64,000 nt of DNA from Paramacrobiotus metropolitanus. Taxonomy: Eukaryota > Tardigrada > Eutardigrada > Parachela > Macrobiotidae. Shown here piece by piece: positions 1-64,000 of this stretch; positions within the stretch are counted from its first letter, which is position 1, and each line of letters begins with the position of its first letter. The DNA is taken from NCBI RefSeq assembly GCF_019649055.1, contig NW_026570384.1, forward strand, positions 170,921-234,920. The letters are read 5' to 3'. The position numbers and the translations under genes are program-made. The notes under the pieces were generated by a model. That model was not told where the DNA came from. It searched no databases and saw only the letters and a program-made list of their open reading frames with translations.

Positions 1-117
1 GGATTTTTTTAAATAACATTCCTCTCATAAATGTGTCCGCACATTGACAAAAAAAACCGTATTCCATGCGAAAAAGCTTCACTCAAATCAAAGTCTGTAT
101 AACGAAGATGCACCTAC

Positions 118-3100
118 TTATTCATCTTTTTTATCCCTATTCAAGCCTACATGGGCGAATAATTTATCGATTTGCTCTATTGATCGTATACTGTACACAC
201 TCCGTAGTCTGTATATCGATCTAAGCATGCTCTTAGATTTTCCCATCTGTAATCGCATTAGCCGCACTTGACTCCTATTCTCCGGGTTCCACGAAGGATT
301 ATTCACAACATCATTTGCCAGACATTTGAAGCTTTCTATTCGATTATAGCTACAACCAGCATACAGTGTGCTGCAATCAGGCTGACCTTGGGCAATTCCG
401 CTGGTGGCACTCTGGGCCTGCTCCTGCTCTCCACCGGTGTACATGTCGTATAGCACGCCAACCCGATCCAGATATCCTTTCATCGCATCGTCTCGCTCGG
501 CCGCCATCATCTCGTCACTGTCGTTAATGGCCGCCCCCGTCACGACGTCACCACCTTGCGCCGGGATTCCCGGAAGTAACTCCACTGTCTGCGGTTAAGA
601 AACCGATGCCAATGTATTAGGACAGCAGACATGGGGTTTCACATTACGGAAATAGGCACTAGACTTTAACTGAGCGATTTTCATCAATTTCTTATCAAAC
701 ATTTCGAGTGCTGATTCCCCGTCACTTCTATTATAGTGCTTGAACTTCAAATGTTAGTTACAGCCGTACTTACAATAAATGGACTCAGCTTTTCGTATGG
801 AGCGTGAGCTTATAATTCTTAAGAGATTATAATTCTTAAAGCGTGAATACAATACGAAGTGGCAACGAGATCATTTAAAAATCCAAAAAAAAAGCAGTTG
901 GCTTTTTTCCCCAAAAGAACCCACACTAAACATCTTGAAAAACGGAAACTTACTTACAAATGAAAAGCGTACCAAACATCTAAGCAGCAGTTTCATAAAA
1001 TATCACTCACTGGTGCCGGGCCGTTAATTTCGTCCGCAGACGGCCACAATGTCTGTATGAAATGCCGGGTAGCTGCAATCACCCGCTGCACCGGTCCAGC
1101 CAGCGCGGCATCTTCGGGATCCGGCACCGCTGGTTCCGTTCGGCGCCGCTCACGACCGGTGGGCTGACTGAAGGCATGCGAATCGCATTCATCCCGTTCC
1201 AGGCTATTTGATGGCGGGATCGGGTCAAACGGGAAAATGAAATTATTTCCATCCTAAAATCGAAAACACGCATGCACGAACTACATCAAAACTGAAATCT
1301 GCACGTTAGTCTTATGACAATAATTGCAATCAATTCACTGCAACAAGGTCATAAATTACTTCCAGAAAAGTCAGTGAAACATCTTGGAGTGATACTGGAT
1401 GAACATCTCAGTTGGGCTGACCATGTTAAAAAGGTCCAGAAGAATGTTCGGTACGGTATATCACTGTTAAATCGTGTTAAAGTCGGCCTGCCAACATCCC
1501 AACGCATTGCGCTTTTCTATGCCTTTGTTCAGTCGCATCTGGACTACTGCTCTACAGTGTGGAGCGGGGCATCTGTGCGCTTGCGTGATAAATTGGCCGC
1601 GATGCATCGTAACGGTGTCCGAGCGGCTGCAAACTACGCAAAGATACCCACGGAATCGTTCATGAACCAACATGGGATCTTACCGCTCTTCACGAGATGG
1701 AAACAAAAGGAAGCGATATGGTTATACAAGATCAAACATCCGGAAAAATTCCATGTGCCGCAGTACATCTCTGAGATGGTGGAATTTGATGACCGTATAA
1801 AGCCGTACAACCTTCGGAGTAGAAACCGCATCCTGATCAAGGCGGTAGCGAAGAAGAAAGTTGGCGAGACGACCTTTGCTTGGAAACTTAATAAATTGTG
1901 GACATTTTTTGTTGATTCTAATTTTTCTGATCTGTTCCATATTCATACAGTTGGTGCCTTTAAGCAAGCTTTGAACCGTGTCAATTTTGTTTAGGACGTC
2001 TTTTCAGTCTATCTGCACTCGTACTTTTCGATTTTGCTATTTGGCCAGGTTTAAAATCCCAGCTAGAATGTCACCCTAGCCGGAAATGGGCTACCTGCTC
2101 CACGATGAATAATAATAATAATAATAAAGGAAACAACGGAATCGCAGCTGATCAAGTCGGTTACACTTAACAAAGCATCTCCAGCTAGTTTAACTATTCT
2201 ATGCATTCAGAATGTACTCTTAATTACAGACATTTATTTAAGCCAATCGAAATTTCACGTGTAATACAGTAATATTTAAACGTTTTCCAAAGTGCTTCGA
2301 TAACCCACAAACTGCAAACCAAATTGTTTAAATCGAGCTTACACTTGGCAAGCGCATCTGGAAGACACGTTCAGTCTCCGGAATGTTCAGCAGAATCACA
2401 TGGCGCCAGATGTTGCTGGGTGTTCCGCGGTACGACCGGTTTCGCCTAAATCACATTCTCTTATTACATAATTAACACAGTTTCCTGTCGTACACAACAG
2501 CATCATACATGTCGGTATAATGTTTCCGTCGTTCGGTCATCTCCTCCGTCTCGTGTTTCACCATTTCCGCGATTTTCAACAGGGTATTCTGAAGCCACGG
2601 CAAAACACTAGCTTCCTTCCAGAAGCCGGAGCAACGACGGGCGTACAAAGCTTGCAACACAATCAGGCCGTCGTTGGATTCGTGCTGAGCGTGGCGGAAA
2701 ACGGGACATGTTGCGACATCGCGTTCAATGTGGATTTCCATCTATGTAACTCAATCGTAGTTAAAAGTTCGTAATGTAAAGTATAAACACAGCATAAACA
2801 TACGTCAAGTACCAACAACGTTACAACAAGAACATACTTAACTGTAAATAAATTACGTGTACAATAGTATATGTACAAGTACCAAAGAATAAGAAAGCAT
2901 ATGCAGTTAAAATATGAAGAGTAATATGGTTACACAACAAGAATTGTACAGATTTACTCGTATGTACATCTTACAGAAACCGATCGAAATTTTAGAAACC
3001 ATAAATCAGTTTAAGTTAAAAGGACCCTAGTCGAAAATAATTATATCTGATATCTAATACCACTGGATATCCAACATCATCTCTTCTCGACACTAAGAAC

Positions 3101-5761
3101 TTCGCTTACCTTCTCAAAAATCGTTGGTATCATTCCGGGAAAACGAAGGATGCCATCAATCAGCATGGTCTCCGCGATTTCTTCCGACACATTCTCGCCA
3201 GCTATTCCACCGGCGCTCTGACTTCGGAGGTAAAGCGCCAGAGGCACGGAGAAGGCAAAGTTGGGCAAGAGGTCCAAATTTTTAATTTCCTTGAGAAAAG
3301 CAAACCTAATTAAAGTCATCAGAAAGTTTGATTACAAAGTATTCGAAGAATTACCTTCAGAGTATCGTGGAAAGCTAAGAGGTAGGCATAATCCTTCGCT
3401 TTCAACGCCAGGTAATCCATCATTAAAATCACAGCCAAAGGATCGTCTTTCGGACTCAAACTGCGACAAAATACATTTGCTATCCACCATGAAACGCGCT
3501 AAATTAATGCCGAATCGAACGAATGTAAAAAAAGTTCATTTCAAAAGTGAACATCAATTCTTACTTGAACAAATACTTTCCCAGTTCTAAGGCAGTTTTG
3601 GGAAAGCGTGGGACGGTCAGGATAATGTGTTTGAAGAGCGCTACAAAGTATGAGCGATTAGCCGGGTAACGATAGCTCATTCGATGTAGTTCCGGATGGT
3701 TTCGCAGACGATGGTCAAAACACTGTTGAAATCCGAACAACGTATGTTCTACAAAAACCAATTAAATGCATCTCGTTTTGTTAATTCAAGGGAAGACTAA
3801 TTAATTTACCAATAGCTTGGCGAGCACTGGAATAGTTATCATCCCGCTCGTGGATACTGCCCATCAAAATCAACGCATCCGAATGGAATGGAAACTGGTG
3901 CAGAATGTCCTGCAAGAAAACCATTACAAACCAGCTCCACACTTGGTACCGAACAAGACAACTGTTTCGTGGATCGCTTTTACTGACCCGGATAACGTGA
4001 TCCTGATTGGTGTAGACCATTAACAGAAAATCATGTTGCAAATCCTTATATCGACGGGATCGCTTGAAGACAATCCAGTTTGGCCGTGCAGGATCGTCTT
4101 CGACATGCACATCTGTAAAACACGTATTACAATGAATACAGCAATAAAAAGTTTACTCAAAAATGGAGGCGGTGCTTTTAAAGCAAACCACAAAAGTAAC
4201 TGGTGTAATGTTAATCATTAGAAAAGTGCAACATTTTTTTTGAAAAGAGTGTTTCTCAAAAAAACAAATTGAGCAAAGTTTTGAGAAGAAGGGCATAGAT
4301 AAAATCAACAAACAGTTTTTAACTCACATCGATCAATCAAATCTTTGACTTCCCGTTCGGGCATGTTGGCGGGCGTTTGCACAAATAAATGCTGCACACC
4401 TCGAACACCGCGCCCACGTTCCCCACGCGCTCGGGTCATCTGTGCCACCTCCGGCACTGTCGCCTGCATGTACAGCGCACTGACTCCCACTGTCTTCTGG
4501 AACTCGTACCGATAATTCAACAGCTTTGGATTGATCCCTTCACCGGATTTAAATTTGCGCTGCTCCGCCGCCAACACCGGGGCCTGCTCATTCTGCGCCG
4601 CGAACATGGCCAGCAGCTCCTCCCCGGTCATCTTGGCCAGTTCGGGGGTGGCTTCGGATTTGCTGGCCGTTTTACGGTTCTTCTTCTTGGTGCGCTTCCT
4701 CTTGCCGGCCGACAACTGAGAGTCCGAGGCCTCCTCCAGATGGGGCTCGTCGCAGGAGGCCGGCGAGAGGGCGGCATTCTGGGCGGTGTCGCTGCTGAAG
4801 GTGTCGTTGGCTTCGTCGTCGGAGGGCAGCGCCAGAAAGCGGTTGGCGGTGGGTCGGCTGGGCTCCGAGTCGTCGCTGGACTCGGAGGTGGAGGCCTCCT
4901 CGGAGGCACTGGGTTTGCGGGCGGGGACGGGAGGTTTCTTCGAAGAGCCGGGTTTCTTCGACGCCACTACCGGCTTGGTCTTGGCTGTGGGCTTCACTGT
5001 CTTTGACTACATAACCACAATAATCTAGTTGATTTGTTCTGGTTCTATTATATTTACTTTTATCGTATTCAATACTCAAATAAAAAACAAACCTCGAAAA
5101 TGATTTACCTATTTCAGTCTATTTTCACACTCCTCTAGCTAACTACTAATAGTAATTTTTCACGTTGAAAAGCCAATGTAGTGCGAAAAAAACAAACAGA
5201 TCGACCTCGAGAACGTTTAGCCGTAGGAATACTTAAGTCCCACCGCTGTGAGTCAGTAAGCGAAGTTTTCGTGGACAGATTACATGAAAAGAAAAGTCGA
5301 CTATGTAATACATTTTTGAGAAAAGTATCTGTTACAGATAAAACCTATTAAAGATGGGACGCGAAGTTGTTATCCTTAGCCGCGTCACGTACTTTTTTGT
5401 TGGTAGTGGTTTGGATGGGCGGTTCTTCCGATGCGATCTCCTCCGCGGGGACGTCATCGCCGTGGGCCTCCTGCGCCTGCTGCAACTGTTTGCGATACTT
5501 GTTCAGACGAGCGCGCAGCTGGCCCAAATGGTGTTCCGTGGCTACAATCAAGAATACCAGATAACAAGACAGCTACAAGCAAGCAGTAACATTTCTTCGT
5601 CATGAGTGGAGTTATTATAGTTATAACACGAATTTCACGGCCAGAGGAAAATAGCTTTACTTAAAATATCGCTTACTTCGTAGGCGCTGAATCGTACCTT
5701 TGTTTTTCTGGGTTCTGGATATTTCCTTCTCGATCTCGTTAATTTTCTCCAAGAGAGACAT
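118..5761 (-). CDS. TCF25: TCF25/Rqc1-like protein with a DRG-type N-terminus (12 exons)
   Basis: Exons in transcript order: 5698-5761, 5393-5541, 4328-5006, 3988-4112, 3810-3909, 3565-3748, 3355-3460, 3110-3289, 2509-2741, 2343-2445, 1011-1253, 118-588. All phases agree and give about 878 aa. Family signatures: LPNFAFSVPLALYL (exon 8), YRYPANRSYFVALFKH (exon 6), SPKDDPLAVILMMDYLALKA (exon 7), NIWRHVILLNI (exon 10) and FDPIPPSNS (exon 11). Family knowledge: TCF25/Rqc1 is a cytosolic component of ribosome-associated quality control working with the Ltn1 ubiquitin ligase. Exon 3 is an acidic, Ser-rich then Lys-rich region with no ATG near its start, so translation must begin upstream. The first two exons read MSLLEKINEIEKEISRTQKN then ATEHHLGQLRARLNKYRKQL, the N-terminal domain of DRG GTPases. 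The 1254-2342 intron carries a LINE fragment. The exon 4/5 donor (83-nt intron) is the least certain junction. Confidence 0.8.
1264..2128 (+). mobile_element. 5'-truncated non-LTR retrotransposon (LINE) fragment
   Basis: An uninterrupted reading frame at 1314-1994 (226 aa) resembles the C-terminal part of reverse transcriptases of CR1/Jockey-type LINEs: KHLGVILDEHLSWADHVKKV, followed by SHLDYCSTVWSG and a basic tail. The catalytic FxDD region would lie upstream and is absent, so the copy is 5'-truncated. It ends in an (AAT)n run at about 2108-2127, a typical LINE 3' tail. It lies antisense within a TCF25 intron. The left edge is approximate; no target-site duplication was identified. Confidence 0.75.
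5393..5761 (-). other. DRG-like N-terminal domain encoded by TCF25 exons 1-2
   Basis: These exons encode about 70 residues closely resembling the start of DRG2 (developmentally regulated GTP-binding protein), which in that family precedes the G domain. No G1-G5 GTPase motifs follow here. Exon 2 has two possible ends: a consensus GTACGT donor after NKK (position 5393), which joins exon 3 at 5006 in phase 0, or read-through to a stop at 5348, giving an 88-aa stand-alone peptide. The splice reading is preferred because exon 3 lacks its own start codon. A short alternative product or a nested truncated DRG duplicate cannot be excluded. Confidence 0.7.
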
Positions 5762-6586
5762 GGTGGGCCGGTTAATGAGGTCTGAGGAAGATTCCGAGCG
5801 GGTACTGGCTAGATTCTTTCTTTGATACTTTGTTATTTGTATAATCAATTATGCACTTTGCAGGCAGGTTAACCAAGCACGCCGCTCCAAACCTGAACGA
5901 GTTTATTCAAATGATTTTGGTACAACGTATCTCGGATATCTGAAATGCCCCAAACAAAATCGCAATGGAAACAAAAGCGTGCAAAGAAAAATTTAAGTTA
6001 AATGACAACATCAACAATAATTTACAATAACGATAGAAATTGGTGATTTTGGATTTTACACATCAACAAATACCTCTAGCGCAACGAGGCAGCTGTCTTT
6101 TGGGCCATGTGGGGTGCAATAGCGTGAGGGTGACAGTTTGGTAGTGCTTCGGGACGGCATGCATCTGCAGCAGCTGACTGACGGACAGACGTGGACTGTG
6201 GAGTCGCGAACATCAATATTTTGTTATTTTTGCAAAGCAATTTTCATTTTGCAATGATTTTGAATATTTGCGTAGATGTTTTGATTTTGCGACGTTTGCT
6301 TCCTTGGTTTCTCGTTTTCTCGTATTTCGTGGTTTCAGATGCAGGCTAGACTGCGATTTTGGCATATTTCAGTAATTCAGTTGTGACGCTTATTTAAAAT
6401 CAGGAAAGCTTTAGCCTTTAAGCTTCCCTTTACTTCGTTACGACGAGGATGATTTTATCGACGTTCTAAGTTCGTTTTAGCTTCTTCACTGCTGATACAC
6501 TCTCGCGCAGCGACGTGATATTTATCCCTTACGATCTTGTCACTCTTGTCAGTTGTTTATTCCCGATCACACATACTCGGAGCAAA
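5762..6586. promoter_or_regulatory. Shared divergent upstream region, TCF25 / acyl-CoA dehydrogenase
   Basis: An 825-bp gap between two divergently transcribed start codons. It must hold both promoters and 5' UTRs, possibly with 5' non-coding exons. No clear TATA box or conserved reading frame was seen; the middle is moderately T-rich. Confidence 0.5.
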
Positions 6587-9500
6587 ATGCATCGGTTTCT
6601 TCGTACATGCCCCCGACATATTGGCAATGTAGGATCCGTCCTGCGAACCGCAACCGTGTGCCCGCTGCATTCCCTGTCGGGACAGAACCAGAGCGTCGTC
6701 ACCGTCAAGTTGGACTATGATCAGACGGTCCGAGCAGACGAAAAGCAGCCGCCGGAGGGAACACCCGTGCAGTATGTGCAGGGAAACTGGCCCTACTTCA
6801 TTCTGCCTACGCCCCAACTGGGCAACCAGTTCACAGAGGACGTTGTGCTCAAATCTTACCTGCAACGCGTGGCTCCCAAAGATGTAAGACACTCCAGTAA
6901 GGCGATCATAACATCGCCCATCCGTCCTAATGGTTTAATGATTTATTAATGTTTTAATATTGTGTTTAATTCAATTGCCGAGCTTTTGCAATACCCAGTA
7001 CGTTTTTGTTTTGTCATATTAGCATGTAAATTAGTAAATAATCCATGATTTCCGATCATTTGAAAACATGAAGTCGTAATAAATAAAGAAGTGTTTAAAA
7101 AATAATAAAAGCCATAGTCATCTGTGGTGTGCAAAGCGTTTTTCCAATATGCATGTCAGGCGTGGACGGCGTGGGAGGAGGATCTGGAGAGATTCGGTTG
7201 GCATTTGTCGAATCGCGGCGACATCAGCAAGCTGCACCGGCAATGCGAAGAGGAGCCCCCGCGGCTAATGCAGGTGGACGCCTGGGGGCGGCGCGTCGAC
7301 CGACTGGAGACGAGTGCCGCCTGGAAGGAGATGCACGCCATCTCCGCGGAGGAAGGCATGATTGCCATTGCTTACGAACGCGAATACGGACAGTACAGGT
7401 ACGGACTGCCGAGCGATCTGTGTTGCTGTCAAAGGAAGAATCCGGTTGATTTTGGTTGCAGTCGGATCTACCAGGTGGCTAAGAATTACCTATTCGCACC
7501 GTCATCGGGATTGTATAGCTGTCCGTTGGCCATGGTACGATTTGGATTCGTATTCTTTTTTTGTTGATTGCCAGTGCATTTCGAGAAAAATAAAACTTGA
7601 CCAGAAACACGAACAGTAAAAACAACATCCGAAAAGTGTCCCATTGTCACTTTCAGATTTTTTGTACTGCGCGAAACTTGCTTATTTCCGTTGCTTTTTA
7701 GACTTTGTTTTGTCCATTTGGCTTTCTGGTTATAGCTTTTTTCTTCATAAATAATGTTACGGCCCACTCAGTAGATGTTTCCGAAGTGCACTTTGGTTAC
7801 GGACGGGCCGTTCTAAGTGTTTTCTCTTTCCAGACGGATGGCGCAGCTCGCGTGATGGAGGTACAACCCCCTTTTCAGATTTTTGTAGGTTAAATGTATG
7901 ACTATACCGATACGCCTGCAGGTACTGAAGGACAAAGGTCCATCGGTTTTACACGAGCGTTTCCGGACCGCACTTTATCACCTGACCACACGCGAGCCGG
8001 AGAACTTCTGGACTAGGTTATCATTAATAATAACCACCTTAAATGTTACAGCCAATGGGAAAATTTGCGCTTATGATCCGTAGTGGGCAGTGGATGACGG
8101 AACGCCAGGGTGGAAGCGATGTGGCAAATGGAACGGAAACTGTAGCGGTACCGGTGGCAAATGGCCTAGGAGAGTACACGTACCGTTTACATGGCTACAA
8201 GGTAAGCAATCAGCAGTGACTATTTTTTCATCTTTGCGGTAATATGTAACGTGATACGGTACTTACAGTGTAAGACTTCGATCTTCCCAGTGTAATTTGT
8301 TTCTTATAATTGCATTAATTTTAAGAGGGCGGTACGATCGCATTGTGTCATATTCGCGTGAGCGTGAGCACTTATAATTGTGGACTTCACTGAGCGCAGA
8401 AGCTTGGAGACTGTTAAAGTACTTGTATCCTTTTAACGACGCTTTTCAGTTATTTTTGTCGCCACTTGCGTATTATGGCAGCATGCTTGTTTTGTAGTGG
8501 TTTTCGTCAGCCACAGATGCGAATATGGCGCTCACTTTGGCTAGGATCGCCGACAACAACGGACAGACTGTGCCGGTATGATCCTTGCACTTCTTGACCC
8601 TTTCAGGTGGCGCAGTGAACTGTTGTGTAGGGTAGCAAAGGCTTGTCCTTATTTTACGTGGAAACCAGGGTGTCGGATGCCCGAGTTCCCGGTAGCGAAC
8701 TGGTAAACAATATACAGATCGTCAAACTAAAGAATAAACTGGGCACACGACAGCTGCCCACGGCGGAACTGATCCTACAGGGTACCGAGGCCTTATTGGC
8801 ATCCGAGCCGGGCCGGGGTGTGGCAGCAATATCCACTATGGTAAATATTTTTTAAACTTACCTGGTTAGTAGGTCCGGATTGCAGTGTCCGTCCATAACT
8901 TGCTCATTTTTGTAGCAACTATATTTGAATAGTTTTTGTATAACATGGGTTTAAGCAGGTGAAATAAATTAATTCAGCGTTAACGACGTACGTGTTTTGA
9001 ATAGAAGCTTTACTGTCAACTTTTGAGCGGCGTTGTCGTTAACAATACAGTTACGGTCGCTGGTGCGGTCTACTTCTCTCACTTATGTTATTTTCGTGTA
9101 CGTGTTCGTCATTGATTCTTTAATCGTCCGTCTTCCGATGCAGTTGGTGTTGACCCGCATTCATAATGCGATATCGGCGGTGGGCGCCATGCGCAAGATC
9201 ATTTGTATGGCTCGCAGCTACGCCGAACAGCGTCGCGCTTTCGGCAAACGGTTAATCGAGCACGGATTGCACACACAGATCCTGGCTCGCCTGGAGCTAC
9301 AGACCCGGGGATCTTTTCTGATGATGATGGAAACGGCGCGGCTCCTGGGGCTGGAGGAAACTAATCAGGCGACAGAGAAAGACAAACTGCTGCTGCGCAT
9401 ACTAACGCCGTTAATCAAGTTGTTCACCGGAAAACAGGTTAGGAATGGATTGCAAAGTTTAGGAATGAAGTAAAATGGCATGTAACGGGGCTTGAAAACG

Positions 9501-11210
9501 ACAGCTATGCTACCGGTACGTTGTACAATACTTGTCTACAGCGTCACTGTGTAATAAGTAATCCAGTAAACGCTTTTTGTACCTTTTTGTGATTAAATAA
9601 GTCCTACCAGTAGTGAAAATTCATCAGAGTTTTATTATTCGAAATCAATTTTTAACTTACATTTAATCGGTTTCCTGTAAGGTCTCTGTAATCTGCACCC
9701 ATAAGTTGTCCATATTCCTCAGGTGATGGCGGTTGTGTCAGAGGGATTGGAATGTTTTGGTGGACAAGGATATATTGAGGTAAACCATACGTCTTGACGG
9801 ACTCGACTTTTATTGCTTTTTCTAGCCGCTCGCTTTTTCCGCTTCTATTTTTCTTTCTTTTTCTATCGCTGTTTCTGTTACTTGTACCGCTCCACAGTCG
9901 TCCTGCTCTTGACCAGAATCATGTTGTAAAGAACTCATTGTCAAAGCGAGCGGTCGTAACGTTTGAACCACTGGTGCTGTAAAATGTACATCTAATCGGT
10001 ATCAGTTGTTATTTGATTTTTAGGATACTGGACTGCCGCAAATATTTCGAGACGCACAGGTTTGAAATTTGTTTTGTCGCTTTAAATCCGGCAGCAGTTA
10101 TTCCTTTACCGGAATTTTCTTGATTCCTTTAGTGGTTCTCAACTTCTCATGAAACAGCAAGAATCAGCAATACAGTATTATTATGTGAAATCCATCTTTT
10201 AATTAGTTTGCCAATGGTCTGTTCACCTTAATTTTATGAAACCTGTTTAGATTTCAAGATTGCATAACGAATGGCTATAAGCCTATAATTAATGCAGGTG
10301 TTTTGGTAGTAAGCGGAAGTCTTAATTAACAACGTCGTTATTAATAACGATGATAATCATTGCAAAAAATTTGCAAGTTTGGAACGCTAATGGGTGATCT
10401 GCGTTTGTCTATGTGCGAATAGGTGCTGCCCATCTGGGAAGGTACAACAAACATCCTCTCGCTGGATGTGCTCCGCTCCATGACAAAATCCAACGGCGCC
10501 ACATTCCAAGCCTTGCTTGAGGATACGCTGTTGAGAGTGGAGAAATGTCCGCCCTCGGAAACTGAAACCGTTCGTCACTGTGTTAAGAAACTGCGTGAAA
10601 TCGCCATGAAAGTAGCCAAGGCGGGTGCGCCAATGCAGGAACTAGCCGCCAGAGATCTTGCCATCTCCATGACGGAGATTTATATAGGTACGTTGCAGCG
10701 TGTTATGGGATGCTATCCATTGATGTTTCGTTAAATTAGCCTCTACGAACGCTTCTCAAATAAAATTCACCAAAATCTTAATTTTGTATGTTTGATTATT
10801 TTTTTCCTCGGTGTTACAGTATTTTTCGTGCAGTTTATAGATTTAATCAGTTTTATGGTTTTTTTCTGGTATATTTTTAGCCCAATGCCATAATGACATC
10901 ATAACGATTATTGTCCTTCTGTGCCGAAAACTTCCTGATCGTTCTAGGCCTGTTGTAATCATTTTACGTACATGCTTTCAATTTTTCTGCAGGCGCGCTG
11001 TTGTTGGAAAATGCCAGTATTACGAAGAATTCGGCGGATATTGTGGCAGCCGAACGTTGGTCACGACAGATCTTGGCTGTGTTGCCGCTCCAACTGGATG
11101 CCTTATCGCGAGATTATTCAGAAGAAGCTGTGCGAGGCGATCTGGAGCTCATCGGGCAGAGTATTAAACTGGACGAAATGGGCGAACCGGCCGAGCAAGT
11201 TTTATGTTAG
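6587..11210 (+). CDS. AidB/ACDH-11-type acyl-CoA dehydrogenase (13 exons)
   Basis: Exons: 6587-6883, 7160-7398, 7462-7534, 7834-7860, 7922-8016, 8084-8201, 8498-8575, 8631-8840, 9144-9437, 9723-9779, 10024-10059, 10423-10687, 10993-11210; all phases close, giving about 668 aa. Order of recognisable blocks: LPTPQLGNQFTEDVVLKSYL (AidB N-terminus), MTERQGGSDV (FAD/substrate segment), [57 protein letters not shown] and LPIWEGTTNILSLDVLR with the conserved Glu. These match E. coli AidB and nematode ACDH-11, flavoproteins oxidising acyl-CoA thioesters; the substrate cannot be read from sequence. The first 35 residues are Arg-rich and lack acidic residues, consistent with mitochondrial targeting. 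It is longer than AidB (about 541 aa) at both ends. Exon 4 has 27 nt and exon 11 has 36 nt. Confidence 0.92.
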
Positions 11211-11710
11211 ACACTTCATTGTTGTACTCGTACAACAAGCTAAGCATGCGCTAGGCGCTAAGTATTCATTTCAAGTTGTTAATTCGCATCCGGAGCGCCG
11301 GTCACGAATTAGGTGGGTGACAAAATGCCAGGATCAGGAAAGTTTTTGGACAAAAAATATTTGTGCTTATGCGTATTCCCCAGTGAAAACCGAAAGAAAG
11401 CTCGATTGCACTATAATAATTACATATTCACTAAAAAGCAAAAGTCCACCATCGTCGGCTACACTCAACGCAAAGTCGCAACCGCTTCGAGCCCTACCTG
11501 TAAATGTAATAGAATATCTGGCTTTCATGTACAAAGCGACCGCCAAAGAAAGATAATTTTATAATCATTTATTAACATTTCATTTTTCAAATTCTCATAA
11601 CGTCGCGCAATGCTCAACAGGCAGAAGACATATAAAAAATAATCACAAAATAATCGTGATATCCATGACAAGAAAAAATCCCGACAAGAAACCCAGTATC
11701 AACACAGGAA
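11211..11710. other. Convergent 3' region
   Basis: Between two convergent genes. It holds their 3' UTRs. An AATAAA-type signal on the minus strand near 11566-11573 could serve the LysM gene. Nothing else was recognised. Confidence 0.4.
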
Positions 11711-13451
11711 TCAATGCGGCATCAGCGTTGTTATTGTCGTCACACCGCTGCCATCAGAACTGTCACCGCCGCTGACGTCCGAACACATCCCAGGATGATG
11801 ATAACAGTAGAGTTTATATGCCAAGAATGCCATGGGCAGCACCACTGTTAACACAACCGCCATCAGAATGATCACCTTCACCGGAATGCCCAGATCGGCC
11901 CCATCACAGCCCAGCCCGTCCAGCGGTTCCACGCGCATCTGCCTTGCCGTGGGATGCTCCTCGGTTGCCGGTTCTGGAGATCGTGGGCGTTGCTGCGCGG
12001 CCAGTGCCGCCTGACTCAACCGGGCCAGATCACGGTCCATGTTCTGTAAAAATAATTTAGCCTCTCTTGACTGTGAGCCCATCATGCCCCGTAAACTGAT
12101 TGAGGTCACCTCGTCCGCGGTGCTAGGGGACGCGGCGCCGTCGTCGGGAGAGGTTGACAGGTCGATTAAGGTGTTGGCGGAGGACGCGAAGGGGTTAACG
12201 GTGTCGGTTAAGTAGCGTTCGGCTAGAATGCCGTACTTGTGGATGGGCACGCGCAGCGACTGACGGCTGTAGAAGTCTTGATCGTGGAACATGTTGTTCA
12301 GGCGTTTCAGCTCAGCGGTCTGTAAACGATGTAACTCATGCACATGACAAAAACACGACACACCAAACCGAGAAAAACGGAAGATACACGACGTAAGCAA
12401 CTGAAAATACAAATAACCCATTACCTGAGTAAAATTATTCATTTGAAGTAAAAATCTATATTGCGCAAACCGGCAAACGGTAAAGCGAAGTGAGCGGAGT
12501 TTTTATGTGGTTACATTGCTACGACACAAATCAACAGTGGTAAAATTTAAGCAAAATCCAGGTCGGTCGGCAAAACGTTAAAATTACTGCAACGTTGAAA
12601 ATGAAAGAACACCCATCTGTCCCATCATAACCGGAAGAAAAAGGACAAAAACAAAAACAGGAAATATAAAATTCACTACAATATAGAAAAGAAAAATTCA
12701 GTCTAACAAATGAATATTCCGCAACTATCAAACTATTTACAACATAAATTACATCGATATAGGCAAATCCTGCGACAGGCGATCGTGCCCTTTTGTATAG
12801 TTGTCTATGCACTGTACTCTAATAATTTGTACTCTAATTAATAATTTGTACTCTAATTAATAATTTCTAATTAATAATTTGTACTCTGTACTCTAATATT
12901 GTACTCTAATAATTTAGACGGAATCTAACCCTAAATACTTCACTTACGTTAGCAATCAAAATTAAAAAAGTAAAACGGGATAAAAAATATCGGAAACTAT
13001 ATCACTCTCTATGCCATCGTTTTCTTACCGTGACATGGTACTTGATGGCAAAACTGGGAAGCGTGTCACTACTCTCAATGGGGATATCGACGAGAACGAA
13101 AGACGGATTGAGATTACTGGGCGACACGGACTGCGATGGCGGCTGCGCTCCAACATTCCGCGCTCGCATCTCGAAACTGCGGCCGCGCGACACATCGCCC
13201 ATTGGCCGCCGCTCCGCGGCTTCCGAGAAGGTCCCACGGGGCTCCAGTTCATCGAAAACATTGCGTGCCGCAGGCCGCGAACTGGCGAAGGCGACGGCCA
13301 GGGGATCACGCGCAGGCGAAGCGGCTTCAGCGAACGTGATGATGGGCTCATCGGGATCAGAGTCCAGCAGGGGCTGTTCCGTGTCGTCCGGCTGACGACG
13401 CGGACGGGAGGACGCGGAATGGGTGGAGGAGCTGGGACGGCTGCGGGGCAT
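11711..13451 (-). CDS. LysM domain transmembrane protein, LYSMD3/4-like
   Basis: Exons 13029-13451 and 11711-12319 join in phase 0 to give 343 aa. The intron splits the single LysM domain: DTLPSFAIKYHV at the end of exon 1 and AELKRLNNMFHDQDFYSRQS at the start of exon 2, matching the LYSMD3/4 pattern. A Ser/Pro-rich N-terminus precedes it. Further on are FLQNMDRDLARL, a segment shared with LYSMD3 homologues, then CDGADLGIPV leading into one membrane helix (VIILMAVVLTVVLPMAFLAY) and a short tail. This architecture predicts a single-pass membrane protein; vertebrate LYSMD3 is reported in the Golgi and at the cell surface, so a role in glycan binding is inference. The intron contains a minisatellite. 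Confidence 0.88.
12809..12917. repeat. AT-rich minisatellite in the LYSMD-like intron
   Basis: Four to five imperfect copies of a roughly 19-bp unit built from TTTGTACTCTAATTAATAA, with shortened units near the right end. It lies entirely within the intron. Confidence 0.8.
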
Positions 13452-15712
13452 GATTGCAGGCGGGAAGAGAGAGCTTCACGTCGGAGATTTCATGTTACGA
13501 TTTGTGTGGAGGCAGTGCGTGTGTGGTTCATGGCGCGTGGCGTAAACAGTCTCAGCGATTCGTCAGATGAGTAATACCAAGGGGGCGAACAGATCCTAAT
13601 CCAAAATTCAACAAACTGCCGAGATAAACAAACTAGGGTAGGACCGCGAGCAGTCAACGAATCCTGGCGCAAATTTTTCAGCGGTATGCAGTGTTTGGCG
13701 AATTAAGCTCCATTTCCAACGTCGTGTATTCGTGAGATCAGAGCTTTATCGTGTCACACAGCGCTGTAGCTCCTTGAAAACTTTAACACAAATTAATAAA
13801 AAAGTTATGAATTTTTAATCAGGTTTCTTAAGTAGAACTTTCAGACAATGATAACATGATCAACATCTGATAAATATTTACAATTTATCGGCATTATAAT
13901 TTATAAATATGAATCCCAGTGAGTGAGTTACCTCTGTACTGTACCACGTAAAACGGTAAAAGCATTTAAAAATCGCAGAAAAGCAATTTTGAAATTTCGC
14001 TTGTGCTCCACGTCATGTTCCAGGTCTGACAGCAAGCCAGCAGAGATTTTACGAACTGCGCACAGTTTGGTCGGAAGTGATCAATTGCAGATTTGCAGCG
14101 AACCTCTCGCTGCAACATGAAACTTGAAAGGCACCGTTGGTTGACGATTACGGTCGGCGGATGAGTGATGACGGTCAATTATTAAAATACTTTCCTAATT
14201 AGATGTATTGTAGCGTGTTAATCAAGGCACGAGGTAAACATTGTGCTCACAGAATCAGTTTCCTTCCGAACGAATTCCCATTGCCCAGATGTAGGGTCTA
14301 TTTTGAGGTCGAGCCATATTTGATTGAATAACTACTTACTCCTGTAAATCTCGTGATTCCGCCACTGCTTCGTGACGCAAAACCATCTGGTATTCTTTTT
14401 GTCAACAGCCACATGACAAGTTTCCAACGGAAACCATATTGAAAAAGCCGACTTAACATTTTCAGAGGATTAGGTGTCAGCGAAAGCAACTTCCGGTTGC
14501 ACATTGACATGTACTTGGTCATTACAAAATATAATTTACCGTTAAATAAAATTGTTTAATCCTGTCATAGAAGCACTGCATGTTTTTCAGCTTTTTGTTA
14601 GCCAGCGTTGCAGTGTTGCGCTCATTCATGACTTTATTTCAGTTTGTTTGTGTTTGATTTGTGTTTGTGTTTGTGTTGAAATTTGTTTGTGTTTGATTGA
14701 CTTGTTATTTTGGTATGAGGACCACTATAAAGTACTAGTACATAATAATTTATCAAATATCAAGCTATCATTTTTATCTATATTAGCTATTATTATCTCT
14801 ATTAGATATCAACATTATCTATCATTATTATCTATGTAATGATTAGATCCTTTGTGTAGTGTGCAGTGCCACTGTGCACTGCGCATCTTATCTTACTCTT
14901 ACAGCCTTGTGAGTTGTGACAAAGAACACGAGTGATTCGTTCCCAATCTCACCACTCCCCCAGCGCATTCCAATGATATCATCGCTCATTTACCGATTGT
15001 GATTTCTTGTACACAAGCGCCGTGGCACGTGCCTGGCAAAGGCACAGATGCCAATTATAATCTGTGGAAATTTTCAAGGCCAGTTTAAACAACACTTTAC
15101 AGCAGTCCTTAAGTTTAAAGTTTATCAGATTGCTTTTCTCCCGTCGTCCTTAGAAACCACATAACAAGCTGCTTTATCTCGGCAACTTGTACATATCTGC
15201 ACTTGTGACGTCGACTGCCTGCCACAAACATCCCCGCAACATGAACAAACACAATTCCGGTTGAGTGCCGTTCGATTAATCGATTTTTTTCTCCGTCGCC
15301 ATCGGTCGGTCCTTGGGAGAACGTGAATGTCAAGCTCAAGCGTGATATTTTTGTACTCTTCGGATTCCCCTCTGTGCGCTGATATACTGTCACTGTGAGA
15401 TACGCTTTGTTCGCGTGAGGCTATTTTGGATGGTGTTTATTCAAGGCATCCTCAATCGTTCTCATCGCTCTGCGTGGACGGCGCGCATTTAAAACGGGGA
15501 TTTTATCGGATGGAAATAAGTTTGGTGTGTTGACTGCTGGGCGTTGTAGTGATTGAACCTGTTTCGAGTGTTTTCCATTAAATTTCTGATGGTGGAAATT
15601 TTAATACCTGGAATGATTCTTTTTCACTGAAATTGTATGGGATTGACGATATACTGCTAATTAGCACTCTAGTGGACACGATTAGGAATTCTGGATTACG
15701 ATCCCCGAGACC
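13452..15712. promoter_or_regulatory. Divergent intergenic region, LYSMD-like / TMEM86-like
   Basis: About 2.26 kb between start codons of divergent genes. It includes a TTTG/GTTT-rich low-complexity tract at 14640-14700 and an ATTATCTAT-rich tract at 14755-14837. Short open frames here lack family resemblance or splice logic. Promoters and possible 5' UTR exons must lie here, but none can be placed. Confidence 0.4.
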
Positions 15713-18700
15713 ATGACGATGTTTGAGAACTATTGTGGATGTGGACCGAGCGCCAACACGAGGATACTGTCAGGATCCGTTTCGACAGGGCCTCCGCGTA
15801 AACCACTGCGGATTAGCCGGATTATTGTCGTACGTGTTTTTGTGGGTTTTTATTCGTACTTCAGCAGCTAACTCTGCTAACTGTGAGAGCTAATAATCAA
15901 TTAAGCATTTATCACATTTTTATGCGTTTCTCGGTTTCTGTTTCGTAAAAAGACGATATTTCTGGAAACGAAAATGTTGTTGTTTGTTGCATTCGTAATA
16001 TTTTACAGCCAGTATTAACCTAATTACCTATCAGTTAAAGAGATACTATGTGCGGGCTGTAAATCTGTCGACTTGTTGCGTTTAAATAGATTATTTCCTA
16101 AAAGGCTCGATTCTTAATGCGCACGCTGCCAAGCATTATGATAACAACAGGAAATGCTTGCTGAAAATGCTGCTGCTGCGTTTTATTACAGGAGAAATTC
16201 AAAATTGCACTTGTTTTGATTTTTGAGTTTCAGTTGTTATTGTTGAGTGGGTCCGTATATTTTCTTCTCCTCTCGTACTTTATCTGTACTCGTACTTTAT
16301 TTGTGGTTATTAATTTTTCGTTTTCGTTACTCATTAGCAGTTTAGCCTGGCAGTATTCTTGACGAGCTGTTTGTTTCCTTGCACTGAATTACAGTACAGT
16401 ATTTTAAGTTAATGCGAAAATAATGAGTTAACGTTGTATAAATTCGAATGAAACTTGCTGTTACAGATACATACCGTAGGCTGTATTTATAGCTTTTTAG
16501 TTGTGGATGTGTCCCAAAACTTTTCTCAAATGCATTTATTATGTTTATTTTCGGCTTTCGCGGTTTGTGTTCGTGTTTATATGTGTACCCTGCCGCCGGT
16601 CGTTTATTTTTTGCTTGACTGTTTTTTTTCTTTTATTGTTTAGTGATTTTCTTTGATAACCGTTCTGTAGTACTTAGCCTTTTCTATTCATAATTTTACA
16701 TTTTACATATTCACGGACAACAGCGGTAAATCAACTATCTCTTACTGGTGTAATACGATGTAGAATGCGTACTAAATGTTAGGTTCAGAAGTTTTTAGGC
16801 ATTTAGGTGTGTCGGTGTAGATCCAGGAATTTTCCAATGTAAATAAGTTACGTTATTATGTATCTGCTGATGATTGTAGTTTTGCTACCACAGTGAAGTG
16901 CATTTCGTCAAAGAAAATTATTTTATTTAATATGATACCAAATTAGTATAAAAAAAACTGAGCTTTCGTTCAGGATGGAAAATAATCAAGCTATGCTGTC
17001 TGACTTATTTATCTTTGCCTGTGCTTGCTTTAATTGCATCAAGAGAAAAGATTAGTAACGTTCGTAATTTCTCGCCTAGCTAATTGTAAGGGTTTATTCC
17101 CACTGCATGTTAGCACTTACAACTGCGGTACTTGAAAGTTGAACGTATAAGCCTATCTCATAAGTCATAACAAGTCACGGCTATACGTGGGAAATCGCCG
17201 TAGTCCACGTTATGAATTGTGATGGTCCTATCATCCCATCTCCGATACTTTCCTGTTTACAGCCGTGACTTTGTTATGACATTTTTGTATTAGTAACTGT
17301 ACGAGTATTAAAACATGTATTTCCAGGTCTAGTGTACAGTGTGCCATTATAAACTGCCATTTGAGCGATAAATTCTTAGTAGGTATGTAATTGCAGCTGA
17401 AAAGTCTGGGACCACAGCTGATTCCCTTCACCCAGGCGGCATGCATCTATTTTGTGCTGTTCTTGCCGCACGACGCCATCTCAGCAGTGGCCTGTTTCAT
17501 CAAATGCCTGCCGATCATCTCCCTCATCTGTTTTGTCATACTGCACGGCAACGTCCTACCGACAACCACCAAAATTGGCACTGACAACCCTAGCACGTAT
17601 TCCCGGTGGATTCTGGCCGGGTTAGTGTTTTCGGCGGTAGGCGATGCGTTTCTGCAGTTCTCGGCGGCCGGTTACTTTATCCCGGGGATGGCGGCTTTTG
17701 GACTGGCGCATGTGTGTTACGCGGTGGCGTTCGGTGTGCAGCCGGTGCATCCGCTGTCCGGAGTCATCATCTTTGCGCTAGCTGGCAGCGTGTTTGCCTG
17801 TTTGCTGCCGTATCTGCCGGGGATGTTCACCTATGCCGTGGGGGTATATCTGGTGCTGGTTTCGTTTATGGGATGGCGTAAGTATGAAATACCGGCGTGG
17901 CCGTGTGATTAAACGATTATGCGAAAGTTTCACAAGTAGTGCAAAAGCGAATGAGGTTTCTGGTTCTGGATAACAGTTATTGGCATTAAAACGAATTCAC
18001 AGGGTTTGACCGTTTCGTAGTGTGCGTACCTGTTTCATTTCTGATTTTTCCATATCTTTCCGATAGTACTGCTTTAGCGTCATTAATGATATATAAATGT
18101 ACTTAAATGACTGCTGCATAAATTGTAGCGACCTTTGTATATAAAATTGTTTGAATAACTCCTTGTTACAGGAGCGATCGCTCGTGTACCGTTCTTGAAT
18201 GACCTGTGGACGTGGACGAAGTTGGCTTGCGCCGTGGGAGCATTGTTGTTTTGTTTGTCAGATTTGATGATTGCCATTAAAATGTTTTATTCGGACTTCC
18301 CGTTATCCCAGGTCCTTATCATGACAACTTACTATGTGGTGAGAATAGTGTTGTAAACTTGGAAACTTGCAAATATGTGAGTCTGGTAAAAACGACTAGA
18401 GTGAGTAATTTCACTCTGGGGTCTAGCATGGTTCAATGTAGCGTTCTGGCTCCGAGAATTGTGAACGAGCGCAAGACGATTTATTCTGGCGCACTTATTC
18501 TTCATTAGCGCTTAATTGCAAGCAGTTCTATTTTTACCGAAGAAGTTTAAGGAAGAAAATCGATTTCAAAGTAAGAATTTCTTCGAGATTATTCAGTAAC
18601 ATACGTTTCGGCAATATAACATAACAGTATAATATATAGTGTTATTTCATAACTTGATACGGTGAGCACGGCAATCATAACGTCTTTACCAAGCGTTCCG

Positions 18701-18871
18701 GTACAAGAAGTGTTCTTTGAATTCTTCACCTACATAAATCCCCTTGTGTTGCAGGCGCAGATGGGCATTGCCGTCTCGGTGGTGGAGGGCCAGCTGCGAC
18801 CGACCCCATCATCCAACAGCGGTTCCCGCTCGCCGACTCCCCCACCGACCCTCGTGGAGAGATGCGGCTAG
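15713..18871 (+). CDS. TMEM86/YhhN-family lysoplasmalogenase-like membrane protein
   Basis: Exons 15713-15829, 17397-17877, 18172-18338 and 18755-18871, all in phase, encode 293 aa. The protein has multiple hydrophobic helices typical of the YhhN/TMEM86 family, with KCLPIISLICFVILHG, LVFSAVGDAFLQF, GMAAFGLAHVCYAVAFG and LSDLMIAIKMF. The Asp in VGDAFL and the segment near SDLMIA match conserved family positions. Family role: hydrolysis of the vinyl ether bond of lysoplasmalogens in the ER or plasma membrane. The first exon (39 codons with two nearby ATGs, 15713 and 15719) was chosen because it is open, ends on GTACGT and splices in phase after a 1567-bp intron; it is the least certain exon. 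A C-terminal Ser/Pro tail follows the last helix. Confidence 0.85.
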
Positions 18872-20446
18872 GAATTCGCACATGTTGTTTCCACGCTTGA
18901 AAGTGTTGTTGTTGTCGTGTGTGATAGCGTTCGTTGTTTTGCCTGGTTGATTGTGATGGGGCGGATGGAGGGAAACGGGGATTGCTGTTTTGCGCTTCAA
19001 ATGATCTCTTTTGTTCTCGCATGGCCACTGTATTGTCACAGGAAAATTAACTTACGCCGGTGATGTGTGATTTATATCTTTATCATGGCTGTGGTGGTGT
19101 GCCTTGTGCGGATTTTGACCGATTAAAATCGCGTTGAAAGGAAAAGAGTTGGGTTTTGTTATTAAAAACCGCCGTAGGCTGTCGGAAGAGATAAACCGGT
19201 CTTACTTACGTAAGAAGGCGAAATTGGAAGACTGGGAAAACTAAGATCACCCTCAGAAAAATGCCTTTTGCAAAATTCAGCTGCGCGGGCGTTGCAAGTT
19301 TAACAATCTTTTGCAGTCAGATGCAAAGCGACCTAATCATTAAACAATAATATTATTGGAAAATTGAAATTGACGATACTGTACGTATTTCTGTATGTCC
19401 ATGACTCGATGGACCATGGTGCGGACTGGTGCGATTACTGACTACGGTAGAACTGATTTTCCAGTACCACCCATAAGAATTTCATGCATGGTACGAGTTT
19501 TACGCGATACAGTTGGCAACTAAACAGGAAAATAAAAACTCATAAAACCGTACAAAAGATATAAGTAGAACAAGCCCAGCACGGATGAATATTGGCCGAT
19601 GACTATTAAAAAATAAGTAATTCTAAGGATGTGTTGCTTTGCGGTCGCTTACAGACTGTCATAATATTAATGAACCCGTACGTATGTTTAGTAATATTAT
19701 GATACACTTTACATAAGTTAATCGAAACACGGACTGCCTTCTTGTACATACAGTACATAACTTCCAATGATGACTAACGCAATGATGACTGACGTGTTAA
19801 GTTACTTACATAAATTTTTTACTTTTATTGTACTCGTACTTATTGTTAAGTAGCAGCTCAGATATTGCTACTGTTCTGGGTCAAGTTGTGTTAGAACAGT
19901 GTGCATTTCTTATCGCGTCCATGGTAACAAGCTTATGATTGACCACTGGACCTAGACAAATGATTTGGGCAAAACGTCAACAATCTTGGATCCACCGCTA
20001 CGCCTAGAGAATTTTGATGTACTTTAAAGCAACAAAATTGGTGAAGTAGAAGCCGAGATCCTTTGCCTCAAAGGACAGGGCCGAAGTCCTGGCACAGATA
20101 ATCAGTATTCATATAACTAGAAGTATACCGGCTCAATTATTTGTACGAGATGTATCATGGTTACCAGTATCATGGTTGGCAAATGGCAAGTTAGCTACAA
20201 GTATTACCTGCGCGCACATTCTGACACGTAATTACGTAAGTAACTTGAATCCCAGCCTAGTAACTGGATCCAAAAGAATCTTTTAAGCTTTTACTCCCGG
20301 GAGCAGGTAGTCGGCTGTATTTATCAGTACGGCTTATCCGTTCGATTAAAAAAGCACCTTGACGTTTGATACCGCGGGAAGGTCACATTAATTTGCTGAA
20401 ATGAAGGAAGTAAGTAACACGGGCGTGAAACTGGCTAGACATATAA
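18872..20446. other. Intergenic region
   Basis: The convergent 3' region between the TMEM86-like gene and the secreted orphan. No coding exon, RNA gene or transposon terminus was recognised. It contains one copy of the recurrent GTACTCGTAC-type palindrome near 19828. Confidence 0.4.
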
Positions 20447-21156
20447 TTATGGACCGGTAGAATATTCAATACGTACATCCTGAAATCCGCTGCCATCGAG
20501 CAGGAAGTTGTAGGTGATGGAGAAATTGGCAAAAGGAAATGAATACCACCCGATGATGCAGGATGCATTAGGCATGGAATAGAAGTACTCCAGATGACCA
20601 TTGCCGGCATCCGTGCTGCCCTGCTGGCCCAGGACGAAATGCGACGTCATGCCGTAGGTGGATACGTTGCGCATCATATACTGGTTGTAGCTCTGATTAT
20701 CGATGCTTTTGTTGAACACAATCCGTTCGCCACCGGCCACAACATCATGTGGTACGCCTGAATCAGCATTAATAAGCCATATTAACTTCGGAAGAAGAAC
20801 TTTTATGACCTTTGCATGTTTGTAGCGGTCATTTGCGTTACGTCCGAATTGTGGTCTCGTTTTTAAAAATTGTACGAAAGGATTTCTAAACATACGGAGC
20901 TGTAGATGTTGAGGTTGCAAAAGTAGTTAGTGTTCTTGTCACACTTAATTTAGTATTATTTACCTATGATCGATTCGGCAAATTCGAAGAAGCTGGCGGT
21001 GCACGTTGACATAAGCATGTCGTATGTGCCCATGAACGGATCGAGAGCAAATGGCGAATTTCCCTGAGCCGGATTGGTTGCTGTCTTGACCAAATAGGGA
21101 CAATATACCGCAACTCCAGTAACAGTTAGAATTAACACTCTCATCACAGCCTCCAT
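20447..21156 (-). CDS. Secreted glycoprotein of unknown family
   Basis: Exons 20964-21156 and 20447-20757 join in phase 1 to give 167 aa. Residues about 4-20 (AVMRVLILTVTGVAVYC) look like a signal peptide; an alternative start is the Met at codon 5. The mature part carries several N-glycosylation sequons (NKS, NQS, NVS, NAS, NFS) and few cysteines. No family was recognised. A small exon-like stretch further upstream on the same strand (21860-21951) could belong to a different transcript. A secreted or cuticular role is possible but would be a guess. Confidence 0.65.
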
Positions 21157-22827
21157 ATTTCGTATTCGGGAAGGAAAGCTTACTGATTAAAAATCTGTGC
21201 GAAAACTGGATACTGGGTAGAACTGAATACTCGAAGCCGTCCGACAAAGAATCGCCGAAGAGATGTGAAAAAGGATTAACGGCGAGTTTTATTGTACAAA
21301 AAAACGACTGTGCGAACGCAGTAAATAATTTCCGTTATGTCAGTAAAAGTAATGCGAGTAATAATATCCTTGAGCTCTACGCATTAGATTTTCATCTGTC
21401 TATGAAATTTATTGCCTATATGGATAACTTGATACCTACTGTAACTGCACTTGCGCATCATCGCTCGAAATTCGTAATCGACCATTCTTTGGCCACATAT
21501 GTTTAAAATGGAGTAAATGAACGTCCGGGTGAAAAAGAATTTACTGCCGTGCGCGAGAATAATTGCTTACGTATTTATATTTCTTACGTGCGTTGTTGTA
21601 CAATGTACGAGTACTAGCGCACTGCAGTGACTTGGTATTCGGTTATTTAAGAGAATCAAGTTTGCTCCGAGCAAGGAAAAACTTACTAATTATAACAGTC
21701 AGCATTATGCATTATGTATATTTGGCTTTTTTGCGATGCAACCTTCTAAATCATGTCATAGCGGCGATTTGTAAAACTGATACTTACATAAAGTTGAGAA
21801 AATAGTTATGTTTCACCGATAAAGCTTTGCAAAGAAACAAGTGTCATTTCTCGCCTTACTTGTAGATAACAGTCTTGAGGTCGGACATTTCCAATCGATC
21901 CTGCTGAATTCGCACCACAAATTCACCTGTAGGACTGTCGCAGTCGGTGACCTTAATGAAAGCACAACTGTTTCTGATGTTTCGTTGCGACGCTTGCCAC
22001 TTATATCAAGCTAAATAAAGTATGCTCAAAAACGGTTTTATGCTGTGTACTGTATGCAGACGTGATCTACATTATTACGTTTGCACTGAACGCTAAACAA
22101 CCGTCAGCGCAAAACAACCGAGAAAAAACGAAGCCGAAGGCAAAGAGGATCAAGACAGATCCGGAGAAGAATTCGAATGGAAGTGAAGGCGTATTTTGAT
22201 CAGAATTCAATATTTTCCTGTTTTACTTTTTCTATGGAGCATGTTGACAAGCGTATGCTGACGAACTGCGCAATATCGTTGTTAATCCCTGACAAAATAC
22301 GAAGATTGCTCATGTTGTACATAGTCAAACTGTGCACACGAACACAGTACTGTCAAACTGTGTGCCTGCTGGTATAGAACCTGATGCACACCGAGAGTCC
22401 CGTAATAACTGTCTTATCATGTAAGTGAAATGCATGTGCATTGTGCAGTTCTTGGTGTTGTGACAGACGACACATCTGCTAGCAGCAACGTTAACACCAA
22501 TGGCAAACGTTTTAACTCAACAGTTTCTACTTGGAAGTCGATAAGGGTGACGAAAACAACAAAGCCTGCCCATGGTTGGGCGCCAAAACGTTTTCGGTTT
22601 GTATGAAAGCAAATGCACTTGAAACCGTCGCCATCTTGTGGAATGTCCACTTCGCCACAAGTTCAACTCGATCAGCATACACTCGCTACAAGTTCTCTTG
22701 TCAGCACATTTTCGATGCAAAACTTTGATAAATTTGGGTGAGTGAGCGGAAAAATTTCTTGCAGCTAACGACACTTTACATAACGTTAACCGTGATATTT
22801 CGTTGAATTAACACCCGTGAGCATAAT
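21157..22827. other. Intergenic region
   Basis: Apart from the exon-like stretch at 21860-21951 nothing convincing was seen. Several short open frames overlap on both strands at 22417-22774 without family resemblance. The promoter of the cathepsin B-like gene should lie at the right edge. Confidence 0.35.
21860..21951 (-). CDS. Possible isolated coding exon (unassigned)
   Basis: About 30 codons with coding-like composition: VTDCDSPTGEFVVRIQQDRL then EMSDLKTVIYK. An AAG acceptor precedes it and a GTAAGG donor follows, before an in-frame stop. No partner exon was found on either side and no family was recognised. It may be an exon of an unrecognised gene or a chance open stretch. Confidence 0.3.
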
Positions 22828-24576
22828 ATGATGGCTGCCACCAAGATCGCGATTATTTTGGCTTGTGTTGCATGCTACAACCACTTCTGTTTAGCCAGAC
22901 GTGGAAAGGAATCTCAACGACCACTCCCGGTTGCATTCGACGAAGACGATGTGATTCAGTACGCTAAGGAATAACGAGCTATCCTTTGTAAGCTGAACCT
23001 GGTTTTTACAGAATTGTTAATACGCATCCGGATAAAGCATGGAAGGCGGAGAAGACACAATTTTACGGGAAGAAGAAGCATTTGACGCAACGATTGGGTA
23101 CGAAAGATTTGGATGACGCGGAGTTTGCCAAACTCCCGAAAGGCACTCCGCGTTCAGTGAATCGTGCCGCCCTTCCGGCACAGTTTGATGCGCGGACACG
23201 TTGGCCGACGTGCGTAAGCATCAAGGAAGTGCGCGATCAGGGCGGCTGCGGGTCATGCTGGGTAAGCGAATGCTGTTCCGGTTGGGCACTGCTGAATCAG
23301 ATATATGACACTGTATGCTGCACAGGCACTGTCCGTTGCCGCGGCTCTGTCGGATCGCATTTGTATTAAATCTCCCCGACAATGGACTTACGCTCATATC
23401 TCCTCGCAGGATTTCATGACGTGCTGCTCCAAATGCGGTGGATGGTAAGTATTTATAATTAATAAATCTTAAATATTTTATGTTTTGTTTGTTATTTGAA
23501 TTTGAGCTATACAGAGAGAACAAAATTGAATGGTATTTAAGTATTTCGCTTTTGACAGTTATGGTGGTTATGTGGAATATGCGTACGAATACTTCACCAA
23601 TACAGGCGCCGTAACGGGCGGCGAATATACCAACAACACGGCGGAGCAAACAGGTTGCCGCCCCTACAGCATTCCACTGCAGTGGGACTACACCATCACT
23701 CCACCCTGCACAAAATCATGTCAAAGCAGTTACTACCGAAACTATCAACAGGATACGTATCAAGGTACGGTTGAGCGGTTTAACTTGTGCTGCTGTTGTG
23801 CAGGAGGAGTATGGTGAACGGCAGTCCAAAACAAATGCCATTTGTTAACGCGTGCTTTCTTCCACGTTTTCTATTGTTGGCGAAAACGTTCTGCGTTGAA
23901 CATTTTTGTGCAGATCGTTTGTCGGAGGAATTGCGCAATACGTTTCATTCTGAGCAGATGCAATATAATTCATAGTTGTACCGTGTACGAGTCGACTCGT
24001 ATGGTTTTTTATTCCAGCGGATTTCGCTTTAAATGCGATGAATTCAGTGAGCTTTTTATTATTTCCTGTTCTGACGGTTGATTACGTGCATGTTTGTGAC
24101 AGGAACCAGCTGGTATACCGTCAGTAAAGTGGACGCTTACGGAACTGTTTCGGATGATACCGAGACGAACATCAAAACTGAGATCATGACCAACGGACCG
24201 GTCAGTTGCTCCATGAAGGTCTATGAAGATTTCGGTACATATAAATCAGGTACGCAACGATTGAATTTATCGGTTTACGTAGCATTTGCGGCTTCACAGT
24301 TGACACTCAAAGCGGACTGGTGAATAAACAATTCTAGTTAATTGTTTATGGTTGACAGGGGTGTATCAACATTTGACTGGCGCCTATCTGGGCAGTCACG
24401 CGGTGAAATGTCTGGGCTGGGGCGTGGACGCCGCCACCAACGTCCCCTATTGGCTGGCAGCCAATTCCTGGGGACCAGGGTGGGGTGAAGGCGGTTTCTT
24501 CCGCATCCGCCGCGGCACCAACGAGTGCAATATTGAAGGCCGAGTCAATGCGGGCTTCCCTAAACAATATGGATGA
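22828..24576 (+). CDS. Cathepsin B-like cysteine protease (C1A), atypical occluding loop
   Basis: Exons 22828-22958, 23012-23261, 23326-23444, 23559-23764, 24103-24249 and 24359-24576 give 356 aa in continuous phase. Signal peptide: AATKIAIILACVACYNHFCL. The propeptide is of cathepsin B type (INTHP-like motif, KHLTQRLGT). The mature enzyme shows RDQGGCGSCW (catalytic Cys), the TCCSKCGGCYGGY segment, GCRPYSIP, NGPV, YKSGVYQHLTGAYLGSHAVK (catalytic His) and WLAANSWGPGWGEGGFF (catalytic Asn). The triad is intact, so it should be an active lysosomal or secreted endopeptidase. The two adjacent His of the classical occluding loop, which give cathepsin B its dipeptidyl carboxypeptidase activity, are not present after CRPYSIP. 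GGHA is GSHA here. An AATAAA lies about 75 nt after the stop. Confidence 0.93.
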
Positions 24577-25143
24577 AAGATATGCGATCTTCTTTTTTAC
24601 TATATCGGTATATATCTAGTGAATCGGGTTTATATGACTTTGGATGAAGTGGAATAAACTGTCAAGTCAATGATTGGTCTAGATTGCTGACGCGGCAGAC
24701 GCTGTGGATAAACGGGTGGCTCATTAAAGTGCTCTCTCGGTTGGGTCTCTCTGTTTATTCATATAACAACCGGCAATGAATGTATAAATAAGAATCAACG
24801 GCCGAATGGTCCTCGTTCACCACTCAATCCATAAACATATTACGTAAAGCGATGTCTCTGGCGGCTACCGTTGGAATGGTAGAAATCTACACGCTTAATG
24901 AAATTTCAATATTTTGTATCCAAACAGGCTGGGCAAATAGATCGGCTTACTGCCATAAGTAAGTACATAGGGTAAAGAACTGCAGTATCGATTAGTTTTA
25001 GGCAGCTGACCGGGCTGCTTCCAACTTCTCTTAGAATTTCTGGTATTCTTTTCTTTTTGCGCACTCAAGATAGCAGTTTGGTTCGCAGAACCAATATCCT
25101 TTTTATTTAGTGTAGAAGAGTATCCTTGACCTTTTGATCTAGG
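24577..25143. other. Intergenic region
   Basis: Holds the cathepsin B 3' UTR with an AATAAA near 24653 and the upstream region of the first GPCR. Nothing else was recognised. Confidence 0.4.
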
Positions 25144-26085
25144 ATGGACAATGTCAGTGCTAATTACACAACGATTCCGATTGCGACATGGCAACCGGCC
25201 GCAATGGCTTTAACGGTTATCTTCATCCTTGGATTAGTCTGCAACGCGGCGGTGACAACCGTCTTCGTCTTTAATAAGGATTTATGGAGTTCGTTCAACG
25301 TTTACCTATGCAACCTGCTAGTAGCCAATCTGATCTACTTTTTTCTGGGTGCCCCGTTTGACATCATTGAGGAAGTGTTCCCGCACTGGTGGTTGGGGCA
25401 ATCGGTCTGTACCTTGTATTTGTACGCCTACTGGACCATCACCCCAGTACAGATCCTAACTCATTGTTCCATCGCGGTTAACCGCATCTGGGCGCTTTAT
25501 CGGCCCATATCCTACCGGACCCGACACACCATCGCCACCGCTATAAAGATCTGCGTGTTCTTGTGGCTCTTTGCACACCTGATCGGGCTGCCGGGTGTTC
25601 TGGTTGATGCGGTGCATTTCCAGCAGAAGAACATGTGTGTGGTAGATACGACGGATTCCGGGTTCCTGCAAATCTGGCAGCTATTGATCAACGTCATTGG
25701 ATTCTTGTGTATCTTCACGATCCTAGCGGCGTTCCCGTTGGTGCTGGGGAAGATGCAAAAACCCCGCCGGGTCAGCATTAGCATGCGCGGGAAACTGCAG
25801 CATTCGGTGTCGCAGACCTTTGCCGATCATTCGCAGCGACAAACGGTGTTATTGCTGGTGTTGACCGTTAGTGTATTTGTGCTGTGGAGTCCACTGATGT
25901 TGTATGAAGCGTTGCGGTCGTTTTTGGCAATGGATTTTCCGACGGTGGAAGCCGTGTTTATGGTGATGTTCAATGCGCAGTCGTTGTTAGATCCCATTTT
26001 GCTTGTGCTTACTCTGAAATCTGTGCGCGGTGCAGCTTTAGCAATGTTTTACCCAAGAAAATGGCTGCCCTACTTTTTTAATTAA
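25144..26085 (+). CDS. Class A-like GPCR, paralogue 1 (single exon)
   Basis: 313 aa with seven hydrophobic segments and no intron. The extracellular N-terminus has NVS and NYT glycosylation sites. TM3 starts with the expected disulfide Cys (SVCTLYLYAYW), partnered by NMCVVDT in extracellular loop 2. The usual DRY at the end of TM3 is replaced by NRIW. TM6 keeps the WxP pair (VLWSPLML). TM7 has DPILL in place of NPxxY. The same substitutions recur in the three other receptors in this window, so they are paralogues. The ligand is unknown. The start is the first ATG of the open frame. Confidence 0.88.
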   Translation: MDNVSANYTTIPIATWQPAAMALTVIFILGLVCNAAVTTVFVFNKDLWSSFNVYLCNLLVANLIYFFLGAPFDIIEEVFPHWWLGQSVCTLYLYAYWTITPVQILTHCSIAVNRIWALYRPISYRTRHTIATAIKICVFLWLFAHLIGLPGVLVDAVHFQQKNMCVVDTTDSGFLQIWQLLINVIGFLCIFTILAAFPLVLGKMQKPRRVSISMRGKLQHSVSQTFADHSQRQTVLLLVLTVSVFVLWSPLMLYEALRSFLAMDFPTVEAVFMVMFNAQSLLDPILLVLTLKSVRGAALAMFYPRKWLPYFFN

Positions 26086-28136
26086 GTTAACAATTGTAAG
26101 CTAGATTAGCAGGTCATGCTGATGATGTACTATTGTCACAAACGAATGAAACGATGACATTTTATGGTTTGGAACGCTTAATCTGTTTCCTTTATTTTGA
26201 AAAAGCGCGCACTTTTAATTCTTCCGTTTAATACTTTGTATGTGACTAATGTACGACCGAAGTTTGCCGATTTGGGAGAGCAGGGAAAGGAGATCTAGAG
26301 AGAAAAGAGCCACATTATATAACAGTATAGGGATGGATTAAAAATCATGCTAAATCACGATTTGATGCGTACCTCTTGCACATCCTGAACGCTGTAGATT
26401 TTCCAGTATGGCAGAGAAGGTACAGTAACTTATATATTTTGGTAAGACAAGTTGTACGGACAACAAAATTAATTTAGGGCAGGAGCTCTTTTTTCGACGA
26501 AAGTCAACAAAGCAAGTGTGACGCGTCACAATACTGAAAACAATCTTATTTGAAGCAATAAAAAAACAAAGATCAGAATATCGTTGGCAGTGGAAAATCG
26601 CCACCTGGTTACTGTATTTTCGGATCCCAGACATTGTAATTCGATCTGCGGATCCCGTGGAATAAAACAGCACCAGCAAAATATGAAATAGCAAAATGAG
26701 GCCGTATTTTTCTTTACTATTGTTTTGGCACTGCGCCAGGCCTATGCCAAAGGGTTAATTAAAGCTTCTACGACCAAAAGGTCACTGCGCTTTTGTGTTC
26801 GTTGGGATCCGGTATCAAGTAGCCGGTGGACGGATCCGCAACCGACAGATTCAGTGTACGAATGGTGGACTGTGAACCCGTACAGGCTGACCGGGACTGA
26901 GCCGAGCAGAAACACCGGGAGCGGACGCATTTACAAAACGCGAGCTCGAGAACCGGTGTGTTGTGAGACGGATTCGAGAGACTCGAACTTGGAGTAGGCA
27001 TTGGCGGGCGGGCGCATACGTTCCACTGGCTGCAGCGACGCGATCTGCGTTTTGCAATGGGAAAAGGGCCAGTGTATCAGCCGCTATTGTCATATTGGTT
27101 GGTACGAGTATAGTACGAGTACAAGATCGTCGATAGTTCACAGTTTCACGAAATAGGAATAGGATCAAACAAATTTTTACGTAATTGACAATAAGGCAAC
27201 ATTTTGGCGCCGCAAAAAAAGGGCAAGCCGACCTGCACATCACAAAGGGGCCTAAAAAAATGAAGTAGCAGAAGCTGATTGAACAATTCCGCCACCTCCA
27301 AATGCCGTTGGCGAATCGCAGTTGCACAGTGTTTGATGGAATGAGAGGTCCCTCCTCCTCGATGTGAGGCGCAAGCAGCATGGATGAAGGCACCCGCGAA
27401 AATCAAGCGAAAATTAAACGAAAACGAACAAAGCTGGAAATTATTTTGTGTACATGTATTTCGCCAATGGTTTGGTTCCAGTCTTTTTTACTTATAGTAT
27501 TACATGGCTTGACAGAACTGCATACCTAATTCTTCCCTACACTGCAGACTTGGAAAGCAATGACGGGTGCAAGTGAGTTGATTAAATCCGCCTTGTTGCC
27601 AAATAATAATCCTTACAATAGGGTTTCGTGCAAACTTTTTGCTGTTTTGCACACGGGACAATTGCACCAAATTGTTCACTGACAAAAATGTCGTGGGGAT
27701 ACTTTTATGTCGTTTTCTGTTCGAATGAGTACCCTTCCGTACTTTTCATTGTCAGCTTGTTCATTAAACCCGGTAAGCGTATACTCTTTTACTCCGATAT
27801 AATTATGCCGCAGAAGAACTACAGAATTCTTGCACTCACGGAAAGCGTCATTGCCAATTACGTAGGCGATGTGGTGGAATTCGTTACTTCTCACCATCAG
27901 AGACGCTGGTGCAAGTTGGTACAGTTCCACTGCATGCCATCGCAGGGCATCCGCCCGGAAGAAACTCGGGGGACCACAAATCACAATAGTCCTTGCGTTG
28001 CCCCTGTGACCGACAGCAGGTCGAAGCGATTGATCATGACTCATGAGTGTCTTTGTGCAAACGGTATACGTAGACTGCGGCTCGCTACTGGATGATCTGG
28101 CCGGTGCTTAATGCCGATGAAAGCACATTGACAGTA
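26086..28136. other. Intergenic region between GPCRs 1 and 2
   Basis: About 2 kb. It has open frames on both strands (for example 26851-27393 minus and 26725-26997 plus) that overlap each other and resemble no family. A doubled GTACGAGTA palindrome lies at 27105-27122. No confident features. Confidence 0.35.
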
Positions 28137-29042
28137 CTACACCATACAAAACAATGACATCAGAGCAATGCGCAAACCTTTCATGGTGCAAATAAACAGA
28201 ATGGGATCCATGAACATCTGCACATTATACAAAATGGCCAAGCCCGATATCAGTTCGGCATTGACTTCCACAAAGTTAGCCACCGTTAATGCGAAAAGCA
28301 GTGGTGTCCAGAAGATAAAGATACTCATAGTTAAGATTAAGAACACCACAGTCTGCAGTTTGCGGATGCTTTCCTCCGTTCGCGGACGCTGAAGCGGATC
28401 ATTGCCGGCCATGACCCTAATGCGCCATTGTAACCGGCACAGCACCAACGGTGCCGTCATAATAATCATACTTACGCAGACCATGTTGACGACAAAGATC
28501 AACAACTCCCACACATGCAAAAACTGTGATTCCTCCGCGTTGGGGTTACAAATGTCGGAATAATAAACGGCTTTCGTCACTACAATCGGCAAACTCAGGG
28601 CGTGCGCCGCTGCCCATACAGTCGTACAAACAAGCAGCGAAGCCTTCATGCTCTGGGCACCTCGATACGCCAGTGGCGCGTATAACGCCCAGATGCGGTT
28701 GAGGGCGATGGATAAATGGGAAAATATCGGGATACCAGCCAACGTCCAGATACCGTAGGTGTACCAAATGCACCAACTGGGTCCCAACCACCATGCCGGG
28801 TACAGTCCAGATACAATGTCGAACAAGGCGCCGGACAAGATGTAGAGAATGTTGCCCAAGAGAAGATTGGCCAGGTACAGGTTGAAAGAAGTCAGCAGTT
28901 CTTTGCGGATAAGAAACACCAAAAGCACCAGACTGTTGCTTATCAGGCCGACAATGGCAACAGCGCTGGAAGCCATACTGCGGGTATCAAAAGTTGCTTT
29001 AAGTGTGACATTGGTGTTGGTTATGTTAGAAACGGCTGCCAT
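28137..29042 (-). CDS. Class A-like GPCR, paralogue 2 (single exon)
   Basis: 301 aa, seven hydrophobic segments, intronless. The N-terminus has NIT and NVT sequons. Shared family marks are SFNLYLANLLLGN in TM2, AWWLGPSWCIWY before TM3, LNRIWALYAPLAYR in place of DRY, IFWTPLLFAL in TM6 and MDPILF in place of NPxxY. It is opposite in orientation to its two neighbours. The C-terminal tail is only a few residues long with no helix 8 evident, as in paralogues 1 and 3. Ligand and coupling are unknown. Confidence 0.88.
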   Translation of the reverse strand: MAAVSNITNTNVTLKATFDTRSMASSAVAIVGLISNSLVLLVFLIRKELLTSFNLYLANLLLGNILYILSGALFDIVSGLYPAWWLGPSWCIWYTYGIWTLAGIPIFSHLSIALNRIWALYAPLAYRGAQSMKASLLVCTTVWAAAHALSLPIVVTKAVYYSDICNPNAEESQFLHVWELLIFVVNMVCVSMIIMTAPLVLCRLQWRIRVMAGNDPLQRPRTEESIRKLQTVVFLILTMSIFIFWTPLLFALTVANFVEVNAELISGLAILYNVQMFMDPILFICTMKGLRIALMSLFCMV

Positions 29043-30617
29043 TGCAACTGGATTGCTTTCAATTTTGTCCTAACTTGTATTCGGTAAATGATGCACAATA
29101 TGGTTGTAATCCTTGAAACGAGTATACTTGGTATACAAAGGGCTGCATGACAAAATGTTCTCAAAAACCCCGTTCATGCGACAATTATTGGCAAACAATA
29201 AACATCGCACGAAACAAAGGCCATCAGGTGGTTGATGCGCAGCTAATATGATCTTAACAACGAGCAGAATAAATCAAGTTAATATATTTTTTTTGCTGTT
29301 TTTCCCATACTGTAAATACCGGTTACACATGCAAGCTTCGAGTTTGGCTGTACATGTTTTGTACAGCGGTTCACTCACTCAGCAGAAAAAGAAAGCGTGA
29401 GAAATGCTTGATGCTTTGAGGCACCAGATGCAGCGGAAGTGTTATTATCCCATATTCAATTTCGTATGGCGTCCTGTGACTGTTTTCAAGCTCTAAGCCA
29501 GATAACAAATTTCTTCCAGCGCATCCTGTGTTAGCTTATGCTGTATTTCTCTGAGTGTCGTATTGCGTTCTTGGAATTCCCATCGGAAAAATAAAAATTA
29601 ACAAGGTTTCTGTTGTGTTCTTATGGTATGGTACAATGTCCTTTACAGGCTAAAATAGGATTAATTAGACTGCCTTAAATACCGGAGCATAAAAGCTCAT
29701 ACTCATATCGATTACGCGGGCCAGCTAATGGCGGCCATGCTAACGGCGTTAACGACATGTCATATGTATTTCCTGCGATTCGTATAGCACCTGGTATTCG
29801 TAATTGCTGAGAAGCACTTTTCGCAGGTGGCTTTCAGTGCGTAATCCCTGCCTAATTGCCAAGGAATTCCACTAAAACTGCAACATACCACGTCATCACT
29901 ACTTCGTAGCAAAAGCTGTAAAACTGTACAGGACGACTCGTTTGAACTGGTTACGCTGGGGCAATAATACGTAAATCTTGACTTGGTTCCGGAATTCAGC
30001 TGACCATAAGCACCGCGCAGTACGGTCAATTACTGTGTTCCGCTAATTAGTTAATAGTGTAGTTTGGCTTACAACCTCCTCAGCTGTTAACCGAGGCACA
30101 GGTACAGCCGTTTTGATAGTCATTCTAAGTACTCGTACAAAGTATAAGCCGATCTCTTTGCCAAGGATTGATTTGCATTATAGCTGGCCTTTCGGGAATT
30201 AGCAAAATCAAGAGGATTACAGAAAGACAGTATGAGGTGCTATAAATTTTTTCAGATTTGTACATTTGCAAGGATCTTGGCACTCACTGTCCGTAACAGA
30301 CATAATGACAGGAGCGTTAGATATACCAGAACAGGCACGCGCTGCTGAAAATAACGGCATCCGGTTATTACGGTAGCAAATATAAAACACTTTTTCTCGT
30401 AACCAGAGACGTTGTTTAAACTGGAGTAGCCTTCATTTAAGGATCTGGACGTGATCCTTGCAAGGCTGTTTGCAGTTGTTCCTTTGAGAATTCAAGCTCC
30501 AGGAATGAATGGTTGTATACCATTCAGTACCGTGAACCTGTGCAAAATGCACATGCTTTGATATCTGCAGATCTTGTCACAGTCTTGTAATTGCACATAA
30601 GTGCCAACCAGTCGGTC
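29043..30617. other. Divergent upstream region between GPCRs 2 and 3
   Basis: About 1.6 kb separating two divergently transcribed receptors. No exon or repeat was recognised. It includes a GTACTCGTAC-type palindrome near 30128. Confidence 0.35.
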
Positions 30618-31723
30618 ATGAACACGTCCAATTCCACTTTACCGAATACCACGACGGATCTCAACACTGCTAGCTGGAAATCCAGCGCAGTGATCTCCAT
30701 TACCTTAACCACAACCGGCGTTATAACCAACGGGTTCACCGTTCTTCTGTTCTTGACTAATAGGTCACTATGGAGTCCATTCAGCGTATATCTCTTCAAT
30801 CTGGTTCTTGCTAACTTATTCTTCTATGCAACACAAGGCGGTATCGATATCATTAATAATCTGTACGCCACATGGTGGCTGCCTTCCGCATTCTGCACTG
30901 TGTATCTCTACGGTTTATTTGTGGTCACTCTCATCCCGATCTTTATCCATCCCTTGATCTCCCTTAACCGAATATGGGCGCTATGGACGCCCATTTCGTA
31001 TCGCAATCATCACACTTATCGTGTGTCAGTCGGGCTGTGTGCCGCAGCATGGTGGGTGACACATGCTGTGGGGCTGCCGGGATTGGTGGAGAATGCCCTG
31101 TATTATCGCAAACCAGAGAGCGAGGTGGGCTGCACAATCGACACAACCACATCAGCTGGACAGATGGCATATATCCTGGTCATCCAGTTTATTACGCTAA
31201 TAGCGTTGGCGCTGATGATTGTCGCTGTACCTTTAATTGTCTATAAAGAGCAAGGAAGGAGGAAAATTAAAGGTCACACCTCCACGGTTTCAGGGAATCG
31301 AGTTCGAGAAACAACGGCTGTAACCAGAGAGATACAAAATCAGTCAGGTGAAGGTTTTCATTCGGGTGATAGCGTAAGGTTTCTGTTCCTCTTCATTCGA
31401 CACCGTAGTTTCAGGCTATACTGTACTAGAAATTTAGACGAATGTTCTCGTTTGTAGCCGAAGGGACTGCTCGACGCGCAGGCGATCGCAGTCATGCACA
31501 GACCGTTCTTCTCCTAATTTTAACAATCAGCGTGGTGGTCTTGTGGGGTCCAGCTGGATTCTACTTTACTCTGCAGCCGTTCATCGGGTTTTCTTATCCA
31601 ATGGTGGAAACTGTTATTGTTTTAATGGTTAACCTGCAGGCCATACTGGATCCCGTCTATTTCGCTTGCGCACTGAAATCTGTCAGAAAAGCCAGCAAAC
31701 GGTTTTTATTTTGTCGATTCTAA
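30618..31723 (+). CDS. Class A-like GPCR, paralogue 3 (two exons)
   Basis: Exons 30618-31347 and 31458-31723 (phase 1 junction AG|GTGAAG...TTTGTAG|CC) give 331 aa. The ATG at 30618 was chosen because it begins MNTSNST, a glycosylated receptor N-terminus; upstream in-frame codons lack another ATG. Family marks: SPFSVYLFNLVLANL (TM2), TWWLPSAFCTVYLYG (TM3), LNRIWALWTPISYR, VLWGPAGFYF (TM6) and LDPVYFACAL (TM7). The intron sits in the third intracellular loop just before TM6. It has a longer third loop than paralogues 1 and 2. Confidence 0.87.
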
Positions 31724-32680
31724 GTTAAATCGCTATTTGAAGGCTGCTGTAGCTGAATGCTACGCATATCGTTATTCACTTTTGTTTATTTTGTTTTGTT
31801 AATATTTTGTTCAGTTTTAGTTTGTTTAATACAGCTGCGCAAAACACTGGTAATGAGTCCTGTCAAGCTGACGGTAAATCACAAATATTTTGCTGATCCT
31901 ATGATGAAATATTCAGCATACATTTCCGTTTATCTTGATTTGTTCAGCTTAGAATGTAATTTAACTCAACTGTCCCAAGTCCCACGTTATTAGAACAACA
32001 TCAGACAGGACCGACACAGGATTGTAGGACTCTAATGTTGTACCCAGCTGGTATCATTATCCAAAGAACCAGTTCGTATCGTATTTAAAATTTCATAACT
32101 GTTTGGAAATAAATTGTATGCTGCGCATTACTCTTGTGGAAAATCAACAGCATTTATGAAAAAACGAGAACAAGCTAAATTACCTTCTTTGAAAATGGTG
32201 GAAGCTATCGGCTTTTCGATCACAACGAACTGAAGTGGATTTGCATGAACAGGACATATTATGTATTGTACAAATTGTACACTGTATACGCTACCCGCGT
32301 GCTGTTTGTCATGTACAATACACTCCTGCAATTTAAGTTGTGCGAGCCACTAGGCACTAGGGTACGCATTGGCAAATTTTGCGGTCGTCGTAAAGCATCG
32401 CTTAGATGTTCATGTCACAAACGTTTTAACCGAAATCAACAACGTTAATGTAAAACCTCTCATCAAATATTTTTTTATCCATCCGAACGACGTATTTACA
32501 ATACGATACATCCGGTTCTATTAAATTTAGGGTACTGTTTTTTAGTACATTAAATTTTGACAGAATGGTACACTTTGGTCTTTGGAGCATCCACAGAAGC
32601 AAACACCGATGGTAAACGAACTATGAGAAATGCAGAGAAGAACTTGTAAGACGGTGGTCAGTCAGAAGTAGTAGCGGCAA
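31724..32680. other. Convergent intergenic region
   Basis: Between GPCR 3 and the repeat-protein gene. Contains their 3' UTRs; no other feature was recognised. Confidence 0.35.
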
Positions 32681-34021
32681 TTAGCCGGTCGGGTAGGTGC
32701 ATCCCGGATACGCATAGGTATAGTACACTCCATTGCACAGATAATACGTCGGGTTTGCCGTGTTGAAATTGGTCAAGGTATTGGTGAAACTGTTGGTTAA
32801 GGACGGATACGTACATCCGGCATAGGCATAACTGCAAGCAATCATCATGTGAGAAGGCCCTGCATTTCCTTTCTCTCGACATTTACCTGTAGTACACGCC
32901 GTTACACAGATACTGCACATTGGACGTGCTGGTGGTGGTGGAAGTACCGTAGTAAATCCCGTTCACCGGGGCTGTGTTGTACGTACACGCACTACTGGGC
33001 ACGGTACTGATTGCACCGTTGCAAGAATAATAGATCCCAGTGGTTGTAGTGGTGGTGGACGTTCCGTAGTAGATCCCGTTCACCGGGGCCGTGTTATATG
33101 TACAGGCCGTGCTCGCGGTAGTGCTGATGACGCCGTTGCACGAAAAGAGGGTGGCGGTGGTTGTTGTCGTCGGTGTGCCGTAGTAGACGCCGTTGATGGG
33201 AGCAGATTGGTACGTACAGGCACTACTAGGGATGGTGGAGATGGCGCCATTGCAAGAGTACAGGATGCTCGTCGTACTGGTGGACGTTAAGGATGGATAT
33301 GTACAACCTAATAATAACATCGGATAGTACGGAAAGGATGTGAGTGTTTTCAAGTGAGTGTCGATATTGCTGAATTTGCTTTTACGGAGGATGTAATAAT
33401 TGTAATCAAATCGTCACAGATTCATTATTAATTTGTGACCAATTGTAATGTACAGAGGTAGTTGTATAAGCAACAGCCACACACATCGGTAGATCGGTAA
33501 ACAACTGAGTGCGCATCAATGCGCCGCCTAAATTTTAGATATTTTTATTCTTAGACAATCCATTAATTCCTTAATGTCTGTTTTTGCTTATATGGAGCAC
33601 GTACCGTTGCATCCGTAGATGTTACACATGCAAATACAAAACTTCCGTACTGATGTTGACTTAATATTTCATTTGAAGTACCAAAATAATACCTGAATAT
33701 GCATAGGTGTAATAAATTCCATTGCAGAGATAATAAGTTTGCGACGATACTGACACAATCAGGCCTGTAAAAAACGAAAGGTTTAAACACACGGAATTGC
33801 GCATGCAATTTATGTTCCTTAATGCGATGGCAAGTATTTTAACCACGATTGCACGTATGTGGGACATCTTTCATAAAATCTAATAAAAACTTTATCGTAC
33901 ATAATAAAGATAACGAGAAACGGAAAATAGTTTCCATAATGGCGTAGAAATACTTTAAACAACCTGTATATACAAAATGAGAAAGTAACCTACCAAAGCG
34001 AATATTGTGTAACAAAAACAT
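32681..34021 (-). CDS. Secreted Thr/Tyr-rich protein with CNG...CTY repeats
   Basis: Well-supported exons in order: 33693-33764, 32887-33307, 32681-32831, all in phase, stop at 32681. The 5' coding exon is uncertain; a 28-nt candidate at 33994-34021 would supply MFLLHNIRF and splice in phase to LIVSVSSQ, giving a plausible but short signal peptide. The mature protein is six cysteine-pair units, each CNG ... CTY. Three central units follow the pattern SCNGxISTxxSxACTY, then APxNGxYYGT and a Thr run. Three flanking units are LCNGxYYxYAYxGCTYP. Two Cys per unit suggest one disulfide per module. The Thr runs are likely O-glycosylated. No known family was recognised; a secreted extracellular-matrix, mucin-like or cuticle role is inference. 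Confidence 0.72.
32700..33764 (-). repeat. Protein-coding tandem cysteine-pair repeat array
   Basis: Six units in order A-B-B-B-A-A, where A is LCNGxYYxYAYxGCTYP and B is SCNGxISTxxSxACTY plus APxNGxYYGT and a Thr stretch. The B units within exon 32887-33307 also repeat at DNA level with a period of about 120 bp (for example around 32945, 33064 and 33184), pointing to recent internal duplication. Confidence 0.8.
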
Positions 34022-35021
34022 TTCTTTGGTTTCATAATATATACGCCACGTAAAACATGTGATATTGCATAAAAACAAAAAGTGCATCACTGGCGCTTTT
34101 GTTGAGTGTATCTGAAGGATCGAAATCCCGTATCCCTTGTCGGTATTTCGATTGTCTTGGCAGAACCCAAGCTCGGTGAATGCCAAGGTCAACGAGTTGG
34201 TCAACTGCTTTCGGACGACATTGCGTGTAAAGGGTAAACACGCTGACACAGCGTAGTAATTATTTATCAACCGCATCGATCGTGTAGCTCTAACGCTCAC
34301 TGTCATAAACGTTATGTAATACCGGAAATCCACAAAATATTGCAGTATCCGGGTATCCTTATTAAAAAATTGCTGTATTTGTAGAAGCGAAAGCAAAGTA
34401 ATTACATAAAACTGACAAATTGAAATATTTTTCTATTACAAAGCAGGTGCAATTACGGTAAGCGGGGCTCTTTATTAGCGTTAATCAATGATATTAAGTC
34501 TCCAATGTTATGTTGTTGTCTCACTTGCAGCGTCAAACATGCGAACAGCGACCGCATTGTCTAATGATTTATGCAAACAGAGGCTGATTATTGCCTCCAC
34601 GGCACTGAATAAAATAATAATCGTGAAATAGATATTCCCAGACAAGCCATTAATTCCGGTATATGCTGCCGCGGCAACATCGTGCCGGAACTGTTCATGA
34701 TGCGGTTCTTTTACCAGTGCTGCACAAAGTATGCCACGGAGTCGCTAATTACGGAACCGCAGCATCATTCCCGATTGCCAACATCTTGATGCGTGTTCAC
34801 AGCGAAATGATATTTTCAACGACAGCACACAGCAGCCGCACGCGATCTTACCATGCTCATCCTTCGCGCATCTTGCACCGCGGTATTGTAGATACGTACA
34901 TCTGTTTGATTAATATTAATCAGAACGAGCTTTTATGCAATCGACCTGGGAGTGCATGCTTGCTAGCGGGATGACACTTGTCTTTATATTTCTAAGTTTC
35001 GTAGAAAAGTGATTGTAAAGG
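34022..35021. other. Divergent intergenic region
   Basis: About 1 kb between the repeat-protein gene and the cyclase-like receptor. Short open frames on both strands have no family resemblance. Must include both promoters. Confidence 0.35.
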
Positions 35022-38000
35022 ATGAAAAACGAGCCTGTCAACGTCGTACCTTACGTGGATATCGACACATTTGATCGGCAGCCACGAGGTCCGCCGGAAT
35101 TCTATAAACTAACCGATGCCGATGGAGTTCCGGCGGGGGAATTGTGGAAGACACGGAAAGTCCGTTTGGCTAAGCTGCTGGTTATTGTCATTGTTCCCAT
35201 GTTGGCTACCATTGTACAGGTTGAGTATTAACGGTGTAGTTTTGTTTTTTTATCTTTAAAAATTTGTATCACTAGCGATCGTTCTATAATTGTATCAGAC
35301 CAAACAAATTACAAACGCTCTAACTTTCCACATTATACTGTTATTGCAGTGTGGATTTTTTATGATCCATAGCCATCAAGAATACAGTTTATACAAACAC
35401 ACAAGCAAAAGTATCGACGCATCTCTGTATATGGGACTTTTACTGACGCAACTTCAAGATGCATCTATGTATGTGCAGACTGTATGTGGCTGTATAGAAT
35501 TATAGTACAACTTTCACTTCCCAAGTTAATTTGTTTTGCCGATGAATTATCTGCAGAAAAGTTCTTCATTTTGTGCATAATTTGTTAGCAATGACGAAGG
35601 GCGAACCGTTTATAATATCGCTGCAACTATTCAGCAAGGTGTAGAGGATCTCAGACAATCCCAGTTGCAGAATAACCGTCATCCGGCAACAGAATCAAGG
35701 TAAGTCAACACAATTTAAGAAAGGCCATGAGTATGTGGCGCAAATTATTATTTACAGTTATTGCGCTACAGTAATAAAATCAGCCATAGAAAAGGTCATT
35801 TAAAATTAATCTGCACCTCTGATTTATTAAAATTGGTTCTTATAAACAACCACTGCCAAGCGTGCATATTCCAATTACTAGCCATGCAATATTTTACAAA
35901 AACTGTATTGTTTGTGATATGTTCACAGAATTCTGGGTATTTCTCACTGCGCTTCCAGCACAGATAGCCTGGGAAATGCGCGGAAATATCGAGTTGATTT
36001 AGTGGCCTGCAAACTGCTGGCTCTGGAAGTTTGGAAGTTAACGGTGGAAAGAATTTTCCTCGGAGGCGATCGAGAAGGAAGTATTTGGAACCTATTTATT
36101 TCATATGAACTGTTATTGCGCTATCGGTGTAAGCATGGCTGTTATTAATAATTTTAATTTTTGTGTATAAGAACCAAAATTTCAGTTTCTATGGATTACG
36201 TCGATGCTACACAGGAATGCGCGAACACATCAGCAGGCATTGATCGAAGCAAGTATTTCCATAATATTATCCCGCATGTCATCGATATACTGACGTGGAG
36301 CAATACTTGTGATTTTGCTTACAATTACATGCGCGTAAAGAAAAATGATTTACAGCTGATCTCTTTACGCGAGCTGTTCATCGCATACCGGAAATGGAAA
36401 CGAAGTTGGTAAGCGTTGAAAGTAAAAACAAATCGCTATCACTTTTATTAATTTTTATAGGATCTTTCTTTAAATATGAAGTACGTTAGCAAATCTTCTT
36501 ATTAATTTTGTTGATTTGTAAAGGTCATCTCCACAATGCAAGGCACCTGCCCGAATCGCTCCCACGTGGACCAGCTAACTGACATTCTAATTGCGTCAAT
36601 TAACGCGGAAATGAGAAAAAATGTACAGTAGATCAAACAATCCACTACCCGCACTGCAGAACGGTGCCATCATTGAAGTATGTACTTTTTATTATTAGCA
36701 ACACGATGTCGAACTGCGCTATTACGCAGCCCTGACCCTCCTGGTTGTCACCGCTGTTATTTGTCCACTGCTGTGCTTCGCTTTCGTCCGCTCGGCCACC
36801 AAGATCTCAGCGGCTGTCAGTCATTTCAACCGAGAAATCAGCACACGCGCGACAGAGCTAATGGCCACCCGGGCGGATATTGAGCAGTTCTTCCAGGAAT
36901 GTGTGCCGAGAGCAGTAGTGGACATCCTGGCGATAAGGAACGGTGATACATACGCTGAACAGTATGATTCAATAACGCTGTTGTCGCTGGATGTCGCCGG
37001 TTTGAATGCCTTCATCAACCGCTCCAACTCCGCACAGGCAAGGATTTTTAATTTAACCTGCCGTAGTAGATGTTTCCGTCATAGTCTCCCTCATACTTCA
37101 ATTCTAGTTAAGTTGTTCCAAACCAAAACGTCTTTGCTGGTAAGTTTCACTACAAGTTACGAGACGTTTATATTAGCGCACACCGAAATATCCCTACTAT
37201 TAACGTACAGTAGTTGTAGTTGTTAACATCGTAAAAATGAAAAAAATATGAGCGATAGATGGAATACTTTTCAGTTATGCGCCCGACATGCATGAGTCTT
37301 ACGTCTGCGGAATAAACATCTCTGCATATGTATGACCCTTACAGATGACAGAGCTCCTTAATGCTGTCTTTGAGACAGTGGATCGTGTTGCCGACCGCTT
37401 CAACGTGTGCATCGTGAAAACCGTGGGTAAGATACGCCTACGCTGATATACGCACCCCTTCCTACTGCGCCCATCATTTGTAAAAGCAGCCATTATCCGG
37501 TATTTCTAGGCGGATCCGCACTGGTAGGTGCTGTAATAAACCGTTTGAATTGGCGCTCTTTTCCTTGGCGATCAAACATTAAGCACTAAGCAGTAATACG
37601 AGCACTGCGTACGATCAGCCTTATTTCCGGTCGGTAGGTATCCTGTGGCGTACCGGCACGCTACGACGCCCATGCGGTGGAGATGTGCAAGTTTGCACTG
37701 AAATTGATGGAAACGACGGAAACGGCTGAACATCCGCCGACACGGCGCGCTAGAGACCTCTCATTACGCCTTCGAATGGGCCTTCACACGGGTGCGCCAT
37801 TTTCTGGGTTTCTCAGAGGATGCGTTTACTGGTGCATAAATATTAACTAATGAAAATTCGGAAAATTATTTAGGGCCATGTATTGCGGGAGTACTTGAAG
37901 GAACAATTCCAGCGTACTGCCTGTTTGGCAGTATGAAAGTCACAGTAGCACAGCTAAAGGATTATAGCCAAGGTAAGAGTGCTGTACATACGTTCAAGAA

Positions 38001-38550
38001 TTGCCTGCTACCGTATACGTATCTGTACTTACAATTAGTGCACGTTGCAGAGGTAGCAATCTTAAACGCTACGCTTCTACAGATCACTAAGTGAACTTTT
38101 GTATCTGCTTTTATATCAGCTTTTGCCATATATTTTCATAATTTTTCCATTTTACTCTGTCGGAATCTTGGAACGTTCACCAAGATGTTCTAAATTTCAG
38201 GAGGAAGAATATTGCTGTCTAACCATGTCAAAATAGCGCTAAATTCCTTTGGTTTGTTTCGGTGTAAGCCACGAGGTCAAGTCGACATCAGGGTAATTAT
38301 TGTTAAGGAAATATTCCGCTAACTTTGTTTTTTTTGCATTTTCAAGACACCTTTTTGCGCATGGCACGCGTTACGAGTTACAAAAACGCAAAATTGATAT
38401 ACTGGTTTGAGACTAGCCGTTTAACTCCATAAACACGTTGATTGCAATCCAGTGATTTTCCTATGTATGCATTTTTTGCAGGATTTTGGAGCTTTATACT
38501 CTTGGTGGCTTATCAGCATGACTGGAACAAATTTTTGTGCTGAATTGTAG
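35022..38550 (+). CDS. NIT-domain guanylate-cyclase-like receptor, predicted catalytically inactive (13 exons)
   Basis: Exons: 35022-35219, 35350-35468, 35589-35699, 35959-36128, 36186-36408, (36524 or 36543)-36622, 36699-37037, 37345-37426, 37510-37523, 37638-37791, 37874-37972, 38201-38292, 38482-38550; about 590 aa. Order: cytosolic start, TM1 (LAKLLVIVIVPMLATIV), a NIT-like sensor ectodomain, TM2 (YYAALTLLVVTAVICPLLCF), signalling helix (FFQECVPRAVVDIL), then a class III cyclase fold (YDSITLLSLDVAGLNAF to YSWWLIS). The first metal Asp is kept (SLDVAG). The second is Gly (TVGGSAL for TIGDAYM). The nucleotide-binding CLFGDTVNTASR region is CLFGSMKVTVAQ. Exon 9 is 14 nt and intron 7 uses a GC donor (37038). 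The exon 5/6 phase does not close with the best sites: a sequence error, an unusual site or a real frameshift. Confidence 0.75.
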
Positions 38551-41300
38551 GCTGATAAAGGATAACATAATTAAAAAAGTCTTTCTATGGACGTTAAATT
38601 ATTTTGTAATTTACAATGCTTGGATTCAGCACGACAATTGCTGTTTTATGGCGATAGAAGCATAGTGATGCAAGTTTATTGGGCAGCTATGACATCAGTT
38701 ATCAACTTATCATCAACCGATTTTGGGTAGATCTTGCTCGGTGTTATTCAAAATCAGAATATTCGACCGAAGCTTATCCAAGATTATCTGTGTCCAGTGA
38801 ATAGTGTCGTGATGTCGTAGTGTCGTGGATACGTTAAAAATTTGGTAGTGGTACCGCGTACGGAAAACTGGACACCACGGTTATCATAGGCCGCGAGCGC
38901 ATACAGGCTCGTGTCTCCAAGAAATGGTTGGCGGTGGCGACATATTTTCCATAGTAGGTGAACATAGTGTACCCAGTGCGATTTTCTTGGGCGGGATGAA
39001 CATGCCAGTCGAAAATGAAAATGACGGCCGAAATTAAAATTCATGCCCACCCCGAGAATGCTGCCATTGGCTGGTAATTATCGTCGCGCTCGGAATTTCG
39101 TCGCGTTCGGAATTTCCGCTCTGGCAGACCGATTCTGAAGATTCCAAAAACTTCGATTTTTGGCATTTTCGTTTGGGGGGCTTGGGGCAGTGTAGGGCGG
39201 AATGACTGGCATGACCAAAATGCAGTCGCAATTGCCATCTACTTCTAACGTCCAGCTACGTATATACGTGTTTACTTATCCGCATTTAGTTTCGTTCTTG
39301 CTTGTGTACTAGAAGTGTAGAGCACGAATGATGAATCCTATCCCGATGGCATTATCTCCCAGAAAGTTTACCGTTCAGCTGTGCTAAAGAAAGTTTGTGT
39401 CATCCCAGGTTATAAGTAGTGCTATAGACTTTTAATCAGCAGAGAAATTCTGGAGGCAATTAGATGTTGCTTTTAGACTACATGTGCGTAAGTCTGGTGT
39501 TTCCGGCTCAATTGATGAATTTTCTATTTTCGTGTTACGAATAAAAGGGGAGTCCCCGAAGCGGTTATCCGCGAATGCGATGAAAAGATTTGAATATCAA
39601 ACATCTAAACAGCGCCTAGTATAAAAAAGACGTTGTTGAAATGCAGTGGAAACACTGCCTGGTTTGATCTTTTATTACTTTATCAAGCTACCAAGTTACA
39701 CCAGCTCCTGCTAAGCCTCTAAATCATGATTTCCTGCAGACCGAATTTTTTGGCTCTTGCCTGTTTCAGTGGATTTTAAATTATGATCGGAAACATGCAC
39801 TACATGCAGATGTACACAACTTGCTCTTTCAGTCTTTCACAGAACGGTCTGGAGTTTGACAATTCAACAAAATATATTAACACTAACTGTTTACAAAATC
39901 CTTTTAGGTTTAGTTATCAGTGATGTTCAAAAAGTATAGAAGCTACGTATCTCTAGCGTAGGAGAGTCTGATCTGCCTCTTGTTCTGTGTAATAATGGAC
40001 CGTATAATAATGCATTTTTTTATAATAATCAAGTAGATAAAACTAAAGCCAGAAAAGGCTAAATAAAAAGTTACAACAACGACAAACGGTATCTGTCGCC
40101 GACAGATGTTTTCAAAAAACCACGAATAATACTGTTGTACTAGTACGAGTACTAGTACAATTCAGACAGCTGATAATTTTTTTAGTCAAATCATGCTCAT
40201 TTGTGGCGTTGCAAATCGCACGGCTGTCTAAAGAAACTGACAAGGCAGACCAAAATGAATTGAAAATGCCAATCGAGCACGGGGCGGAATTTGAATTTTC
40301 GTATCCTTTTGAATTTTGCCACGAGCGGCACTTTGTCATCGCACGCGGTCTACTAGTGTGACCTTAATTCGAAGCGTTTCGGTCGCTAAAATCGGTCAAA
40401 CTTTGATGAGTAAAATATGGTACGCAGAAAGTGCTCTCAGCTTTCTGCTAAACCACTTTATCGGCTTTGTCCACGTATTTTTATCGCTGTGGTCATCCTC
40501 ACTCACTCGATAGGTTCCAATTCGCTGTTGTTGGCCTATATTATTTTATTCTTTGGGGATGTAGGATGCGCCATTTGTTCGCGGTACAGGCTGTTAATCT
40601 GATGATGGCCAGTCGTCTGGTGCAGGGTTTAATTTATGCATGTGGAGTCAGTACGTACTGTGCTTAAAGTCGTGAAATCCACTACAATAGGATTATTGGT
40701 ATATAAAAAGGCATCTACAAAATCACATTGTCAGAAATTATAATGAAGCTGCGAGCTCGCTTCCCTCGCTCGCGTCTTTAATTAAGAACGCGTTTTTGAT
40801 ATTATATTAGCAATCGGTGTTATGGCATTCAGTCGGTATTCAGTTATTCCATTCCACGACAAGCCGTGACAACTAGCCAGTCAACGAGACCGACTAGAAC
40901 TAAACATTTTTCAGCTAATGCCTTGTTACTGTCTACGCTGGTAGGCTAAATGAAAGGTCACGAGCAATGTTAACCACAACAGACTGCTGGTAAGCGCGAA
41001 ATGATAAATCCTTCGTGAAATCCTGTTATACTTCGAAGTAGTCATGAAACCACCTACTTTCACACTCTCAGTGTTTCTAAATCGGCCTCACTGGTCAGTT
41101 CTTCTCGCAAATAACCAGTACTGTAACCGTTGTTGTCAAGTTCAGCTTATAGATGCATTGTACCACAGCTAACACAAGATAACACTTGACAATTGCAAAA
41201 AATTTAATGGTAATTTACATGAATCGACCACGGATGCAAAGACAGAATGGGAAAACTACAAATAAAGAGATCATGACTGCATTCAAGATGGATGCTTAAA
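38551..41300. other. Intergenic region
   Basis: About 2.7 kb. Contains a short duplicated GTCGCGCTCGGAATTTC-like unit at 39082-39114 and a perfect-looking palindrome GTACTAGTACGAGTACTAGTAC around 40137-40158. An ATG-initiated 60-codon frame at 40417-40599 has one hydrophobic stretch but no further support. Confidence 0.35.
40137..40159. repeat. GTAC-rich palindrome
   Basis: A run composed of TACTAGTACGAGTACTAGTA, nearly self-complementary around a central CGAG. It is the longest instance of the GTACGAGTAC/GTACTCGTAC element that recurs in non-coding parts of the window. Confidence 0.7.
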
Positions 41301-41976
41301 TTACAAATGCAAGACAACGTCGGAATATGCCGGAGGCGCGGAAAGCGGCGGTTTTCCGATAACCACAACCTCGTAAGGCGGTGGAAGATCCCGTGTTAGC
41401 CACCGTCCACCACTAGGCGCTGCGCTGACAGAATTATGCGTCGACCATCTGACTGCAGCGTAGTCCCTTAACAGGAAAGACGCTCGTATTATCAAACAAG
41501 TGTCCATACGAATATACAAAAAGCCAAAGGCAATGGAAAAGGTGGTGAAGAAGATTGGTATGGTGCCTTCCGTCCGGATCGCATCGGCTATGGTTCCCAC
41601 AGCCAAAAAGAGGCCGAATATCATGAGAGCTAAGGACACTAGGACGGGTCGTAATCCGGGGTGGGCTAGCAGTAAAAGCATAGTAGTGCAGCTGACCACG
41701 ACAAACCAAACTGCCAGAGTGATTGGCATCCAGACGATTGGGCCACTGAGATCTGTTAAGAAAAACCAACAACTATTGCAATGGGGGACTTAATTCGAGT
41801 TCTGAACACAGATTAGAGCACTGCTGTTGATACTGACATTACAATGTTCTGTGCGGCTGATTACCTCCATAGGTGATTATCACTACGCCGGCTAAGCCAC
41901 AAATCAGGTGCAAAGCGCAGAATGATTGCATAAAACACCCGCCTTTTGGTGAGGAATTGCTGGACGTCTCGAACAT
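41301..41976 (-). CDS. Four-pass membrane protein with C-terminal PY motifs
   Basis: Exons 41865-41976 and 41301-41752 join in phase 1 to give 187 aa. Four hydrophobic segments: CALHLICGLAGVVIITYG, PITLAVWFVVVSCTTMLLLL, LRPVLVSLALMIFGLFLAVG and IFFTTFSIAFGFLYI. The cytosolic tail holds LPPPYEVV and APPAYSDV; PPxY is the classic ligand for WW domains such as those of NEDD4-family ubiquitin ligases. The architecture recalls small four-TM proteins of arthropods (DUF4728-like or LAPTM-like), but no specific family could be assigned. A role as an endosomal adaptor is inference from the PY motif. Confidence 0.72.
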
Positions 41977-43979
41977 TTCTGCGCAGTGTTAAAGCGCCAC
42001 AAATAGTTCTAGACTTCTAGTAAAGTAGGCCTAATACAGCAGCGGCACTGGAAAACAATCAAACAACAGAAAACTGTAGCAACTGTCAGATCGGTGCTTT
42101 TCACGTTTTTTTCTGACAAACCAGACTGTAAAGTTCTATAAAGCTCACAGAAGCCGCAGATTCTAACAAAAATATTTTAATGCAGTTAATTAGACTCGGA
42201 AAAGAATAATTGTGATGGGCCGTTTCTGTGTACTGTACAAGTTCCTTATATGCAAGTTTTAAGTCCAACACCAGTTTTGACGCGATATTTATCTGTCGCA
42301 AAACGACGGCTGCCCTTTGCGCAACCTTCGTCATTGCGCTACGATGTATCTTTTTGGGATAACATGAGTTCGGTGTATTTCAGTGCATTCGACGTTATCG
42401 CAACTTCGCAACTGTTTCCTTTATTATCTGATGGATCCTATCGTAGCCGTTACGAACTTGACCATCATAAGCATTTTATTGTTTATATTGTATAACGTTC
42501 TTTGACCGGTTGATTCTTAAGTTTAGTTTTAATTAGATGGTGGATACTACGCGTAGCGCTCCAATCTGACACGCAGTATGGAAGGGTAAAAATTAATGTT
42601 TAAGTACGAAGCACGTCATTGCTTCGATTGCGTCACATCATTGCACGTCATTTGCTTTGACGTCGACTTTACTCGGGGAGGGACGCATACTCATCATGCA
42701 ACATTCCTCGAGCTCGAATAACGTGTTACTGTAACTGTACCGAGCGAAGTTATTATATACCCGAAGTTATTATCTAGTCCAATTCCCTTTCAATACCACT
42801 ACTCTACTGCAGCGAATAAAACAGTGGTGGTTGATAACCACATCATCGCACCGAGCGCGAGCAACTGTCATGCATTTCCAGTAACACTTGAGAATTGTAC
42901 GTACCAGTGGGAACGGAATCGATGTGTGGAATTCCACATATCCCATGGGAAAGAGGGTTACGTACGCGCTTTTTGGCGTCCCACGTGAATGACATCAAAC
43001 GCGCAAATACGTTGGTCGAGTCCAAAATTGTTTATTTCGTGAAAAGAACACGCACTACCACTACTCGGTAAACTGCGCATAGTAACAAATAACTGTAAGT
43101 CTCCCGGTTCGCCAGGTAGCACTTTTTTGACGTGTGTTGTGCAGACCCGAGACGTGACGGCGACAGTATGTTTAAGTAGAGTTATCGCGCAATGTTTGAC
43201 GTTAATTGGTACGTCTGGAGTACGTAGACTACGTAAAATTACAGCGAAATTGTTACAATTAAAACGCATCCGTCCTGGCTCCGTATTTTGACGGTGCTCG
43301 GCACATCTAATCCGCGAATGCTTTTTTACGAAATCGAACCGGGTCTGTACGAATAAAACTGAACTGTAAGGTTTACAAAGGTCTGCAATTTGAAGCGGGC
43401 ACCCACAGCTGGTAAGTTCCGAAATGTGGGGAGGTGTCCGCTCCAAATTGCAGCCCACTGAACGGCTACAAAGCCTCTCTAGTCTCTGGAGTTCGGTAAT
43501 TAAAGTAGATTTCAGTAATTATGGTGGAAACAATCATAGCGCGAAACGTATGGACCGGTATGGTGGTTATGCGGTAACTCCAAATTCATAAAATCCACTG
43601 TGATTTTAACCTATCTGTAGGTATCAATCCAACAAAAAAGCACTTTAACTAGTCGACCGGACAATTTTTTTTCGGCATGTTTGGCATCGCAATTGGGCAC
43701 CGACATTTTTGACGAAAGCCTACAAGACTTACTATATAGCCTACATGGCATTACATGACACAATATACCAACTTTAATGAGGTACAATACACACGCAATG
43801 CCGCTCCGCAGCAGCATGTGTTGAAAACAATTCAGCTCTTCCTCTTCAATTTAATAGGTTGAAACATAATATTACTCAAGTAACTCAGTAATATTATATT
43901 ACATTACTAATTAACTAAACTTAATAAGCTAACTTAGTAACATAAACTTACTTTCTAATATTATATTAATATGATACTA
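41977..43979. other. Intergenic region
   Basis: About 2 kb without a convincing gene. The 166-codon minus-strand open frame at 42958-43458 has no recognisable family and irregular composition. The last 110 bp before the Helitron are strongly AT-rich with repeated AGTAATATTA-like words. Confidence 0.35.
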
Positions 43980-45886
43980 TCTCTATATATTAAAAGAATA
44001 AGACTTTCAAAATTCCATTTCCATACAGTTCGCCAGGACCCTACACAGAACCAAACTTTGATGGCTATATATCATTCGATAGCCCTAAGTTTCTATATTT
44101 GCCATCAGAAGTCTGTTTTTGAAACAAAAGTTAGGTTTAAAAGAAAAGTTAAGAAAACCGTAGCATGCAAAGTCTATGGGAAAAGTGGAGACCCCACCAC
44201 TACAAAACGATCACCCCACCACTGCCAATAGAATATGTCAATTTTTGATAAATCACCTGAAACGTTACAATGGATGAAACTTTAATGGGTTTGAATCACT
44301 CGAAAGCCCTGGATTTATAGATTTTACCTCTAAAGCATGGTTATAGAGGAATATCAGGATTTGACAAGAAAGTCTGATTAAAAAGTCTACGGAACAGTCG
44401 AGGTTCTCATTTCCAAAACCCAGTTTTTCAGGTAGCTGTCTTACGCAGCGCGGGTGACTGGTTTTAAAGTTGCTGCGCTCCTTTGGGCGGGTACGAATGT
44501 TCTTGCTAAATATTGAAGCACTAAGGCCTCGGCTCCAATATTAACCGTATCTCACTACGGTACACACCGCACGAAGTGGCCTTCATACGGGCTTTTTTCT
44601 TCCGAAATTATTCATTACGGCTTGAACGTTTGACACTGAGCAAAAAGGGAAATACTAACTTTGTAAATCGTTAATCGTGTAACAGCCGAATTTGCGCAAT
44701 TTTCTGCGTTTTAATTTCACGGGAAAAGCAGTTCGAAGTTTAGAATATTATATGGTTGATTACCCAGCATGCCGCATGATTTGCTGTTTTGCTTCCTGTT
44801 AATCGAGAACTAATGCTTTAGCAACCAATACGGAAATGTGCACTTTATGCAAAAATTACCAACGTATAACCGTCTTTCGTTAAGCAGAATAAACAGAAAA
44901 TACTGATTAGCGTGGCCGACGGAGTTGATTGAATGGATGCAGTAAATATACGCCAAATGCTACATTTACGATAAGTTTTGTGAAACTCCAAGTAGTTTAT
45001 CAGTCTGTAATAAAGGTGAGCCGCAAAAGGCGCCGAGCTGCAACAAGAGTGAAGCCCGCGGAGTAGCAAGTTTAACAACCGAGACGATTTGACTTATTTG
45101 AGTATAAACAGTTTTTGTCGTTGAAGGCAGTTTCGACAAAAATTAGACAGTTTAATTGGCAATTGAAATTTAACACATGAATTGGGAAGTGCTTAACTAC
45201 TTTAGCCTCCTTATTAGTAATTTCACTGTTGTGTTCTTAATACAAAGCATTATGGAAAAATATTATGTATTCCTATTGATAAGGGTACCGACAAGGGCAC
45301 CAGCGGTATTTGGCTGACGGTGAGCCATCTTAAATTATAAGGAAGGCAGATATCTGAAAAGCGAACAATGCTTGGAAATAATAAAGTAAAACAAAAAACT
45401 GCAAAACTTTTAATAAATTCAAAGCTGCTACTTTATAACTGAATAAATTCTCTTGATGGATGATCTGGAAAAACTGAATTGGTGCTACCGGTAAAGTTCA
45501 AACGTGAAGAGAAAGGAGCTGTTTTCGAGGGAAAGAACTTTCGTTTTTTCACATTATCTCAGGCTTCTAAGTTCTAATCCTATCCGTAAGTGCAAATGCA
45601 AGTGTAAGTGCACTTCTGTAAGCTGTGCAATCTACGGGACGGGAAAATATTCACACAGGTTGTAATTTAAAATAGCTAGACACTGACTACGAAGTTGACA
45701 CAAGTTGACACAAGTATTTCTCTGTGAAGGAAAATTTTACGTTTCGTTGATAAAAGTTAAGGAAATACAGATGCGTAGATATACGGCATATGTAGATATG
45801 TAAGTACCTGTCTCTTTGAGTTTTGCTTTAATTTACGATTCATCCATCGCTGCTATATTCCGCGCAATTTGCGCGGGGTCTACTAG
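43980..45886 (+). mobile_element. Non-autonomous Helitron, upstream copy
   Basis: Starts with TCTCTATATATTAAAAG and ends with a hairpin CCGCGCAATTTGCGCGG, then GGTCTACTAG. Helitron rules are met: 5'-TC, 3'-CTAG preceded by a GC hairpin about 10 nt upstream, inserted between host A and T with no target-site duplication. 1907 bp, without a Rep/helicase reading frame, so it needs an autonomous partner. The same element occurs inverted at 48073-49972 and is nearly identical to it. Confidence 0.9.
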
Positions 45887-47293
45887 TTTTATATTATTAA
45901 TATTACTTAGTAATATTAGTTAGTTTACTGTTTAGTAATACTATGGTTGAATTATTAATGATGAATGCATGATGAATACCCCGGTATCGCCCCGCGACAA
46001 CAACTAACTTGGGCTCGGAACCTGATTCTTTTCGACAGACGACAAACATATTGGATAGCGTTGGCCCACCGCAAAAAAACTCGACACCGGATCAAACGCT
46101 CTCTTCTTGGTCGACTGTTTGTTCTCTACTTCTATGAAAGATAGCACATCAACGATCCCTATAATTTGGCATAATGTGCAGTTTTTGCGGCCCAGCTTCA
46201 TGATTACCAACTGATGGTACGGTATCAAATGCCATAGAAGTATATACAGAGTACAATAAGTAAAAATCGAAAAGGTATGAAAAAAATCAAAAAGATCTAA
46301 CCAAAAAATGGTAAAGGTCATGATGGCGTGTAAACAAAAATTTTACGGCAGTAAATAATCCGTTTTGCGCGCAGGGCCAAGCGATGCGATTTGTATTACA
46401 GTTGTTACTGTATATTGTACATGCGATATCTCCATATCTCATGTTATCGCGTTGACTGAGGCGGTCACCGGATAATTTGGCTTTCGGCTCAAGCCCACGT
46501 AGCTCCCAGGATTTCCACAACTTTTCGTCGGAATGTTGATGTTATGTTGTAGGAATTTGAGAACTGGATCGGACAGTAACAACCTTTCCGATGACAAGAT
46601 TAAGCATTAATTTAATCACCAAATTAAGCATTATTGTGGCAACACTTCAGTGCGGTCGGTCGATCGTTTATTACAAATGAACAGCATCTCGTTGTAACTA
46701 CCCAATAGCTGTCCTGTTAACGTTGGCAGATGAATTTTTCGTCACATACCATCGGCTGTCGTGTCAATTTTCGAAACTTTTAATTAAAGCCTTTGAAAAA
46801 TAACAGGCTTATAGCTAAGAAAATGACTTATTCTGTTTTCTCCGGTCCATCAAGGTCAACACACTCACTGTGAACAGAACATCAACGATAACATTTGACA
46901 ACTAACCTGGCATACCGGAAAGAAATTGATGCGTGTATTGTAGGCTGTGTGGTTTCCACAAAGGCGTCATTTCCGGGATGTATCTGTAGTCGTTTGTTTT
47001 CATTTTTAATCCAGCACCATTTAAGACGGCAGCGCTATGTAATGGACTTTTCCGTCCGAGACCGCTAAATGTCTCGTGTCTTTGAACGACGACATCATTT
47101 AATCAACACTCCGTCTTCAGAGAAATGTTGCCGAAAAACAGCCACATCGCTTTATAATCCCGAAATTTAATTTAATAATATGATAAGCTTCCTAGTTCTT
47201 ACCTTTTAACAATATATTTACGGCGCAGAATCGAGTTTAAACAAACAGTCTGCAGTGTTACTCGTACAATTGCAATGCAAAGGCATCACAACC
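45887..47293. promoter_or_regulatory. Upstream region of GPCR 4
   Basis: About 1.4 kb between the upstream Helitron and the GPCR 4 start. Begins with an AT-rich stretch of TTAGTAATATTA-like words matching the left flank of the Helitron. Short minus-strand frames at 46004-46520 show no family. The GPCR 4 promoter presumably lies here. Confidence 0.35.
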
Positions 47294-50200
47294 ATGATGA
47301 CCTCGAGCATGAATAACACTAGCTTTGCAAACGTAACGTTTCCCCTTTACCGGCCAGGTTGGTCCTTCACACCGGTCTGGTCACTTGTCATGATGACTTT
47401 GATAGTCGTCAACAATTCACTGCTGTTGACCTTTATCCTTAGTCATAAAGTGCTGCGTAGTCCTTTCGCGGTGTACGTTGTCAATCTGCTGATGTCCAAT
47501 ATTCTCGTCCATGGTGCAACCAATGCCCAGCTGGTAATGCAGAATTATTACGGCCGTTGGCCTTTCAGTCGCGGAGCTTGCACATTCTATCTGTACGCTG
47601 CGTCCTGTTTCGGCGCCGGCGTCATGACAAGTCATGTGGTGATTGCAGCCAATCGGATATGTGCCATTGTGTTTCCCATACAGTATAAAAATTATCATAC
47701 CGCCAAAAGGTAAGAATATTATAAGCTGCGGTTAATTTTAGCTTTAAGATAGTAATTTTGGCTTTAAGATAGTGTGTTCTGGGTTCGATTCTTAGGTTGG
47801 GTGCTTTTATCTCATAAAATCAAACCAAAAAAAGTATAAAATTTTCTGAACTAACCAAAAAAAATTTTCCAGTAGCCTGGTAAGATACTTATCTCCATTG
47901 AAAGCAGATGGCTACTGCAGAGTGATAATAATAATAATAATAATAATAATAGTCGCATATGTGCACTTACTTAACGTTTAAAATAAATATTACTAGTAGA
48001 CCCCGCGCAAACTGCGCGGAATAAATTAACGCTGGAATACTTACTACAAAAATTGTATATATATATTGTATACTAGTAGACCCCGCGCAAATTGCGCGGA
48101 ATATAGCAGCGATGGATGAATCGTAAATTAAAGCAAAACTCAAAGAGACAGGTACTTACATATCTACATATGCCGTATATCTACGCATCTGTATTTCCTT
48201 AACTTTTATCAACGAAACGTAAAATTTTCCTTCACAGAGAAATACTTGTGTCAACTTGTGTCAACTTCGTAGTCAGTGTCTAGCTATTTTAAATTACAAC
48301 CTGTGTGAATATTTTCCCGTCCCGTAGATTGCACAGCTTACAGAAGTGCACTTACACTTGCATTTGCACTTACGGATAGGATTAGAACTTAGAAGCCTGA
48401 GATAATGTGAAAAACGAAAGTTCTTTCCTCGAAAACAGCTCCTTTCTCTTCACGTTTGAACTTTACCGGTAGCACCAATTCAGTTTTTCCAGATCATCCA
48501 TCAAGAGAATTTATTCAGTTATAAAGTAGCAGCTTTGAATTTATTAAAAGTTTTGCAGTTTTTTGTTTTACTTTATTATTTCCAAGCATTGTTCGCTTTT
48601 CAGATATCTGCCTTCCTTATAATTTAAGATGGCTCACCGTCAGCCAAATACCGCTGGTGCCCTTGTCGGTACCCTTATCAATAGGAATACATAATATTTT
48701 TCCATAATGCTTTGTATTAAGAACACAACAGTGAAATTACTAATAAGGAGGCTAAAGTAGTTAAGCACTTCCCAATTCATGTGTTAAATTTCAATTGCCA
48801 ATTAAACTGTCTAATTTTTGTCGAAACTGCCTTCAACGACAAAAACTGTTTATACTCAAATAAGTCAAATCGTCTCGGTTGTTAAACTTGCTACTCCGCG
48901 GGCTTCACTCTTGTTGCAGCTCGGCGCCTTTGCGGCTCACCTTTATTACAGACTGATAAACTACTTGAGTTTCACAAAACTTATCGTAAATGTAGCATTT
49001 GGCGTATATTTACTGCATCCATTCAATCAACTCCGTCGGCCACGCTAATCAGTATTTTCTGTTTATTCTGCTTAACGAAAGACGGTTATACGTTGGTAAT
49101 TTTGCATAAAGTGCACATTTCCGTATTGGTTGCTAAAGCATTAGTTCTCGATTAACAGGAAGCAAAACAGCAAATCATGCGGCATGCTGGGTAATCAACC
49201 ATATAATATTCTAAACTTCGAACTGCTTTTCCCGTGAAATTAAAACGCAGAAAATTGCGCAAATTCGGCTGTTACACGATTAACGATTTACAAAGTTAGT
49301 ATTTCCCTTTTTGCTCAGTGTCAAACGTTCAAGCCGTAATGAATAATTTCGGAAGAAAAAAGCCCGTATGAAGGCCACTTCGTGCGGTGTGTACCGTAGT
49401 GAGATACGGTTAATATTGGAGCCGAGGCCTTAGTGCTTCAATATTTAGCAAGAACATTCGTACCCGCCCAAAGGAGCGCAGCAACTTTAAAACCAGTCAC
49501 CCGCGCTGCGTAAGACAGCTACCTGAAAACTGGGTTTTGGAAATGAGAACCTCGACTGTTCCGTAGACTTTTAATCAGACTTTCTTGTCAAATCCTGATA
49601 TTCCTCTATAACCATGCTTTAGAGGTAAAATCTATAAATCCAGGGCTTTCGAGTGATTCAAACCCATTAAAGTTTCATCCATTGTAACGTTTCAGGTGAT
49701 TTATCAAAAATTGACATATTCTATTGGCAGTGGTGGGGTGATCGTTTTGTAGTGGTGGGGTCTCCACTTTTCCCATAGACTTTGCATGCTACGGTTTTCT
49801 TAACTTTTCTTTTAAACCTAACTTTTGTTTCAAAAACAGACTTCTGATGGCAAATATAGAAACTTAGGGCTATCGAATGATATATAGCCATCAAAGTTTG
49901 GTTCTGTGTAGGGTCCTGGCGAACTGTATGGAAATGGAATTTTGAAAGTCTTATTCTTTTAATATATAGAGATTATCATATCCAATATCGTCTGTATATT
50001 ACATATTTTTATTTCATGTGTTACTGTATTTCATAACATATTCATATAGTTCTATATAAATAAGTACTGTATGTTTTTTCGATAATCTGCTTTTATTTCT
50101 TGGTTTGCTGCTTAGATCTGACTAAACAGTGTACGAATACCGCCGTGTTTCTAATCCGGACGGAGACAAATTTCGCGATGCTGTGGTCGGCCATCTGGAC

Positions 50201-53200
50201 GATGTGGAGCAGAAAGAGAGAGAGAGAGCGAAGGAGAAAGAGGAGGAAGAAAAAAAGAAAAAGCAGAAGACAGACCACGTTATCGATACAAATTCTGACG
50301 CGTCTAATTAACAACGGCACTGAAGTGACCGTCTTTTGTTCACGCTTTTGCTACCTTTATTGTATTCGTATTCTACTTTATCGTGCGCGTCAACTGTAGC
50401 CGTAAAGAGGCTATGCCCAGCTCATGTTGACAGCAGCTCGTTTTTATCAGTTTATATTGTTTTTGTTTTTATTCTTTGACTCGCACATTCCTTTTTCGAG
50501 AATTTTGAACTGTTCTTTTTCTGAATTATTTGGCCGGCATTTTTTGTATAAGTAGCGCGCATTGCTTCATTGGCGAAACTTATAAATATTTTAAATTTGT
50601 TGTTGGGGTTCGTTTAATAAAGGCTGCACAGATAACTAAAGGAAAATGAAGAGACAAGCGCATGAAAATTTTAAGAGATATAAAGAGAGCCACTGAAACA
50701 CGTGTATAATAATATTTGTTAAGACATTTTTACTGCCTTTGACAGTTCCGAAAGGTGAAGAACAAAAGGTGTCTGAACCAGATAATTGCACCGTCAAGTA
50801 ATCAGATCACAGTGAGGCATTAAACTGAGCACGAGCGTATGCTGCCCGTTTTAAGACCATGCCGCTAAGGGCTTAAGACGACCGCAACACGACCGTTCTA
50901 ATTAGCAGACGCTTATATGGGCCTTTTTGTAAGAACCTAAGGAGTTTTATACGTGTGATACGCAAATGGGGAAAAGGCCTTCCCTTCCTAAGGCCTTTGA
51001 CGGCGGTCATGGTACGACCATTTTGAGGTCAAAATGTGGCGACGGGTCATTACTGCAAAACTCCTGAATTAGAATTGCTGCAAAAAAATGAAGCGCAAAG
51101 TAATTCAATTTCACCGGCAAAATGCAAATACAGTAATGACAAAAGGACAATTAATCCAAGCTTCGTTTATACCTCACTGATAAATAGCTACTCTCAGCTA
51201 TCCCTAATTTCACAATGTTTGTGTGTGCATTTAAGTATTTCCGATGCATAAACTGAAAAGAACCTTGGACATTAAAAATGTGAAATTTTTACTCCGAAAA
51301 CGCTCTGATATTTGAGTCGTTTTCTAAGAAGTTCTTTTAGTTTTTACCTGAACAGCCACCAACTGAGCATCGCTCGCATTTATCCCCAAAAATTATTTAT
51401 GCTCATCCCGTTCTGCGCATTTGAAATTTCATTCCACCCGATAATGACAGTCAACTGATTCGCAAGTCGCAACCGCTATTGTCCTTGATTCCACTTTCTG
51501 ATTACAGTGCTTCCCAGTTAATAATCACAATGTCTTCAAGTCAGAACTTTCGTTTCTGACGGAAAGGCACATACAGAGGGTCATTCAGCCAAGTGTGGAC
51601 ACTTCGAAAAAAAATTCCTTATAAATTTCATTTTAAGAGAAATGATGCCATAAGCATCTCAAATCAACGACTAACTATTCTGAATGCCTTTTGCAAATTT
51701 TGGTGAAAATCCAGCGTAAAATGGTCGCGATATTGTCTGTTAACCAAAAGACTCCGACTTCACACCCTTGACCAGTCAAAATTTGGCTTTCGACCACCTG
51801 GCCTTAGACGGATCGTCTATTTTTCAAATCTGCATGGTTTTAATTGTGAAAAACGACGATCCGAATATTTTTTATAGCAAAAACGATTTCATATTCTTGC
51901 GCGTTCTTGCGGTAGGACGGTTGGAAAAAACGCGAAAACAGGAAGAGACCCACAAGAGCCATGCCCATTGCGCGAACTCTTATGCACGAAACTATAGCTA
52001 TCCTTTCCGTCCCTCCATAAACTAAAGTTGTAAAACAAGTCTTTTTCTACCGTTTACAACGTTCATTGGTCGAGAAAGATGCTCCACGAATCAAGCCTGG
52101 CGGGGAAGAAGAAGTCATCCAGAACCCGAGACGTGCTCCTGGGGGCACTGCTGAGTAAACAAGGATGCAGCTTCCCAATCGAGAAATACTAGTAATTCCT
52201 TCAGAAAAAGGATTGTTCGAAACCCCCGACAGGTTTTCAACGGGTTACGGCGAAATTCCAAATTTTAGATAAATTTTGAATAAAGGGAATCCATTTCCTA
52301 TAGCTGAACTGGTCAACTGTTGCCAACATGGGGGAGACAAACTTAATTTTTTACTGAGCTACAGGATGAGGAAATCGTGACTCGGTTGAATTTAAAGTAT
52401 GGTTGGATGTTGTGGCTACCTGATAAAATTTTTAAAAAAGTAAAATGAGCCTGCGACGGATAAGGAGGAATTTTCCAAAAAGTGTCCACACTTGGCTGAA
52501 TAACCCTCTGTACTTGCAACCCTTAACAATTATGACGAAATGTGTATATGTAATGGCAGTAGTGCTTCAACCATAATTATTTTCAATGCGTAGTTGCTGT
52601 TGCTTTGATAGTTTATACGCAACATTAAAATTATTCAAAATTTTATTCTAAAAAAATGTTGTATACCAAAGATTTCGAAAAATTTGCTCCCATAAAGGTT
52701 CAGATGAGATCCGGCAACAAAGACAATCACACCCGCCCATGGGTGCACTAAATTTAAAACTGATGAAACCGCTTTGGCAGGCAGCTACTGCAACTGCAGA
52801 TCTTTCAGCCCCCGCTTCCCCACTATGAATGTGAGCCTTTGAAAATCTTCTTTCAACCCTTCTCCCTCGATAATGACTTTCGATAAAAAATTAATAAGCT
52901 CAAAAGCTCCCAAAGACATACGCTAAGGTTTGAATTTAATTCCGTGTAGTGTTTAGCGGAATTGTCAGAATTGTTCCTGGCTGTCTCACAGACGTTCACT
53001 CTGTTGGAGACAATGGTGGTGTGGTTGGGTTTGCAGTGGTGGGTTCTTGACTTTCCCCATAGACTTCGTATGTTAAGCTTTTTAAAATTTTTTTTCAGGT
53101 CCCAAATAGTTTAAAAAAACAAACCCGTTTCTGCCAATCTATGATCGCAGCGCTATCGAATGATCTATAGACGCCAAAGTTTGGTTCAGTGTATCGTTTG

Positions 53201-54231
53201 CAAAAGGGAATGGAATTGTGCTAAGGCTTACGCTATTAATATATAGAGATTATTGTTATTAGTTGGCTGTGTGCCTGCGCTCCAAGTTTCTTGGTTGGCT
53301 GTGTACATGCGCTCCAAGTATGGCTCGATAAGTGTTCGCAATCACAGCTGTTTGAAATTCACTGGAAAATTGTTAGTCTAAACGCTTATAGAATTGTTAG
53401 TAATAACGCTTATAGCATCCTTCTTTTAATAATTTGCAACAACCCTCATCCCTGCAGTCAGTTTGGTTGGCTTTTTTGGCTCATAATGTTGTAATTAATG
53501 TTTCTTACAAAATTAGGTCATAATGTTGTAGTGATGTAGAAGATAATAATTATGAAATGCTTCTTGACACAGTCAGTGTTAGCCTGGCACATGCACAAGC
53601 AGTACTTGCCATTAGGCCAGTACTTAGTACTTAATCCGTTTAACTTGACAGAGCCATTTTCATTTGCGCCACCATGTGGGTGTACTGTCACATGGTGACC
53701 CTGCCGACCTTCATCCAGGATGAACGCCTGCGTCCCGCCAAGATGGAGCACTTCTGCTTCTTCAACACTGACCGACGGCCCTTTTGGGGTCGGGCGTTAA
53801 ACTTTCTCGTCTACCAGTTCAACGAGATCCTCATTATTATCGCCTATCCCGTCACCGTCCTGCTGTACTGGCGCAAGCTGCGCGCTGCCAAGATGGAAGA
53901 TATGCGGCGCATCAAGAAAGAACACTACCATTACCAACAGACAGCGGCCACGATTCGCCGGGAAACTCGGATAAAATACGCGCTTATCGTCCTGACCACG
54001 GTGACTTGTAGTGTGGTGCTGTTCTGGACGCCGTTAGTGGGATACGGGTTACTCAAACCGTTGCTGCGGCTTAATAGTGCGGCGGCGTTTCGCTTTCAGG
54101 AGACCGTACTTGCTATTTATACAGTGCAACCAGCAACGGATCCCATTCTGCTGACCTTTGCGCTTCGTGATGTATGGGAGCAGTTGAAAAAGGCATTCCC
54201 TAAGAACAACCGTATCGACAGTTCTCAATGA
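47294..54231 (+). CDS. Class A-like GPCR, paralogue 4, interrupted by a 5.9-kb transposon-filled intron
   Basis: Exons 47294-47709 and 53652-54231. Donor AAAAG|GTAAGA and acceptor CTTGACAG|A join in phase 2 to give 331 aa. Exon 1 carries TM1-TM3 and ends after ANRICAIVFPIQYKNY; exon 2 starts at TM4 (AIFICATMWVYCHMVTLPTF) and runs to TM7. Disulfide Cys GACTFYLYA and EHFCFFN are present. DRY is replaced by NRI, TM6 is LFWTPLVGYG, TM7 is TDPILL. The start at the ATG pair was chosen because it precedes several glycosylation sequons (NNTS, NVT); an earlier in-frame GTG is unlikely. It is the most divergent of the four paralogues. The intron contains nested Helitrons, a TIR element and a SINE-like remnant. 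Confidence 0.85.
47725..47951 (+). mobile_element. tRNA-related SINE-like remnant
   Basis: Contains GTTCTGGGTTCGATTCTTAG, matching a tRNA-type RNA polymerase III B box (GGTTCGANTCC-like), preceded by degraded tRNA-like sequence and ending in an (ATA)n tail at about 47926-47951. The segment just before the tail (ATGGCTACTGCAGAGTGATA) resembles the end of the LINE at 2085-2128 (ATGGGCTACCTGC...GATGA). It lies in the GPCR 4 intron immediately before the outer Helitron. The boundaries are approximate. Confidence 0.55.
48073..49972 (-). mobile_element. Inner (young) non-autonomous Helitron, inverted copy
   Basis: 1900 bp, minus orientation: 5' end TCTCTATATATTAAAAG at 49972 and 3' end hairpin plus CTAG at 48073. 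The first roughly 250 bp match the 43980 copy exactly where compared, and only scattered single-base differences were seen elsewhere. It is inserted at an A/T site about 80 bp from the 3' end of the outer Helitron. No transposase frame. Confidence 0.9.
50130..50311 (+). pseudogene. Exon-like fragment carried in the outer Helitron
   Basis: An open 60-codon stretch preceded by an acceptor-like CTAAACAG and ending at a stop. It encodes YEYRRVSNPDGDKFRDAVVG, then a long Glu/Lys-rich helix, a basic patch and DTNSDASN. Composition is coding-like and unlike the AT-rich flanks. Family unknown. Helitrons often capture host exons, so a captured terminal exon is the simplest explanation. Its phase does not fit GPCR 4 exon 1. 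Confidence 0.45.
51574..52510. mobile_element. TIR DNA transposon remnant with TA target site
   Basis: Inverted terminal repeats of about 32 bp: left CAGAGGGTCATTCAGCCAAG followed by TGTGGACACTT, right its complement with a single T/C difference. The element is flanked on both sides by TA, the target duplication typical of Tc1/mariner-type elements. 937 bp long without a recognisable transposase, so non-autonomous or decayed. Nested in the outer Helitron. Confidence 0.85.
53269..53326. repeat. Short direct repeat next to the Helitron
   Basis: Two copies of a roughly 31-bp unit (GGCTGTGTxCxTGCGCTCCA) in tandem, just outside the 5' end of the outer Helitron. Confidence 0.6.
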
Positions 54232-55230
54232 AGCAGCTTCCTGCGTTTTATTATTTTATTTATTGTCCTTCAAAATGTCGAAAGTTGAAAAACGTATTTG
54301 AAGTTACTAGCCAGAACTGCGTGCAATATTAATTTTGCGTAGAGTAGATATTGTAAGATTGGTACATATTGGTATTTAACTTGCAGTATTAGGCGTTTGC
54401 TAATTTCGGCTTCTTGATTAGATGTGCATAAAAAATGCATTACAGAAAGCTCAATATTTCGAATTTTCTGTTTAGCAGCGGCTGGCAGAGTTGATGTTGC
54501 CTTTCGCAAAGCAGAGGAACTTCTGTGTGGTCACATTTCTGGAGTGCTTTTTGTATTTTGCCTAGTAAATATGAATTATATGTTTAAATACAAATTCGGT
54601 GTGGTCCAACCGGATAGGCGATTTCAAGAGCGAATTTAATTGTTCGTTCTGAATTGAGAGCATCACTATGCTTATTAGAAAATTGGGGACGATTAAAAGT
54701 TCGTGGTCGCGCAAAAGAATTGGTGGACAATGATAAAAAAGTAAAAGCATCAACATTACAGAACAGCGATATTACGATGAGCAGCTGCTATATAATAATG
54801 ATACAGCACTTCGTCGCCCTATCTTAGCTGATGGAGTTACCAGATTGCTTATTCTTGAACAGCGCTCAATGCATGGGACTGAAGATGTACTCGTAGATGA
54901 TCTACTTTTGTAGGTGTTGATAATGTTGCGATCGGAACTCATTAACGGGCCCAGGCGGCTCGATGGGACCACCAGGGTCAACAGTACCGGACGTGTATGC
55001 TGCAACAAGAATCAGCTGCACACCTAGCCACTGAGATACGTACAGATAATTATTTTAACGGAGACAAGAGATGGCAGTAAGAATAATTATTATTTATGTT
55101 TGCATGACATAATGCAGCATGTGGAGCCTTAATCACTTCGCACCTACACTAATTACTGCTAGGTGCTTGTGGTAGATACTGCTAAGTGCTAACCAACACG
55201 TTTTTAACTTAAGTAAACCAAACATGACAA
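54232..55230. other. Convergent intergenic region
   Basis: Between GPCR 4 and the astacin-fold gene. Only an isolated exon-like stretch (54762-54913) stands out. Confidence 0.35.
54762..54913 (+). CDS. Possible isolated terminal exon (unassigned)
   Basis: After an acceptor-like ACATTACAG, 50 codons stay open to a stop: QRYYDEQLLYNNDTALRRPI, then acidic LVDDLLL at the end. The composition is coding-like, but no upstream partner exon or family was recognised. It could be a decayed gene fragment or chance. Confidence 0.25.
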
Positions 55231-56790
55231 CTAAATTAAATGCGGCTTACGATTGCTGCACTGGAAGAACGTCGGACAAGTATACTTCGTCCTAATCGCA
55301 TTACAGTCGCCGAGACTCAAGCGCGTCAGATTGCCGATGACCTGGTCCGTTGGCGTCGTGCTAAAGACCACCTGACCGGATGCGGCGTGGGTATTCCGCT
55401 CCACCATGGTGATGGAGTTGAAGTCGAAGGGAGTGGCCATTGTGTCAATCTGGGCAGCCTGGAGAGTAGTATAGTAGCCCTGCCCGGTATAGGCTGCGTC
55501 TACATTGGCCTCGGTGACAGTGATGGAGCGGTCTTGTCGACGGTATTCTGGCAACAGGCCCAGGCTGGTCACCAGGGCTGACATGATACCGCGCTGGGAA
55601 GCGCCGCAAATGCCGGCGCCACCACCGCCTGTCGTTATCATGGCTTTTTGGCCGCGACCGGCCTGCTCCAGGCTTCGCCCCGGTATGCCGTTGCAGTGCA
55701 GAGCACGGGTTCTGCGATAGCGAGACATTGTCAGTAATTATTTATATATAAACGATTTTGTATTAAATAATACAGATACAACCGCTAAATTTACCCGGAG
55801 GTGCTACATTTACATACACATACATCCGTTTTGAAAGTGAATACTGCTTAATATTTTACAACATAATTATAACAGTATGTATGTGTATTTATAATATAGA
55901 TATACATACGTATATTGTGTTTTATGCTGTGTATACGAGTACAAGTATGTATAATTGTACAATACGCATACAATTAGGAAAGGACTACGATCGCCTTCTG
56001 CAATGAGAACGGGCGTGATTTTTTTGTCAGTTTTAAGTTCCCGTGCCCTCTTCTGCTGGTTAAATTAAACAGCCATGACAGTAACAATTGACAGTACTTA
56101 CTTATCTTTATTTTTTCTAATTAGTTATAAGTTTATAACCGATGTTACCGTCTAAACTAAGACGGAATTACGGTCTAAATATACGTACTTAAAAATTTAA
56201 AATTATTGAAAACGGGAACACTGTTTGCGTTTTTCTAGTCCGACCGAACTTTAAAGTTCTGTGTTTTCCTACCCGGAATTGAATGTGTCGCTGATCCAAA
56301 GGAAGTCGAGGCCGGGCGCGGTGGTGTACACTTCGAAAAATCCAACGCAGCCGTTGAGATCGGCATTCACCTGATCGATCGCGCGACGAATATTCGCCAG
56401 TGTCGTGGCATCTACTCAAATTCGCAGTACAACAATCATTTTACCACGAATTACTTAATTTTACACGAACTACTTAATTTTAAATTTTAACTGTAAAGTA
56501 GTGTGCCCGCGCTTGCACTTTTGTTGTTATGGCGGCTATTGCCCAATAAACCATTTTACATATTGTAACGACAACTACAGAATGGATACAAAGCGCATAA
56601 TTAAGGTGGACAGCACGTCAAACAACGTCGCAGCTCACCGTATCGTCCCGTCTCGATGTACACCGGCACTCGTGTCTGCACGTCGCCGAAGATTTTAGGC
56701 CATAATCCATAGCGCGTCCTGAATAAACACCGCCGCTCGGATGGTGACCACCAACAAAGCGGAAAGGGTTAGCAATAACCTTACAAACAT
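55231..56790 (-). CDS. Astacin-fold metalloprotease homologue lacking the zinc-binding site
   Basis: Exons: about 56639-56790, 56273-56414, 55231-55711; junction phases fit. Astacin features in order: VQTRVPVYIETGRY (mature N-terminus), LANIRRAIDQVNADLNGCVG with the conserved Cys, GLDFLWISDT, the ICGASQRGIMSALVTSLGLL segment, PEYRRQDRSITVTEANV, then PFDFNSIT and a final Cys. The HExxHxxGxxH zinc motif is replaced by SALVTSLGLLP, so all three His and the catalytic Glu are lost, and the Met-turn SIMHY is SITMV. A signal-peptide-like frame begins at ATG 56790 (LLLTLSALLVVTI) but is one base out of frame with the domain; either the first exon lies elsewhere (TTTATTCAG acceptor) or the gene has a frameshift. 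Confidence 0.75.
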
Positions 56791-57403
56791 CCTTTATACA
56801 GTACTGTATCCTTAACAAGTTCTAGTTCAGATTTCTTATGTTGACGCGTTTGCAGGAGGAACTGAATAAATCCTTTGCTAAAAATTACCTAATTTATGTC
56901 TACATAAGTACCCATTTGCTTTTCGTATCACTGTTCGTTATATCACCCACTTTGCGCCGGTATCGAGGATGCGGCTATCGTAGTAAAATTATATAGAAGT
57001 ATCGCATAATAATTATATATGCATTATATACTTGTATCTACGATATCGTGTTACGTCAAAATTGCAGTACTGCTAATTTTATGCCGCTTCTGTTGCATAA
57101 TTGGACAGATAACTGTTTTCATCGCTCGATGCGTAGCCGTACAAGTTGCTGATAAGATAACATTATGCACATCACTTTCTATTAAACGTCATCTTCGGCA
57201 ATCTTTCCATTTCTTAAAAGCTCAGCAAACCAAAACATTCATAAAGCCGTCATCGCGGCATAACAAATACACGCAATACCATTCAGAAACAACATTGAAA
57301 CACTGAATTTTTTAGAAAACCGGGCCAAATTGAACGCAACTCAGCACGTCTATAAAACCAAAATGCGGGCATAAAATAATCAGCAAACCGGGAGACACCA
57401 TAA
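56791..57403. other. Intergenic region
   Basis: AT-rich, about 600 bp. No gene was recognised. It includes the 3' flank of the aldo-keto reductase. Confidence 0.35.
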
Positions 57404-59490
57404 TTAATGCAGTGCCTGGTGCCCACTGAACTCGCGGATCATCAGATGTTCAATCTGCTCCACCTCGGTGCGACTCATCGGCTCCATATCCAGCACTGCC
57501 AAATCTTCCTTCATATGCCGCTCATCCTTCGTCCCGGTCAGCGGTGCAATGCCCAAATCCATACAGAACCGGAAGAACACCTGCTCCACCGTGGCCTGCC
57601 GTTTGTGTGCCATGTCCTTGATCACGGCACTACGCAGCAGATGCGGATTGGCCGTCAGAGTCCAGAAGCTCTGGTAGATGATGCCGTGTTTGCGGCAGAA
57701 CGCGCGGATCTCCACATCGTACCCGGTCTCGGCGTGGAAGCGGTTCTGTACGACGGCCGGTTTGATGTGGGCGTCATGGAAGAGCTTCTCCAATTCAGCC
57801 AGACGGTAGAAATTGGAGATGCCCAATTGTCTGATGGTGCCCTGGGAGTGGAAGTCCTCGAGGGTACGCCATACTTCCATGTTTTCCTGGTGGCTGTGCA
57901 TAGGACCATGGAGGACAAGGGAGTCGATGTAGGTCGTCTGCAGATTGCGCAAACTGGCTGAAACGGACTGGCGGACTTGATCAGTTAAGGAAGCCTTCAA
58001 ATTCAAATAACGTGATGTCAGCATGCTTTTTAAAAAATGTCTCACAAACTATTATCACAAGAGATAGCACTGCAGTGCTGCACAATAACAACGCAATACG
58101 GACAATACGGACGGTCAGATAACATTTTTAGTCAAATTTCAAATTATAATGTTTGCTTATTTTACGGCTAGACAGTTTCCGCTAGATGTTTTGGTTATTA
58201 CGTATTTGTAGGTAACACAAAACAGTCAATGTTCGTCGTATTAACAGCAATCCGACAACGATTTAAATCATTTAATCATAACATGCCATTATTTTAAACC
58301 ATCTGGAAACAAAACCTAGAGAGCGACCCTTCATAACTAGAAAAGGAATTCCACATGATGTCACACCGTTTCGCTAGTAACTTTTTTGTTGAGAACAGAG
58401 AAGTTTAGTTTTTCAGTTTTCATAATGATAATTCCTTTTAATTTTCTTTAGAATATTCATCGTTCTTTATTCTGTCGTCCGCGGCACTTTCGTAAAGTGG
58501 GTACTGTACAGCAGTTAGCAGACATAAAAATACAGACATTATAGTTTATAAAATAAAATAGCGAAATAAATGCAGATAATTATATAGAGTTTTCCTAGTG
58601 TAAAATTGCTTTTCAGTAAACTGAGGTACTTGAAAATACTTATGTTACTATTATTCGTTTTCCGCCTGCTTCGTAAACTTGAGATACCATGGTCCGTGGT
58701 CTTAATAATGTTGTACAGCGAAAAGTTCTCACAGAAGTTTCATCGTTCTATGCCAAAGTGGCAAAATGCAAACACAAGACTGCAACACAAAATTAACATC
58801 ACAACAGTTTGATCAGAATAATTACTGCTTAACAGCAGCATTATCAGGAGGCTCATCAGGTTATTAGTAATCATAAATAGCCGTGATCTTGGATTTTAGA
58901 AATCATTGCTTCTAAGCTGTTTCAAACGAATCACTTTCCTCAAATTTCGCTCAGTTCCAACAAACGAAAATCTTCTAAATCGCGGAATACATTTCATTTA
59001 CATTTCTTATTTTGGCAAATTAAAAGGAAGGCGAGATTCTTACCCGGGGATCATAGGGAATATTTTGTGGATCCTGCCCATCGACGCTGGTGAATTTGGT
59101 CTGCACGAACAAATCCTCGCGGGGAATTGCGTGCTTCTCGTGCAAAGTGGCGAGGGCCTTCCCCACCAGCGGTTCCTGGTAATGTTTGGGCTGGCATGCT
59201 GTGTCGATGCCCCGAAAACCAGCCAGAACAGCTTTCACCACTAAATCTGTCGTCGCGTCTGTAAATAATACAACGTAAACAAACAAATGCCAAACAGATC
59301 TCAACACCATGGATCCCTGTCTTCAGGTCCAAAACGTTATCCGGGTACAGAGAGAAGACTTATCGAGTATAGTAATTTTGGATGTCGATAAGTTTTTCTA
59401 ACCTTTTTTCCAAGCTGTTCCGTAAATTAATCGCGGCATCTGTACACCAGCAATGGTGGTAATAGTGTGAGTTGTATGTTGGACAGCCAT
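57404..59490 (-). CDS. Aldo-keto reductase (3 exons)
   Basis: Exons 59403-59490, 59044-59258 and 57404-57994 give 297 aa in continuous phase. MPRLIYGTAWKKD opens the barrel. The catalytic tetrad is present: Asp and Tyr in GIDTACQPKHYQE, Lys in FVQTKFT and His in LVLHGPM. The cofactor pocket shows QLGISNF, VVQNRFH, IIYQSFW and PLTGTKDERHMKEDL, the NAD(P)H-binding segment. It is a cytosolic oxidoreductase reducing carbonyl substrates; the substrate cannot be predicted. It belongs to the DTAxQPKHY branch shared by fungi, plants and invertebrates, not to the mammalian AKR1 type. 1049-bp second intron (57995-59043). Confidence 0.92.
57995..59043 (-). other. Second intron of the aldo-keto reductase gene
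   Basis: AT-rich, no exon or transposon terminus recognised. Acceptor TTTGAATTTGAAG is purine-rich for an acceptor but is the only one in phase. Confidence 0.6.
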
Positions 59491-60678
59491 TGTGTCGTTC
59501 AGGGATGCTGGACAAATAAAACTGGGAAGCCAGGAGAACTGAGAAGCTGACAGACAGTCAGCATATAGATATAACTGATGCAGAACAAGCGCGTAGGCAA
59601 CCCAACGGAAGCGGTGCAAACGGTGACGGTACCACAGGCACATACAAAGATAAGAGTGCTTTCCGACAATCAGATACAATCAACTTGAACCGTCTGATAA
59701 TAAAACTGATTTTTTCACAGATCACTAACCGCCACCGGCAAAGTGTAATCAAACCTTATGATTAATTTTATAAAAAGCCAAAATGGTTCCGCTAATATAG
59801 TACTCGTAATTTAAAATCCATCAGCTGTTATTCCATCAGTTCTTTTTTTTGCTGCTGTCAGTCGTTGTACGAGTACAAGTACAATACTGCACATACGGGG
59901 TTCAATGTGGTTCAGTGTACAGTACAACTTGTATGTCTTCATTTTTTTCGGAGCGGACTGCAACGCTGCCACCCGCAGATGGTTACATTAGGGAGCGCGA
60001 AAAGCAAATTTCACACAGCAAAACTCAAGAGTTGCAGATTAATTTCAATAATTTGATATCCGCCAAAGTTTTTCTCGCCAACGTCCTTTTTTATGCTAAT
60101 TAAAGTACGATCTTCCAGGCATATTCCTTTTATTGTCTTCTTGCGTCGCAGGTTTTTCTGAGCCGATTGTTGTAACTCGCTAGCATCAAACAAAGTACTT
60201 CTCCTCATTTTTACGTTTTTGCATACCACACCCGTAGGTCTCGGCGGTATTTGACCATGGTAACTATTTATGCACCAAGTTTACAAAGTCATCTGTGTAC
60301 ATACGTTTGAAAACAGGTGCAACGTTTGCTTGATTGATATTGTATTCCAGCTGCATGCGCACACGTGCAGGTGGGGTAGGTCGTTTGAATCTTCGAGGCA
60401 AGAGCCGGGAAAAAATTTTTTGTGGTGGCAGTGGTCAACACAACCGGCAGATGAATGCAGTTCTATGTAAATGCTTATGTGTGATGTTAAACCACTGCAG
60501 TTTAGATACATCTTGCCATGTTGTAACTGGTGGTGGCGTAGGTAGTGGTAGATGCGTCTGACTACAAGTAGCGTCTGTCGCGTTTTCCTCACGTTGTCAG
60601 GCAGACCAATGAGTTTCCTTTCACAATGAGCCTTGAAGACGTTTGGTGATAATTATAACATTTACATGCAATCACAGA
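59491..60678. promoter_or_regulatory. Divergent upstream region, aldo-keto reductase / receptor-like gene
   Basis: About 1.2 kb between divergent starts. Contains a GTACGAGTACAAGTAC palindromic element at 59868-59883. No confident coding exon. Confidence 0.35.
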
Positions 60679-62092
60679 ATGAGAAAAGTCAGACCTAACG
60701 TTGTTGATACGTTTCCAATCGAGATACGATTATCCACTGACAAAAAAGCCAACCTCGATGCAAAGAATATGGAATATATGGCTCAATCTTTTGGAAATCT
60801 TCGCTATTTTCACCTGTCCTGTACCTCAATCAAACACTCACCGTTACAGGCTTTGTCGGATAGCTCTGACGGTTTTATCCGAGCGCTTCAAACTTGCGCG
60901 TTATGCTACTGCTCGTACACCGAATTTTCCAGAAAGGTCATTGTCGATACCCCATCATTCACCGTCATCATTCTGTGTCTGAGCACGTATATGTTTGATG
61001 TCGTGGCGGCGGTGTTCTACTTTTCCATTTCGTTTCGATCCAGAGAGCTTGTAGTGCACTGCGTAAAGATTGCCACAGCTCATGCAGATATGTTTTTGAC
61101 CACAAGAAGGAAACTGCAGATTTACGCATTCATCAGCGTGAATTTCTTCCTGATATTTGTGGTGACGTTTTACCGAATCATTGAAGATGATATTGTGTCG
61201 GCAATAGGCGACGAAATCCGTCTTGATTATGCCGTGGTGAAAGGTCACATCTCTTTAAACGCTTTAAAATTGTGTATGTTATTTACTGCACTCTGTTCCG
61301 CTTTGCCAGTCTCGGCCAGTTGTCACTGCAAGTCTTTACGACTGCATTTGCTCTGCTTTTGGGTAAGCTTTTTAGCCAACTCGCGGACAATCTTGATGAA
61401 CCTGTAACCGAACAGAGAACATCACAAATCGCTGAGCTAATTAAGCACCACCGGGAAATTGTGGAGTTAACAAAGCTTTTCGATTCGGTGATGTCTTGAT
61501 TAACGCTTTCATGTACATTCAGTTTCTGAGTAACGTGACCTTTTGTACTTACATGATGGCAATGGAGTACGCAGTTAATCGCAGTCTGGAAACACATCGT
61601 CTTTGGGACTGACTGAATCCGTTTACTTTTTGGCGCTGTACGCTGTCACTTTCATTTATATTACTGAGCAAGTAAGGCAGTACGGGCACAGGTGCTTTTG
61701 ACAAAATGGAATAACCAACTATGGGAATTACAGGATTCCGTATAACAATGCAACAAGGGAACGATGAAGTGTTCAAGCACTATGGGGCAGAGTATCGGTT
61801 GCATCCGGTGGGATTCAGTATGGCCGGAATACTAGTCACGAGGGAAACCGTAATTATGGTAAGCGCAGTGTAGCGGCCTTTAAAAGCCACAACGTTTTGC
61901 AAGGAGCAACGAACGGAGAGTACGTTACATTTGGTACTGCATTCGCAGGCTTCAGGGGCTATCACTAGCTACGTTTTGCTGTTTTCGGAATTAGCCGACA
62001 ACGAAAAGTCCGTGAACAGTGAAAAAATCACACGGTCACAGTTGGAGCAGCTTTGGCTGAATATTTCAACGCGCTGCAACTCGGCATGCTGA
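60679..62092 (+). CDS. Gustatory-receptor-like (7tm_7) multi-pass protein, exon structure unresolved
   Basis: Tentative exons 60679-61236, 61320-61487, 61585-61671, 61734-61858 and 61949-62092. Hydrophobic helices include TVIILCLSTYMFDVVAAVFY and IYAFISVNFFLIFVVTFY. Next comes IAELIKHHREIVELTKLFDS, the intracellular helix typical of invertebrate gustatory receptors. VGFSMAGILVTRETVIM and GAITSYVLLFSELA at the end resemble the TM7 signature region of that family. The first three junctions close in phase; the join from 61671 to 61734 does not. A competing frame at 61491-61600 (FLSNVTFCTYMMAMEY) also looks like a membrane helix. So this is either a real receptor with mis-called junctions or a decaying pseudogene. 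Confidence 0.45.
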
Positions 62093-62384
62093 TTTTTTTG
62101 CGCAAACGTTTGTTTGTTCATAATTGCATTTTAAAATCGCATTCGCCAAGTTAAAACAAATCCTGCATATCATAAGGCAGCAAGTCCACAAACACGATAT
62201 AAGCGCAAGCGTCACTTTAGGTTTATTTACAACTTCTAAGAACTATGGAGATTCGCCGTTGCAAGCTATAAAAAAGCAGTCTAAAACCAACAAGCTAGGA
62301 GTATGTAACACAGCTAATGCAGTGGCTCATTGCTCAATAATTAAACGGACGGAATGGACGGATTCATTTCCCATTTATTATTTT

Positions 62385-63914
62385 CTATCCTTGGCACCAC
62401 ACACCAACCTTCCCATTCCACCACCGACCCAAATCAGTGACGACCTTCTTCTTTGGACTTCTAGTGTTGAGAATGGTACAGATTCTGCACCACGACAGAT
62501 TACGAGCTTCCAGTCCGGCTGCTAATTTGGCCGTGGCCGCACTGACGCGCCACTGGAAATACTTGCGGTATTCCTGGGGGTTCTTGTTTAGAAAGAGCAA
62601 ATAATCGGCAAGGGCTTTGGGGTTTTCAAAATCCATAACGTTTATAAAGGAGTCTTTGGGGAAGATCGCGAAATAGTTGGCACCGCCATAGACAACGGAA
62701 CTGCGGCGTGATTTAAGGCTCGATGGATTTTTTTCGGTAACGTAATCCTTGCAGATACTAAGCAAGAAATTGCAGTTATTTTGTAGATTGAATGCTATTT
62801 TTTTATGAGAATAGAACTGACAAAACAAAAATGCAGCAGCAAAGTTATAAAACGGTACCTGTTTTCGAAAGCCAGATAAAACTTGTAATTGGCCACTAGC
62901 CGATCACAAATTTCGGGCGTATCCGTGCTGCACTCCTTCGTGCCACACTTCCCATAGACATCCACATCCACATATTTTGCCAGCTCTGTCATATACAAAT
63001 CCCGTCGACTGGGTATCCACTGGCAGTTGGAGACAAACGTCGTCGCGAATCCTGTTTTATTTCGCAGCGCCTCATCGAACTCTCGGCTGTCCTTCCACAC
63101 CGACGGACGAAAGTGCTGAAAGTACGAGTCCGTAATCACATCCGAATCCAACCGGTACGTGAAGGTCAGGTTGAAGAACCCGGTTGGAAATCCTGGCGCG
63201 TGTGCACTGGCGATTCCAGCCCGTAAAAAATGTAGTATTGGTGATGTAACCGTGTCGGTGGCAGCTGATCCAAGGCGAAATCCCGAATGTGATATACGAC
63301 CGCACCACTAGTTAGTAATTTGCTCCGGTTACTGGAAACGATGCAGTTCGAATATGGGCATTGTTTTATTCCTGTTTCTGCTTCTTGAAAGAGACGTAAC
63401 GCGGGGGTATACTGGTCTCCAGGTAGTCCAAATAGAATGTATAGTTTGACCGTTGACGGTTTTCTCTTAGTAGCTGGCTGCGGTTGAGAATCGCTGCTTG
63501 GCGGAAGGAGTCGTCGAACGATATTATACGACGTTCCGTTAGTTGATTTTAGTTGGCCTGGTATTGGCAAAACAGAGGTATATCAGCCCGAAAATAGTCA
63601 TACAAACGGCAAAGAACAGCGACTTTAGTTTTGAGGTCTCTGTAAAATGTGTGCAGGATAAGATATCAGTCAAAACACAATCGAGCGTCTGGCATTATGA
63701 AAAAAAAGATTTCTCAGTGTAGAGATCCAGCGTTGCTCGCTGTTAACATAATGTTAAGAATGAATTTGTAGTGTGCAAACACTTTTGAAATTTCCCGACA
63801 CAACGGCGTACGTACCGATACAATCTTTCCGAGCAAAGTCCAGCCGTTCGTCTGAACGTCGTGACTAAAGAGCTGACCACATCGTTCCTGATCGGCATCG
63901 GCAGCAGTTGACAT
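62385..63914 (-). CDS. Alpha-1,3-fucosyltransferase-like gene with two apparent frame breaks
   Basis: Segments in order: 63812-63914 (cytosolic start MSTAADADQERCGQLF), about 63560-63639 (signal anchor SLFFAVCMTIFGLIYLCF), about 63190-63570 (stem and N-terminal domain: KLYILFGLPG, IFYGLESPVH), 62859-about 63200 (FFNLTFTYRLDSDVI, YGKCGTKECS, YKFYLAFENS) and 62385-62757 (ICKDYVTEK, VVYGGANYFAIFPKDSFINV, YFQWR, WCRICTIL). These match GT10 alpha-1,3-fucosyltransferases, type II Golgi enzymes transferring fucose from GDP-fucose. The segment after YVTEK, normally NALxxGxVPVV, reads NPSSLKSRRSSVV. Frame changes between the anchor and stem and near 63195-63220 cannot be spliced away: sequence error or pseudogene. 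Confidence 0.65.
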
Positions 63915-64000
63915 TTTAACAAACAAACGGAATATGTAAGACGTTGGAACTTTATAACTTTAGCTCTCAATACTGTAATGAAATGGCAAATTCATTGAAC

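Follow-up and report, generated by a model that had tools for sequence, protein, structure and literature searches.

A likely fusion of a DRG2-type HTH module to TCF25/Rqc1 in the genome of the tardigrade Paramacrobiotus metropolitanus

The TCF25 gene and its surroundings

The window, i.e. the whole stretch of 64,000 nucleotides analysed here, corresponds to positions 170921-234920 of contig C164 in the 169.8-Mb, 533-contig assembly of Paramacrobiotus metropolitanus. Its minus strand carries a TCF25 gene whose extended model, spliced in silico from 5761 to 993, comprises 11 exons and encodes 732 amino acids. The exon borders were placed by hand, guided by homology and by the GT/AG rules, exon 11 being the least certain. 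The features of this gene are listed below.

5698..5761, minus strand: exon 1, 64 nt, ACC-ATG start context; encodes the first helix and the apex of the DRG2-type HTH (residues 1-21)
5699..5701, minus strand: codon of Lys21, aligned with human DRG2 Lys21
5542..5697, minus strand: intron 1, 156 nt, phase 1; donor 7.9, acceptor 7.5; codon shared with DRG2 intron 1
5393..5541, minus strand: exon 2, residues 22-43 (second helix of the HTH) and 44-71 (acidic linker); codon usage positive in frame 0 alone of the sense frames
5007..5392, minus strand: intron 2, 386 nt, phase 0, connecting the DRG2-type module with TCF25; donor 7.9, acceptor 11.4
5007..5009, minus strand: in-frame TAG immediately 5' of exon 3 (open reading frame 4305-5006)
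4328..5006, minus strand: exon 3, preceded by tatgtag; basic/acidic low-complexity region, then the lead-in to the Tcf25 domain
3988..4112, minus strand: exon 4, Pfam Tcf25
3810..3909, minus strand: exon 5, Pfam Tcf25
3565..3748, minus strand: exon 6, Pfam Tcf25
3355..3460, minus strand: exon 7, Pfam Tcf25
3110..3289, minus strand: exon 8, Pfam Tcf25; AAG at the acceptor end
2494..2741, minus strand: exon 9, Pfam Tcf25
2343..2445, minus strand: exon 10, Pfam Tcf25
993..1253, minus strand: exon 11, FDPIPPS motif and stop codon; 3' end set at the first in-frame stop

The first-pass annotation had joined a DRG-like N-terminus to TCF25 through exons at 5698-5761, 5393-5541 and 4328-5006, and had noted that the third of these begins far from any start codon. 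These coordinates are exact, with GT/AG borders in place: exon 1 ends AAAG/gtacga in phase 1, exon 2 ends AAAA/gtacgt in phase 0 and exon 3 ends in phase 1. The missing start codon is equally real. Since a TAG occupies 5007-5009 and the first methionine of the spliced product past residue 1 is residue 197, the first 125 codons of exon 3 need an upstream coding start. The gene span initially given, 2343-5761, is correct at its 5' end but falls short at its 3' end, where a further exon with a stop codon lies at 993-1253. The FDPIPPS segment of this last exon resembles the TCF25 C-terminus; the codon-usage score of the exon is weak (0.08), the remaining five frames being negative.

The junction between exons 2 and 3 was evaluated with a splice-site matrix trained on 18 other introns (10 of DRG2, 8 of TCF25), whose leave-one-out scores range from 2.1 to 9.9 for donors and from -1.8 to 11.6 for acceptors. 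The exon 2 donor (7.9) is the best of the nine GT sites in 5340-5546, the runner-up reaching 0.7, and the exon 3 acceptor (11.4) ranks first among 21 AG sites in about 4880-5120, ahead of a runner-up at 4.9. Borders and scores thus agree with the initial proposal that exon 3 takes exon 2 in phase 0 from a gtacgt donor. When codon usage is scored with DRG2 and the core of TCF25 as training set, frame 0 gives 0.36 in the HTH, 0.29 in the linker and 0.19 in exon 3 codons 72-195, both other sense frames being negative; introns 1 and 2 score negatively in all three sense frames. The antisense frames are mostly negative, apart from 0.13 in exon 3 codons 72-195 and 0.03 in both the linker and the rest of exon 3. 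The 5' part of exon 3 therefore has the weakest coding evidence, because an antisense frame reaches 0.13 there. Both kinds of score, splice-site and codon-usage, speak for the fused frame.

The Tcf25 domain (PF04910) is complete, residues 313-660 covering positions 3-337 of the 337 of the profile (E 2e-68, 231.5 bits for a cut-off of 24.2). In addition, the product matches the solved Rqc1 chain 9ofv_v over query residues 250-395 (E 1.3e-10, 608 amino acids submitted). A single Tcf25 gene, the one in the window, was detected across the assembly. As the first-pass annotation had observed, no G domain follows the DRG-like module: a Pfam search at E up to 1 reports Tcf25 alone in the fused product, MMR_HSR1, MMR_HSR1_Xtn and TGS all being absent.

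Human TCF25 and yeast Rqc1 usually carry a short basic N-terminal motif. A coarse pattern for this usual N-terminus gave 11 loose matches when applied to 4300-8000 in the frames of the minus strand. As none of them looks like a usable start, no convincing conventional first exon was found upstream by this pattern. The human TCF25 N-terminus returned one irrelevant match among solved-structure sequences (E 1.7) and no match in a genome search run without a positive control. The proposal that a DRG module replaced the TCF25 N-terminus stands in part: an in-frame DRG2-type module does sit on the only TCF25 detected, with no convincing conventional first exon in these limited tests, but the loss of a usual N-terminus is putative. 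Among other components of ribosome quality control (RQC), an NFACT_N (NEMF-type) gene was matched in the assembly, as was an exon resembling the RING end of Listerin (51% identity to a human piece, E 1.8e-24). Genome searches for DFRP_C and for the Listerin N-terminal family were empty; since no positive control responded, these results are not evidence of absence.

Several other features surround the gene. On the plus strand, within TCF25 intron 10, an open frame of 232 amino acids (1296-1994) resembles, on visual inspection, the C-terminal portion of a non-LTR retrotransposon polymerase, and has no Pfam match at E up to 0.01. About 0.8 kb (5762-6586) separates the TCF25 start from a plus-strand open reading frame at 6470-6949 (first methionine at 6587), which suggests a shared divergent promoter region. 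Farther away, long rhodopsin-like GPCR frames occupy both strands of 25138-31457 and 53644-54231, with 7tm_1 in three of the ten frames scanned; the frame at 30591, outside these ten, is GPCR-like by eye. Pfam also identified a YhhN family frame (17391-17912, plus strand), an aldo/keto reductase family frame (57404-58048, minus strand) and fucosyltransferase (Glyco_transf_10) frames (62385-63307, minus strand).

Origin of the N-terminal module and constraint on its sequence

That exons 1 and 2 encode a DRG-like N-terminus is confirmed by a search of solved-structure sequences, in which residues 3-46 of the fused product match residues 2-45 of Ribosome-interacting GTPase 2 (Rbg2; E 5.3e-11) and residues 3-44 match two chains of Ribosome-interacting GTPase 1 (Rbg1; E 3.5e-9 and 4.1e-9). 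The fourth of the four matches, STI1 (E 0.19), is unrelated. The separate full-length DRG gene that the first-pass annotation advised seeking exists as well: a complete DRG2 of 11 exons and 364 amino acids, with MMR_HSR1, MMR_HSR1_Xtn and TGS domains (Pfam), lies on contig C65. A second gene, on contig C48, is DRG1 by its sequence. Queried with the DRG2 N-terminus, the genome gave five matches at E up to 10, and the HTH exons among them belong to no gene other than DRG2, DRG1 and that of the window. Missed matches in such genome searches carry little weight, since a search with the fused N-terminus failed to recover the real DRG2 exons.

The gene structures point to DRG2. Exon 1 measures 64 nt in DRG2 and in the window gene alike, both ending at K21/A22 in phase 1, and exon 2 ends in phase 0 in both. 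The first intron of DRG1 lies instead after residue 13, in phase 0, eight residues earlier than in the window gene. Four columns distinguish DRG2/Rbg2 from DRG1/Rbg1; of these, the window module has the DRG2 residue at three, neither residue at one and the DRG1 residue at none. DRG1 is ruled out as the source by this intron position and these diagnostic residues. By the same two measures, the module is derived from DRG2. Because the intron codon and phase, the phase-0 end of exon 2 and the diagnostic residues all match DRG2, the most plausible reading of the transfer is that exons 1 and 2 of DRG2 were shuffled by way of phase-0 introns, a route reconstructed from the gene structures.

Little else of the two loci is alike. 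A same-strand blastn comparison between window positions 5007-6600 and the DRG2 locus yielded 19 pieces, the best being 57 nt of exon 1 at 70% identity (E 0.15) and the remaining 18 measuring 11-23 nt (E >= 0.54). Judged by a proportion of synonymous differences (pS) of 0.91 and by the loss of any convincing intron or flank similarity, the transfer event is old. Misassembly or a recent duplication is rejected on account of the saturated synonymous sites of the copy compared with DRG2. Two side observations concern the DRG relatives themselves. Intron 4 of DRG2 (4780-5330 of the DRG2 locus stretch on C65) is repeat-like, with recurring ctataggcacccc motifs in both orientations, and weak MMR_HSR1_Xtn matches that miss the family cut-off occur at C37:859245-859455; one of them has an in-frame TGA, and they may represent a distant relative or a relic.

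Aligned across 43 codons, the module departs from DRG2 at 48 of 129 nucleotides (14, 9 and 25 by codon position) and at 13 of the 43 residues, with dN at 0.26 and dS saturated. When 48 substitutions were placed at random in 20,000 runs, no run produced 13 or fewer residue changes (the minimum was 20) and 77% gained a stop codon. Since the DRG2 branch has contributed some of these differences, the columns invariant in four other DRG HTHs were also counted. Within columns 3-43, the module keeps 20 of these 22, including the helix-2 leucines L27, L30, L34 and L41, and has lost two through K31R and A35N; two of the 12 differences between module and DRG2 fall in invariant columns (hypergeometric P 0.003). 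The apex segment RTQKNKAT is unchanged. The fused HTH is identical to Rbg2 at 24 of 41 positions against 30 of 41 for DRG2, and is hence the more diverged. Taken at the level of these substitutions, the module is old yet constrained.

The unchanged apex contains Lys21. Human DRG2 Lys21 was hydroxylated by human and fly JMJD7 in the assays of PMC9001643, which places the hydroxylated lysine near the A-site tRNA. Compared with the DRG1 peptide tested and with the DRG2 K21 site given in that report, Lys21 of the window module is retained in its substrate context. Seven Cupin_8 matches were obtained in the assembly, and none of those read was identified as JMJD7: the two on C128 are KDM8/JMJD5-like, that on C107 is TYW5/C2orf60-like by solved-structure comparison, that on C270 is by eye nearly identical to the latter, and that on C56 was read and assigned no identity; further matches lie on C2 and C45. 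A part of JMJD7 matched only C128, C107 and C270, at 37-38%, in a genome search. Modification of Lys21 is consequently unsupported in this animal, no JMJD7 gene having been identified. The nearly identical TYW5-like frames (C107:430082-430783 and C270:68431-69132) are perhaps uncollapsed haplotypes or a recent copy.

Interpretation of the fusion and competing explanations

From the intact junction, the intron match with DRG2, the constraint on the module and the splice-site and codon-usage scores, a real domain fusion, known from the DNA of one genome, is likely in P. metropolitanus. That the fusion protein is made can be predicted with high confidence. The locus might otherwise hold two overlapping units, namely a short DRG2-like gene reading through exon 2 to a stop at 5348 (85 amino acids) and a TCF25 gene with a downstream start or an unseen first exon. 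An in-frame stop is indeed found at 5348, past the exon 2 donor, a TCF25 retaining the Pfam domain at 313-660 could begin at methionine 197 or 205, and 17 other phase-0 ATG-to-GT stretches of a single exon lie between 5007 and 6560. Such an arrangement is nevertheless improbable: codons 72-195, ahead of the first methionine, are coding-like in frame 0 (0.19, with one antisense frame at 0.13), the donor at 5393 and the acceptor at 5006 score far above nearby alternatives, the best donor among the competing stretches reaches 4.75, and none of the 12 shown out of these 17 single-exon candidates resembles the usual TCF25 start. Still less credible, to the point of being nearly dismissed, is the reading that what lies upstream of TCF25 is there by chance, as a dead piece of DRG2 or through an assembly misjoin. 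Pseudogene fragments are common, and completeness limits are reported for the published P. metropolitanus assembly (PMC11191345), but a relic would hardly change 48 of 129 nucleotides for 13 residues with no stop, a codon type gained in 77% of the neutral simulations, and keep both splice junctions intact; a misjoin predicts near-identical sequence, and the junction sits within a 386-nt intron.

A stronger competitor accepts that the fusion protein is made and denies the hairpin any role at the ribosome. Lacking the G and S5D2L domains, the hairpin could serve as a stable N-terminal cap, as a module binding a partner or microtubules, or as a dimerisation element, a reading that comes somewhat close to an even chance. 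According to PMC3510508, the HTH of Rbg1 packs on S5D2L, and neither Tma46 binding nor polysome association requires it. The HTH of DRG1 alone is reported to bind microtubules strongly (PMC8629797), and K31 and A35, which all four of the DRGs compared have in common, are altered in the module. Against this, the RTQKNKAT apex, with the lysine reported near the A-site tRNA (PMC9001643), is unchanged, and the host protein TCF25 is itself a ribosome quality-control factor.

The preferred explanation of the whole, which is held to be probable, is that the locus is one gene encoding a chimeric TCF25/Rqc1 with a DRG2-derived hairpin that may act at the ribosome. The first two exons of DRG2, with the intron between them, would have been copied upstream of TCF25 and joined to it via phase-0 introns, and the earlier TCF25 first exon would have been lost. 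The resulting chimera would consist of a DRG2-derived HTH hairpin (1-43), a linker (44-71 and the basic/acidic tract) and an ordinary TCF25 body. At the site used by DRGs, that is the stalk base, the sarcin-ricin loop (SRL) and the A-site tRNA, the hairpin may provide TCF25, a factor of weak ribosome affinity, with a further low-affinity contact to ribosomal RNA, to tRNA or to protein. This contact, made either before splitting, while NEMF is absent from the DRG site, or on the A-site tRNA, would help to put TCF25 on stalled ribosomes, where it steers Listerin to K48-linked chains.

Published work bears on this proposal in both directions. The G and HTH domains of Rbg2 are described as contacting the leading ribosome of a stalled Gcn1-disome at H43/H44, the SRL and H89 (PMC8040806), and the DRG HTH as two amphipathic helices packed on S5D2L (PMC3510508). 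A review assigns to Rqc1/TCF25 the promotion of K48 chains in RQC (PMC12868832). In the mammalian reconstruction of PMC4321881, TCF25 was not associated with 60S-RNCs, and in the RQC structure of the same report NEMF already contacts the SRL and H43/H44. Removal of the HTH inactivates Rbg1, Tma46 binding and polysome association being unaffected (PMC3510508). The ribosome association that the first-pass annotation ascribed to the module is thus putative: the Rbg2 HTH does contact the 60S subunit (PMC8040806), but Rbg1 deprived of its HTH keeps its polysome association (PMC3510508). Because of this deletion result and of the occupation of the site by NEMF, a direct contact of the hairpin with the ribosome or tRNA is considered possible, slightly on the doubtful side. 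A more specific version seems unlikely, in which the hairpin would be a working DRG2 address label and would direct TCF25, ahead of splitting, to the A-site/stalk-base region of 80S ribosomes that have stalled or collided, in competition with DRG2 rescue. Rescue by DRG2 and destruction of the nascent chain through Listerin and K48 chains would then be coupled through one shared module, possibly under shared lysine hydroxylation.

Relation to known DRG and TCF25 proteins

A search of open-licence PMC for literature linking TCF25/Rqc1 with DRG2/Rbg2, or TCF25 with tardigrades, returned nothing relevant. To our knowledge, no other case of a DRG HTH outside the DRG family is known, and its transfer to TCF25 would be the first. 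Natural fusions often indicate functional association, and stalled ribosomes are the target of both DRGs and RQC. The fusion hints, through its sequence, at a direct link between the two stalled-ribosome pathways of DRG2 and TCF25. A 2021 review describes the DRG HTH as apparently unique to DRG GTPases (PMC8629797), and according to PMC9001643 it is in general unclear what the extra DRG domains do. A genetic connection is reported in PMC8040806, where loss of Slh1 is synthetic lethal with the quadruple knockout of Rbg1, Tma46, Rbg2 and Gir2. The window gene offers a natural test of the action of the HTH without its GTPase, as well as of the limits on TCF25 recruitment to the 60S subunit.

As far as the DNA of this one genome tells, the window gene represents a new domain architecture for TCF25. 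Like TCF25/Rqc1, it possesses a complete Tcf25 domain and was found as one gene; unlike them, it starts with a DRG2-type HTH and not with the short basic N-terminal motif of human TCF25 and yeast Rqc1. Its HTH shares with the DRG2 of the same genome the position and phase of an intron, and 30 of 43 residues are identical, whereas the product has none of the G, S5D2L and TGS domains of DRG2/Rbg2 and its linker is longer and acidic. With respect to DRG1/Rbg1, the HTH is homologous, being identical to the DRG1 of this genome at 27 of 43 residues.
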